Source of the DNA: a virus
Strand: one strand, 5' to 3'
Length of the DNA: 39,538 nt
IMG/VR virus record: IMGVR_UViG_3300025732_000098
Coordinates: 1 to 39,538 of that record
The position numbers were made by a program, and so were the translations under genes. Below are positions 1 through 39,538 of this stretch, in pieces; position 1 is the first letter of the stretch; every line of letters starts with the position of its first letter. Under the pieces are notes generated by a model. That model had not been told where the DNA came from. It made no database searches and saw only the letters and a program-made list of their open reading frames with translations.

Positions 1-138
1 AAACCAGCAACAAAACAAACCAAGAAGAAGCCCAACATAAAGCAGGTAAGAAAGAAATCCATACTGTTGTCCCTCTTCAAGAAAGGCAAGAATGAAAAAG
101 TTAAACAAGTTAAAAAGAAAAATAAAAAGTCCTGAGTT
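1..138. repeat. Terminal direct repeat, left copy (assembly overlap of a circular genome)
   Basis: Bases 1-138 are identical to 39401-39538. The repeat lies inside coding sequence: the end of the endolysin gene and the start of the holin gene. A physical packaging repeat would more often be intergenic, so this is best read as the overlap left when a circular or circularly permuted genome is linearised. The endolysin and holin genes join up correctly across the junction. Confidence 0.95.
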
Positions 139-328
139 CAGGGCTGCATTTAAGTCCTACCTCCGTGCTGTTCTAGCATCGGCTGTAACTATGGGACTAG
201 CCCTATTGACAGATATGGCTCCAGAGTATGCAGTACTTATCGGTGGTCTAACAGCACCTATAGTTAAGTGGGCAGACAGAGCAGAACAGGACTTCGGATT
301 GAAATTTGATAAGGCTGCTGACGCATAG
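92..328 (+). CDS. Holin-like small membrane protein
   Basis: This 78-residue protein has a strongly basic N-terminus (about residues 1-20, starting MKKLNKLKRKIK). Two short hydrophobic segments follow (about 24-40 and 45-60), then a charged C-terminus. That layout, and its position directly after the endolysin, fit a holin that permeabilises the inner membrane at lysis. On the circle its ATG lies within the endolysin gene, with a 44-nt overlap in another frame; the upstream GAAAGGCAAG can serve as ribosome binding site. It is the last rightward gene before the bidirectional terminator. A second small membrane protein (38168-38371) lies two genes upstream, so which is holin and which is antiholin is unknown. 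Confidence 0.6.
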   Translation: MKKLNKLKRKIKSPEFRAAFKSYLRAVLASAVTMGLALLTDMAPEYAVLIGGLTAPIVKWADRAEQDFGLKFDKAADA

Positions 329-341
329 TATTAAATAAAAC

Positions 342-382
342 AGACCCCCTTACCTGGTCCGATAAGACAGGTAGGGGGGTCT
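342..382. terminator. Bidirectional rho-independent terminator
   Basis: A 15-bp stem pairs 342-356 (AGACCCCCTTACCTG) with 368-382, with one G-U pair and an 11-nt loop. Rightward it is followed by TTTT (382-385). Leftward it is followed by TGTTTTATTT. It sits between the convergent holin gene and leftward operon, where it can end both transcripts. Confidence 0.88.
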
Positions 383-419
383 TTTGTGCTTTCTGCTGGC
401 TTCCCCTTCCAACAGAAAC

Positions 420-881
420 TTATTCGTTTATCACTAGGTTGTGCCAGTATTCTGGCCTGCTCCTTGCATCATAGAATACTACTAGGTCACGCTCTTGCGT
501 GTCCCATCTAGTATGAAAGACTGGCTCTAGATGCGCTAGTTCTCTGGCTGGAACCATTGCTATGCCATCTGAAAATCTAAAACAGATACGGTGGTATGAG
601 TGTTCACTGTCTGTATATGGTGGTGCTATCAGCATCTGCTGTAGTTTGTTGAATGGAAAGATGGCTGGCTTGCTGCTGTCTGTCTTTAGCCATTTGATTT
701 CTAAATCACCGATGTAGTTCTCTCTGCCATTGCCCCATTGTAGGCAAATGTGAAAGTCAGTAAAGTAAAAGCGGGGAGTGCCATAAAACTTCCAGCCCTG
801 AAAGTACTCTGCCAAGGCTGTGGCTGCAATCTTTTCTCTCTTGCCGTCACTATTTACCTGACGTATAGGTTCAAGCGCCAC
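420..881 (-). CDS. Putative PD-(D/E)xK-type nuclease
   Basis: This 153-residue protein begins at a GTG that overlaps the end of the WhiB gene by 11 nt. An N-terminal helix is followed by a strand with Asp (YFTDFHI), then a GD-LEIKWLK segment in which E-x-K matches the core of PD-(D/E)xK nucleases. Next comes a helix with Lys/Gln (PFNKLQQML) and a later strand-turn (RFSDG). The order resembles small VRR-Nuc or resolvase-like folds, but the assignment rests on motif appearance only. It is the last gene of the leftward operon, directly before the terminator. A role in host DNA degradation or recombination would be inference. Confidence 0.55.
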   Translation of the reverse strand: MALEPIRQVNSDGKREKIAATALAEYFQGWKFYGTPRFYFTDFHICLQWGNGRENYIGDLEIKWLKTDSSKPAIFPFNKLQQMLIAPPYTDSEHSYHRICFRFSDGIAMVPARELAHLEPVFHTRWDTQERDLVVFYDARSRPEYWHNLVINE

Positions 882-1149
882 GTGTTCTTTGCTCCCAATC
901 TACTATCATTGACTTAGGCGTTATGCCTCTGACTCTGCGTATTGCTCTGCGCTGGTGAGGTAATGTACCTGCCCAGAATCCATCTACATCATACTCAAGT
1001 GCATACTCTAAACATTCCTGTCTGGCTGGACAACCATTACAAATCCTAGTTAGTAGTTCTCTTTCTGGATAATCATTACCTTGAGCAGAGAACCATAGGC
1101 TGGTATCTGTACCTTCACACGCTGCTCTGTTCTTAAATCTAGGTATCAC
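871..1149 (-). CDS. whiB: WhiB-family Fe-S transcription regulator
   Basis: This 92-residue protein has the four WhiB cysteines (C11, C37, C40, C46, with a CxxCxxxxxC core) that bind a [4Fe-4S] cluster. The family turn and basic patch follow at about 57-70 (GFWAGTLPHQRRAIRR). WhiB proteins act with the primary sigma factor at actinobacterial promoters; a WhiB of mycobacteriophage TM4 is known to down-regulate host whiB2 and interfere with septation. The start is GTG with AGGAGG upstream, immediately after the stop of the FmdB-like gene. With the sigma-like gene (1648-2301) it probably helps redirect host transcription. The family assignment is firm; its effect here is inferred. Confidence 0.93.
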   Translation of the reverse strand: MIPRFKNRAACEGTDTSLWFSAQGNDYPERELLTRICNGCPARQECLEYALEYDVDGFWAGTLPHQRRAIRRVRGITPKSMIVDWEQRTRGA

Positions 1150-1323
1150 TTAGCCTCCTGTTTTGTAGAAACCTGTGCCTTTGAAGTGCACTGGCGCTGC
1201 TGAAAACTTTTTATCCATCTGCACACCACAATCACCACAATTAATTATGTGGTTTGAGTCTATTGTAAAGTACTGCTCAATTACAATATTGCATATGGGA
1301 CAACTAAACTCATACGTTGGCAT
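1150..1323 (-). CDS. FmdB-like mini zinc-ribbon protein
   Basis: This 57-residue ORF starts MPTYEFSCPIC and carries CxxC (CPIC) and CGDCG knuckles about 20 residues apart. The C-terminal GTGFYKTG resembles the end of FmdB-type putative regulatory zinc ribbons. It starts inside the upstream 42-residue ORF (14-nt overlap) and ends one base before the WhiB start, while carrying the WhiB ribosome binding site (AGGAGG). The close coupling to WhiB suggests joint expression. A zinc-binding fold is likely from the cysteines; DNA or protein binding is inferred. Confidence 0.75.
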   Translation of the reverse strand: MPTYEFSCPICNIVIEQYFTIDSNHIINCGDCGVQMDKKFSAAPVHFKGTGFYKTGG

Positions 1324-1438
1324 CTTTATTTGCCTTCTTGTTCATATCTTTTATATATTTAATAGCCTTTAATTTTTTAGCCTCTGCTATCTTCTTACGG
1401 CGTAAGGCTGCTTTATATGGTGAAAACTTTTCAGTCAT
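1310..1438 (-). CDS. Small basic protein of unknown function
   Basis: This 42-residue Lys-rich ORF (MTEKFSPYKAALRRKKIAEAKK...) is probably a single helix. A GAGGA ribosome binding site precedes the ATG. It overlaps the end of the upstream zinc-ribbon gene by 8 nt and the start of the FmdB-like gene by 14 nt, which supports its being translated. It could bind nucleic acid or a host protein; no family was recognised. Confidence 0.6.
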   Translation of the reverse strand: MTEKFSPYKAALRRKKIAEAKKLKAIKYIKDMNKKANKDANV

Positions 1439-1664
1439 TGTAATCCTCGTCTATTGGTGTAGGTAGTGTGACCATACTGCCACATCCTGCACACTCTGCA
1501 TCTGTAAAGTAGAAGGCTATCTCTCCGTCTACAAATCCACCTAACATAACAAAGACATCACAGCCACACACGCATACTTCTGTTGGCTCACCACGCAAGT
1601 CCATTGACTTGCTGTAGTCTATCCGCTTTAGCAGGTCTCTAATGTCTTTACTCTGACTCATCAT
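1431..1664 (-). CDS. Small Cys-rich (zinc-ribbon-like) protein
   Basis: The protein is 77 residues from the first ATG of a tandem ATGATG (1664 or 1661), preceded by GAGCAGG. A longer frame opens at 1712 but lies mostly inside the sigma-like gene, so the internal start is preferred. Cysteines form CVCGC (mid-protein) and CAGCG pairs about 26 residues apart, as in a zinc ribbon. The C-terminus is acidic (PTPIDEDYND). It overlaps the sigma-like gene by 17 nt, so the two are probably coupled. Function unknown. Confidence 0.65.
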   Translation of the reverse strand: MMSQSKDIRDLLKRIDYSKSMDLRGEPTEVCVCGCDVFVMLGGFVDGEIAFYFTDAECAGCGSMVTLPTPIDEDYND

Positions 1665-2301
1665 CCTGCTCTTGCTGTTGTACATCTTCATCTGTGTATG
1701 GCCTCCAGCCACCTAGGTTTCTAATGAGTGAGTTGATAGCACGTTGTACTTTCATACGAGCGCCATCTGGTGTGGTCTTTAGGTCCTTGGCTATCAGGCT
1801 CCATTCCGCAGAGTCCGTGCTGAACCTAATTCTTAGAACATTTTGTTTAGCCTCTGTTAGTTTATAGAAAGCATTGGCTATGTCCGACCTTAGAACTAGC
1901 CAGTTGTTGCCGTCACTGCTGCCTTCTGACTTACTAAACTTATAATTTAAATCTTTAATCTTGCTGGGTATTTCATATGACTCAGAGATAATGCTAGGTA
2001 GGAACGCTTCAATAACTGAAGCGTCATAGTAATACAAGTCAAGTAACTCGTAGCCTACTGTTCTTGCCTTCTCCCTTTCGCAATGTTTAATTGCTGCATT
2101 GCGTAGGGATTTGGCTATTAACTTCTCTCTGTCTTTTATATCAAGGGCTGACCATTCAGTTAACTTTAAGGGATGCGTAACAAACCAGAGCCAAAGTACC
2201 TGCTGTATATCAGGTACTTCTACCATAGGATATTTTCTATGGTACTCAACTGATAACGACTTAACTAAGTAGTCGTATTCAGTTATGAACTCTTGGCTCA
2301 C
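1648..2301 (-). CDS. Sigma-70-like RNA polymerase sigma factor
   Basis: This 217-residue protein has a C-terminal segment (about 146-194) that reads as sigma region 4: a helix with LTEAKQNVLRIRF, then a helix-turn-helix around EWSLIAKDLKTTPDGARMKVQRA. The N-terminal helical part (about 30-80, rich in Trp, Leu and basic residues) could correspond to region 2 but is divergent. The start is GTG with a GGGAAGGG element and overlaps the upstream gene by 23 nt. A phage sigma factor would steer host polymerase to middle or late promoters. The C-terminal tail is acidic (EQDDESE). Confidence 0.65.
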   Translation of the reverse strand: MSQEFITEYDYLVKSLSVEYHRKYPMVEVPDIQQVLWLWFVTHPLKLTEWSALDIKDREKLIAKSLRNAAIKHCEREKARTVGYELLDLYYYDASVIEAFLPSIISESYEIPSKIKDLNYKFSKSEGSSDGNNWLVLRSDIANAFYKLTEAKQNVLRIRFSTDSAEWSLIAKDLKTTPDGARMKVQRAINSLIRNLGGWRPYTDEDVQQQEQDDESE

Positions 2302-2584
2302 TCAACCCTTCCCACTGTCCCCTTTGCACCATAAGTCCTATTATAGCATAGTTTGCCAAATCTTTCAGGGTATCTTCTATGGATTCATAGTTAGGTGTGT
2401 TGGATTTATTGTTAAAGGTTAGGTGTTCTAGCCGTGCCATCTTGTCGTGCATCCTGACAATCAGCCCGTTCATTGCCCCGCCTGGGGCACGGGCTATATT
2501 GTTGGGGCCGTAGTCCTGATGCTTGCGAACCATAATTACTTTTAGTTCCATTAGAATATCGTCAAAGTATTTAGTGTCCTTCAT
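2279..2584 (-). CDS. Nucleotide-modification-associated (DUF1599/Nmad1-like) protein
   Basis: This 101-residue helical protein has the family pattern: KHQDYGPNNI (about 21-30), RMHDKMARLEHL (44-55), then ESIEDTLKDLANYAIIG (67-83). DUF1599 proteins are distant relatives of MazG/dUTPase-like all-helical folds. They are common in phages, where some are linked to nucleotide or base modification. No partner base-modifying enzyme was recognised here. An AAAGG ribosome binding site precedes the ATG, and it overlaps its neighbours at both ends. Confidence 0.8.
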   Translation of the reverse strand: MKDTKYFDDILMELKVIMVRKHQDYGPNNIARAPGGAMNGLIVRMHDKMARLEHLTFNNKSNTPNYESIEDTLKDLANYAIIGLMVQRGQWEGLSEPRVHN

Positions 2585-2882
2585 TTAGTACCTTTCTGGA
2601 TTCGCTATCAAATTTAGCCATAGCATCTTGGACTATAACTTCTTCTACCACCTCATCACCATCACCCTGTGCTGCTGCTACTAGCACGTTGGCTAGCAGG
2701 GTAAGCAGTAACTGGGCTGAGTGTGGGTCTTTCTTGTTGGTCTCGTAAATATCTCGGAGTGCAGATAGTAAATCAATACCTTTGTGCTCGGATAGGGGCA
2801 CACCCATAATCAGGGGGTTCTCCTTTATATGTTCCCAAACCGCTTCTAAATTATCCGTTGAAGCATTTTCTGATTCGCTCAT
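2571..2882 (-). CDS. Hypothetical acidic protein
   Basis: This 103-residue acidic protein has a central hydrophobic helix (about 50-72, HSAQLLLTLLANVLVAAAQ) followed by an acidic stretch (GDGDEVVEEVIVQD). It overlaps the Toprim gene upstream by 32 nt and the DUF1599 gene downstream by 14 nt. No family was recognised. Position suggests a replication accessory role, but that is inference only. Confidence 0.6.
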   Translation of the reverse strand: MSESENASTDNLEAVWEHIKENPLIMGVPLSEHKGIDLLSALRDIYETNKKDPHSAQLLLTLLANVLVAAAQGDGDEVVEEVIVQDAMAKFDSESRKVLNEGH

Positions 2883-3480
2883 CTAAAAACTGTACTCCTT
2901 CCTGTAGCACGATGCTGTTTACATCGTGTCCGTCTGGCATCTGAACTATATTCACATTACCTAACTCACGGCTAATCTTCTTGCCAAACTCTAGCCCTGG
3001 ATTGTCACCATCTGCAAGGACAATGACTGTCTCAAAGTCGTCCAGTATCTTGGTGTAATAAGGCTTCCAGTTGTTAGCACCTGGGATACCTACTGCTGGG
3101 TGGCCTGTCTTGACTACTGTAGTGATTGCATCTATCTCACCTTCGGTGACGCAGATGTATTGGTTTGCTGTTAGTACCGCCTGTGCATTAAACATAGTGG
3201 TCTTAGCCCCTGGCAAGCCGATGTACTTAGGGTCCTCACCATTGATAGACCTGAACCGTATATCTACCACGCCTGATGGCGTGATGTATGGGATAACTAA
3301 CTTACCCTTGTAACCTTCGTGACCTGGTAATGGATTGTCCACTACTCCTAAATGAAACTTCCTTGCCTCGTCTACCGACAGACCCCGACTTGCCAGATAA
3401 TCTGCTGCTAGATGTACGTGCTGGGCGTACTCTGTCGTTGCCTGTAGGAGAAATTGTCTCTGCGAATTTGACAGCCTCAC
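2851..3480 (-). CDS. DNA primase, Toprim-domain part
   Basis: This 209-residue protein starts at GTG with a strong GGAAGGAGG eight bases upstream. Residues 20-50 resemble the bacterial primase segment before Toprim (DYLASRGLSVDEARKFHLG). The Toprim motifs are visible: Glu in VTEGEID (E113) and DxD in LADGDNPG (D157/D159). The zinc-binding N-terminal module lies in the preceding ORF (3302-3694), in another frame, overlapping by 179 nt. The enzyme is thus encoded as two pieces, or joined by a +1-type frameshift. Its role is primer synthesis for phage replication with the DnaB-like ATPase nearby. Confidence 0.85.
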   Translation of the reverse strand: MRLSNSQRQFLLQATTEYAQHVHLAADYLASRGLSVDEARKFHLGVVDNPLPGHEGYKGKLVIPYITPSGVVDIRFRSINGEDPKYIGLPGAKTTMFNAQAVLTANQYICVTEGEIDAITTVVKTGHPAVGIPGANNWKPYYTKILDDFETVIVLADGDNPGLEFGKKISRELGNVNIVQMPDGHDVNSIVLQEGVQFLDERIRKCFNG

Positions 3481-3694
3481 GATAGTTGCCTCCTTCCTTG
3501 TGCATAATTAAATCATATACGTCTCCACCGACTCCGCATCCGTGGCATTTAAATCTTTGTTCCTGATAGTTCACACCTGCTGAGGCGTGTTTATCTGGGT
3601 GGAATGGACATTTAATCTTTCGCCACCCACTGCCCTCTGGTGGCAGGGTGGCGCCTATATGTGCCAAGTAGGCAGCAATACTATGTTTGTCCAT
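3302..3694 (-). CDS. DNA primase, CHC2 zinc-finger part
   Basis: The ATG at 3694 is preferred over the TTG one codon earlier. The 130-residue frame has a CHC2 finger, C29-x2-H32 and C50-x2-C53 (CPFHPD ... FKCHGCGVGGD), then the usual helix ending near AVKFAETIS. After about residue 80 the frame becomes Ser/Arg-rich and low complexity, exactly where the other frame picks up primase sequence. The tail is therefore probably meaningless readthrough. It either works in trans with the Toprim protein (2851-3480) or is fused to it by frameshifting. It overlaps the resolvase-like gene by 14 nt. Confidence 0.82.
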   Translation of the reverse strand: MDKHSIAAYLAHIGATLPPEGSGWRKIKCPFHPDKHASAGVNYQEQRFKCHGCGVGGDVYDLIMHKEGGNYREAVKFAETISPTGNDRVRPARTSSSRLSGKSGSVGRRGKEVSFRSSGQSITRSRRLQG

Positions 3695-4025
3695 CAACTT
3701 TCTTTAGGAGTGCAAGCCATACCTTTGCTGGCATAGTTGCATACCACTCTCCTACGTCTCCTTTGCCTTTACGCTTATGGATTACTGTGCCTGTCCAAGC
3801 ACCATCGTTCTTCATCTCTACTTCTAACTCTGCTGTCCAGCCTGCAAGGTCTAACTTGGCGTGGTTCTTAACCTCAATGGTAACCCCTGGCAAACCGCTA
3901 ATGTCGCCTTTGTCTAAGGTTGCTCCTGCTAATCTGCGGTCTGCATACTTGTAGCCATTGGCTTTAAGCCAAGCCACGACTGCTCGTTCTGCTTGGCTAC
4001 CTTTTGCCTTGGCTGGATTACTCAA
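3681..4025 (-). CDS. Holliday-junction-resolvase-like PD-(D/E)xK nuclease
   Basis: This 114-residue protein starts at TTG; its N-terminus SNPAKAKGSQAERAVVAWL matches the usual start of archaeal-type/phage resolvases, with the catalytic Glu in the first helix. The core GDISGLPGVTIEVKNH gives D and E-V-K of a PD-(D/E)xK site. A basic loop (HKRKGKGD) follows. It likely resolves branched replication or recombination intermediates before packaging. It lies between replication genes and overlaps the upstream ORF by 8 nt. Confidence 0.75.
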   Translation of the reverse strand: MSNPAKAKGSQAERAVVAWLKANGYKYADRRLAGATLDKGDISGLPGVTIEVKNHAKLDLAGWTAELEVEMKNDGAWTGTVIHKRKGKGDVGEWYATMPAKVWLALLKKVDGQT

Positions 4026-4200
4026 GTCCTATTGCATCCCTTGTTATTTCATAAACCATTTTGTTTATAGTGTCATATAGAACATCATTGTTATACAACT
4101 CATCAACAACTATGTTCCACTCACCATCTAGTATTTGTCTACCAATTAATGTTTCTATATCTTGCTGAGATAAAGACATATCCCATATCTTAACCTCCAT
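4018..4200 (-). CDS. Small hypothetical protein
   Basis: A longer frame opens at 4236, but the ATG at 4200 has AGGAGG six bases upstream and an 11-nt overlap with the ATPase gene, so it is preferred. The 60-residue product is acidic and helical (LSQQDIETLIGRQILDG ...). No family was recognised. Confidence 0.6.
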   Translation of the reverse strand: MEVKIWDMSLSQQDIETLIGRQILDGEWNIVVDELYNNDVLYDTINKMVYEITRDAIGLE

Positions 4201-5008
4201 ACATAGCCTCCTGTGCATACTTAATCTGAACATCATCTAGATACATAGTGTCTGGATTAAAGGCTAGGCTGACATAGTTATTACCTGTCTGGTCTGCTCG
4301 CCCGTATCTGTTCTTGACTGGGGCTACACAAAGATAGGTGTCATCACCCTGCTTCATCTGACCTATGGTTAATACCATTGCTGGTATCTGATTGACAAGA
4401 CCTTGGATAGCACTACGTGGTTGGCAGGGATAACCCTCTGAGCCCTCCTTGGTATGGTGTAGAACTAGCACTGCTGAGTTGGTATCTCTTGCAAGATACT
4501 TTAACTCTTTCATTGCTGCTCTCATACCCTGGAATTCTTCGTGTCCATCCATTGCAATATCCATTAAGTTATCTACAACTATTAGTGTTGGGCTTCTGCC
4601 CCACACAGTTTCAAATGCACTGACCTCATCATCTAAATCTTTTAGAGTGGGTGTTGATTCAAAGGACCAGAACAAATGGTTGTTCATAACTAATATTTCT
4701 TCTGCTTTTTCTGGCTCACGTTTGAGCATCTGCTCTGCTGCTGTCTGTGTAATACGAGTAGACATAGCAAGTAATCGCATTGCCATAGTGTGAGCATTGG
4801 TATCTGCACTGAAGTACAGAGTAGGTACCTTTGCTCTGGCTGCAATAGCCAGTGCTACTGATGACTTACCTGCACCTGGTGTGCCTGCAACCATAGTAAT
4901 TTCTGCACGGCGCAAGATAATTCCTGCCCGCTCAAATGCCGCAAAAGCGGGTGGCAATGGTTCGCCACCCACCTCTGCTTTACTAATGCTGCGTTTAAGT
5001 GTTCTCAT
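4190..5008 (-). CDS. RecA/DnaB-like replicative helicase ATPase
   Basis: This 272-residue protein has a clear Walker A (GTPGAGKSS, about 42-50), a Walker B strand (TLIVVDN, D146) and a later LVLHHTKEG motif typical of the DnaB C-terminal/RecA-like ATPases. The DnaB N-terminal collar domain is absent, so it is a compact core or a loader-like ATPase. The ATG overlaps the stop of a Cys-rich mini-ORF (ATGA). With the two-part primase downstream it forms the likely replication initiation module. No phage DNA polymerase was recognised, so host polymerase is probably recruited. Confidence 0.82.
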   Translation of the reverse strand: MRTLKRSISKAEVGGEPLPPAFAAFERAGIILRRAEITMVAGTPGAGKSSVALAIAARAKVPTLYFSADTNAHTMAMRLLAMSTRITQTAAEQMLKREPEKAEEILVMNNHLFWSFESTPTLKDLDDEVSAFETVWGRSPTLIVVDNLMDIAMDGHEEFQGMRAAMKELKYLARDTNSAVLVLHHTKEGSEGYPCQPRSAIQGLVNQIPAMVLTIGQMKQGDDTYLCVAPVKNRYGRADQTGNNYVSLAFNPDTMYLDDVQIKYAQEAMYGG

Positions 5009-5157
5009 TTATCACAATCTTTCCGAAGATAATTAAGACATTCATCACAAGCATCTGCTTCACAATTTTCTCCGTGTATATCACACGTATCCCAAATGAT
5101 ACGTGCATTACAACATTCCGATAGTTTTACTATTGGAAAGTAAATTATGTTGGACAT
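5005..5157 (-). CDS. Cys-rich mini-protein
   Basis: This 50-residue ORF (starts MSNIIYFPIVKLSECC) has seven cysteines, including ECC, TCD, NCE, ACDEC and DC near the C-terminus. It begins in a TAATG overlap with the upstream gene and ends in an ATGA overlap with the helicase gene, which argues that it is translated. Metal binding is likely, function unknown. Confidence 0.65.
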   Translation of the reverse strand: MSNIIYFPIVKLSECCNARIIWDTCDIHGENCEADACDECLNYLRKDCDK

Positions 5158-5615
5158 TACTTCACTTGGTCTGGAACAAATACATTCCAGTCAGCGCTGC
5201 CAACTCTGACATAATCATTCTTGCACTTATCAAATGCACCCTTTGGTGCTGGGCAGAAGTAACCACGATACATACGTCCGTCTTTACCTGTTCCCTGAAT
5301 TGCAGTCATCTTGCCGTGTGGGCAATTACGTCCGCCACCAATAGATGGGGCTGATGTGCTGACTTCTGCATTGTCAACGATTGATGCACCTAATGCTGCT
5401 GCTACCTGCGCTGGTGCCATTGGCGCTGGTGCTGATGGTGTAATTGTAGTAACACCTTTGACTGCTGATTCTAGTTCTGTAACTGCAGAACGAATAGCCT
5501 CTAATGAATGTGCAACAACATTATCTAGTTCATCTCCGTGCTCTGCACGAACTGTTACTAGTGAACCTGCTGCTGTCTTTACTGTGATACTGATGGGCGC
5601 TTCGGTTGAAGACAC
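5157..5615 (-). CDS. Early protein with C-terminal Cys cluster
   Basis: The frame extends to a TTG at 5648, but the GTG at 5615 has AAGGAG at good spacing. This gives 152 residues (MSSTEAPISITVKTAAG ...). An N-terminal beta-like region and helix are followed by an Ala/Pro-rich linker (about 65-90). The C-terminal domain contains CPHGKM, YFCPAPKG and DKCKNDYV, which suggests a zinc-binding module. It lies directly after the exonuclease gene, and a role in binding single-stranded DNA or helping the nuclease is conceivable but unproven. Confidence 0.6.
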   Translation of the reverse strand: MSSTEAPISITVKTAAGSLVTVRAEHGDELDNVVAHSLEAIRSAVTELESAVKGVTTITPSAPAPMAPAQVAAALGASIVDNAEVSTSAPSIGGGRNCPHGKMTAIQGTGKDGRMYRGYFCPAPKGAFDKCKNDYVRVGSADWNVFVPDQVK

Positions 5616-5625
5616 TACCTTCTCC

Positions 5626-6393
5626 TTACTCTGGGAACGGAGTAGCAAGACCTTTCTTGTCTCGCCACTGTCTGACTTTCATTGCAAATTGTACACCCTT
5701 CCAGCCTTCTGCAATATCAATCCATACTAGTTTGCATAGACCACTACCTGCAGGTAGGTGGATGATGATGGCTTTATCTTTGTTCACGTCTCCCCATTTA
5801 CCACGGGTTGCCGTGTCAGGATAATACGGCAAGCCGTTGGCATAGATAGCCAACTGCATAGCAATATTATTTGGGTGGTCAATACGACCTGTCTTTATAT
5901 CTGCAATGAATCTTTCGCCTTCATACTCAACAACTCTGTCTGGTGTACCAGCAATCTTAAACTTATCTAAGACACAGAACTGTTCTATGAAAACTTTATT
6001 TAGTTTTTTTGTTGTTTGCTCGTAGGCAATTAAGTCCCCTGCCCACTCGTTTGGGATACTCACTGGTATACCCAAATCCATTTTCTCTGCGAATGTATGT
6101 ATGGCTGTGCCAATAGTTGCTGCCTTGCTAGCACCTGCTACTTCCATAGCATCTTCAATGTATTTATTGATAGCCATCTTGTCATCCTGTGCTGCGTTAA
6201 TAGCAAGGAGCAGGTCACTGCGAACTGATAATCCAATCGCAGCCATCCGCATTTTCCAGGCAGTAAGCGCTGACGGGTCGTCAAGACTGTTGGCTATTGT
6301 GGTAGCACGGGTATAAGCAACTGGCTTGCCACCTTTAGGTGGAACTATTAGTGGTCTGCCATATCTATCACGTTCTATTTCTACTGCTGCCAT
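5626..6393 (-). CDS. Cas4/RecB-like PD-(D/E)xK exonuclease
   Basis: This 255-residue protein has the RecB-family order: GTAIH (H99), GTPDRVV (D152), IADIKTG (D165-x-K167), and QLAIYA (Q180). These form the metal-dependent exonuclease active site. An N-terminal helical part precedes it. In phages such enzymes resect DNA ends for recombination or degrade host DNA. Upstream, AAGGAGA lies about 11 nt before the ATG. It is the first gene after a hairpin-bearing 105-nt gap. Confidence 0.85.
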   Translation of the reverse strand: MAAVEIERDRYGRPLIVPPKGGKPVAYTRATTIANSLDDPSALTAWKMRMAAIGLSVRSDLLLAINAAQDDKMAINKYIEDAMEVAGASKAATIGTAIHTFAEKMDLGIPVSIPNEWAGDLIAYEQTTKKLNKVFIEQFCVLDKFKIAGTPDRVVEYEGERFIADIKTGRIDHPNNIAMQLAIYANGLPYYPDTATRGKWGDVNKDKAIIIHLPAGSGLCKLVWIDIAEGWKGVQFAMKVRQWRDKKGLATPFPE

Positions 6394-6415
6394 AACTCTT
6401 TGTCTCCTTGTAAGT

Positions 6416-6490
6416 AGAGTGGGCCAGAAAGGAGACGAATCAAAACTAGCCCACTCTCTTGTGATGAATAGTACCAGAACGGTTGGTACT
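6416..6490. other. Two hairpins in the gap before the exonuclease gene
   Basis: The 105-nt gap 6394-6498 holds two inverted repeats. One is a 9-bp stem AGAGTGGGC (6416-6424) with 6449-6457 around a 24-nt loop. The other is a 7-bp stem AGTACCA (6470-6476) with 6484-6490 around a 7-nt loop. Neither has a T-tract downstream on the minus strand. They may act as mRNA processing or stability elements, or as weak attenuators, between the DUF932-side and replication-side genes. Confidence 0.5.
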
Positions 6491-6498
6491 ACTCAAGT

Positions 6499-6915
6499 TT
6501 ATTGTTGGGTTGTGTCGCTAATGTCTAGGCTCCAGTCATCTACTTGACCTTCGCCATTGAACTCTACTGTCAACTCATTGTTAACAATATCGTTGGCATC
6601 TTCTTCTGTTTCTGCCTCAATATCTGTGATAGTAAAGTGAATAGTACCAGTGACTGTAAACAAAGCCTTTAGTTTGGATGAACCAATACTATCTAGCAAG
6701 TCATTGACATCATCTACTGTTACTGTAATCTCACTATCACCTGAGTCATAGCGGTCTTTAAAGAAGTTATAGACTTCATCACGGAGTTGGCTGGTTTTAC
6801 TAGCATATGTGTAGTAGTTCTTTTTGTAGTAATCTCTATCTGTTATAGCAGATTTAATCATATCATCGGTATACTTGGTAGTAGTACCGTCTTCGTTTGT
6901 GTGTAGGTATTCCAT
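6499..6915 (-). CDS. Hypothetical acidic early protein
   Basis: The frame is open from 6984, but the ATG at 6915 has AAGGAGA upstream and follows the preceding stop by two bases. The 138-residue product (MEYLHTNEDGTTTKYTDD ...) has a Tyr-rich helical N-terminal half (KSAITDRDYYKKNYYTY) and a beta-rich acidic C-terminal half. No family was recognised. Confidence 0.7.
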   Translation of the reverse strand: MEYLHTNEDGTTTKYTDDMIKSAITDRDYYKKNYYTYASKTSQLRDEVYNFFKDRYDSGDSEITVTVDDVNDLLDSIGSSKLKALFTVTGTIHFTITDIEAETEEDANDIVNNELTVEFNGEGQVDDWSLDISDTTQQ

Positions 6916-6917
6916 TG

Positions 6918-7073
6918 TTAGTCTCCTTTTACTTGTTTGCAATCTGGACAAATAATACCCTGCCCAATTAGGTAAGTGAAACAAGGTAGTTTCTCCCCGT
7001 TTTTAAGGGTGATGAATAGTGCATCGTGTGACTTGCACACCATACATACTTCTTTTTGTTTAGTCTTAGGCAT
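6918..7073 (-). CDS. Mini zinc-ribbon protein (51 aa)
   Basis: This short ORF (MPKTKQKEVCMVCKSHDA ...) contains CMVC and, about 30 residues later, CPDC, spaced like a zinc ribbon. An additional Cys lies between. AAGGAGACTA precedes the ATG, a motif shared by many starts in this operon. It sits between the DUF932 gene and the acidic ORF with no gap. Function unknown; zinc binding inferred. Confidence 0.7.
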   Translation of the reverse strand: MPKTKQKEVCMVCKSHDALFITLKNGEKLPCFTYLIGQGIICPDCKQVKGD

Positions 7074-7081
7074 TAGTCTCC

Positions 7082-8077
7082 TTAGTTTGTTAGTAGTTCT
7101 AATGCACGTAACTTAAGATTGTCTGAGCCACCTGACATAGCACGCACACCTGAGAGTGTGCCCTTATCAGCCTTGCCGTGGTCAGCATACTCAACTACTG
7201 CCTGCCATAGACCGAACTGTGTGCCACGGATATTCTCCTGTGTCTGGCTGGCTGAGTAGATATGCATCGCAGTATGACGTGCGGTGTTAGCCCTCGTCAA
7301 TTGCGCTTTCTCACCCTGTGATAGCAGGCTGAGTGGCTTATCTTCAATGGTGGCAGGTAGAGGGAATACCTTCTTGAAGTAGTTGACTGCGTGTTCACGG
7401 TCTACCTCTTGCTGTAGTAGATGGTTAGCAATATCTGTGTATGCCTCAATGTTTTGATAAGACAACTTTAAGATATGGCTAATCTCTGACACTTGCAACT
7501 TGCTGTTGCTGGTGTGCTTGAGGGTATAGGTGAACTGATTATTCCTACGGAATATCTTATTGATTTGATTGTGGCACCATAGCCGCTCAATGATTGGCTT
7601 GATGATGACTGAACTGCTGCCATCGTGGCTGGTCTTAGCCAGGATAAAGGCTGCGTGTGGGTCATTGGCTACTGTAATTTCCGTTGGTAATTCCAGCAAC
7701 ATCCACACCTTTGCGCCGCCATCATACTCACCAGCGGCTGCATAACGTGCTTCACCTGAATCAATTAAAGTATCCAGAGCAGAGAATATCTCACCGTTCT
7801 GAAAGACTTGGTATCTATTACCTACAACACCAATGTTATCTACTTTGCCAAACGGCGTAGTCTTAATGACTGCCTGCTTGTTGCGTACTGGTATTGCTAG
7901 TGGCTGACCGCCACCTGGAATTAGATAGTGGGCTGTCATTGGGTGCAATGACACTGACCAGTCAAGACCTGCTTGTCTGGCTACATCTGATGCTGATGTG
8001 GCTGTTACACCTGTGCCTGACTTGAGCCAGTTGGCTCTGTTCTTATATGGAGTTGCTGGGGCTAGAGTGATGCTCAC
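7082..8077 (-). CDS. DUF932 / phage-plasmid-like protein
   Basis: This 331-residue protein matches the DUF932 (TIGR03299-like) pattern. It has an N-terminal WSV-type segment, a NIGVVGNRYQVFQNGE stretch (about 80-95), a central LLELP region, and a C-terminal part ending with a helical HGKADKGTLSG segment. The family is common in phages and plasmids; its biochemical role is not settled. The ATG overlaps the upstream stop by 4 nt (ATGA). Confidence 0.82.
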   Translation of the reverse strand: MSITLAPATPYKNRANWLKSGTGVTATSASDVARQAGLDWSVSLHPMTAHYLIPGGGQPLAIPVRNKQAVIKTTPFGKVDNIGVVGNRYQVFQNGEIFSALDTLIDSGEARYAAAGEYDGGAKVWMLLELPTEITVANDPHAAFILAKTSHDGSSSVIIKPIIERLWCHNQINKIFRRNNQFTYTLKHTSNSKLQVSEISHILKLSYQNIEAYTDIANHLLQQEVDREHAVNYFKKVFPLPATIEDKPLSLLSQGEKAQLTRANTARHTAMHIYSASQTQENIRGTQFGLWQAVVEYADHGKADKGTLSGVRAMSGGSDNLKLRALELLTN

Positions 8078-8277
8078 TTGGCTACCCGCAATTCTGCGAA
8101 GGACATACCTTCGTTAACTTTAATGGTGTCAAAACAATGCTGAACAAAACCTGTGCCTAGTTCTTTAAAGAATTTAGTACGGTCTTCCTCTGACATAGCG
8201 AGGATTGCTAGCACTGATGGGTCTGTAGAGTTGTCATTAATGACTGTCTCTAGTTCTACTATATGTTTGATTATCAC
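8074..8277 (-). CDS. Small hypothetical protein
   Basis: The frame extends to 8388, but the GTG at 8277 is preferred: AAAGGAGA lies upstream and the longer version would run through the lytic transglycosylase gene. The 67-residue product (MIIKHIVELETVINDN ...) is helical with an acidic middle (SEEDRTKFFKELG). Its stop overlaps the DUF932 start. Possibly a DUF932 partner. Confidence 0.62.
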   Translation of the reverse strand: MIIKHIVELETVINDNSTDPSVLAILAMSEEDRTKFFKELGTGFVQHCFDTIKVNEGMSFAELRVAK

Positions 8278-8302
8278 TTGCTGTCTCCTTTTTGTTTGTT
8301 GT

Positions 8303-8734
8303 TTAGTACCAGCCGTGCTTGCGCCAGTGTGCCCAAGCAACTGATGGTTTGCCATAGCGGTGTTGGATATACGCCAAGCCACGAGCAATCTGCTCGGGCG
8401 CAGGCGTGTCGGGTTTCATCTTTAACAACTGTGGAATACCAAATGCAGATGACTTAGGATTATCTGCGGTGTGGTCCCACGCTGACTCCTTGCCCCATAG
8501 TTTCTTAAGGGCACGGAACTCTGATGCTCCCCAATTCTCATACTGTGCTGAGATTACTGCCTTCGCATAGGATTTGCTCAAGGATTTTGTCCAGCGAATC
8601 TCCTTGCGTTCGTTCTTCAAGTTGTCTGTGTCTTTGTGTCTGTCTGCTACTGCTATTGCATACGACTGACTGGGAAAGAGAACGCTGGATAGCGTCAATG
8701 CCCAACTGAATAGCGCGGCTAACTTGTTCTTCAT
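8303..8734 (-). CDS. Secreted lytic transglycosylase (SLT/lysozyme-like)
   Basis: This 143-residue protein has an N-terminal signal peptide (MKNKLAALFSWALTLSSVLF, cleavage likely after QSYA). A lysozyme-like domain follows, with the catalytic Glu in LWGKESAWDHTADN and the typical SSAFGIPQLL and GLAYIQHRYG motifs ending in HWRKHGWY. This domain is common in secreted actinobacterial wall hydrolases. GGAG precedes the ATG, which overlaps the stop of a 31-residue membrane peptide (ATGA). It is expressed from the early strand, separate from the late endolysin. It might serve wall remodelling, virion release or superinfection exclusion. Confidence 0.85.
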   Translation of the reverse strand: MKNKLAALFSWALTLSSVLFPSQSYAIAVADRHKDTDNLKNERKEIRWTKSLSKSYAKAVISAQYENWGASEFRALKKLWGKESAWDHTADNPKSSAFGIPQLLKMKPDTPAPEQIARGLAYIQHRYGKPSVAWAHWRKHGWY

Positions 8735-8826
8735 CTAGTACTCCATCTGTATATGCAATACCCAATGCCAATGATGTATAGCCAGGTGATTGCTGTTGGG
8801 ATGTGCGGAAAGATAACTTCACTCAT
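8731..8826 (-). CDS. 31-residue single-span membrane peptide
   Basis: A short ORF (MSEVIFPHIPTAITWLYIIG then GIGYCIYRWSTR) with one hydrophobic span and a basic end. It starts in an ATGA overlap with the upstream mini zinc-ribbon and ends in an ATGA overlap with the lytic transglycosylase. These two tight couplings support translation. GGACGGAG lies just upstream. A holin-like or secretion-helper role for the adjacent hydrolase is possible but unproven. Confidence 0.6.
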   Translation of the reverse strand: MSEVIFPHIPTAITWLYIIGIGYCIYRWSTR

Positions 8827-8966
8827 ACTCCGTCCTTTAGTAGCACTTCTTTAAGTCTGGTGTTGTCCTTTGGACAGAACCAAGCCCTGTCATTAAGTGT
8901 ATCAAACCCACAGGTAGGGCACCGAAATACAAAGCCAGTTATCTTACCGTCTTGTATAAGAAACAT
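8823..8966 (-). CDS. Mini zinc-ribbon protein (47 aa)
   Basis: The ORF starts MFLIQDGKITGFVFRCPTCG and has CPTC and, further on, WFCPKDNTRL, a typical small rubredoxin/zinc-ribbon knuckle pattern although the second pair has only one Cys visible. It begins in a TAATG overlap with the upstream ORF and ends in ATGA with the membrane peptide. Function unknown. Confidence 0.65.
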   Translation of the reverse strand: MFLIQDGKITGFVFRCPTCGFDTLNDRAWFCPKDNTRLKEVLLKDGV

Positions 8967-9109
8967 TATTCTGACCAGGCTTCCACTGATATCGGTGCAC
9001 CTGCAATGAGGTCTTCTACTACCTCATTGATACGGTTAACCTCTACTATCAGAGAGTCTAGCCATTTAGAAATCTCTGTTATGTTTGACATAATGTCTTG
9101 GTCACGCAT
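8966..9109 (-). CDS. Small coiled-coil-like protein (47 aa)
   Basis: This ORF (MRDQDIMSNITEISKWLDSL ...) is helical with heptad-like Leu/Ile/Val spacing (WLDSLIVEVNRINEVVEDLI). AAGGAGA precedes the ATG. It overlaps the stop of the upstream mini zinc-ribbon by 8 nt and ends in a TAATG junction. Possibly an oligomerisation or adaptor peptide; no family recognised. Confidence 0.6.
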   Translation of the reverse strand: MRDQDIMSNITEISKWLDSLIVEVNRINEVVEDLIAGAPISVEAWSE

Positions 9110-9218
9110 CTATTGTCTCCTTCTCGTAGCATTCTACACATTGGTCACCCTTGTCATCGGTCCAGATAATCTCCGTCTCATCTGTTGGAACGTGACATTT
9201 ATGGCATATAATATTCAC
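9102..9218 (-). CDS. Mini zinc-ribbon protein (38 aa)
   Basis: A 38-residue ORF with CHKC near the start and CVEC near the end, about 22 residues apart: a minimal two-knuckle zinc ribbon. GTG start, with CAGGAGATAACTA upstream, in a TAGTG overlap with the preceding ORF. Its own 3' end carries the ribosome binding site of the next gene. Confidence 0.65.
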   Translation of the reverse strand: MNIICHKCHVPTDETEIIWTDDKGDQCVECYEKETIDA

Positions 9219-9361
9219 TAGTTATCTCCTGGTATAGCACCAACATAACTCATAGCGCAGGGGCTACAGAAATTCTCACCACTAGGTGACCAGTCATATA
9301 CGGGTATGACTATGGGCATATCACACTTGCGACAATTAGTCGTCTGATATTTGGCTGGCAT
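9218..9361 (-). CDS. Mini zinc-ribbon protein (47 aa)
   Basis: The ORF (MPAKYQTTNCRKCDMPIVIP ...) has CRKC and, about 20 residues later, CSPC, a short zinc-ribbon layout. It starts inside the upstream gene (26-nt overlap) and its stop shares a base with the next start (TAGTG). Function unknown. Confidence 0.65.
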   Translation of the reverse strand: MPAKYQTTNCRKCDMPIVIPVYDWSPSGENFCSPCAMSYVGAIPGDN

Positions 9362-9566
9362 CTTCTAACTCCGTTCCGAATACTTCTTGCCAACATTCTG
9401 GGTGCATACCACTAACTATCTGTTCTCTTAGCGGGACTGATAGCGAGGTAAAGGCTCGCTGAACATACTCACCTCTGAGATAGGTGAACAACTCGTTTTC
9501 ATCTACCATTATACTGCCTGTCTTGTGGCAGTAGGGGCATCTGCGTGTAGCAAATAGGGTCATCAT
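9336..9566 (-). CDS. Small Cys-rich protein (76 aa)
   Basis: The open frame begins at 9626, but the ATG at 9566 is in an ATGA overlap with the upstream membrane ORF and is preferred (MMTLFATRRCPYCHKTGSIM). A CPYC knuckle near the start and a lone Cys in HPECW near the C-terminus are seen. The C-terminus is acidic. CPYC resembles a glutaredoxin active site, but the length and lack of fold motifs argue for a zinc knuckle instead. Confidence 0.65.
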   Translation of the reverse strand: MMTLFATRRCPYCHKTGSIMVDENELFTYLRGEYVQRAFTSLSVPLREQIVSGMHPECWQEVFGTELEDASQISDD

Positions 9567-9718
9567 CTGCGGTCTGCCCTTTCCGTTTTTAATAGCCGAA
9601 CTATTCTGTGATACTGCTGCTCCCATCTGGCTGCAGCACGGACGCTTAATATCATTACAATCATCTGGCTAACTAGTGCAATTACTATGGCTATCAGTGT
9701 GCCTGTATCTATAAACAT
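9563..9718 (-). CDS. Small single-span membrane protein (51 aa)
   Basis: The ORF starts MFIDTGTLIAIVIALVSQMI and has one N-terminal transmembrane helix (about 6-27), then a basic, helical cytosolic tail (RAAARWEQQYHRIVRLLK). AAGGAGATAAC precedes the ATG. It ends in an ATGA overlap with the next gene. The topology fits an Nout-Cin membrane anchor. Confidence 0.65.
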   Translation of the reverse strand: MFIDTGTLIAIVIALVSQMIVMILSVRAAARWEQQYHRIVRLLKTERADRR

Positions 9719-9786
9719 TTGTTATCTCCTTAAAATTTTAAATGGACTCGCTGCATTCTGGCCTTGGAACGCGGGGCCTGCGTGAA

Positions 9787-9816
9787 CAAGGACAGGGACC
9801 GAAGCCCCTGCCCTTG
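9787..9816 (-). other. Strong UUCG-loop hairpin downstream of the SSB-like gene
   Basis: On the minus strand 9787-9816 form a 13-bp stem (CAAGGGCAGGGGC pairing across, with two G-U pairs) closed by a C(TTCG)G tetraloop. No T-tract follows, so it is not a classic terminator. It may protect the 3' end of the SSB-like mRNA or act as a processing site. The rest of 9727-9828 has no ORF that I can support. Confidence 0.7.
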
Positions 9817-9828
9817 CTGGATGGATTG

Positions 9829-10149
9829 TTAGTTGATGAACTCAAGGTTGGTGACAATTTGGTTGTCATACCACTTGGTCTGTCCTTTTTCCTCACGGAC
9901 TGTGGTTGTCATATAACCTGATAGGTTGACAAAGAACTCAGCGTTCTCGGTTAGTAGAGGACGGAGTGTTGCTAGGATTGTTGGGTCAGTAATTGTGACC
10001 TGACGGCTAGCGATGAAGCGGGCTCTCATTTGCCCGTCTGGGGTGTATTCAGTCTGGCGGGACTGAACGATACCTTTGACTACGTTGCCATAGTCACGGA
10101 CTGATTTCAACAACGCATTGTTGAACTTGAACTCGTTTACTGTATTCAT
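9829..10149 (-). CDS. SSB-like OB-fold protein (candidate)
   Basis: This 106-residue beta-rich protein has a C-terminal pattern (EFFVNLSGYMTTTVREEKGQ, then TKWYDNQIVTNLEFI) that resembles the strand 'xGxLxTRxWxDKDGxxRYxTxxVxxxxxFL' of single-stranded DNA-binding proteins. It lacks an acidic C-terminal tip. AAGGAGACTAACC precedes the ATG. Strong hairpins lie on both sides, suggesting independent mRNA stability and high expression. Its place as an early gene in an operon with primase and helicase agrees with SSB. The match is by eye only. Confidence 0.5.
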   Translation of the reverse strand: MNTVNEFKFNNALLKSVRDYGNVVKGIVQSRQTEYTPDGQMRARFIASRQVTITDPTILATLRPLLTENAEFFVNLSGYMTTTVREEKGQTKWYDNQIVTNLEFIN

Positions 10150-10188
10150 TTGGTTAGTCTCCTTATTAGTTAGTTGTTTACTTTTTGT

Positions 10189-10222
10189 CGGGGAAATCCC
10201 CTCACTTGTGAGGGGTTCCCCG
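10189..10222 (-). other. Long two-part hairpin upstream of the SSB-like gene
   Basis: An outer 7-bp stem (CGGGGAA 10189-10195 with 10216-10222) continues, across a 2-nt bulge, into an inner 8-bp stem (CCCCTCAC 10198-10205 with 10208-10215). On the minus strand it is followed by ACAAAAAG, not a T-tract. It lies 40 nt before the SSB-like start and just after the stop of the preceding gene, a place suited to processing or 5' protection. Confidence 0.75.
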
Positions 10223-10231
10223 TGGTTGTGA

Positions 10232-10642
10232 TTAGTAGCAGATTGGGCACTCTGCTTGGTGCTTGTTGTAAATGAGATGGCAGGATTGGCATACCACCTC
10301 AGATGATGTTGTAGTCAGGCTGGTCTCAAGGTCAAATAACCTGTCTACTAGCATAGCGATTGGCTCTAAGAACTCATCTTCACGGTCAGTCCAGTCGTGA
10401 CCTGAAGGAAGGTCACGGATAACTGACATAGGATTGAACTCAGAGACAGAGCCACCGTTGGCTACGGCTACCTTCTTGGCACCATAGCCTTTGTAGTAGA
10501 AGTCTTGGGACTCATCTACTATTTTGTGGGCCAAGTAGATGTCATTGGCGTCCTTCTGCTCCTGACAATCAGGGCAGAGTTCAGTGAGTGCTTGGCATTG
10601 ATAGCACATAGTTTGGATACTGATGCCAGTATTCTCACTCAT
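10232..10642 (-). CDS. Early protein with zinc knuckles at both ends
   Basis: The open frame begins at 10684, but the ATG at 10642 is in an ATGA overlap with the upstream mini-ORF and is preferred (136 aa, MSENTGISIQTMCYQC ...). CYQC/CPDC near the N-terminus and CQSC/CPIC at the C-terminus make two CxxC-CxxC zinc knuckles flanking a helical acidic middle. It is one of the first genes of the early operon. A transcription or replication regulator would be a reasonable guess only. Confidence 0.68.
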   Translation of the reverse strand: MSENTGISIQTMCYQCQALTELCPDCQEQKDANDIYLAHKIVDESQDFYYKGYGAKKVAVANGGSVSEFNPMSVIRDLPSGHDWTDREDEFLEPIAMLVDRLFDLETSLTTTSSEVVCQSCHLIYNKHQAECPICY

Positions 10643-10767
10643 ACTGACACCCCAAACACTAGGTTTGCTGTGCGTTGGGCGCACATTTTGCTATCCGAGC
10701 ATAGGTAGTGGTTATCTACCAGTGTTACTTCAGTGGTGTGGGTTTCACACAGTGAGCAGATTTTCAC
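10639..10767 (-). CDS. Mini zinc-ribbon protein (42 aa), first early gene
   Basis: The ORF starts at GTG (MKICSLCETHTTEVTLVDNH ...) with CSLC and a C-x5-C pair (CSDSKMC) about 18 residues later. AGAGAGGAAATT lies upstream. The start overlaps the stop of a 6-codon leader ORF, and the end overlaps the next gene by ATGA. It is the promoter-proximal gene of the early operon. Confidence 0.65.
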   Translation of the reverse strand: MKICSLCETHTTEVTLVDNHYLCSDSKMCAQRTANLVFGVSV

Positions 10768-10784
10768 AATTTCCTCTCTGTCAT
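10764..10784 (-). CDS. Six-codon leader peptide (candidate)
   Basis: ATG ACA GAG AGG AAA TTG TGA encodes MTERKL. It has the operon's best ribosome binding site, AGGAGA, five bases upstream, and its TGA overlaps the GTG of the first early gene (GTGA). Such a leader could couple or tune translation of the early operon. It could equally be chance. Confidence 0.35.
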   Translation of the reverse strand: MTERKL

Positions 10785-10820
10785 AGGTATCTCCTATAAC
10801 TCTTCCTACATAAGCAGTTC

Positions 10821-10854
10821 TGTCAAGTCGTTGCGTAGCGCTTTTAGACTTGAC
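10821..10854 (-). promoter_or_regulatory. Inverted-repeat operator overlapping a TTGACA box
   Basis: GTCAAGTC (10822-10829) and GACTTGAC (10847-10854) form a perfect 8-bp inverted repeat, centres 25 bp apart. On the minus strand the proximal arm contains TTGACA (10826-10821), a consensus -35 for sigma-70-type polymerase. No good -10 lies at 16-18 bp; GTTATA and TATAGG occur at 20 and 22 bp. A WhiB-, sigma- or host-factor-controlled promoter is possible. Confidence 0.45.
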
Positions 10855-11122
10855 TGGACTGCTAGTGACTTTCAGATTTAATTATTAATCAGCCTGGCAC
10901 AGGTCTTTATTATTATAGGGCGAGGCGACAGGGATAGTGCCGAGCGAGTGTCTACTGTCTAACACACACCAGCACTGGACAGATAGCCTGTCTTGCTGTA
11001 GTCAGGCTGTATATAACAGACCCCAGACTTATTAAAAGCAGGCTGAAGTTATTATGTATAGTCCCAAAAAGATTTTCCCGTACAACCTATGACCCCTGCT
11101 ACTGTCCTAGTATGTCCTATTT

Positions 11123-11131
11123 TGGTATAGT
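11123..11131 (+). promoter_or_regulatory. Candidate extended -10 for the late operon
   Basis: TGGTATAGT matches an extended -10 (TGN-TATAAT with one mismatch). The -35 region at 17 bp (TGTCCT) is poor. A transcript from here would carry the whole hairpin-rich leader before the terminase gene. A second TATAGT, preceded by TG, lies near 11058. This is a weak prediction. Confidence 0.3.
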
Positions 11132-11153
11132 ATATTCTGTGAGTTGCCTCACA

Positions 11154-11252
11154 CTTTGCAAGCAAAGCGTTCGTTTAGGCTGTTTGAACGGATTAATACT
11201 ATATAGGGGCGCAAAGCGCCCACTGATAGTAGCAAGGTCTTTAGGACCTTGC
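11154..11252 (+). other. Hairpin array in the late-operon leader
   Basis: Four stems follow one another: CTTTGC/GCAAAG (11154-11159 with 11162-11167), CGTTC/GAACG (about 11168-11172 with 11186-11190), GGGCGC/GCGCCC around AAA (11207-11212 with 11216-11221), and GCAAGGTC/GACCTTGC around TTTAG (11232-11239 with 11245-11252). No T-tracts follow. The arrangement could act as an antitermination or stability element for the 28-kb late transcript. Confidence 0.6.
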
Positions 11253-11325
11253 GTACAGACTGTATCTACTATCTGTTACATAGGCTGTTCTAACTATCAG
11301 TACTGTATGTAGATGGGACAGGTCT

Positions 11326-13212
11326 GTGACTTTTCAGAAAGGCAATAACAACCCTAGGACAGAGGCTATGGCAGCCGCAAAGGCTAAAGTCATAGCCCTT
11401 GTATCTGAGGGTTGGACACCACATAAGGCTATGGCCGAGGTTGGCAAGCAACCCGACACTATCCGTATCTGGTGTATGAGGGACAAGAAGTTTGCCTCTG
11501 ACCTAGAGCAGGCCAAAGAGGATGCTAAAGAACGCTCCTTGCGGAGCCTGGGGATAGCAAGGGAAGAAATTACCTTTCCCCAGTTCTCAGAAATGTTCCT
11601 TGAGCAGAAAGCCTTTCCACATCACCTAGATTGGATTGACCTGCTTGAGGGGCGTGAACCAAGTTGGTTGCACCCAAATATGATTTACGAGAAAGGCGAC
11701 CCAAATCGCCTACTGGTAAACGTGCCACCAGAACACGCCAAGAGTACCGTGATTACGGTGAACTACTCTACTTACCGCATCGCTCTCAATCCCAATGTTA
11801 GAATCATCGTAGTTTCTAAGACGTTGGTCAAAGCACGTGAGTTCGTGTACGCCATTAAACAAAGGTTGAGTCACCCGCGCTGGCTGAAGTTGCAAACAAC
11901 ATTTGGGCCAGAAGGGGGTTGGAAAGAAGACTCTGACACCTGGCGCGTTGACACCGTTTACCTTGGGAGCGATGCTCGTAACTCATCTGAGAAGGACCCG
12001 ACTATCCAAGCCCTAGGTATGGGTGGACAGATTTACGGTGCCCGTGCTGACCTGATTATTCTGGATGACTGTATTACTACAGCCAATGCCCACGAATACG
12101 AGAAGCAAATCAACTGGCTCCAAAAAGAAGTTATTACCCGTTTGGGTAAGAACGGCAAGTTGTTAGTAGTTGGGACAAGAATTGCGCCTACAGACCTTTA
12201 CAAAGAACTCCGTGACCCAAAGCATTGGTCAGGGGGTAAAAGCCCATTTACGTATATGGGTATGCCTGCTGTATTACAGTATGCCGAGAAACCGAAAGAC
12301 TGGATTACGCTCTGGCCAAAGTCGGACTCTCCTTGGGATGGCGATGATGAGACACCTGACGAAGAAGGATACTTCCCGAAATGGGACGGCCCAACACTCG
12401 CCAAACGTAGGGGAGAGGTAACTCCATCTACGTGGGCGCTGGTCTACCAGCAAGAGGATGTAACTGAAGACTCAATCTTTCCACCTGAACTTGTGCAAGG
12501 TTCTATTAACGGAATGCGTAAACGTGGTCCACTTAAACCTGGAGTCACGGGCCATCCGAAACAAGTTGAGGGTTATACCGTAGTGGGATTTGACCCTGCT
12601 ATGTCTGGTAATGCTGCTTTTGTTGCTATGACTTATAACAGGCACGATGGAAAAATTTACGTTCTAGATGTTCTTAATATGTCAGAACCTACGCCTCAGA
12701 AAATTCAACAGGCTATAGAAGATTTTGTTCACAGATTTAAACCACAAGAATTACGTGTTGAGATTAACGCTCACCAAAAAGCCTATGCGCTTGACTCAGA
12801 TTTACAGCAATGGCTTGCCTCCTATGGGGTAAGACTTAATGCACACTTCACGGGCAAAAATAAATGGGACACTAACTTTGGTGTTGCCTCTATGTCTGCT
12901 TTGTTTGGAACTGCACGTGAAGGTAAGCACCAAAAAGACAACATTGTAGAGTTACCAAGCACTGAAGGCTCTGAAGGTCTTAAGGCTTTAATTCAACAAT
13001 TAATAACTTGGAAGCCTGATACCAGAGGTAAGACTGACTGTGTGATGGCGTTCTGGTTTGGTGTCATTAGATGTAGAGAGTTTATGCAGCAGAACTCCCA
13101 CGTTCAACGTTATGCAAATAACCGTTGGGCGACTAGGGCGCAACAAGAAAAAAGATTAACTGTCAATCTAGATGAGATGCTTGCTGAGCAATGGCAAGAG
13201 ACTTATGGGTAG
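11326..13212 (+). CDS. terL: Terminase large subunit with N-terminal HTH region
   Basis: This 628-residue protein starts at GTG. The motor domain has Walker A PPEHAKST (134-141), Walker B ADLIILDD (241-248) and motif III VVGTR (281-285). The nuclease domain begins at YTVVGFDPAMSG (D423). Ahead of the motor, residues 16-70 form a helix-turn-helix-like region (ALVSEGWTPHKAMAEVGKQP, then TIRIWCMRDKKFASDLEQA) that resembles terminase small-subunit DNA-binding domains. No separate small terminase gene was found, so DNA recognition may be built in. It packages DNA into the prohead through the portal encoded two genes downstream. Confidence 0.93.
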   Translation: MTFQKGNNNPRTEAMAAAKAKVIALVSEGWTPHKAMAEVGKQPDTIRIWCMRDKKFASDLEQAKEDAKERSLRSLGIAREEITFPQFSEMFLEQKAFPHHLDWIDLLEGREPSWLHPNMIYEKGDPNRLLVNVPPEHAKSTVITVNYSTYRIALNPNVRIIVVSKTLVKAREFVYAIKQRLSHPRWLKLQTTFGPEGGWKEDSDTWRVDTVYLGSDARNSSEKDPTIQALGMGGQIYGARADLIILDDCITTANAHEYEKQINWLQKEVITRLGKNGKLLVVGTRIAPTDLYKELRDPKHWSGGKSPFTYMGMPAVLQYAEKPKDWITLWPKSDSPWDGDDETPDEEGYFPKWDGPTLAKRRGEVTPSTWALVYQQEDVTEDSIFPPELVQGSINGMRKRGPLKPGVTGHPKQVEGYTVVGFDPAMSGNAAFVAMTYNRHDGKIYVLDVLNMSEPTPQKIQQAIEDFVHRFKPQELRVEINAHQKAYALDSDLQQWLASYGVRLNAHFTGKNKWDTNFGVASMSALFGTAREGKHQKDNIVELPSTEGSEGLKALIQQLITWKPDTRGKTDCVMAFWFGVIRCREFMQQNSHVQRYANNRWATRAQQEKRLTVNLDEMLAEQWQETYG

Positions 13213-13218
13213 GATTAA

Positions 13219-14601
13219 ATGGCTGAAGAAATTAGATTAGAGAGCGGACTTCAAGACGTTTTGCGAGAAATGTCTAAGGCTCCTGGTGGTAATGTTTCAC
13301 AGCCACGTCCAGTTACTCCTGGTCCTATTCTTGGCGGCCCTAAACCAGAAACACCTGTACGTGGAGTTGTTGACCCAGCAACTGGGGTAAGAACTGTTAG
13401 AGACCCAGCAAGAGAACTATTTAGATTTTACGCTTATGGTGAGGAAAAAACTTCTAAACTTCCAGCACCTAAGCCAGATACAAAAACTGTAACTACACAA
13501 CCAGGCAATGTTCCAGTTCGTGAACAAAAAATTCTTAAAGCAAGACTAGAAGCGGATTTGCCAGTAAAGCAAACCGCTGAGCGTAAAGCAAAAAACCAAG
13601 GAGTTCGTCAAGGAACTATTGGTGGTATGAGCCGAGCACCTGGTTCTAAGCCACCAGTTGTTACCCCAGAGGCTCTTGCTAGACAAGCAACGATTGATGC
13701 AGCAAGACGTAGAGCAGAGATACAAGTAATTCGTGATGCGCTAGAGCGCTTTGCTGTTGCTGGTTACTATGAGGGTATCGGTGAGCAAAAGTACATTAAA
13801 GGAGTTCCACAAAATTCTTTAACTGTAGAAGAAAAAAAATATCTGGATAACCTAGCCAAGCGTATTAATGACATTATTATGGACCGTGAGGCTGCGATGA
13901 AAGAACAACTAGCAGCACGTGGTGATATGACTTCCGCCTTTGAAGACTACAAGGCTCAGAAAAAAGCAGACCACAGAACCCTTGAAAGCAGAAAAGTTGC
14001 AGAACGTAACAGAGTTTCAAGAGCAAAAACAGAACAGTCTTTTAAAGAAAATATAGTAAAAGTACCTGGAGGAAATACAGGCAAAGGAACTCCTATGGGA
14101 GATGCTAAAGATATTGCTATGAGAAAAATTTCCAATGCTGCAATAGTTGAATTACAAGATACAACTAGACAGTCACAAATTACAACGGCTCAACCAGGAA
14201 TGGTCGGTAAAACTTCTAGTGAAACTAGTTTGTTAAAATTAGGTCCTGCTACTGGAGATTTATCTGGTAAAACAATTATGCTTGCCAGAAATGGTAAATT
14301 AGCAAATAAACCATTAAGACCAGAAACAATTAATCAAATAACTATGGCTGCTAAAGCAGGCGCTAATTTTGTTGTTGGAGATATGCCTGGTGTAGATTCT
14401 GAATTTATTAAATTATTAGATAAATTAGATGCTCCATATAGAATTTACCACACAGGTAATGCACCAAGAATACAAACAACAAAAAAAATAGTTAAAGAAA
14501 ATATTCCTAGGCCAATAGTTCCAAGAACTGGTGGTGTAGGACCGATACCAATCGCTGGCCTAAACATAGGCGGCGGAGCAATAGATTGGGAAACTAAATA
14601 A
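13219..14601 (+). CDS. Structural-operon protein with C-terminal SLOG-like domain
   Basis: This 460-residue protein has a long Pro/Lys-rich, low-complexity N-terminal part, then a helical charged middle (about 160-280). A C-terminal domain (about 335-420) follows: KTIMLARNGKLANKPL, then AKAGANFVVGDMPGVDSEFI and YRIYHTGNAPR. The GDMPGVDSEFI turn resembles the nucleotide-binding GG-x-GaD motif of SLOG/DUF2493-type Rossmann folds. It lies between terminase and portal, with ATG preceded by AGGA. Its function is unknown; virion or packaging-linked nucleotide sensing is speculation. Confidence 0.65.
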   Translation: MAEEIRLESGLQDVLREMSKAPGGNVSQPRPVTPGPILGGPKPETPVRGVVDPATGVRTVRDPARELFRFYAYGEEKTSKLPAPKPDTKTVTTQPGNVPVREQKILKARLEADLPVKQTAERKAKNQGVRQGTIGGMSRAPGSKPPVVTPEALARQATIDAARRRAEIQVIRDALERFAVAGYYEGIGEQKYIKGVPQNSLTVEEKKYLDNLAKRINDIIMDREAAMKEQLAARGDMTSAFEDYKAQKKADHRTLESRKVAERNRVSRAKTEQSFKENIVKVPGGNTGKGTPMGDAKDIAMRKISNAAIVELQDTTRQSQITTAQPGMVGKTSSETSLLKLGPATGDLSGKTIMLARNGKLANKPLRPETINQITMAAKAGANFVVGDMPGVDSEFIKLLDKLDAPYRIYHTGNAPRIQTTKKIVKENIPRPIVPRTGGVGPIPIAGLNIGGGAIDWETK

Positions 14602-16334
14602 TGCTATCTATAGAACAAATCTCGGCACGTGTAAACAACCTACGTGACCGAGCAGCGGAACGTGATGGCCGTCAGCAAGACGTTCTTGCTGTACGCAAAG
14701 GCAAAATCTCAGAGGTATATCCAGACTTTTTCCCAAATGGCGTAGACGCTAACGTAGTCGCAAACTTTATTGATATTGTTGCCCGAGACCTATCTGAAGT
14801 TATGGCACCATTGCCTTCGGTAAATTGCTCTGCTGCTAATCAGGCTAATGACCGTGCCCGTAAATTTGCTGACACTAGAACAAGAATTGCTAATAACTAC
14901 TTTGCAAATTCAGATTTGCAAGTACAGATGTACAGCGGTGCAGATATGTACATCACATTTGGTTTCGTCCCGTTCGTTGTAGAACTAGACGAAGTAGCAG
15001 GGTTACCACGCATACGTATAGAAAACCCAGTGGGCGCTTACCCAGAGTTTGACCGCTATGGGCGGTGCGTAGCCTTCGCAAAACGTTATCGCTTACCACT
15101 TGGTGAGTTGGTAGCAAACTTTCCTGAATACGAGTGGGAACTTCTTGGCAAAGAAGGTTATGACCAGGACCTAGGTGCTCATTATGAGATAGTTCGTTAT
15201 TACGATGATGAACAATCTGTAATGTACCTACCTGACAGAAATAACTTAATTCTTTCCCAAGCAAAGAATCCGCTTGGTAAGATGATGATTGTCGTAGCAA
15301 AAAGACCAACTATTGATGGTGAAATGCGTGGACAATTTGATGATGTATTAGGCATTCAGTTGCTTCGCAACAGGTTCGCATTACTTGCGATGGAAGCAGC
15401 GGAAAAGTCTGTTCAGTCTCCTATCGTTCTACCTGCCGATGTTCAGGAACTACAACTTGGTGGCGATGCCGTTATTCGCACCAGTAATCCACAAGGCGTT
15501 CGCCGTGTAGATTTAAATATTCCACCTGGAGCATTTACTGAGCAGACTCTACTTCAGCAAGAACTCCGTACTGGAACACGCTATCCAGAAGGCCGTACTG
15601 GAAACATTGATGCCAGCATTATCACTGGCCAAGGTGTTCAGGCACTTATGGGAGGCTTTGATACTCAGGTCAAATCTGCTCAGGCTATCTTTGCTTCAGC
15701 ATTAAGAGATGTAATCTCTGTATGTTTTGAAGTAGATGAGAAGTTCTTTGATTATGAAAAAACAATTCGTGGAGTAGATGCTGGTTCTCCTTACCAGATT
15801 ACATACAAGCCTAGTAAAGATATAAAGAAGGATTACTCAGCCGATGTTCGTTATGGTATGTTGGCTGGACTTAACCCTGCACAAGGATTGATTTTTATGT
15901 TGCAGGCACTTGGGGGCGGACTAATCTCAACAGACCTTGCTATGCGTGAACTACCGTTTGGTATTAACGTAACACAAGAACAAGAAAAGATTGAGATTGA
16001 GAATATGCGTAAATCGCTAGTTCAATCTCTGCAAGCCTACACCCAAGCAATTCCTCAAATGGCTGTGCAAGGCCAAGATGCCTCACAGGTTATTAAGAAA
16101 GTTGCAGACGTTATTAAGGCACGTCAGCGTGGTGTAGCGATTGAAGACGCAGTTGAAGAAGTCTTCGCTCCAGAATTACCTCCTGCTGGTGCCCCAATGG
16201 TTGAGCAACCGTCCCCTGCTCCCGAAGCACTGGCAGGAGGCGCTTCTCAAGCGCCAGCACTACAAACACTACTCTCTAGTCTAAGTGCTGGTGGAACTGC
16301 AAGTGCAAGTGCCAGAACTGCTATACGGAGGTAA
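14601..16334 (+). CDS. Portal protein
   Basis: This 577-residue protein follows the terminase cluster and starts in a TAATG overlap. It has the helical-beta portal pattern: an N-terminal helix (DRAAERDGRQQDVLAVRKG), a middle with FGFVPFVVELD and YEIVRYYDDEQSVMYLPDR wing-like strands, and a long C-terminal helical region (about 450-520) with a Pro/Ala-rich tail. It would form the dodecameric channel at the capsid vertex. Assignment is from position, size and general pattern; no single motif is decisive. Confidence 0.85.
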   Translation: MLSIEQISARVNNLRDRAAERDGRQQDVLAVRKGKISEVYPDFFPNGVDANVVANFIDIVARDLSEVMAPLPSVNCSAANQANDRARKFADTRTRIANNYFANSDLQVQMYSGADMYITFGFVPFVVELDEVAGLPRIRIENPVGAYPEFDRYGRCVAFAKRYRLPLGELVANFPEYEWELLGKEGYDQDLGAHYEIVRYYDDEQSVMYLPDRNNLILSQAKNPLGKMMIVVAKRPTIDGEMRGQFDDVLGIQLLRNRFALLAMEAAEKSVQSPIVLPADVQELQLGGDAVIRTSNPQGVRRVDLNIPPGAFTEQTLLQQELRTGTRYPEGRTGNIDASIITGQGVQALMGGFDTQVKSAQAIFASALRDVISVCFEVDEKFFDYEKTIRGVDAGSPYQITYKPSKDIKKDYSADVRYGMLAGLNPAQGLIFMLQALGGGLISTDLAMRELPFGINVTQEQEKIEIENMRKSLVQSLQAYTQAIPQMAVQGQDASQVIKKVADVIKARQRGVAIEDAVEEVFAPELPPAGAPMVEQPSPAPEALAGGASQAPALQTLLSSLSAGGTASASARTAIRR

Positions 16335-16336
16335 TT

Positions 16337-16597
16337 ATGCCACCACGTAAAAAAGTAAACAAAAAGGCAAAGCCTCAGCCAAAACGCAGAAGAACTACTA
16401 AAGAACCAGTATTGGTTAAAATTGATTTTTGGGCGATTGCTGCAAAAGAAGTTTATGATGCTTGTGTTCGTGCTGGATTTGATGAAGGCACAGCAATGGC
16501 CTTTGCTATGGACAGGTCAAGTTATCCAGATTGGATAGTAGACCCAGTTGACCCTATTAAAAATCCACTAGATGACTTTGAAGAGGATGATGACTAA
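16337..16597 (+). CDS. Small hypothetical protein of the head module
   Basis: This 86-residue protein has a strongly basic N-terminus (residues 1-22, KKVNKKAKPQPKRRR), a helical middle (FWAIAAKEVYDACVRAGFD) and an acidic C-terminus. It sits between portal and a 127-residue ORF, with TAATG at its end. The helical middle resembles short proteins found beside portals in other actinophages, recalled only loosely. Function unknown. Confidence 0.65.
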   Translation: MPPRKKVNKKAKPQPKRRRTTKEPVLVKIDFWAIAAKEVYDACVRAGFDEGTAMAFAMDRSSYPDWIVDPVDPIKNPLDDFEEDDD

Positions 16598-16980
16598 TGG
16601 CAGATATTAGAGAAAAGGTTTCTGGAATTGGCGCTCTTTCCCAAAGAACAGATTTAAACGTATCTAAACAACCAGCAAGATATATTTCTGGCTTGCCTCA
16701 AGGGCAAGGTCAGGCTACCTATGACCAGCAAACCGCTGCACCTATGGCTGCAGTAGGTGAACCTACTATGTCAGATATAATTCCTCTTACTGCGCCAAGC
16801 CAAAGACGTGATGAGCCAATTACTGCGGGTGTGGATTTTGGCGCAGGTCCAAATTCTAATGTTATTAAACTTCCGAACCAAGAACCTACTCTGCTTTCTG
16901 TATTACAGCAGATTGCAGAAAATGACCCAAGCGGAGAGACTGAGTTAATCTATAAGGCTCTGCTTGAGCGAGGTTTATAG
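16597..16980 (+). CDS. Hypothetical head-module protein
   Basis: This 127-residue, Gln/Pro-rich and probably mostly disordered protein ends in a short helix (TLLSVLQQIAENDPSGETEL). It begins in a TAATG overlap and ends in a TAGTG overlap with the giant virion gene. A linker or scaffold helper is possible; no family was recognised. Confidence 0.6.
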   Translation: MADIREKVSGIGALSQRTDLNVSKQPARYISGLPQGQGQATYDQQTAAPMAAVGEPTMSDIIPLTAPSQRRDEPITAGVDFGAGPNSNVIKLPNQEPTLLSVLQQIAENDPSGETELIYKALLERGL

Positions 16981-19900
16981 TGCCAAGAATAGTTGATGAG
17001 TCTGTTGCTAACATAAGTCCTAACTTATACAAGGCAGCAATAACAACTGGTTTAGACCCTAAGTGGGCTAAAATATTAAATCAATTTTCTCTTAACCATA
17101 AAAAGGGTAAAGAACTTATTGCTATGGGCGACTCAATGGGTCGCAATGAGTTTCTTAAATTAGACCCTACGGTTCGTATGAATATTCAAGCATTGTTTCC
17201 TGACAGAAAAATGTTTTCTGATGAACCGAGTAACTTAAGAAAAGCAGTATCCTTTATAACAAAGGGACCACGTGAGGCTATAGAACTTCTCAGCACCCCA
17301 TTTATAAAAGCCCTTGATGCGTTAGATGCTTGGGAAAAAGGAACTAAGACTGGCTATTCACAGGTTCGTTCTGCTCAAGAAGCAAAGCAAGCATTATCAG
17401 CAGGATTGCCCGTAACTAAAAGAACTGACTTTAAAAAAGGTATCTTGAGTGATACCTATAATGGGCTAAACAACTGGGACTGGGACAAGGTTTCATCATA
17501 TGAAGAGCGCTATGGCGCAGCATTTACAACTCTTATGAGAGCAATTGCTGAAGGTCACACCGTAGAAGGTGCTATTGACCTTTGGGGTAATGCTGATGAA
17601 GATATGATGGCTGCTGTTATATCTATGTATGACAAGCCAAAAGAATTTAATCTAATTAAAGAAGCACTTAAAGTAGATGCTCAACTATCTCCAGGCCGTG
17701 ATTTAGTTGCTGGCAGAATTGCACCTGGCAATAACAGAGAAGCAAATTATTGGGTAGAAAAAATAGCCAAGTTTTTACTTGGTGAAGATAAATATGTTTT
17801 ACCACCAGGGATGAATCCTAATAGCAAAAAAGCAAAAGCCATTGCTCTAGAGTATGAAACCAAAAACAAGAAAAGAGTTTCTGGAGCGGTAGATGCTTTT
17901 TACACAATATTTATTGACCCGCTAACCTATGTAGGATTAGGTCTTCCAGCAGTAGGAAAGTCACTTGCTAAAGGTGTTGGCGGTATCCGTGTTGGTGTAC
18001 GTGAGGCTTTCCAGCAAGCAGCCTTTAAAACAAAGGGACAACGACTTGCTGAGCAACTAAAGTTTGTTTCAGAGAACAAAGGTTTAGAAGAAGGATACTC
18101 CTGGCTATTTAAGGATGTTCCAGAGGTGAAGAAACTTTGGGATGTAGACCTTGGGCCAAGACTAAAGGCTTACTCTGAAGCCGATACTCCAGCCAAGAAG
18201 GCTTCAATCCTTGAATCTATGAAGTTTGATTTCCCAGAATGGTATAACGATAAGACCATTAAAATTCTGGTAGATAATAAAACATTTGATGCCGAGTCAG
18301 CACGTAAGTTTTTTACTTATGTAGATGATGCAAATATGATGCTTAGTGGCCGAGTTAATGGTCTTTCTTTCAGGCGCAATGGTATTCCTTATGCCCGTAA
18401 AACTAGAAACCTAACGGCTGCTATGCACCGTGTTGCCTATCAGGTATTTAATCCTACTTCAGAAGTAGACCTTGCTGCTAAAGAAATACTCGCTAAATCA
18501 GATACAGATGCTGTCAAGGCTATGACTGTACTAACAAAAGTAGCCGATGATGAGAATAAACTACTTAACCCAGAGATTGATGACCTTTTTGCACTACAAA
18601 AAGATATAACTGGCGCTAGAAAAATAGCCTATAAATTAGGTGTGGCTGCTGGTAGAACCCCTGGACCTATTTACTTTGGCGAAAACGCCATTGATACTGC
18701 AGATAATATCCGTAATACTGCAAATCTAGTGCTGCCTAAGAATATTGCTAATGCAGTTACCATAATGTTGTTGGATGAACCACTAGATGTTCAGTTAACT
18801 GCAGTGCGTAATATGCAGTACGCTTATATGAAGCGTCTAAATCTGGATGAGGATGACATTGTTCAGATTTTAAACAAGACTTATAACGATGAAGGCTTTA
18901 CTTCTGTAGCCAACCTGCCAGTAGCAGATGAGTTCCTACCTCAGATGCACCCTGCGACTATCAATGTAGTCAATGGTGAGGGTATGTTGAGTGCTACAGG
19001 TGGTATACACCCTTCACAGTTGACCAAAGGTATCAAGGCTTTGCCTTTTGATACTATTTATCAATTATCTGCTAAGGCTAAACTTGATAATCTGCCCAAA
19101 GGAACACCAGGAAAGCATCTTATTAAAGGTTTTAATGGCTTTTTACGTAGCCATTTTGTAAGAATTTGGAACAATAACTGGGCAGCCTATACTCTTGTTC
19201 CACGCTTGGGTATCCGTACCAATGTTGATGAAGGATTTTTCTATTATTTAACTAAACCATTGACAGATGTTATGGATTTAGTAGCAAGTAAGTTCTCAAG
19301 AGATATTAAAGCAAGCCAGATTGTTACTGGTAGTAGCGCAGCAATAGGCCCATACAAGGGTTCTTTGTATTATATGGCTGGTAAAATGCGCATTAAAGAT
19401 GCAGATGGTTTGCCCTATGACCCACGCAAGATTTATACCCCTGCTCAGCGGGCGGAGTTGCTTGAGGATTTAAGAAAAGGACTTTCAGCAAAACTGGGGT
19501 ATGAAATCCCTATGTCAGAACTATCTCCAGTTCTTGTTAAAGAGTCAATTCTTTCTCGCATACAAGACATTTATGATGTAAATGGCCCAGAGTGGGAAAA
19601 CTGGAAGCGGGTTTTTAGAAATAACCCTAACTTCACAGATGGTCTAATCTCTTCAATGGGTGCCCGTGACCTATCAGTTGGCAAGATGGACTCAGAGTAC
19701 TTCAGTGCTTTGTTTACTACCGACCAGTTTAATTTATTCTTAAAAGAAATGGGCTTAGAGAAAGCCCCAGGATATAGCCCTAAAGAAGTAGCAGATTTGA
19801 CCCAACAAGAAGTTGGCATTGCTATGTGGGATAACTTTTTACTTAGGTTTGGCTATAACCAAATTAAAATCTCAGATAAAAAGTACCTAAATCCAGTAGA

Positions 19901-22394
19901 TGTGTTCTTTGCCAACAATGGCATTAAGAGCAATATGGATTTTGCCAAGGCACGTACTGATATTATGGAGCAGATGGGTGCTACATACAATGATGTTATC
20001 AATATGTATGACACATTGGATGAGGATGTATTAAAGTCTGCTTTATCATTCTTTGGTGAGACTGTTTACTACAGACAGAAGGGTTTATCTGACCCAGAGA
20101 TAGCAAGAATTTATGCTGAACGTATGATTACAGATATGCGTTTTACCTTCCACGGTAGTTCTAATGGTTTTAATGACAAACTATTCCAGTTGATGGGTAG
20201 CAAGTACAACGAAGTTGTTAAGGCAGCATCACGTCAGAAGAAGCCATTGGCTTATGCTTGGTCTAGAGCAGCCAATAACATTTCTTGGAAAGAGTTCAAC
20301 GAAGCAACCCTTGGAATGCGCCCCACTTCAGGGTATGTCAATACCCGTATTGTCAGCGGTGGTAAAGTTTCAGACCTAGATGGCCTTAAAGAAGACTTAA
20401 GCAAGATTGAATTAATGTTTGAAAAGTTTCCTGAAAAGGCTTTAGAGATGATGGACCGTCAGGTGACTGGCTTCTTCCGTCTACCAGCAATGCGTGTGGC
20501 TATTAATAAGGGCTTTGACGATATTAAGCCATTTGAACAACTATTAGTTGACCGCCACTACAAGGCTATTATAGAGGCTAACCCTAATCTTGACACTGCT
20601 GTTGCTATGGCAAGAGCAGAAGAAATAGCAGATAAGACAGTAACCAATATTGTGGTTAATAATGCTACAGATACTTTGTTAGAGTTTGTTGATAACCCTA
20701 ATATCCGCTCTAACTTTGCTTTATCTATCCGTCACGTTGGCCGATTTATCCGTGCTACTGAGGATTTCCACCGCCGTGTTTATCGTCTGTATGCTAATGA
20801 AGGCCCACGTGCTTTGATGCGTATGCGGTTACTACACTATGGTCTAGAGAACTTTGGCTCTATTTATGAAGATGAGCAAGGTGATGAATACATTGTATTT
20901 CCAACAGACATAGTTATGAATACTGTTATTAACAAAACTATTCAGGCTTTGACTGGGGATAATACTTACAAAGTAGGAACATTTAATAACTTCACATTAA
21001 AGTTCCGCCTAATTAACCCATCATTCTCACCAGATGCTGGTGTGCCAGCGTTTGCTGGGCCAGTTGCAGGGCTTGGTATTCTATTAACAAAGGCTTTACT
21101 CAGAGATTTGCCAGTAATAAAAATGCTTCTTCCACAGAACTGGGAAGATACCATCTACCCTTGGACTAATGAAGCAGCAGATTACTTAGATACTTTTGCT
21201 ATGGGTCATATTGGTAGAAATACAGACCTTGGCGATGTGCTACGTATAGGATTTCCTATGCTTGCTAGCACAGCCTGGGATACGGTAGTAAGAGATTCTG
21301 AAAAGAACCGTATGAAGGCTAACTATGTAATTCAGGGTATTTCTTACCTAGAAGCATTTGGCAATGGATTACCTGCCAATGCAACAAAGCAGGAAAAGCA
21401 GAAGTATATGTACCATTTAAAGATTGCTGCAGATAATATTGCTGCAGGTCAAGCAATACTTGGTATGATTAGCCCAGGTTTTCCTGGTGTTAAAGATGCA
21501 AAAGGTTTACCAAACTTCATAAGAGATAATGGTATTAGTACCTGGACCAGTGCTTTCTGGGATATATATCAGGGCGTACTAGCCTCTGATACAGAAGTTG
21601 CTAATCCTTTTGAAACTGCTTTGGCTATGTTTATTGGCAAGAACCCAGGCAAGTCTGTGTATACAATTCCTAGAACTGACAAGGCTTCTAAGGTATTTAT
21701 TAACAAAACTAATGAGTTAAAGCAATGGGCTACAGATAACAAAAGATTTGTAGATACATATGCTGACTCTGGTATTGGCTATATCTTTGCCCCAAAGGTG
21801 GGCGAGTATAACCCAGATATATATAACTGGATGCAGTCTGTAGATTTAGTAAATCAGCCAGACCTATTTAAGTACCTTGAGAAGGTACAAATATCTGTAG
21901 ACAAAGAAAGATACTTTGCTGTAGATAAAGAATTAAATAAGAAGTTATCTGAAACTGCCGATTATTCTGAACGTAAGAAGTTTATTGCTCTGGCAGAAAG
22001 AGAAAAACAACTACTCTTTATTTCTAATCCTTTACTAGAGGATGCTATAAATGAGGCAGGAGAAAACAAGGGCGAACTAAAAATAATGTTCAGTGACCTT
22101 GAGGATGCAGTCAATAACCCTAAGAGTCCTATTGCTGATAATACAAAGAGCGCAATGCGCTTGGCTATACAACAGGTTAAGAACTTTGAACTCTTCTCTA
22201 ACAATATGGTAAACAAGAACTCCTATACCTTTACCTCTGATAGAGCAAAAATGAAAGATGATGTTATTGCTATGCTTCGGGAACTTGCTTTTGACCCAGC
22301 AGTTAAAGAAGCAACAAGACTTATCTTTGTTCCGCTTTTGAATAAGTATTCCCGAGATGCAATTAGTGCTTCACCAGAAAGAGGATACCCGTGA
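16980..22394 (+). CDS. Giant virion protein (1,804 aa), probable DNA-ejection/internal protein
   Basis: GTG start in a TAGTG overlap. The protein takes up about 14 % of the genome and is almost entirely helical and charged, with scattered hydrophobic stretches (for example FYTIFIDPLTYVGLGLPAVG near 310-330, and VPAFAGPVAGLGILLTKALL near 1355). No lysozyme, peptidase or polymerase motif was seen. Its size, its place in the structural operon and its helical make-up fit an ejection or internal-core protein of a short-tailed phage. A tape-measure protein is the alternative, but the position before scaffold and capsid is not usual for one. Confidence 0.65.
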   Translation: MPRIVDESVANISPNLYKAAITTGLDPKWAKILNQFSLNHKKGKELIAMGDSMGRNEFLKLDPTVRMNIQALFPDRKMFSDEPSNLRKAVSFITKGPREAIELLSTPFIKALDALDAWEKGTKTGYSQVRSAQEAKQALSAGLPVTKRTDFKKGILSDTYNGLNNWDWDKVSSYEERYGAAFTTLMRAIAEGHTVEGAIDLWGNADEDMMAAVISMYDKPKEFNLIKEALKVDAQLSPGRDLVAGRIAPGNNREANYWVEKIAKFLLGEDKYVLPPGMNPNSKKAKAIALEYETKNKKRVSGAVDAFYTIFIDPLTYVGLGLPAVGKSLAKGVGGIRVGVREAFQQAAFKTKGQRLAEQLKFVSENKGLEEGYSWLFKDVPEVKKLWDVDLGPRLKAYSEADTPAKKASILESMKFDFPEWYNDKTIKILVDNKTFDAESARKFFTYVDDANMMLSGRVNGLSFRRNGIPYARKTRNLTAAMHRVAYQVFNPTSEVDLAAKEILAKSDTDAVKAMTVLTKVADDENKLLNPEIDDLFALQKDITGARKIAYKLGVAAGRTPGPIYFGENAIDTADNIRNTANLVLPKNIANAVTIMLLDEPLDVQLTAVRNMQYAYMKRLNLDEDDIVQILNKTYNDEGFTSVANLPVADEFLPQMHPATINVVNGEGMLSATGGIHPSQLTKGIKALPFDTIYQLSAKAKLDNLPKGTPGKHLIKGFNGFLRSHFVRIWNNNWAAYTLVPRLGIRTNVDEGFFYYLTKPLTDVMDLVASKFSRDIKASQIVTGSSAAIGPYKGSLYYMAGKMRIKDADGLPYDPRKIYTPAQRAELLEDLRKGLSAKLGYEIPMSELSPVLVKESILSRIQDIYDVNGPEWENWKRVFRNNPNFTDGLISSMGARDLSVGKMDSEYFSALFTTDQFNLFLKEMGLEKAPGYSPKEVADLTQQEVGIAMWDNFLLRFGYNQIKISDKKYLNPVDVFFANNGIKSNMDFAKARTDIMEQMGATYNDVINMYDTLDEDVLKSALSFFGETVYYRQKGLSDPEIARIYAERMITDMRFTFHGSSNGFNDKLFQLMGSKYNEVVKAASRQKKPLAYAWSRAANNISWKEFNEATLGMRPTSGYVNTRIVSGGKVSDLDGLKEDLSKIELMFEKFPEKALEMMDRQVTGFFRLPAMRVAINKGFDDIKPFEQLLVDRHYKAIIEANPNLDTAVAMARAEEIADKTVTNIVVNNATDTLLEFVDNPNIRSNFALSIRHVGRFIRATEDFHRRVYRLYANEGPRALMRMRLLHYGLENFGSIYEDEQGDEYIVFPTDIVMNTVINKTIQALTGDNTYKVGTFNNFTLKFRLINPSFSPDAGVPAFAGPVAGLGILLTKALLRDLPVIKMLLPQNWEDTIYPWTNEAADYLDTFAMGHIGRNTDLGDVLRIGFPMLASTAWDTVVRDSEKNRMKANYVIQGISYLEAFGNGLPANATKQEKQKYMYHLKIAADNIAAGQAILGMISPGFPGVKDAKGLPNFIRDNGISTWTSAFWDIYQGVLASDTEVANPFETALAMFIGKNPGKSVYTIPRTDKASKVFINKTNELKQWATDNKRFVDTYADSGIGYIFAPKVGEYNPDIYNWMQSVDLVNQPDLFKYLEKVQISVDKERYFAVDKELNKKLSETADYSERKKFIALAEREKQLLFISNPLLEDAINEAGENKGELKIMFSDLEDAVNNPKSPIADNTKSAMRLAIQQVKNFELFSNNMVNKNSYTFTSDRAKMKDDVIAMLRELAFDPAVKEATRLIFVPLLNKYSRDAISASPERGYP

Positions 22395-23269
22395 GTCCAG
22401 TAGCAAAAAGTCCAGATGAAGCAAAAGCACAGTCTGAAAAAGCACAAAAAGGTAATGCCCAAAAGATAGAAAAGAATAAAAAGCATTACAATGATTTGGT
22501 CATTGACTTTGGTGCACCTGGCAGTGAGGGTGGTAAGTTTCAGATAGCCTTTGACCAGTACGGAGACTTAATCCTACAGGAGTTGGTTGTCAATGATAAG
22601 GATGAGATTGTCTCCACACAAGAGAAGTTCTTTTGGGTAGCCAGTGATGGCGTATCCTACACAACCCTTAATGCTTCACAGGCTATTAAGAAGTTGAAAG
22701 AAGGCTACAAGGGTAACTTTGAAGGTCTAAGAAAACTACTTTATGACAAGAAGTTTATTGATAAGACTGAGTATCAGACTCAAGATGAGACTGCTTTTAA
22801 TAAAGGATTGTTAAGGGCTGCTAGAAACTATAGCGTTAATCAAATCCAGAACTTTACAGTTAATGGCAAAACAAAGTTTGCTCCGTTTAATAACTGGCTT
22901 ACAGGTCTTAAGTCTGTTGGTGACGGCTCTGGTGAGCCAGACCTGCCAGTTCGTGATATTAATCTTTTAGACCGTGATGTAGTCAGAGCATTAGTTGAAG
23001 ATGTTTATATGAACGAAATAGGCAATGCTCCAGATGAGGCTTGGGTAAAAGAAAAGACTGATTACTATATGAATCAGATTAAGAAAGGTACCCTAACAAC
23101 CGTTAAAAAAGTTGGCGGTGAGGTAGTTAGAAAGAATACTGCTGGCTTTAGTGAGAGCAGAGCAAGGGCTGAGTTGACAGCAAAACTACCTACAGAAAAA
23201 AAGACAGAATACGAGCAAGCACAAAGTTTAAACTTTCTTAGTTTCTTAGCACAGATGGAGCAGCGTTAA
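22391..23269 (+). CDS. Virion-associated hypothetical protein
   Basis: This 292-residue protein starts at GTG in a GTGA overlap with the giant gene. The N-terminal 35 residues are Lys/Ala-rich, a beta-rich segment (QIAFDQYGDLILQELVVNDK) follows, then a helical C-terminal half. Coupling to the giant protein suggests a joint role, such as in the ejection apparatus. No family was recognised. Confidence 0.6.
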   Translation: MSPVAKSPDEAKAQSEKAQKGNAQKIEKNKKHYNDLVIDFGAPGSEGGKFQIAFDQYGDLILQELVVNDKDEIVSTQEKFFWVASDGVSYTTLNASQAIKKLKEGYKGNFEGLRKLLYDKKFIDKTEYQTQDETAFNKGLLRAARNYSVNQIQNFTVNGKTKFAPFNNWLTGLKSVGDGSGEPDLPVRDINLLDRDVVRALVEDVYMNEIGNAPDEAWVKEKTDYYMNQIKKGTLTTVKKVGGEVVRKNTAGFSESRARAELTAKLPTEKKTEYEQAQSLNFLSFLAQMEQR

Positions 23270-24186
23270 TGGCTATTACAGATGGTTCTTTAATTGACGG
23301 TGATGGTTCTACTCAATCAGTTGTTCCTACTGGAGATGAAACAAGCGGAGAGTTAATGGCTCTTGCTTATGGTATTACCAAAGAGTTGATAGCGCTATAC
23401 CCTGAACTAGAGCCTATTTACCAACTTTTTGTTAAGAAAAGGTTTACCGAAGCAAGACTTGCTTATTATAATTCTACATACTATAAGGACTTAACTCAGA
23501 CTTCTAAGACTAGAACAGAGAGTAAAGCAACCCAGCCTGGTGTTTATGCCCAGGAATTTGACGCTTGGAAAAAAGAACAAGTTGTTCGTATTAACAAAAA
23601 GGGTATTAAAGTAACTCCACAGATAGAGGGTCTACTTGAAGGCTATTATCTACAAGGTTTAACTGACTTACAGATTGATGCAAAAATTCTTGACTCTGGC
23701 TTGGTGGGAACTTTTGCTGGTTCTACCCTGGGTTTAGTAAATACCCTAAAGTCCCTTGCCGATGACCAAGGTGTTTCCCAATTACTTGGCAAAAATTACT
23801 GGGACAAAATCTCTAAAGGTTTATTTGAAGGCAGTATAAATGTAGAGGATGTAGAAGAAGAAATTAAACAAACTGCTATGTCTGCTTATCCAGCCTATGC
23901 TAAAGGCATAGAGGTAGGTAGAAGTTTCCAACAGCAAACCTCTGCACTGCGCCAGACTATTGCCAACCTACTAGAGATAGACGTAGATACAATTAATAAC
24001 AATAACTCTATGTTCAAGCAGTTAGTTAATTATACCAACCCTAAGACTAAAGAGCCAGAAATTATTTCTTTGTGGGAAGCAGAAAAGATAGTTAAAAGCA
24101 GTGACCAATGGATGACTACAAAGAATGCAAAAGAAACTTTTGACAATCTTGCTCTTAAGGTTCTTAAGGATTGGAGACTAGTTTAA
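23269..24186 (+). CDS. Virion-associated hypothetical protein
   Basis: This 305-residue, mainly helical protein starts in a TAATG overlap. Its N-terminal segment is Ser/Thr-rich, then helices (LMALAYGITKELIALYPELE) and a C-terminal helical region follow. The helical make-up and position match internal or ejection proteins, but nothing decisive was seen. Its stop overlaps the start of the next gene (TAATG). Confidence 0.6.
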   Translation: MAITDGSLIDGDGSTQSVVPTGDETSGELMALAYGITKELIALYPELEPIYQLFVKKRFTEARLAYYNSTYYKDLTQTSKTRTESKATQPGVYAQEFDAWKKEQVVRINKKGIKVTPQIEGLLEGYYLQGLTDLQIDAKILDSGLVGTFAGSTLGLVNTLKSLADDQGVSQLLGKNYWDKISKGLFEGSINVEDVEEEIKQTAMSAYPAYAKGIEVGRSFQQQTSALRQTIANLLEIDVDTINNNNSMFKQLVNYTNPKTKEPEIISLWEAEKIVKSSDQWMTTKNAKETFDNLALKVLKDWRLV

Positions 24187-25622
24187 TGGCTATAGAAAGT
24201 GGTCCTTTATTTGATGATGGTGGCTATCAGCCTGACTATGTAGAGCCTACCCCTTATGAAAATACTGATAGAATGGCAGAACTTGAGGCTGCAAGATTAG
24301 CAGCCTATGAAGAGACAGCCAAGGCCCGTGCTGCTACTGACCCGATGCTGGATATAACTCAACGTCCAGCAGCAGAACAAACAAACCCAAATTATATTTA
24401 TTATTACTCTTGGATTGGTGGCACTACTACTGGTCAATGGACACTATATCGTGCACCCAACACAGTAGAAAATCAACTTAAGTATGGTTCCCGCACCTTT
24501 GGTGGCACAACACAGGCTAGTTATACAAGTAGTTTAGGTGCCAATGCACTGGTAAACCAGCCTAATCCTACTATGGATGCTAACGGAAATGTTATTGGTT
24601 GGAATACACCTACTGATGTGACTGATACAGAAAGTACAACTAAAACAAATACAAAATTTAACTTTTCTTTTAATAATACAAATACTACTGATAATAAAAC
24701 TACAACTACAGATTCTGATATGACTGCTGCTTATATGGCTTTGCAGGAAAAACAAAGAACAGAAACTGCTATATCAACCCTTACTGATTTGTTTACTAAG
24801 TATGGGCTATCAAGTCTTATCCCTAAAATGAAAGAACTGGCTATTGCTGGTGCCACAGAAGCCACTATTTCTTTAGAACTTTCTAGTACTCCAGAGTGGA
24901 AAGAGCGGTTTAAGGCTAATGAAATCCGCAGAAAGAATAACCTAGCGGTTCTTGAGCCTGGTGAATACATAGCCCTTGAGGATAAGTATCGCCAAATCCT
25001 TCGGGCATATGGCCTAAAAAGATTTGACTCTGATGACTATGTAAGCAAGTTTATTGCTGGAGATATGTCACCTTCAGAGTTGCAAAGCAGAGTATCTATT
25101 GCTATAGACAGGGTTCAGAATGCTGACCCATTGGTTACAGATACACTACGTAGATTTTATAACATTACAACTACAGACCTTGCAGCATATCTGCTAAACC
25201 CAGAGGATGAACTGCCTAAGTTAGAGCGTCAGGTAACTGCTGCTGAAGTAGGTGCTAAGTTTGGAGAACAAGGATTATTGTCATCCTTAAATGCTGGACA
25301 AACTGGAACTGGTTTCAGCAATGTAAGCCGACAGACTCTTGGTGTAGATGCAATGGTTAAGGCTGGTGCTACAGCAGAGACTGCTGCTAGAGCAGCCCAA
25401 TACATTAGCGGTGTACTACCTAGAGCAGAATTTTTAAGTTCACTGTATGGAAATGCTTATGAACAATATGGCCAGTTAGAAGCAGAACAAGAGTCCGTGC
25501 TAGGACTTGCTTCCGCTGCCCGTGCAAGACAGCGCCTAAGTGCTAGAGAGAGAAGCCAATTCGGTGGTTCTTCTGGTATATCCAGAGCATCCTTTGGTTC
25601 TCAGTCACAAGGCAACTTCTAA
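24186..25622 (+). CDS. Virion-associated hypothetical protein with Thr/Asn-rich region
   Basis: The frame is open from 24171, but the ATG at 24186 is in a TAATG overlap with GGAG upstream. The 478-residue protein has a Tyr-rich N-terminal region, a Thr/Asn-rich low-complexity stretch (about 145-180), a helical middle, and a C-terminal Arg/Gln/Ser/Gly-rich tail (SARARQRLSARERSQFGGSS). It is the last gene before a 120-nt leader and the scaffold gene. Likely a structural or internal protein. Confidence 0.6.
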   Translation: MAIESGPLFDDGGYQPDYVEPTPYENTDRMAELEAARLAAYEETAKARAATDPMLDITQRPAAEQTNPNYIYYYSWIGGTTTGQWTLYRAPNTVENQLKYGSRTFGGTTQASYTSSLGANALVNQPNPTMDANGNVIGWNTPTDVTDTESTTKTNTKFNFSFNNTNTTDNKTTTTDSDMTAAYMALQEKQRTETAISTLTDLFTKYGLSSLIPKMKELAIAGATEATISLELSSTPEWKERFKANEIRRKNNLAVLEPGEYIALEDKYRQILRAYGLKRFDSDDYVSKFIAGDMSPSELQSRVSIAIDRVQNADPLVTDTLRRFYNITTTDLAAYLLNPEDELPKLERQVTAAEVGAKFGEQGLLSSLNAGQTGTGFSNVSRQTLGVDAMVKAGATAETAARAAQYISGVLPRAEFLSSLYGNAYEQYGQLEAEQESVLGLASAARARQRLSARERSQFGGSSGISRASFGSQSQGNF

Positions 25623-25742
25623 GAATCCCTAGACGGACCCATCGGCCCCGTCAGGTGTATTAGACCGATAGCAAGAGCCAGCCTATTTACCCCGAGTAGA
25701 ACTGTGGCTTGCGACTAACAACGAATAGAAAGGGTGGTTGCT
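25623..25742 (+). ncRNA. Structured leader before the scaffold and capsid genes (candidate)
   Basis: This 120-nt gap, in an operon that otherwise has almost none, has a 5-bp stem GACGG/CCGTC (25632-25636 with 25648-25652). Its loop carries ATCGG (25641-25645), complementary to CCGAT at 25665-25669, which would form a pseudoknot. A further stem pairs GCAA-GA-GCCA (25671-25680) with TGGCTTGC (25705-25712). It is richer in GC than its neighbours. AAAGGGTGG before 25743 is the probable ribosome binding site of the scaffold gene. A regulator of capsid output or an mRNA processing site is possible. Confidence 0.4.
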
Positions 25743-26213
25743 ATGAGCAACAACTACTGGGACGAAGAAGACGATGACCAAGACAACGAACAGTTTGCTA
25801 CTGGTGATGACTTAGTTAAAAAACTAAGAAAAGCCAAACGAGCAGATGAAAAACGTATCAAGGAACTCACAGAGCAACTTGAGGAATTATCCAAGGTGCA
25901 GCGTGAGCGAACTGTCAAGGAAGTCCTAGAAAAGAAGGGTATCAATACCAAGGCTGCACGTCTTATTCTAAAAGACCTGGGCGATATAACAGAGGAATCT
26001 CTGAACGGATGGCTCCAAGAAAATGGAGACCTGATTGGGTATCAGCCAGAAATTAAGAGTGAGGAACAGCAACAGAATCTAGCGGCATTACGCCAGCAGG
26101 ATGTTGTTACGCAGAGTGGAATTGCCCCTGACAAGATGAATGATTTAACAGCAAAACTTGATAATGCACAAAGTGCAGATGAGTTACTTGCTTTCCTTCG
26201 TTCACAATCATAA
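25743..26213 (+). CDS. Capsid scaffolding protein
   Basis: The frame starts at a GTG at 25734, but the ATG at 25743 is preferred; the difference is three codons. The 156-residue acidic protein has a disordered acidic N-terminus (WDEEDDDQDNEQF), a coiled coil (about 20-60, LRKAKRADEKRIKELTEQLE), and a Gln-rich helical C-terminal half. Size, composition and position directly before the capsid gene are typical of scaffolds. It would be removed from the prohead during maturation. Confidence 0.82.
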   Translation: MSNNYWDEEDDDQDNEQFATGDDLVKKLRKAKRADEKRIKELTEQLEELSKVQRERTVKEVLEKKGINTKAARLILKDLGDITEESLNGWLQENGDLIGYQPEIKSEEQQQNLAALRQQDVVTQSGIAPDKMNDLTAKLDNAQSADELLAFLRSQS

Positions 26214-26241
26214 CTCGTTCATAGTCTAGGAGACTAATTAA

Positions 26242-27189
26242 ATGGCATATGTATCAACAGACTCCGCCTCTTTAGGTGGAACCGCTGGTGCTGCTGGTCT
26301 AGTTCAGAAGGCGTATGACCGCCTTCTTGAATTTGCTCTCCGCTCAGAACCACTAATCCGTTCTGTCGCAGATAAGCGCCCAGCAAAGCAAGCAATCCCT
26401 GGCTCAACAGTCGTTCTACAACGTTATGTTGACCTTTCCGCTGCAACTTCAACACTGACTGAAACAACAGACCCAGATGCAGTTGCAATGTCTACACCTA
26501 CCTCAGTTACCATTACTCTTAATGAGTACGGTAACTCAGTACTAGTTACCCGTGCGTTGGAACTCTTCAGCCTTGCTGATGTAGACCCAGCAATCGCTAA
26601 CATTATTGCGTTCAACCTTGCCGATTCTATTGACCAGGTTGCAATGACAACTCTACGTGGTGGAAGCAACGTGATTTACTCAGGTTCAACCGCTACATCT
26701 ACCGCAACAATTACTGCTGCTGCAACACTATCTTCTGCAAACATCCGCAAGGCTGTTGCTAAGTTACGTGCTAACAAGGCTGTTGCTCGCAAGGGCTCAC
26801 TATTCTGGGCTGGTATTCACCCAGAGGTTTCACACGACCTTCGTGCAGAGACAGGCTCAGCAGGATGGCTTCTACCTAATCAGTACGGTGCTTCACAGGA
26901 CCGCATCTGGACAGGTGAAATCGGAACATACGAAGGTGCATTCTTCGTAGAGTCCCCACGTCTATACGCTGCAACTGATGGTGCTTCATCTGCAAAGGTG
27001 TACCGCACAATCCTTTGCGGACAGCAGGCTCTTGCTGAGGCAGTTGCTGAAGAGCCACACGTAGTCATCGGACCAGTAGTAGACCGCTTGATGCGTCACC
27101 GCCCAATGGGCTGGTACGGCGTACTCGGCTTCGCTCGCTACCGCGAAGAGGCTTTGTACCGCATTGAAAGCGGTTCATCAATCGCTTAG
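26242..27189 (+). CDS. Major capsid protein (HK97 fold)
   Basis: This 315-residue protein has AGGAGACTAA upstream of the ATG. It shows the N4-gp56-like/HK97 order: an N-terminal helix (VQKAYDRLLEFALRSEPLIR), beta segments (STVVLQRYVDLS), the spine helix (about 120-135), and a C-terminal axial-domain beta region (EEPHVVIGPVVDRLMRHRPM). Codon usage appears richer in GC-ending codons than in its neighbours, as expected for a highly expressed gene. It forms the icosahedral shell. A hairpin follows the stop. Confidence 0.9.
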   Translation: MAYVSTDSASLGGTAGAAGLVQKAYDRLLEFALRSEPLIRSVADKRPAKQAIPGSTVVLQRYVDLSAATSTLTETTDPDAVAMSTPTSVTITLNEYGNSVLVTRALELFSLADVDPAIANIIAFNLADSIDQVAMTTLRGGSNVIYSGSTATSTATITAAATLSSANIRKAVAKLRANKAVARKGSLFWAGIHPEVSHDLRAETGSAGWLLPNQYGASQDRIWTGEIGTYEGAFFVESPRLYAATDGASSAKVYRTILCGQQALAEAVAEEPHVVIGPVVDRLMRHRPMGWYGVLGFARYREEALYRIESGSSIA

Positions 27190-27202
27190 TTGATTGACTC
27201 TG

Positions 27203-27224
27203 GGGGATAGGGAAACCTGTCCCC
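27203..27224 (+). terminator. GAAA-loop hairpin after the capsid gene
   Basis: A 9-bp stem pairs GGGGATAGG (27203-27211) with 27216-27224, with one G-U pair and a GAAA (GNRA) tetraloop. A short TTT follows. It may be a partial terminator or a 3' stability element that raises capsid output relative to downstream genes. Confidence 0.7.
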
Positions 27225-27251
27225 TTTGGGTGAGTTCACTAAAGGAGAATA

Positions 27252-27521
27252 ATGGCGAACTATACATTTAAAACACCAGTTGCTAAAGAGGGGCCAATAG
27301 GTAAACACCGCTTGTTCCGCTTTTATAAACTGGATAAAGGTATTTCCATTGTTAAGTCTGGTTCAGTTTATTCTCAGATTAGATACCCAACTGATGACAG
27401 TTTAAGTTCTTATTCAGAAGTTTACCTTGGTGGTAGAAACCATACTGTTGATGAGACAACTAAGGCAGCACTTATTGCTGCCAATGTAGGAGTTACGGAG
27501 GCTAACTTTACCGCACTATGA
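27252..27521 (+). CDS. Small beta-rich virion protein (candidate decoration protein)
   Basis: This 89-residue protein (MANYTFKTPVAKEGPIGKHR ...) is beta-rich with a C-terminal helix (TTKAALIAANVG). AAAGGAG precedes the ATG. It comes right after the capsid gene, where decoration or head-completion proteins often lie. No family was recognised with confidence; the end overlaps the next start by ATGA. Confidence 0.65.
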   Translation: MANYTFKTPVAKEGPIGKHRLFRFYKLDKGISIVKSGSVYSQIRYPTDDSLSSYSEVYLGGRNHTVDETTKAALIAANVGVTEANFTAL

Positions 27522-27823
27522 AGCACTGGGAACATCATCCAGAGTATGTAGAAGGTTGTTTTGGCTGTAAAGCCTCAACACTACAGATGAACCCTGGGGA
27601 CGCAAAGAGAGATATTCCTGACAAGAAGTGGAACGCTGAACTACAAGCATATAGAGATGCTAGAGCACAGGGTATCCAGCCGTCAGGAACACGTATGAAA
27701 GATATACAAGAAGCACACCAAGCATCAGAGGTTCTGGGCAAACCTTATAATGCTGACAGTATGCCCAAAGCCAAACAGATTACCAAGGGAGTGGCCGAGG
27801 TAATGAAAGAGATAGGAAAATAA
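27518..27823 (+). CDS. Hypothetical protein with N-terminal Cys/His pair
   Basis: This 101-residue protein has HPEYVEGCFGCKASTLQ near the start, which could bind one metal, followed by a Lys/Arg-rich helical part (RDARAQGIQPSGTRMKD). It starts in an ATGA overlap and ends in a TAATG overlap. Short proteins with this N-terminus occur beside capsid genes in other actinophages as far as I recall. Confidence 0.6.
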   Translation: MKHWEHHPEYVEGCFGCKASTLQMNPGDAKRDIPDKKWNAELQAYRDARAQGIQPSGTRMKDIQEAHQASEVLGKPYNADSMPKAKQITKGVAEVMKEIGK

Positions 27824-27960
27824 TGTCAGTTAAAAGCGAAAAGTATAAGTCTAAAAAGGCTATGAAAAAGCACGAAAAGACTGAATCAAAAAAAGAAATG
27901 ATGATGGAATACGGCAAGGGTAAAGCAACAAAGAAAATGACTAAGAAAGGCAAGAAGTAA
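27823..27960 (+). CDS. Tiny Lys-rich protein (45 aa)
   Basis: This ORF (MSVKSEKYKSKKAMKKHEKT ...) is about 40 % Lys/Arg, with a Met-rich middle and a KKMTKKGKK end. It starts and ends in TAATG overlaps in the run of small basic genes after the capsid gene. Nucleic-acid binding is likely from charge alone. Confidence 0.65.
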   Translation: MSVKSEKYKSKKAMKKHEKTESKKEMMMEYGKGKATKKMTKKGKK

Positions 27961-28109
27961 TGGCAAAGAAAGATTATTCAGTAAAGATGTCTAGTTCTCG
28001 CGCTAAGACACCTGCACAGGTTGGTCGTATGAACGCGCTAGATAGAGCAATTGCTACTGGTGTTCCGCTAAAGAGCAAGAACAAGAATGCAAAGAAGAAA
28101 GTACGCTAA
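27960..28109 (+). CDS. Tiny basic protein (49 aa)
   Basis: The ORF (MAKKDYSVKMSSSRAKTPAQ ...) ends in KSKNKNAKKKVR. It is chained to its neighbours by TAATG overlaps. Basic and probably disordered; function unknown. Confidence 0.65.
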   Translation: MAKKDYSVKMSSSRAKTPAQVGRMNALDRAIATGVPLKSKNKNAKKKVR

Positions 28110-28297
28110 TGAAGAAGTCAGCCAAGCATCCAGGATTCAAAGCAGCCCAATCACAAATTGCCAAAAAGCAGGGTATCTCAAAGGAACGTGCAGGAGCAAT
28201 CCTTGCGGCTGGTGCTCGGAAAGCCTCAGCAGCAGCCAAGAAGAAGAACCCAAACCTTAAGAAGGTTAAGGGTGCTATGAAGAAAGGTAAGAAATAA
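28109..28297 (+). CDS. Small basic helical protein (62 aa)
   Basis: The protein has a conserved-looking pattern, KHPGFKAAQSQIAKKQGISK then AGAILAAGARKASAAAKKKN, repeated in many phage genomes as far as I recall. Ala/Lys composition and a short helix pair suggest DNA or RNA contact, or capsid lining. TAATG overlaps at both ends. Confidence 0.68.
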   Translation: MKKSAKHPGFKAAQSQIAKKQGISKERAGAILAAGARKASAAAKKKNPNLKKVKGAMKKGKK

Positions 28298-28569
28298 TGG
28301 CAGCAAAAAAAGTAATTAAGATTAATAGCAATCCAAATAAAACAAAAATTGCAACTAGTAGCCCTACTTCTGATGCAGTAAGACAATGGTCTAATGAAAA
28401 TAGGACTAGAGAAAAATATTATAATCTTGAAAAAGGAAGTACTAAGTCTATTTATAAAATTAATAGCAATCCAAAACCAGGTAAGACAACCGTTTCACCT
28501 ATGGCTAATGTTCGTGGCCGTATTGTTGGTGGCGGTCTTGGCGGTATGTTCGGAACTAAGAACCGTTAA
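28297..28569 (+). CDS. Small basic protein with repeated INSNP motif
   Basis: This 90-residue protein has the motif KINSNP twice (about residues 8-13 and 54-59), each followed by a basic stretch, then a Gly-rich C-terminus (GRIVGGGLGGMFGTKNR). A small duplication probably produced the two motifs. TAATG at both ends. Function unknown. Confidence 0.6.
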   Translation: MAAKKVIKINSNPNKTKIATSSPTSDAVRQWSNENRTREKYYNLEKGSTKSIYKINSNPKPGKTTVSPMANVRGRIVGGGLGGMFGTKNR

Positions 28570-28712
28570 TGTCTTCAGGTAAGTATAAGCAACACAGAAA
28601 ATTTAATAAAGTACAAATCAAAAACGGAATGGTAGTACGGCTTAACAAAAATGGAACAGTTAGGTCAGTACTAGGAAAGTATGGGGAGTATGGAAAACAA
28701 AAGCAAGCGTGA
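28569..28712 (+). CDS. Tiny basic protein (47 aa)
   Basis: A 47-residue Lys-rich ORF (MSSGKYKQHRKFNKVQIKNG ...) in a TAATG overlap with its upstream neighbour. Its end runs 23 nt into the next gene and carries that gene's GGGGAG ribosome binding site. Function unknown. Confidence 0.55.
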   Translation: MSSGKYKQHRKFNKVQIKNGMVVRLNKNGTVRSVLGKYGEYGKQKQA

Positions 28713-28986
28713 CCCACGCCTAGCACGTGCAGGCGTATCTGGGTTTAACAAGCCGAAACGTACTCCCAATCATCCTACTAAGTCACACGTGGTTGTGGCT
28801 AAGTCTGGTGACCAAGTTAAGACTATCCGCTTTGGTGAGCAGGGTGCCAAGACTGCTGGCGCACCAAAGGCTGGAGAGTCAAAGCGTATGAAGATGAAGC
28901 GTAAATCATTTAAGGCTCGTCATCAAAAGAATATAGCAAAGGGCAAAATGAGTGCAGCCTATTGGGCTGACAAAGTTAAATGGTAA
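28690..28986 (+). CDS. DUF6321-like basic protein
   Basis: The ATG at 28690 has GGGGAG upstream and is preferred over the frame's first ATG at 28681. The 98-residue basic protein has the pattern SHVVVAKSGDQVKTIRFGEQG and SFKARHQKNIAKGKMSAAYW. This matches the DUF6321-type pattern seen in T4-like cyanophages, from memory. The conserved ARHxKNI-KGKMSAAYW end suggests nucleic-acid contact. It is the last of the post-capsid basic genes. Confidence 0.65.
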   Translation: MENKSKRDPRLARAGVSGFNKPKRTPNHPTKSHVVVAKSGDQVKTIRFGEQGAKTAGAPKAGESKRMKMKRKSFKARHQKNIAKGKMSAAYWADKVKW

Positions 28987-29000
28987 GAAAGTAGGGGACA

Positions 29001-29678
29001 ATGGCAGAAGAAACAGTATCGCTAGTATGGTGTGACAACGGTATGGTAGATGGCAAGTTTGCCCAAGGTATTGCCGATGTGCTACTAAAATCTGGCGTAA
29101 AGTTTGAGACAACACTACGCAGCCACGGCAATCAGATTGCCAGACAGCGTGAAGAGTCAATCAACTATTGGTATGAAAACAATAAGTCTGACTGGCTATT
29201 CTGGGTAGACTCAGATGTAGTAGTAAGCCCTGAAGTTTTTTTAAGACTTTGGAATAAAAAAGATGCTTTAACTAAGCCACTACTAACTGGTGTTTACTTT
29301 ACAACTAATAACCCAGAAGAACCACTAATGATACCTCTACCTACTGTATTCAAGTTTGTAGATAACGATGAAGGATTTGCATTAGAAAGAATTCATCCAC
29401 TACCTAAAGATGCTCTGATTAAAGTAGATGCAGCAGGTATGGGCTTGGTGCTTATGCACCGAAGCGTGGTAGAAAGAATCCGTAAAGTTGTTCCAGATGC
29501 CACTATGTTCCAAGAGTTAGGCACTGGCAAGAAGTTTATAGGCGAAGATATATTCTTCTTTGCCCTATGTAATCAGGCAGAAGTACCACTCTGGTGCGAT
29601 ACAGGAGCAACGGCTCCACATATGAAAAGATTTAGTTTTGATGAACATTACTATAACGCAATGACCAAAGGAAGATAA
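29001..29678 (+). CDS. GT-A glycosyltransferase (family 2-like)
   Basis: This 225-residue protein has the DxD sugar-nucleotide motif in WLFWVDSDVVV (D70/D72), preceded by an IARQREESINYWYENN helix. A later GEDIFFFALC segment fits the general acid/base region of GT-A enzymes. GGGGACA precedes the ATG. Lying between the basic genes and the fibre genes, it probably adds sugars to a virion or fibre protein, or to host surface polymer. Confidence 0.75.
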   Translation: MAEETVSLVWCDNGMVDGKFAQGIADVLLKSGVKFETTLRSHGNQIARQREESINYWYENNKSDWLFWVDSDVVVSPEVFLRLWNKKDALTKPLLTGVYFTTNNPEEPLMIPLPTVFKFVDNDEGFALERIHPLPKDALIKVDAAGMGLVLMHRSVVERIRKVVPDATMFQELGTGKKFIGEDIFFFALCNQAEVPLWCDTGATAPHMKRFSFDEHYYNAMTKGR

Positions 29679-29680
29679 CA

Positions 29681-29953
29681 ATGGCTGTAGGTACTGCTGG
29701 TAGCACTTTATGTGCTGAACTTAATAGGTTAGCCAATGGCGGAACATATCCTGCTATAACTGCATTCTTGGATGAACAAGGTGCTGCTAATGCTTGGGCT
29801 GGTACATCAGGACTAGGGATTATTGCTGCGCTGAATATTAAGAACAGCGTTACCGACCCATCTCTTTATCTAGATTTAAATGGGGTATGTAATGCCCTAG
29901 CAGGTACCACAGACAAATCAGCGGTTGACGCATTAAGGAGCATCTCTTCGTGA
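29681..29953 (+). CDS. Hypothetical protein (90 aa)
   Basis: An Ala/Gly-rich small protein (MAVGTAGSTLCAELNRLANG ...) with two similar helical segments, AELNRLANGGTYPAITAFLD and CNALAGTTDKSAVDALR. Its start follows the glycosyltransferase stop by two bases. Its end is a GTGA overlap. Function unknown. Confidence 0.6.
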   Translation: MAVGTAGSTLCAELNRLANGGTYPAITAFLDEQGAANAWAGTSGLGIIAALNIKNSVTDPSLYLDLNGVCNALAGTTDKSAVDALRSISS

Positions 29954-30291
29954 GCGCAAAGTATAATTTGGTCTGCGAGCAGGCTACAACGTTCAACCTA
30001 CAGTTTACAGTTAAGACTGGTGATACTGCTTGGAACTTAACTGATTATACAGCCACAATGACTGTCAAGCCATTTCCTAACTCAACCACAACTACCGTAT
30101 TGGCTACCAATGCTAATGGCAAGATTGCCCTAGGTGGTTCTACTGGAACCGTCACTATTACTTTATCGGCTACTGAAACAGGGGCTATTACCCCTGGCAA
30201 GTATGATTATGATTTTGTTCTAGACTCAGGCTCAGTTGTTACCCGACTACTTGAAGGTAAGTTCATAGTAACAGCAGGTATCACAGTATGA
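29950..30291 (+). CDS. Beta-sandwich tail/fibre-associated protein (candidate)
   Basis: This 113-residue protein starts at GTG in a GTGA overlap. It is beta-rich and Thr-rich: [33 protein letters not shown], then [20 protein letters not shown]. The pattern is typical of the BppU N-terminal/Ig-like domains found beside phage fibres. It overlaps the collagen-like gene by ATGA, so it may be its partner. Confidence 0.6.
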
Positions 30292-31562
30292 GTGAAACTA
30301 TCGTAGTTGTAGAGCAACCTAGTAGCAGTGCAATCACCCTTAATATCAGTCCAGCGACTGAGGCTACTGAGGTTATTGTCATCGCTGAGGAACAGCCTGA
30401 GACTTCTGTAGTTATCTCTAATGACCAAGGCCCACAAGGCATTCCAGGAGTTACAGGCCCTACTGGCCCTACGGGGGCCACTGGGCCTACAGGTGCTGGT
30501 GCAACAGGCGCTACAGGCCCCACAGGGGCTGTAGGAGTCACTGGAGCGACAGGCCCAGTAGGTGCCACAGGTCCTGCAGGTGCAACAGGAGCGACTGGTC
30601 CAATAGGACCTGCTGGCGCTACAGGAGCAACTGGTGCTACTGGTGCAGACTCTACAGTTGCTGGTCCTACGGGAGCCACAGGCCCCGCTGGGGCTACAGG
30701 ACCTACTGGCCCTGCTGGTGCCGATTCAACTGTACCAGGGCCTATAGGTGCTACTGGCCCAACGGGGGCTACTGGTCCAGCAGGAGCGGATTCAACAGTT
30801 CCTGGTCCAACTGGAGCAACTGGCCCTACGGGCCCTGCAGGTGCTACAGGTGCAACAGGACCACAAGGAGCAGACTCTACAGTTCCAGGTCCTACTGGTG
30901 CTACTGGCCCGACTGGACCGATAGGAGCAACAGGACCTGCAGGTGCAGACTCAACAGTGCCAGGACCAACAGGTGCGACAGGTCCTGCTGGAGCAACGGG
31001 ACCGATTGGCGCAACAGGGCCAGTTGGTGCTACGGGAGCAACAGGGCCGACAGGAGCAGCAGGAAGTGGAGTTGTTCTTGTAGCCTATGGAACTTTTGAT
31101 GTTGTTAATACAACAACACTTACCAGTGTCATTACCTATGGAATTTCCAATCCGACTGCTGGAACTTTCTACAGAGTAACTATCGGTGGACAGTATTTGA
31201 ATAACTCTGGCGCAAACAAAACTTTAAGAATCCAAGTGAGTTTCGGTGGCTCCGCTGTTTATACTGCAACATCAGGTAACTTATCAGCAAACGCTAACAC
31301 AAGGTCTTTCAAATATGAAACTTTGCTTTTCTGCCCTAGCACAACTACACAAAGAATTGTTACTCAGGCGTTTCTGGCGGGTACTGCTACTGCAGACGGA
31401 ACTGCTACTTGGGCAACAAACAATCTTGTATACTTAGGTGAGCGGGAAACTTCTGTTGATACATCTACTTCTAAAGATTTAGAAGTACAGTTTGCTCACA
31501 GCGTTGCTGCTACTACTATTGAAATCAGTGGTAACTACCGTATTGAAAAAATAATTCCATAA
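30288..31562 (+). CDS. Collagen-like fibre protein
   Basis: This 424-residue protein has a beta-like N-terminal part (1-47), a Gly-X-Y collagen stretch (about 48-260) rich in GPT, GAT and GPA, and a C-terminal beta-rich domain (261-424) that may be a jelly-roll receptor-binding head. The triplets are broken by five STV(P/A) insertions after GAD (Ser at 122, 147, 169, 197 and 222). Trimeric collagen shafts are known in phage fibres. Two glycosyltransferase genes flank this cluster. Confidence 0.85.
30429..31067 (+). repeat. Collagen-type Gly-X-Y repeat with spaced GAD-STVP modules
   Basis: Coding triplet repeat within the fibre gene. The five GAD-STV(P/A) interruptions are spaced 25, 22, 28 and 25 residues apart. 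Nucleotide codons vary between copies while the protein motif is kept, so the repeat is not a recent exact duplication. Confidence 0.85.
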
Positions 31563-31580
31563 TAAACTAAAGGGGACACA

Positions 31581-32633
31581 ATGCGATTTCATATCGTAAG
31601 TCTGCCTCATACGCAGACAACTTTAGAATATACATCTTGTGCGTTTACCGAGAAGGTAAGACGCTTTGCAATGATGATGCATTCTTTAGGACACGAAACC
31701 TTCCTGTACTCTGGAGAACAGAATACAGTACAGGTGACAGAACACATATCTTGCATCTCTGATACTATGAGACTTGAGTCACTAGGTGGTAAGCACTATA
31801 CAGAAGGTTCCTTTGATGCGACCCTGCCTCACTGGAAGTACTTCAACTCTGCAGTAATCAATGAGATAGAAGAGCGGATACAGCCTAAAGACTTCATCTG
31901 CCTGATTGGTGGATATAGTCAAAAGACTATAGCCGATGCTTTCCCTAATCATATCTCAGTAGAGTTCGGCATAGGATACCCTGGCACATTTGCTAACTTT
32001 AGAGTCTTTGAGTCTTATGCTTGGATGCATAGTATTTATGCTCAGCATAACCTAGCCTCAGCAGTTGATGGTAAGTTCTTTGATGCAGTTATTCCTGGCT
32101 ATCTAGAGCCCCATATGTTCCCACTACAGGAGCAGAAGGAAGACTACTACCTATTCATCGGCAGACTGATAGACAGGAAGGGCTACCGTATAGCCCAAGA
32201 AGTTTGTCAAGCACTTGGTAAACGGCTGATAATTGCTGGTGCTGGCCCTCAAGAGGGCTACGGAGAGTTTGTTGGAGTAGTTGGTCCAGAGGAACGGGCA
32301 AAACTTTATGGTGGGGCAATAGCAACTTTTGTGCCTACGTTGTATATAGAACCATTTGGCAATGTAGTTATAGAGTCCCATATGTGTGGGACCCCAACTA
32401 TTACTACTGACTGGGGTGCTTTTACTGAGACTAACATTGAAGGGCTGACAGGATTCAGGTGTAGAACCTTTAAGGAATTCTGTGAGGCTATAGAGAAGGT
32501 TAAAGAACTTAGCCCAGTAGAGATACGCAACACAGCAGTAAATAAATATTCACTAGAAGCAATCGCTCCCCTATACGAGAAATACTTCAGAAGGTTAGAA
32601 ACCCTCTGGGGTGACGGCTGGTACGAAAGGTAA
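31581..32633 (+). CDS. GT-B glycosyltransferase (family 4-like)
   Basis: This 350-residue protein shows the GT-B order. An N-terminal domain includes EFGIGYPGTFANFRVFES. A C-terminal Rossmann domain has YLFIGRLIDRKGYRIAQEV, then LIIAGAGPQEGY and EPFGNVVIESHMCGTP (the family E-x7-E region). AAAGGGGACAC precedes the ATG. It probably transfers sugar to a virion or host surface target. Together with the GT-A gene it flanks the collagen-like fibre gene. Confidence 0.85.
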   Translation: MRFHIVSLPHTQTTLEYTSCAFTEKVRRFAMMMHSLGHETFLYSGEQNTVQVTEHISCISDTMRLESLGGKHYTEGSFDATLPHWKYFNSAVINEIEERIQPKDFICLIGGYSQKTIADAFPNHISVEFGIGYPGTFANFRVFESYAWMHSIYAQHNLASAVDGKFFDAVIPGYLEPHMFPLQEQKEDYYLFIGRLIDRKGYRIAQEVCQALGKRLIIAGAGPQEGYGEFVGVVGPEERAKLYGGAIATFVPTLYIEPFGNVVIESHMCGTPTITTDWGAFTETNIEGLTGFRCRTFKEFCEAIEKVKELSPVEIRNTAVNKYSLEAIAPLYEKYFRRLETLWGDGWYER

Positions 32634-32636
32634 AAT

Positions 32637-33539
32637 ATGGCAACCCTGAAAGATATGATAGATGAGGTACGCAGTAACCTTGCTGGTTATACAATGCGAC
32701 AAGACCGCATCACATACCTTACTAACCCAACAGGCATAACAACTACAAGCACATCTATTGTTGTTGGCTCTGCTACTAACCTAGCCAAAGGTGTCATTGA
32801 GATTGATGACGAATTAATTTGGATTGATTCTTTTGACAAGGCTACAAACACAATGACAGTAATCCCTGGCTTTGGCCGAGGGTTTCAGAACACAGACCCA
32901 GCCCCACACGCTCAGTATGCTCAAGTAACCTTAGCCCCTACCTTTCCACGTAAAGTAATTAAGCAAGCAATTAACGACACAATAGTTTCTACTTTCCCTA
33001 AACTATTTGCAGTCGCTAGTTATACATTTACCTTTGATGGTGCTAAAACAACCTATGCCCTACCAGATGACGTAGATAAGATTTTAACTGTTACTTGGGA
33101 GACTGTTGGCTCCACTAAAGAGTGGCTACCAGTTAATCGCTGGAGACCTGACACTGCAGCAAATTCAACTGCGTTTAACTCTACTGCTACTATCTCTATC
33201 TTTGACCCTATTACCCCAGGTAGAACTGTTCAGGTAGTTTATACAACTGAACCTAACACTTTAGATTCTAGTTCTGAAAACTTTGCAGATGTTACTGGTC
33301 TACCCGAGTCAGCCCGTGATGTAATCATTATGGGTGCTGCTTATCGCCTAGTCTCATATATTGATATTGGCAGACTAAATCTTACCTCTGCTGAGTCTGA
33401 TGCAGCCGATAGTCGTATCCCATCTAATGCTTCTGCTACCGCTTCTAGATTGTTCTATGGTCTATATCAACAAAGACTTGCTGAAGAAGCAGGTAAGTTG
33501 ATTGACAAGTATCCAGTCCGTCCACACTACACACGCTAA
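32637..33539 (+). CDS. Tail/adaptor-like structural protein
   Basis: This 300-residue protein starts right after the glycosyltransferase stop. An N-terminal helix (ATLKDMIDEVRSNLAGYTM) is followed by a beta-rich domain with GFGRGFQNTDPAPHAQYAQV and VKQAINDTIV segments, then a C-terminal helical part. The N-terminal helix plus beta-domain layout resembles connector or neck proteins. The evidence is suggestive only. Confidence 0.6.
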   Translation: MATLKDMIDEVRSNLAGYTMRQDRITYLTNPTGITTTSTSIVVGSATNLAKGVIEIDDELIWIDSFDKATNTMTVIPGFGRGFQNTDPAPHAQYAQVTLAPTFPRKVIKQAINDTIVSTFPKLFAVASYTFTFDGAKTTYALPDDVDKILTVTWETVGSTKEWLPVNRWRPDTAANSTAFNSTATISIFDPITPGRTVQVVYTTEPNTLDSSSENFADVTGLPESARDVIIMGAAYRLVSYIDIGRLNLTSAESDAADSRIPSNASATASRLFYGLYQQRLAEEAGKLIDKYPVRPHYTR

Positions 33540-33548
33540 GGAAAATAA

Positions 33549-34472
33549 ATGGCCCGTAAATTCTCAAGCATAAGTACGCAAACTACTTTATCAGCAGGTA
33601 TTTCTAATACTGCTACCACTATGACTGTGGCTACAGGTACTGGTGCTGCTCTTCTTGGCGGAGTGACACTAGGTGCTGGAGCAGTTGACCAATTCACAGT
33701 AGCCATTGACCCAGATACGGCATCTGAAGAAATTGTTTTTGTCACTGGAGTTACTTCAGATACTTTAACTATTGTCCGTGGCCGAGCAGGTACTTCCGCT
33801 ATTACCCACTCAGGTGGTGCAACAGTTAAGCACGTGCTAACTGGCGATGACCTAACATACTTTGATACCACAGTATCTGCTGCAGTAACCGCTACTGGTA
33901 CAGCAACGTTAACTAATAAGACTATTGCCCTAGGTTCTAATACAGTATCTGGAACAAAAGCCCAGTTCAACACAGCAATGACCGATGCTGACTTTGCTAC
34001 CCTTGATGGCACAGAAACTTTAACTAATAAGACATTAACAAGTCCTATTATAAATACTGCTGCTGCTAACTATGCTACCTTTAAAACACCGCAGGAAATT
34101 ACTACAGTCTCAGCAACTGCTGCTACTGGAACGATTGCCTATGATACCAAGACTCAGGGCATCTTGTACTACACATCTGATGCCTCCGCTAACTGGACAG
34201 TTAACTTCCGTGGCGATAGCAGCACAACTCTAGCCTCTTTGATGGATGTAGGCGACTCTCTTACAGTAGTATTCCTAGTAACCCAAGGAACCACAGCCTA
34301 CTATAACTCTGCAGTTCAGATTGATGGTACATCTGTCACGCCTAAGTGGCAGGGTGGCTCAGCACCTACTTCTGGCAATGCTTCAAGTATTGATGCTTAC
34401 TCTTACACAATCATTAAGACCGCAGCAACACCAACATATACAGTGTTTGCTTCACAAGCGAGGTTTGCATAA
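33549..34472 (+). CDS. Tail-fibre-type structural protein
   Basis: This 307-residue beta-rich, Thr/Ala-rich protein contains the TLTNKT(I/L) motif twice (TATLTNKTIALGSNTVSGTK and ETLTNKTLTSPIINT), a well-known fibre repeat. AAGGAAAATAA precedes the ATG. It lies among other fibre and tail genes and probably forms part of the host-binding apparatus. Confidence 0.7.
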   Translation: MARKFSSISTQTTLSAGISNTATTMTVATGTGAALLGGVTLGAGAVDQFTVAIDPDTASEEIVFVTGVTSDTLTIVRGRAGTSAITHSGGATVKHVLTGDDLTYFDTTVSAAVTATGTATLTNKTIALGSNTVSGTKAQFNTAMTDADFATLDGTETLTNKTLTSPIINTAAANYATFKTPQEITTVSATAATGTIAYDTKTQGILYYTSDASANWTVNFRGDSSTTLASLMDVGDSLTVVFLVTQGTTAYYNSAVQIDGTSVTPKWQGGSAPTSGNASSIDAYSYTIIKTAATPTYTVFASQARFA

Positions 34473-35867
34473 ATGGTACCATTACTATCTGCATATCCTG
34501 GCGCTAGAGGTTATGGACACTTTCTTCCACTAGGTGGTAAAAGTTATTTAGCAGTTGAATATCAAAGCGAAGCAAATAAATATATTTATTTGTGGACTGC
34601 TGCTAGTGATACTGATGGCAATTTATATTTTCCTGGAATGTATAGCGAGAACGTTAGCCCTACTACTAACGCTGCTGCAATTGCATATAGTAAAGTTCCA
34701 GAAAGAACATATTCTAAAGTATTACTTGAAACAGGCAACGCTTTATACACGAGTATTTTATTTTACGCGGGCGATGTAGATTCTAGTGGCAATCTTTATG
34801 CAGTTGGATATGTCAATATTAATGGAGCAGTAAAGGCTGTTGTTGCTAAATACAATTCTAGTGGAGTATTGCAGTGGCAAAAACGCCTCGGCTCCAGTGA
34901 CGCTTCTTATTTTTTTGGAGCCAAAGTGGCGCCTAATGGAAAAATATATTTGTCTGGCTATATATCAGATGTTGGATATAATAAAGTAGCAGTAATTCAA
35001 ATAGATGATGCTGGCGCAATACAATGGCAAAAGTATTACTGGGCTGACCAAAATGGTAGCGATTCTAGTATCGCACCTGCCATAGATGTAGACTCTGACA
35101 GCAATGTTTATGTAGGCCACTATTCTTATTATTTTCCAGGTGGGTCATTAATTGCTAGAAATATAGTTACCAAATTTAATTCTTCGGGAACCGAACAATG
35201 GTCAAAACAAATTAATCCTAATGGTACCAGTATGAAAGGATTGTCGGTTTCTAGTTCAAATATAGTCCACGTATTATATACATCAGGTGGTGCACCAGGA
35301 TACGCTTATTTAGCAAGATTAGATACCAGCGGAGCATTAACTGGCAACCAAAGAAAAATCTATGGAGATAATTTGGAAATATGGATGGGGTGTGATGATG
35401 AAGATGGTGATATATATCTTGCTGGATATAACGATTTTAATAGCAATCCAAGTGTTACCGACTTCAAGTCAGTAATTATTAAATATAACTCTTCAAGCAC
35501 GATACAATGGCAAAGAAGTTTGTCTTGGATTAGTAGTACATATTCAGAATATTCCCGCATTTCATCTAAAGCAAAAGATGTTTTTACTGTGACTGCTTAT
35601 CACGGTAACCCTGATTATGGAAACCGAAATGCTAGCCTGATAGCAACACTTCCAAAAGATGGAAGCAAGACTGGTACTTATACCGTTGGAACTAGTCCAT
35701 CTTTTGAATATACTTATGAATCTTCTAGCCTATCTGAATCAGACGCAACTGAAGAAATAACAGTTAGTAGTTTTAGCAACGTTTACTCAAGCGCCAGTTT
35801 TTCATTTGTAACCCTTGAGGGTACAGATGATACTGGATTTACATCTAGTGTAGTAAAGGTGATATAA
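34473..35867 (+). CDS. Beta-propeller-like tail protein
   Basis: This 464-residue protein carries repeated blade-like units of the form 'KYNSSGxLQWQKRL ... xGxIYLxGY' (for example around 123-165, 170-210, 228-260, 272-310 and 318-345). They are typical of delta-60/PQQ-like propellers. Such proteins bind surface glycans or proteins. It sits between fibre genes. AT-rich and Ser-rich codon use sets it apart a little from its neighbours, which may mark horizontal exchange. Confidence 0.65.
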   Translation: MVPLLSAYPGARGYGHFLPLGGKSYLAVEYQSEANKYIYLWTAASDTDGNLYFPGMYSENVSPTTNAAAIAYSKVPERTYSKVLLETGNALYTSILFYAGDVDSSGNLYAVGYVNINGAVKAVVAKYNSSGVLQWQKRLGSSDASYFFGAKVAPNGKIYLSGYISDVGYNKVAVIQIDDAGAIQWQKYYWADQNGSDSSIAPAIDVDSDSNVYVGHYSYYFPGGSLIARNIVTKFNSSGTEQWSKQINPNGTSMKGLSVSSSNIVHVLYTSGGAPGYAYLARLDTSGALTGNQRKIYGDNLEIWMGCDDEDGDIYLAGYNDFNSNPSVTDFKSVIIKYNSSSTIQWQRSLSWISSTYSEYSRISSKAKDVFTVTAYHGNPDYGNRNASLIATLPKDGSKTGTYTVGTSPSFEYTYESSSLSESDATEEITVSSFSNVYSSASFSFVTLEGTDDTGFTSSVVKVI

Positions 35868-36181
35868 TGTCTTTATATATAAACACAGAAACTGGTGAGT
35901 ACCCACGTCATATAGGTGATGTTGAATTAAATCCTGATTTGCCCTGGGCTACTGTTCAGGCTACAACTCCGCCAGAGTTGGGCCCTCTACAAATCCTAAA
36001 AGAACTACCACCCGAATTAGTGGATGGGATTTATTATCAACGCTGGGATATCTTGACATTTACCCAAGCCGAATGGGATGAAAAAGAAGCAAATAGGATA
36101 GCAGTACTAAGCCAACGGCGACGAGGACTAGAATCAGAAATAATTCAAATTCCACCAGCACCAGTAACTGAAGGAGAATAA
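35867..36181 (+). CDS. Small tail-assembly-like protein
   Basis: This 104-residue protein begins in a TAATG overlap and has a Pro/Trp-rich N-terminal region (NPDLPWATVQATTPPELG) and a helical acidic C-terminal half (FTQAEWDEKEANRIAVLSQR). The pattern resembles short tail-fibre assembly chaperones. It ends in a TAATG overlap. No family was recognised with confidence. Confidence 0.55.
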   Translation: MSLYINTETGEYPRHIGDVELNPDLPWATVQATTPPELGPLQILKELPPELVDGIYYQRWDILTFTQAEWDEKEANRIAVLSQRRRGLESEIIQIPPAPVTEGE

Positions 36182-38157
36182 TGGCCCCGTACGGCGACGA
36201 CATTACAGATGAGTTACCCTATGTACTTTCTAATCCAGTAACCCTTGCAACCTTTGCAAATACTGGTGAAGCCTATGATATGGCAATTAATGGGCAACCA
36301 TTTTTTATGTATGTTAATGATGAAACTCCCTACCGCCGACAGACAGCACCATATCGTAAGCAACAGATTGACCAGAGCAATGAGCCTGGTGAGCAGACGC
36401 TTACTGGCTGGTGGATACGAAGCCAGTCTTCTTTTCACGGTGGTTCTGGTATTAAGTATTACGACCCATCAGTTGGTGAGACTGTAGCCTACAGATTTAC
36501 AGATAGCCGTGGTGTTAATGTCTGGGACAAGGGTAGAGTAACTTTGTTACGCTCTTGTGTTGAGGGCCATAACATTACAGAGCAATCGTATTCTTCTGGC
36601 AGAACAGCCCAACATATGCGCTCTATTGTTTGGGGTTCAACTGGTGGCATATTGTTACTGGATGGTTATGATGTAGATAAGATTGATACAGCAGGAACTG
36701 TAACTCACTTTATTGATTACAACGCTGGTGTTGGTGTATATCCTGTCTACTCTATCTGTGATGATGGAACTTATGCATATTGGATAACTAATGCTACCTC
36801 TGGTGGTACTACAAAATTAACTGTATATAAGAAACCACTTAGTGGTTCTGCTGCTGATACCTCTGATGAGGTAAAGATGTTTGATGCTACTGGACAAATC
36901 TCTAATGCAGTTATGGAATACGTCAAAGAACGTATTATGCTTTGTGCTGATAATAAAATCTATGAGTTCTCCCCTGCATCTACAACCCTACCTAGTCCTA
37001 TTTATACCCATCCATCTACCACTCATACATTTACATCTATAGCAGCATCAGGCTCAGCCATATATGCAGCAGGATTTAATGGTAATCAGTCAACTATTAT
37101 TAAGTTTACTGTGGATTCAGACGGTACTTTGCCTACCCTTACTAGTGGTGTGGTAGCAGCAGAGTTCCCATCTGGTGAAAAAGTGCATCGTATTTTCTAC
37201 TATCTAGGCTATATGATGATAGGAACCTCTGAAGGTATCCGTGTTGCTTTGGTCAATGATAGTGACGGAAGTATTGCTTATGGTCCACTAATTGTAGAAA
37301 CAACCCAGCCTTGCTATGACTTTGCTGCAAAGGATAGGTTTGTTTGGTGTGCTGCTAGTGTGGCTGATAGTCCTGGTTTAATTCGTATTGACCTTGGCTA
37401 TGAAATATCTCCACTTAGATTTGCATACGCTAATGATGTTTACTATCCATCAGTTACTGGTAATAAAACTACTGGCTGTGCTTTCCTAAATGGCACGGAT
37501 AGAATTGCTTTCTGTACTGAAAACAATGGTAGCACTAATGGCTATGTCTACTCCGAGTCTGCATCGGTCTTGCTTTCTTCTGGCTATATAACTACTGGAA
37601 ATATTAGATACTCAACCCTTGAGGGTAAGGTCTTTAAACTCTTAAAGTCCCGCATAGATAACACATACGGCTCACTAAACATAGCCAGCATAGACTATAC
37701 AGGCACAGAGTTTAATATCGGCACATTTGCCGAGGGAGATTTCACTCCCGAGGTGTCAGTCTCATACCCGCAAGGCACACAGGAATATCTATCCTTTAAG
37801 TTTACTATCAACAGATACTCCAGCGACACAACTAAAGGTCCTACCTTCACGGGCTACCAACTAAAAGCCCTGCCAGCAGTACCACGTCAACGTATTATCC
37901 AGTATCCACTGGCTTGTTATGACAGAGAGACAGACAAGTTTGGTGTTCAGATTGGATACGAAGGCTATGCCTACGAAAAACTAACCGAGTTAGAGACACT
38001 AGAAAACTTAGGTGACTCTATTAGGGTAGAAGATTTTAGAACTGGTGAGTCATATATTGGTCTCATTGAAGAAGTAACATTTGTAAACCGCACACCAACT
38101 GACAAGCGTTTCTCTGGTTTCGGAGGAATTGTGCTAGTCAGCGTTAGAACACTATAA
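36181..38157 (+). CDS. Large tail structural protein
   Basis: This 658-residue beta-rich protein starts in a TAATG overlap. Its N-terminal region (FFMYVNDETPYRRQTAPYRK, then LTGWWIRSQSSFHGGSGI) resembles tail proteins I recall from other actinophages. A middle part of repeated short beta segments suggests a propeller, and its C-terminal region ends in a small beta domain. It may form the tail hub or tube of a short-tailed particle. Function is inferred from size and position. Confidence 0.65.
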   Translation: MAPYGDDITDELPYVLSNPVTLATFANTGEAYDMAINGQPFFMYVNDETPYRRQTAPYRKQQIDQSNEPGEQTLTGWWIRSQSSFHGGSGIKYYDPSVGETVAYRFTDSRGVNVWDKGRVTLLRSCVEGHNITEQSYSSGRTAQHMRSIVWGSTGGILLLDGYDVDKIDTAGTVTHFIDYNAGVGVYPVYSICDDGTYAYWITNATSGGTTKLTVYKKPLSGSAADTSDEVKMFDATGQISNAVMEYVKERIMLCADNKIYEFSPASTTLPSPIYTHPSTTHTFTSIAASGSAIYAAGFNGNQSTIIKFTVDSDGTLPTLTSGVVAAEFPSGEKVHRIFYYLGYMMIGTSEGIRVALVNDSDGSIAYGPLIVETTQPCYDFAAKDRFVWCAASVADSPGLIRIDLGYEISPLRFAYANDVYYPSVTGNKTTGCAFLNGTDRIAFCTENNGSTNGYVYSESASVLLSSGYITTGNIRYSTLEGKVFKLLKSRIDNTYGSLNIASIDYTGTEFNIGTFAEGDFTPEVSVSYPQGTQEYLSFKFTINRYSSDTTKGPTFTGYQLKALPAVPRQRIIQYPLACYDRETDKFGVQIGYEGYAYEKLTELETLENLGDSIRVEDFRTGESYIGLIEEVTFVNRTPTDKRFSGFGGIVLVSVRTL

Positions 38158-38167
38158 GGAGCCAGAG

Positions 38168-38371
38168 ATGACCCCCGCCGATTGGGCAGCAGTTGCCGTA
38201 GCAGTAACCACCATAGTAGCAAGTTTTGCAGGAGCAGTAAGGTGGCTAGTAAAACATTACCTTGCCGAACTAAAACCCAATGGTGGGTCATCAGTTAAAG
38301 ACCAACTAAACCGTCTTGAAAAAGAGTTTGAAATAGTTAAGGACTTGGTAATAGAACTAGTAAGAAAGTAG
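38168..38371 (+). CDS. Small membrane protein, holin-like
   Basis: This 67-residue protein has one N-terminal hydrophobic helix (about 4-28, WAAVAVAVTTIVASFAGAVR) followed by a C-terminal coiled coil (about 40-66, VKDQLNRLEKEFEIVKDLVI). AAGGAG precedes the ATG. The make-up matches single-span holins or antiholins of actinophages. It is near the endolysin but separated from it by the methyltransferase gene. Confidence 0.65.
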   Translation: MTPADWAAVAVAVTTIVASFAGAVRWLVKHYLAELKPNGGSSVKDQLNRLEKEFEIVKDLVIELVRK

Positions 38372-38377
38372 GGGATA

Positions 38378-38956
38378 GTGAAGGCAGATAAATTTCCGAA
38401 ATGGTTTGAAGATAACAACACTATAGGTGACTTTGAAAGAATGCTTACCCCATTAAAGGGTAAGAAAAACCTGAAGTTCCTACAGATAGGAGTCTTCACT
38501 GGCAATGCATCTGCTTGGCTATTAAAGAATATCCTGACCGATGCTAGTTCTGTGCTGGTAGATGTAGACCCTTGGTGTGGCAATCTACAGCACGAATCTG
38601 TTTATGACTGGGCTGAAGTAGAAGCAGCCTATGATGAGCAGATAAAACCATATAGCAAGAAAGTCCACAAACATAAAGCATTCAGCAAAGAGTGGCTAAC
38701 CAAACACCGTGATGGTGACTTTGATTTTATCTACATTGATGGTGACCACCTACTAGAATCGGTAACCTCTGATGCTGAACTGTCTTGGGGACTGTTAAAA
38801 TCAGGTGGCATTATGGCCTTTGATGACTATGAGTGGGACCATCCAGATGGGACTGACAAGAATCCTAAGCCAGCAATAGATACCTTCTTAGCAAAACATA
38901 GGGATAAGTTAGAAATCCTACACAAAGGATGGCAAGTATGGATAAGGAAGAAATAA
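38378..38956 (+). CDS. Class I SAM methyltransferase
   Basis: This 192-residue protein starts at GTG. It has motif I (FLQIGVFTGNAS, about 34-45), an acidic residue after strand 2 (VLVDVDPW, D62/D64), and a FDFIYIDGDH segment (about 116-125) typical of methyltransferase family 24. The target is unknown: a sugar on the fibre or host polymer, or a protein, is more likely than DNA. It lies between the holin-like gene and the endolysin gene, an odd place. Confidence 0.8.
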   Translation: MKADKFPKWFEDNNTIGDFERMLTPLKGKKNLKFLQIGVFTGNASAWLLKNILTDASSVLVDVDPWCGNLQHESVYDWAEVEAAYDEQIKPYSKKVHKHKAFSKEWLTKHRDGDFDFIYIDGDHLLESVTSDAELSWGLLKSGGIMAFDDYEWDHPDGTDKNPKPAIDTFLAKHRDKLEILHKGWQVWIRKK

Positions 38957-39535
38957 ATGAAAGCCAAAGTTGTGAAGGTGGCCAGCCCTGCGGCTACTGC
39001 TGCTCTTCGTCAGGCGACGAAGTTGTGGCCCAAGCGCAAGAAAGCGTCAGACGGATTGTTGCCTTCATTGGCACATCTCAAGCAGAACCCCAATTCGGAC
39101 CACAATACTGGGCTAGCAGTAGACATAACACACGACCCTAAGAATGGGGTAGATGGTAAGGAAATCTTTGAGAAGTTAAAAAAGGATAAACGGGTCAAGT
39201 ACCTGATATTTAATGGAAGGATATGGGAGCGTGGAAGAGGGGAAAAAACTTACACTGGTAGTAATCCTCACCGCAGTCATATACATATCTCTATTCGTGA
39301 TGGTCACGGTGGCGACACTTCTAACTGGTTCAAGTGGGTAAAGCCTAAAGTTAAAAAGAAACCAGTCAAAAAAGTTACTCCAAAGAAATCAATAAAGAAA
39401 AAACCAGCAACAAAACAAACCAAGAAGAAGCCCAACATAAAGCAGGTAAGAAAGAAATCCATACTGTTGTCCCTCTTCAAGAAAGGCAAGAATGAAAAAG
39501 TTAAACAAGTTAAAAAGAAAAATAAAAAGTCCTGA
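38957..39535 (+). CDS. Endolysin, M15-type peptidase with Lys-rich tail
   Basis: This 192-residue protein carries the D-Ala-D-Ala carboxypeptidase/L-Ala-D-Glu peptidase motifs SDHNTGLAVDI (H49, D56) and HRSHIHI (H108, H110), which bind the catalytic zinc. The peptidase domain ends near residue 125; a 60-residue tail very rich in Lys follows (about 131-192), perhaps contacting anionic wall polymers. The stop lies in the second copy of the terminal repeat. On the circle the holin gene (92-328) starts within this tail in another frame. Confidence 0.88.
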   Translation: MKAKVVKVASPAATAALRQATKLWPKRKKASDGLLPSLAHLKQNPNSDHNTGLAVDITHDPKNGVDGKEIFEKLKKDKRVKYLIFNGRIWERGRGEKTYTGSNPHRSHIHISIRDGHGGDTSNWFKWVKPKVKKKPVKKVTPKKSIKKKPATKQTKKKPNIKQVRKKSILLSLFKKGKNEKVKQVKKKNKKS

Positions 39536-39538
39536 GTT
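39401..39538. repeat. Terminal direct repeat, right copy
   Basis: Identical to bases 1-138. See the left copy; it covers the last part of the endolysin gene and the start of the holin gene. Confidence 0.95.

Follow-up and report, generated by a model that had tools for sequence, protein, structure and literature searches.

Downstream of its major capsid gene, the virus considered here carries a run of very small overlapping open reading frames (ORFs), all encoding proteins rich in lysine and arginine. Are these ORFs genes, and what would such a set of cationic proteins do in a phage? The window analyzed is the whole virus record (IMG/VR record IMGVR_UViG_3300025732_000098; 39,538 bases), and a direct terminal repeat of 138 nt at its two ends (1-138 and 39401-39538) indicates that the genome of the record is probably complete. 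The major capsid protein (315 aa; 26242..27189, plus strand) matches phrog_1357 (E 5.6e-80) and Pfam Phage_capsid_3 (E 4.1e-15). Over the aligned pieces it is 80.6% identical to the capsid proteins of OX376640 and OX376641 (LanE43-AprE7 and LanE43-AprF5), which are the cultured Planktophila phages E7 and F5 in the relevant passage of their description (PMC10202952), and it is at most 55.6% identical to the capsid proteins of Streptomyces phages among the matches listed. A WhiB gene (940-1131, minus strand) agrees with an actinobacterial host, and the virus probably infects freshwater actinobacteria. The capsid ORF has 399 aa in E7 and F5 (L166, 5992-7191; L298, 4992-6191) vs. 315 aa in the window; because the match falls into two pieces, an insertion is likely.

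An acidic gene of 156 aa (25743-26213; net charge -11) lies directly before the capsid gene, and we infer that its product is a putative scaffold. Two conserved genes follow the capsid gene on the plus strand, one of 89 aa (27252..27521; phrog_8987, E 2.2e-25) and one of 101 aa (27518..27823; phrog_24600, E 1.4e-22), the latter forming the left border of the cassette; they are kept in 78 and 75, respectively, of the best 80 capsid-lineage loci among at least 596 relatives. The run of small ORFs starts 634 nt past the capsid gene. The earlier note had placed it after the capsid gene; to be corrected here is that these two genes intervene. A glycosyltransferase-like gene (29001..29678, plus strand; phrog_34859, E 7e-75) lies to the right. 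Farther downstream, a 424-aa ORF (30288-31562) holds a long collagen-like Gly-X-Y stretch. Elsewhere in the window, a 1,804-aa ORF (16980-22394) has no PHROG match at E 1e-3, and its position suits a large internal or tail protein.

The Six Small Basic ORFs

All six ORFs are on the plus strand. They are s1 (45 aa, net charge +13; 27823-27960), which is K/R-rich; s2 (49 aa, +12; 27960-28109), with TAATG coupling at both ends; s3 (62 aa, +19; 28109-28297), predicted to be helical with a basic tail; s4 (90 aa, +14; 28297-28569) and s5 (47 aa, +11; 28569-28712), again K/R-rich; and s6 (98 aa, +21; 28690-28986), the anchor of the cassette and a match to phrog_7595 (E 3.2e-42), with an alternative in-frame ATG three codons upstream (28681). 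Lysine and arginine make up 20-40% of each protein, the pI is 10.2-11.5, and the net charges, +11 to +21 each, sum to +90. TAATG overlaps occur at five junctions (preceding gene/s1, s1/s2, s2/s3, s3/s4, and s4/s5), and s5 and s6 overlap by 23 nt. Our analysis thus reproduced the coordinates (27823-28986), sizes (45-98 aa), basic charge, and chaining of the six Lys/Arg-rich ORFs as first described. The accompanying remark that several are too short for standard gene callers was overstated. The usual floor of gene callers is 30 aa, below the 45 aa of s1, and of 33 phage records with annotation (40 of the 44 records listed), 31 show the s6 homolog as a hypothetical protein. Both of the records lacking this annotation are of Roseobacter phage SIO1 (AF189021.1 / NC_002519.1), in which the s6 homolog (24065-24277; 59.5% identity) has no annotated feature.

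Selection was estimated from pairs with pS 0.1-0.7 and sequences inside length limits. Median dN/dS was 0.29 for s1 (28 sequences, 225 pairs, one pair at or above 1), 0.19 for s3 (52 pairs), 0.20 for s5 (25 sequences, 148 pairs), and 0.10 for s6 (93 sequences, 1,002 pairs), with 0.12 for the capsid gene as the comparison value (3,461 pairs). These four, s1, s3, s5, and s6, are genes under purifying selection. Among the best 80 capsid-lineage loci of at least 596 relatives, s1 is present in 30 and s5 in 20, and s3 has at least 565 relatives in viral_contigs. Relatives of s2 in viral_contigs were found at three loci only, all 100% identical, and those of s4 at four, one identical, one 73% identical over residues 1-66, and two matching over residues 55-90 only; the standing of s2 and s4 as genes rests on frame, coupling, and charge. 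The conservation that had been proposed as a check is therefore found for four of the proteins, in relatives and in dN/dS, and hardly for s2 and s4, which have almost no relatives. Pfam, PHROGs, and NCBIfam returned nothing significant for s1-s5, and tblastn of s3 against phages gave no match at E 1e-3, in a search whose low-complexity filter may have masked s3.

The arrangement itself exceeds chance expectation. Among 5,000 first-order Markov resamples of the window, the longest chain of ORFs of at least 45 aa was three, seen once; the real run scores a chain of five by the same rule, s6 from 28681 exceeding its overlap limit. For 24 other small ORFs, chosen from the window by a greedy rule, the median net charge is +1 (range -10 to +10).

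A Modular Slot Filled from a Shared Pool

We scanned viral_contigs with s6 (at least 598 relatives) and with the capsid protein (at least 596), keeping the best 80 loci of each. Both border genes are present within 4 kb in 66 of these 160 loci, which with the window makes 67; the loci are not independent, L001 and L122 being one contig and others near-duplicates. Between the left border gene and s6 there are 1-6 ORFs, 226 in total, with a median net charge of +14; the charge is +5 or more in 223 of the 226 and zero or negative in none. Of 293 junctions, 265 fall between -30 and +3 nt, including 134 TAATG overlaps and 30 overlaps of the -4 type. Purine-rich stretches of at least four bases occur in 122 of 221 unique junctions vs. 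37% after shuffling; this enrichment is mild, and the reading of K-rich gene ends as ribosome-binding sites was not used.

The slot ORFs sort into 31 families (one of which, F00, merges s1-like and s3-like K-rich proteins) and 42 ordered arrangements in the 67 loci. Content changes quickly between close relatives. At 95-99% capsid identity the mean Jaccard overlap of slot sets is 0.34 (92 pairs, five with identical sets), and at 99% or above it is 0.73 (10 pairs). The slot is a modular pool of small basic proteins swapped between phages. Proteins of the DUF6496, DUF6321, phrog_17747, phrog_14910, and phrog_34011 families are pool members in the same slot of related phages; s1-s6 themselves match neither the DUF6496 and DUF6321 Pfam families nor these three PHROGs at E <=1. 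In E7 and F5 the slot holds an s1-like first ORF (53 aa, judged by eye), a basic ORF of 118 aa, a DUF6496 protein of 61 aa, and an s6 of 84 aa.

The usual fixed member is s6, present in 55 of the best 80 capsid-lineage loci (at least 596 relatives). Among the 25 without it, 18 have less than 2.5 kb past the capsid gene, and in six of the seven roomy loci s6 is replaced by a different basic protein, recognized by its motif (at L111 only the end of the motif is an ATG-started ORF). Three of the six replacement proteins were tested, and all are DUF6321 (E about 3.5e-21); a DUF6321-type motif occurs in 7 of the 160 loci, and s6 in none of those seven. The seventh roomy locus, L092, has instead a 495-aa protein (9603-11087; net charge +86) that ends in a LysM domain (E 5.6e-10), so that a role at the cell wall is suggested for this slot. 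Streptomyces phage Manuel has a homolog of the border gene four genes past its capsid gene, and its annotation shows no series of tiny genes. In the titles and opening abstracts of the open papers listed, queried with coarse terms and with subscription papers mostly outside, no cassette of this kind is named.

Family and Predicted Fold of s6

Residues 5-98 of s6 match positions 3-96 of the 96 in phrog_7595, so s6 is a full-length member; the family carries no function. It also matches part of phrog_220, labeled minor head protein and DNA pilot (E 2.3e-7). Large proteins contain the domain as one of several parts in phrog_220 and among the capsid proteases, whereas s6 stands alone. The C-terminus has a SAAYWADKVKW-type end, in which S88, W92, and W98 are invariant in 31 aligned sequences.

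The predicted structure is a β-hairpin with two helices (best pLDDT 79; the four other models, 46-63). Comparison of this model with the PDB gave no meaningful match (best Foldseek E 1.4; best VIA Z 2.0), and the best hit of an s6 profile among PDB sequences was ribosomal L24 at E 0.18. In BFVD the model matched ICP1 ORF125 (E 0.035) and, from an uncultured phage, an XkdF protein (E 5.6e-3). It also matched a 95-aa protein of Tunisvirus fontaine2 (V9SE36; probability 0.96, E 0.043), which hints at an occurrence of the fold in giant viruses. No PF14550 (Peptidase_S78_2) match was obtained for s6, nor any S78 or S78_2 match in the window.

The s6 Domain in Head Proteins of Other Phages

Aeromonas phage PhAER-4 has an s6-like domain (residues 75-150; phrog_7595, E 5e-12) N-terminal to the XkdF-type protease domain (176-287, E 4.4e-19) of one protein; two genes past this fusion protein lies a head decoration gene. 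The order is reversed in ICP1 Gp125, where residues 36-160 match the protease domain (E 3.5e-10) and the s6-like domain is C-terminal; residues 174-278 match the PhAER-4 protein at 60% identity (E 2e-38). Gp125 is annotated as a capsid protease, and terminase, portal, scaffold, decoration, and coat genes flank it. The plain s6 profile at E 0.01 missed Gp125 among long ORFs, and its domain was found by tblastn and blastp via PhAER-4 and also after two fused members had been added to the profile. About 85 residues of s6-like domain are common to s6 and both of these XkdF-type (Peptidase_S78_2) proteases, from which s6 differs in having no protease domain. The PhAER-4 protein is covered by phrog_1530, labeled DNA methyltransferase, and further matches of this kind carry that label too; it looks wrong, because the PhAER-4 member is an s6-like domain plus an XkdF protease. 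Gp125 is presumed to degrade the scaffold, and complete virion proteomics of ICP1 had not yet been done, according to the pertinent part of PMC9040626. The mass-spectrometry database used for ICP1 procapsid-like particles consisted, in the corresponding section of PMC10945586, of coat, scaffold, decoration, TcaP, and Escherichia coli proteins; since Gp125 was outside it, that section is uninformative on Gp125.

A different partner is found in Aphanizomenon phage CL131, whose ORF012 (L297, 2917-7098; 1,393 aa) combines portal, s6-like, pyrophosphatase-like, and Mu-F domains. Its s6-like part, at about 540-609 when the frame is counted from stop to stop (E 5.4e-7), is placed between the portal and Mu-F domains; the inorganic pyrophosphatase-like domain is PF18823. 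LC-MS/MS of CL131 virions yielded 23 proteins, four predicted ones among them, the portal ORF012 included, in the virion section of PMC6293099. With two domain orders beside a protease and with a portal protein as a further partner, an interior head role is the best reading of the s6 domain, and the protease and portal/MuF fusions lend independent support to its probable association with the head. A structural protein of Lactobacillus phage 521B was rejected as an s6 match, being partial only (positions 16-62 of 96). Apparent s3 fusions were also rejected, since they arose where frames taken from stop to stop read through upstream sequence.

s6 and s3 Outside the Capsid Lineage

Relatives of s6 (E <=1e-5) occur in 44 phage records, many with Roseobacter-type and cyanobacterial hosts, at up to 80.7% identity. 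Among 69 viral_contigs loci that have s6 and lack this capsid lineage, family F06 is present in 37, F07 in 35, and both in 34; the order F06, F07, s6 is seen in only 11 of the 34. In Synechococcus phage S-CRES1, a 132-aa protein directly upstream of s6 holds the F07 stretch (E 7.7e-17) and also part of F06 (E 2e-4).

The nearest larger ORF is on the same strand as s6 in 45 of 51 cases upstream and 56 of 62 downstream. The 111 scanned s6 neighbors include at least 9 portals, at least 7 large terminases, and at least 4 major head proteins, in a scan where flanking ORFs above 900 aa were dropped and one protein can match several PHROGs; three of the 111 are ribonucleotide reductases. Of ten s3 neighbors chosen by size, within a broader tally that covers 61, seven match large terminase, portal, or head maturation protease, and three match nothing. 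Several podoviruses have s6 away from the capsid gene, either close to lysis genes or where the late region ends.

The s3 model consists of helices only with a basic tail (pLDDT 79; 75-79 over five models). Foldseek gave 37 rows, of which 13 name HU or IHF in their titles, all at E >=1.3, and the helical half of the model aligns with HU at VIA Z 4.1 (40 residues, rmsd 3.9). In hhalign, s3 against eight phage HU proteins scored 20.6 with a probability of 10%; this exceeds 100 shuffled-column controls, the reversed control, and 172 unrelated proteins, and s3 against s1 scores 21.2. At 62 aa, the s3 model may weakly resemble HU/IHF in its helical half and differs in having no DNA-gripping β arm. 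Neither s3 nor a second family member matched Pfam at E <=1, PF00216 included. We did not accept s3 as an HU protein, since it has no significant sequence match and its look-alike score is weak; the HU-like look of the model is a lead for DNA binding only.

Possible Functions of the Cassette

We propose that the six ORFs form a cassette of the late operon whose small cationic products act inside the procapsid, some of them touching DNA, a reading that in our view has an even chance of being right. The earlier note's suggestion of DNA-condensing, capsid-lining, or co-packaged and injected proteins gains support in part, from the conservation of four of the six and from the head association of the s6 domain; condensation, lining, co-packaging, and injection by the free proteins are candidate roles. 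Judging from gene position, the proteins would be made late with the capsid, and they would enter the procapsid interior as free proteins. There s6 would be the usual fixed member, a small predicted domain belonging inside the head because it is fused elsewhere to capsid proteases and to a portal/MuF protein. The other members, drawn from the swapped pool, may supply positive charge for binding nucleic acid, facing either the packaged DNA or the inside of the capsid wall; on this reading they would contact DNA and stay in the virion, and some may be ejected. We prefer this explanation because of the fixed place after the capsid gene, the overlap coupling, the uniform positive charge, and the purifying selection; because of the s6 fusions, the reported presence in virions of one protein with an s6-like domain, CL131 ORF012 (PMC6293099, virion section), and the XkdF and ICP1 ORF125 structural matches; and because portal, terminase, and head genes adjoin s6 and s3 outside the lineage and s3 is weakly HU-like. 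Against a place in the head interior, fused domains need not reveal the role of the free protein, and podovirus s6 genes away from the capsid gene, ribonucleotide reductase neighbors, the failure of the HU lead as sequence homology, and the LysM slot of L092 also speak against it.

Tailed phages are usually thought to neutralize their DNA with cations and polyamines. Against the 79,076 phosphates of this genome, a summed charge of +90 means that about 88 copies of each protein would be needed for 10% neutralization. The part of PMC3281028 on this subject finds no evidence that basic proteins contribute much to the neutralization of phage dsDNA, and describes basic DNA-binding proteins as apparently in use by chlorella viruses. 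Given these copy numbers and that account (PMC3281028, same part), a local role (lining, portal end, or ejection order) is easier to accept than global condensation. It is a bold and improbable extension of our proposal that aquatic tailed phages of one widespread group package a swappable set of small histone- or protamine-like proteins with their DNA, anchored by s6 as a dedicated procapsid domain. The packing of basic proteins with dsDNA in chlorella viruses would be the model for such a pool, the difference being that these are eukaryotic giant viruses.

Other explanations have to be weighed. The proteins could be assembly factors only, binding the inner capsid or scaffold during procapsid formation and then leaving or being degraded, with s6 as an encapsidation tag and the charge serving an acidic partner such as the putative scaffold (25743-26213, net -11) rather than DNA. 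The fusion of the s6 domain to capsid proteases, which are active in procapsids, and the acidic 156-aa gene directly before the capsid gene, a presumptive scaffold, would suit this; we nevertheless consider it unlikely, as it leaves the uniformly basic, freely swapped rest of the pool unexplained and CL131 ORF012 is reported in mature virions (PMC6293099, virion section).

Less probable is the idea that these are not head proteins at all and that a late-operon slot gathers small, late-acting proteins that bind nucleic acid or ribosomes, and other accessory genes. The variable slot content, the LysM protein in one slot, and the location of s6 outside the head module in some phages would then be expected; the s6 domain is, however, fused to head proteins, and s3 relatives adjoin portal, terminase, and head-protease genes, which makes this quite doubtful.

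Injection into the host is a further possibility, the proteins being packaged with the DNA, ejected, and acting on host DNA, RNA polymerase, or defenses. The model here would be the T4 internal proteins and T7 gp6.7 and gp7.3; the proteins that T4 and T7 carry inside the head or eject with the DNA are small and encoded near head genes, a likeness of functional analogy only. Small size, high charge, and fast swapping of members between close relatives would suit an arms race, and the s6 domain adjoins the MuF domain in CL131, but effectors specific to one host would not be as conserved between hosts as s6 and s3 are, and we regard injection as distinctly improbable. That the ORFs are due to chance or decay is hardly credible, for despite the near lack of relatives of s2 and s4, dN/dS is well below 1 for s1, s3, s5, and s6, and a chain of the observed length is absent from the 5,000 resamples.

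Proteins s6 and s3 are common in viral metagenomes and have no known function, and the procapsid-interior role that we favor would, if true, annotate both of them. If the pool binds packaged DNA, protein-assisted DNA packing would enter the biology of tailed phages. The cultured Planktophila phages E7 and F5 carry the cassette, so its role is directly testable there.
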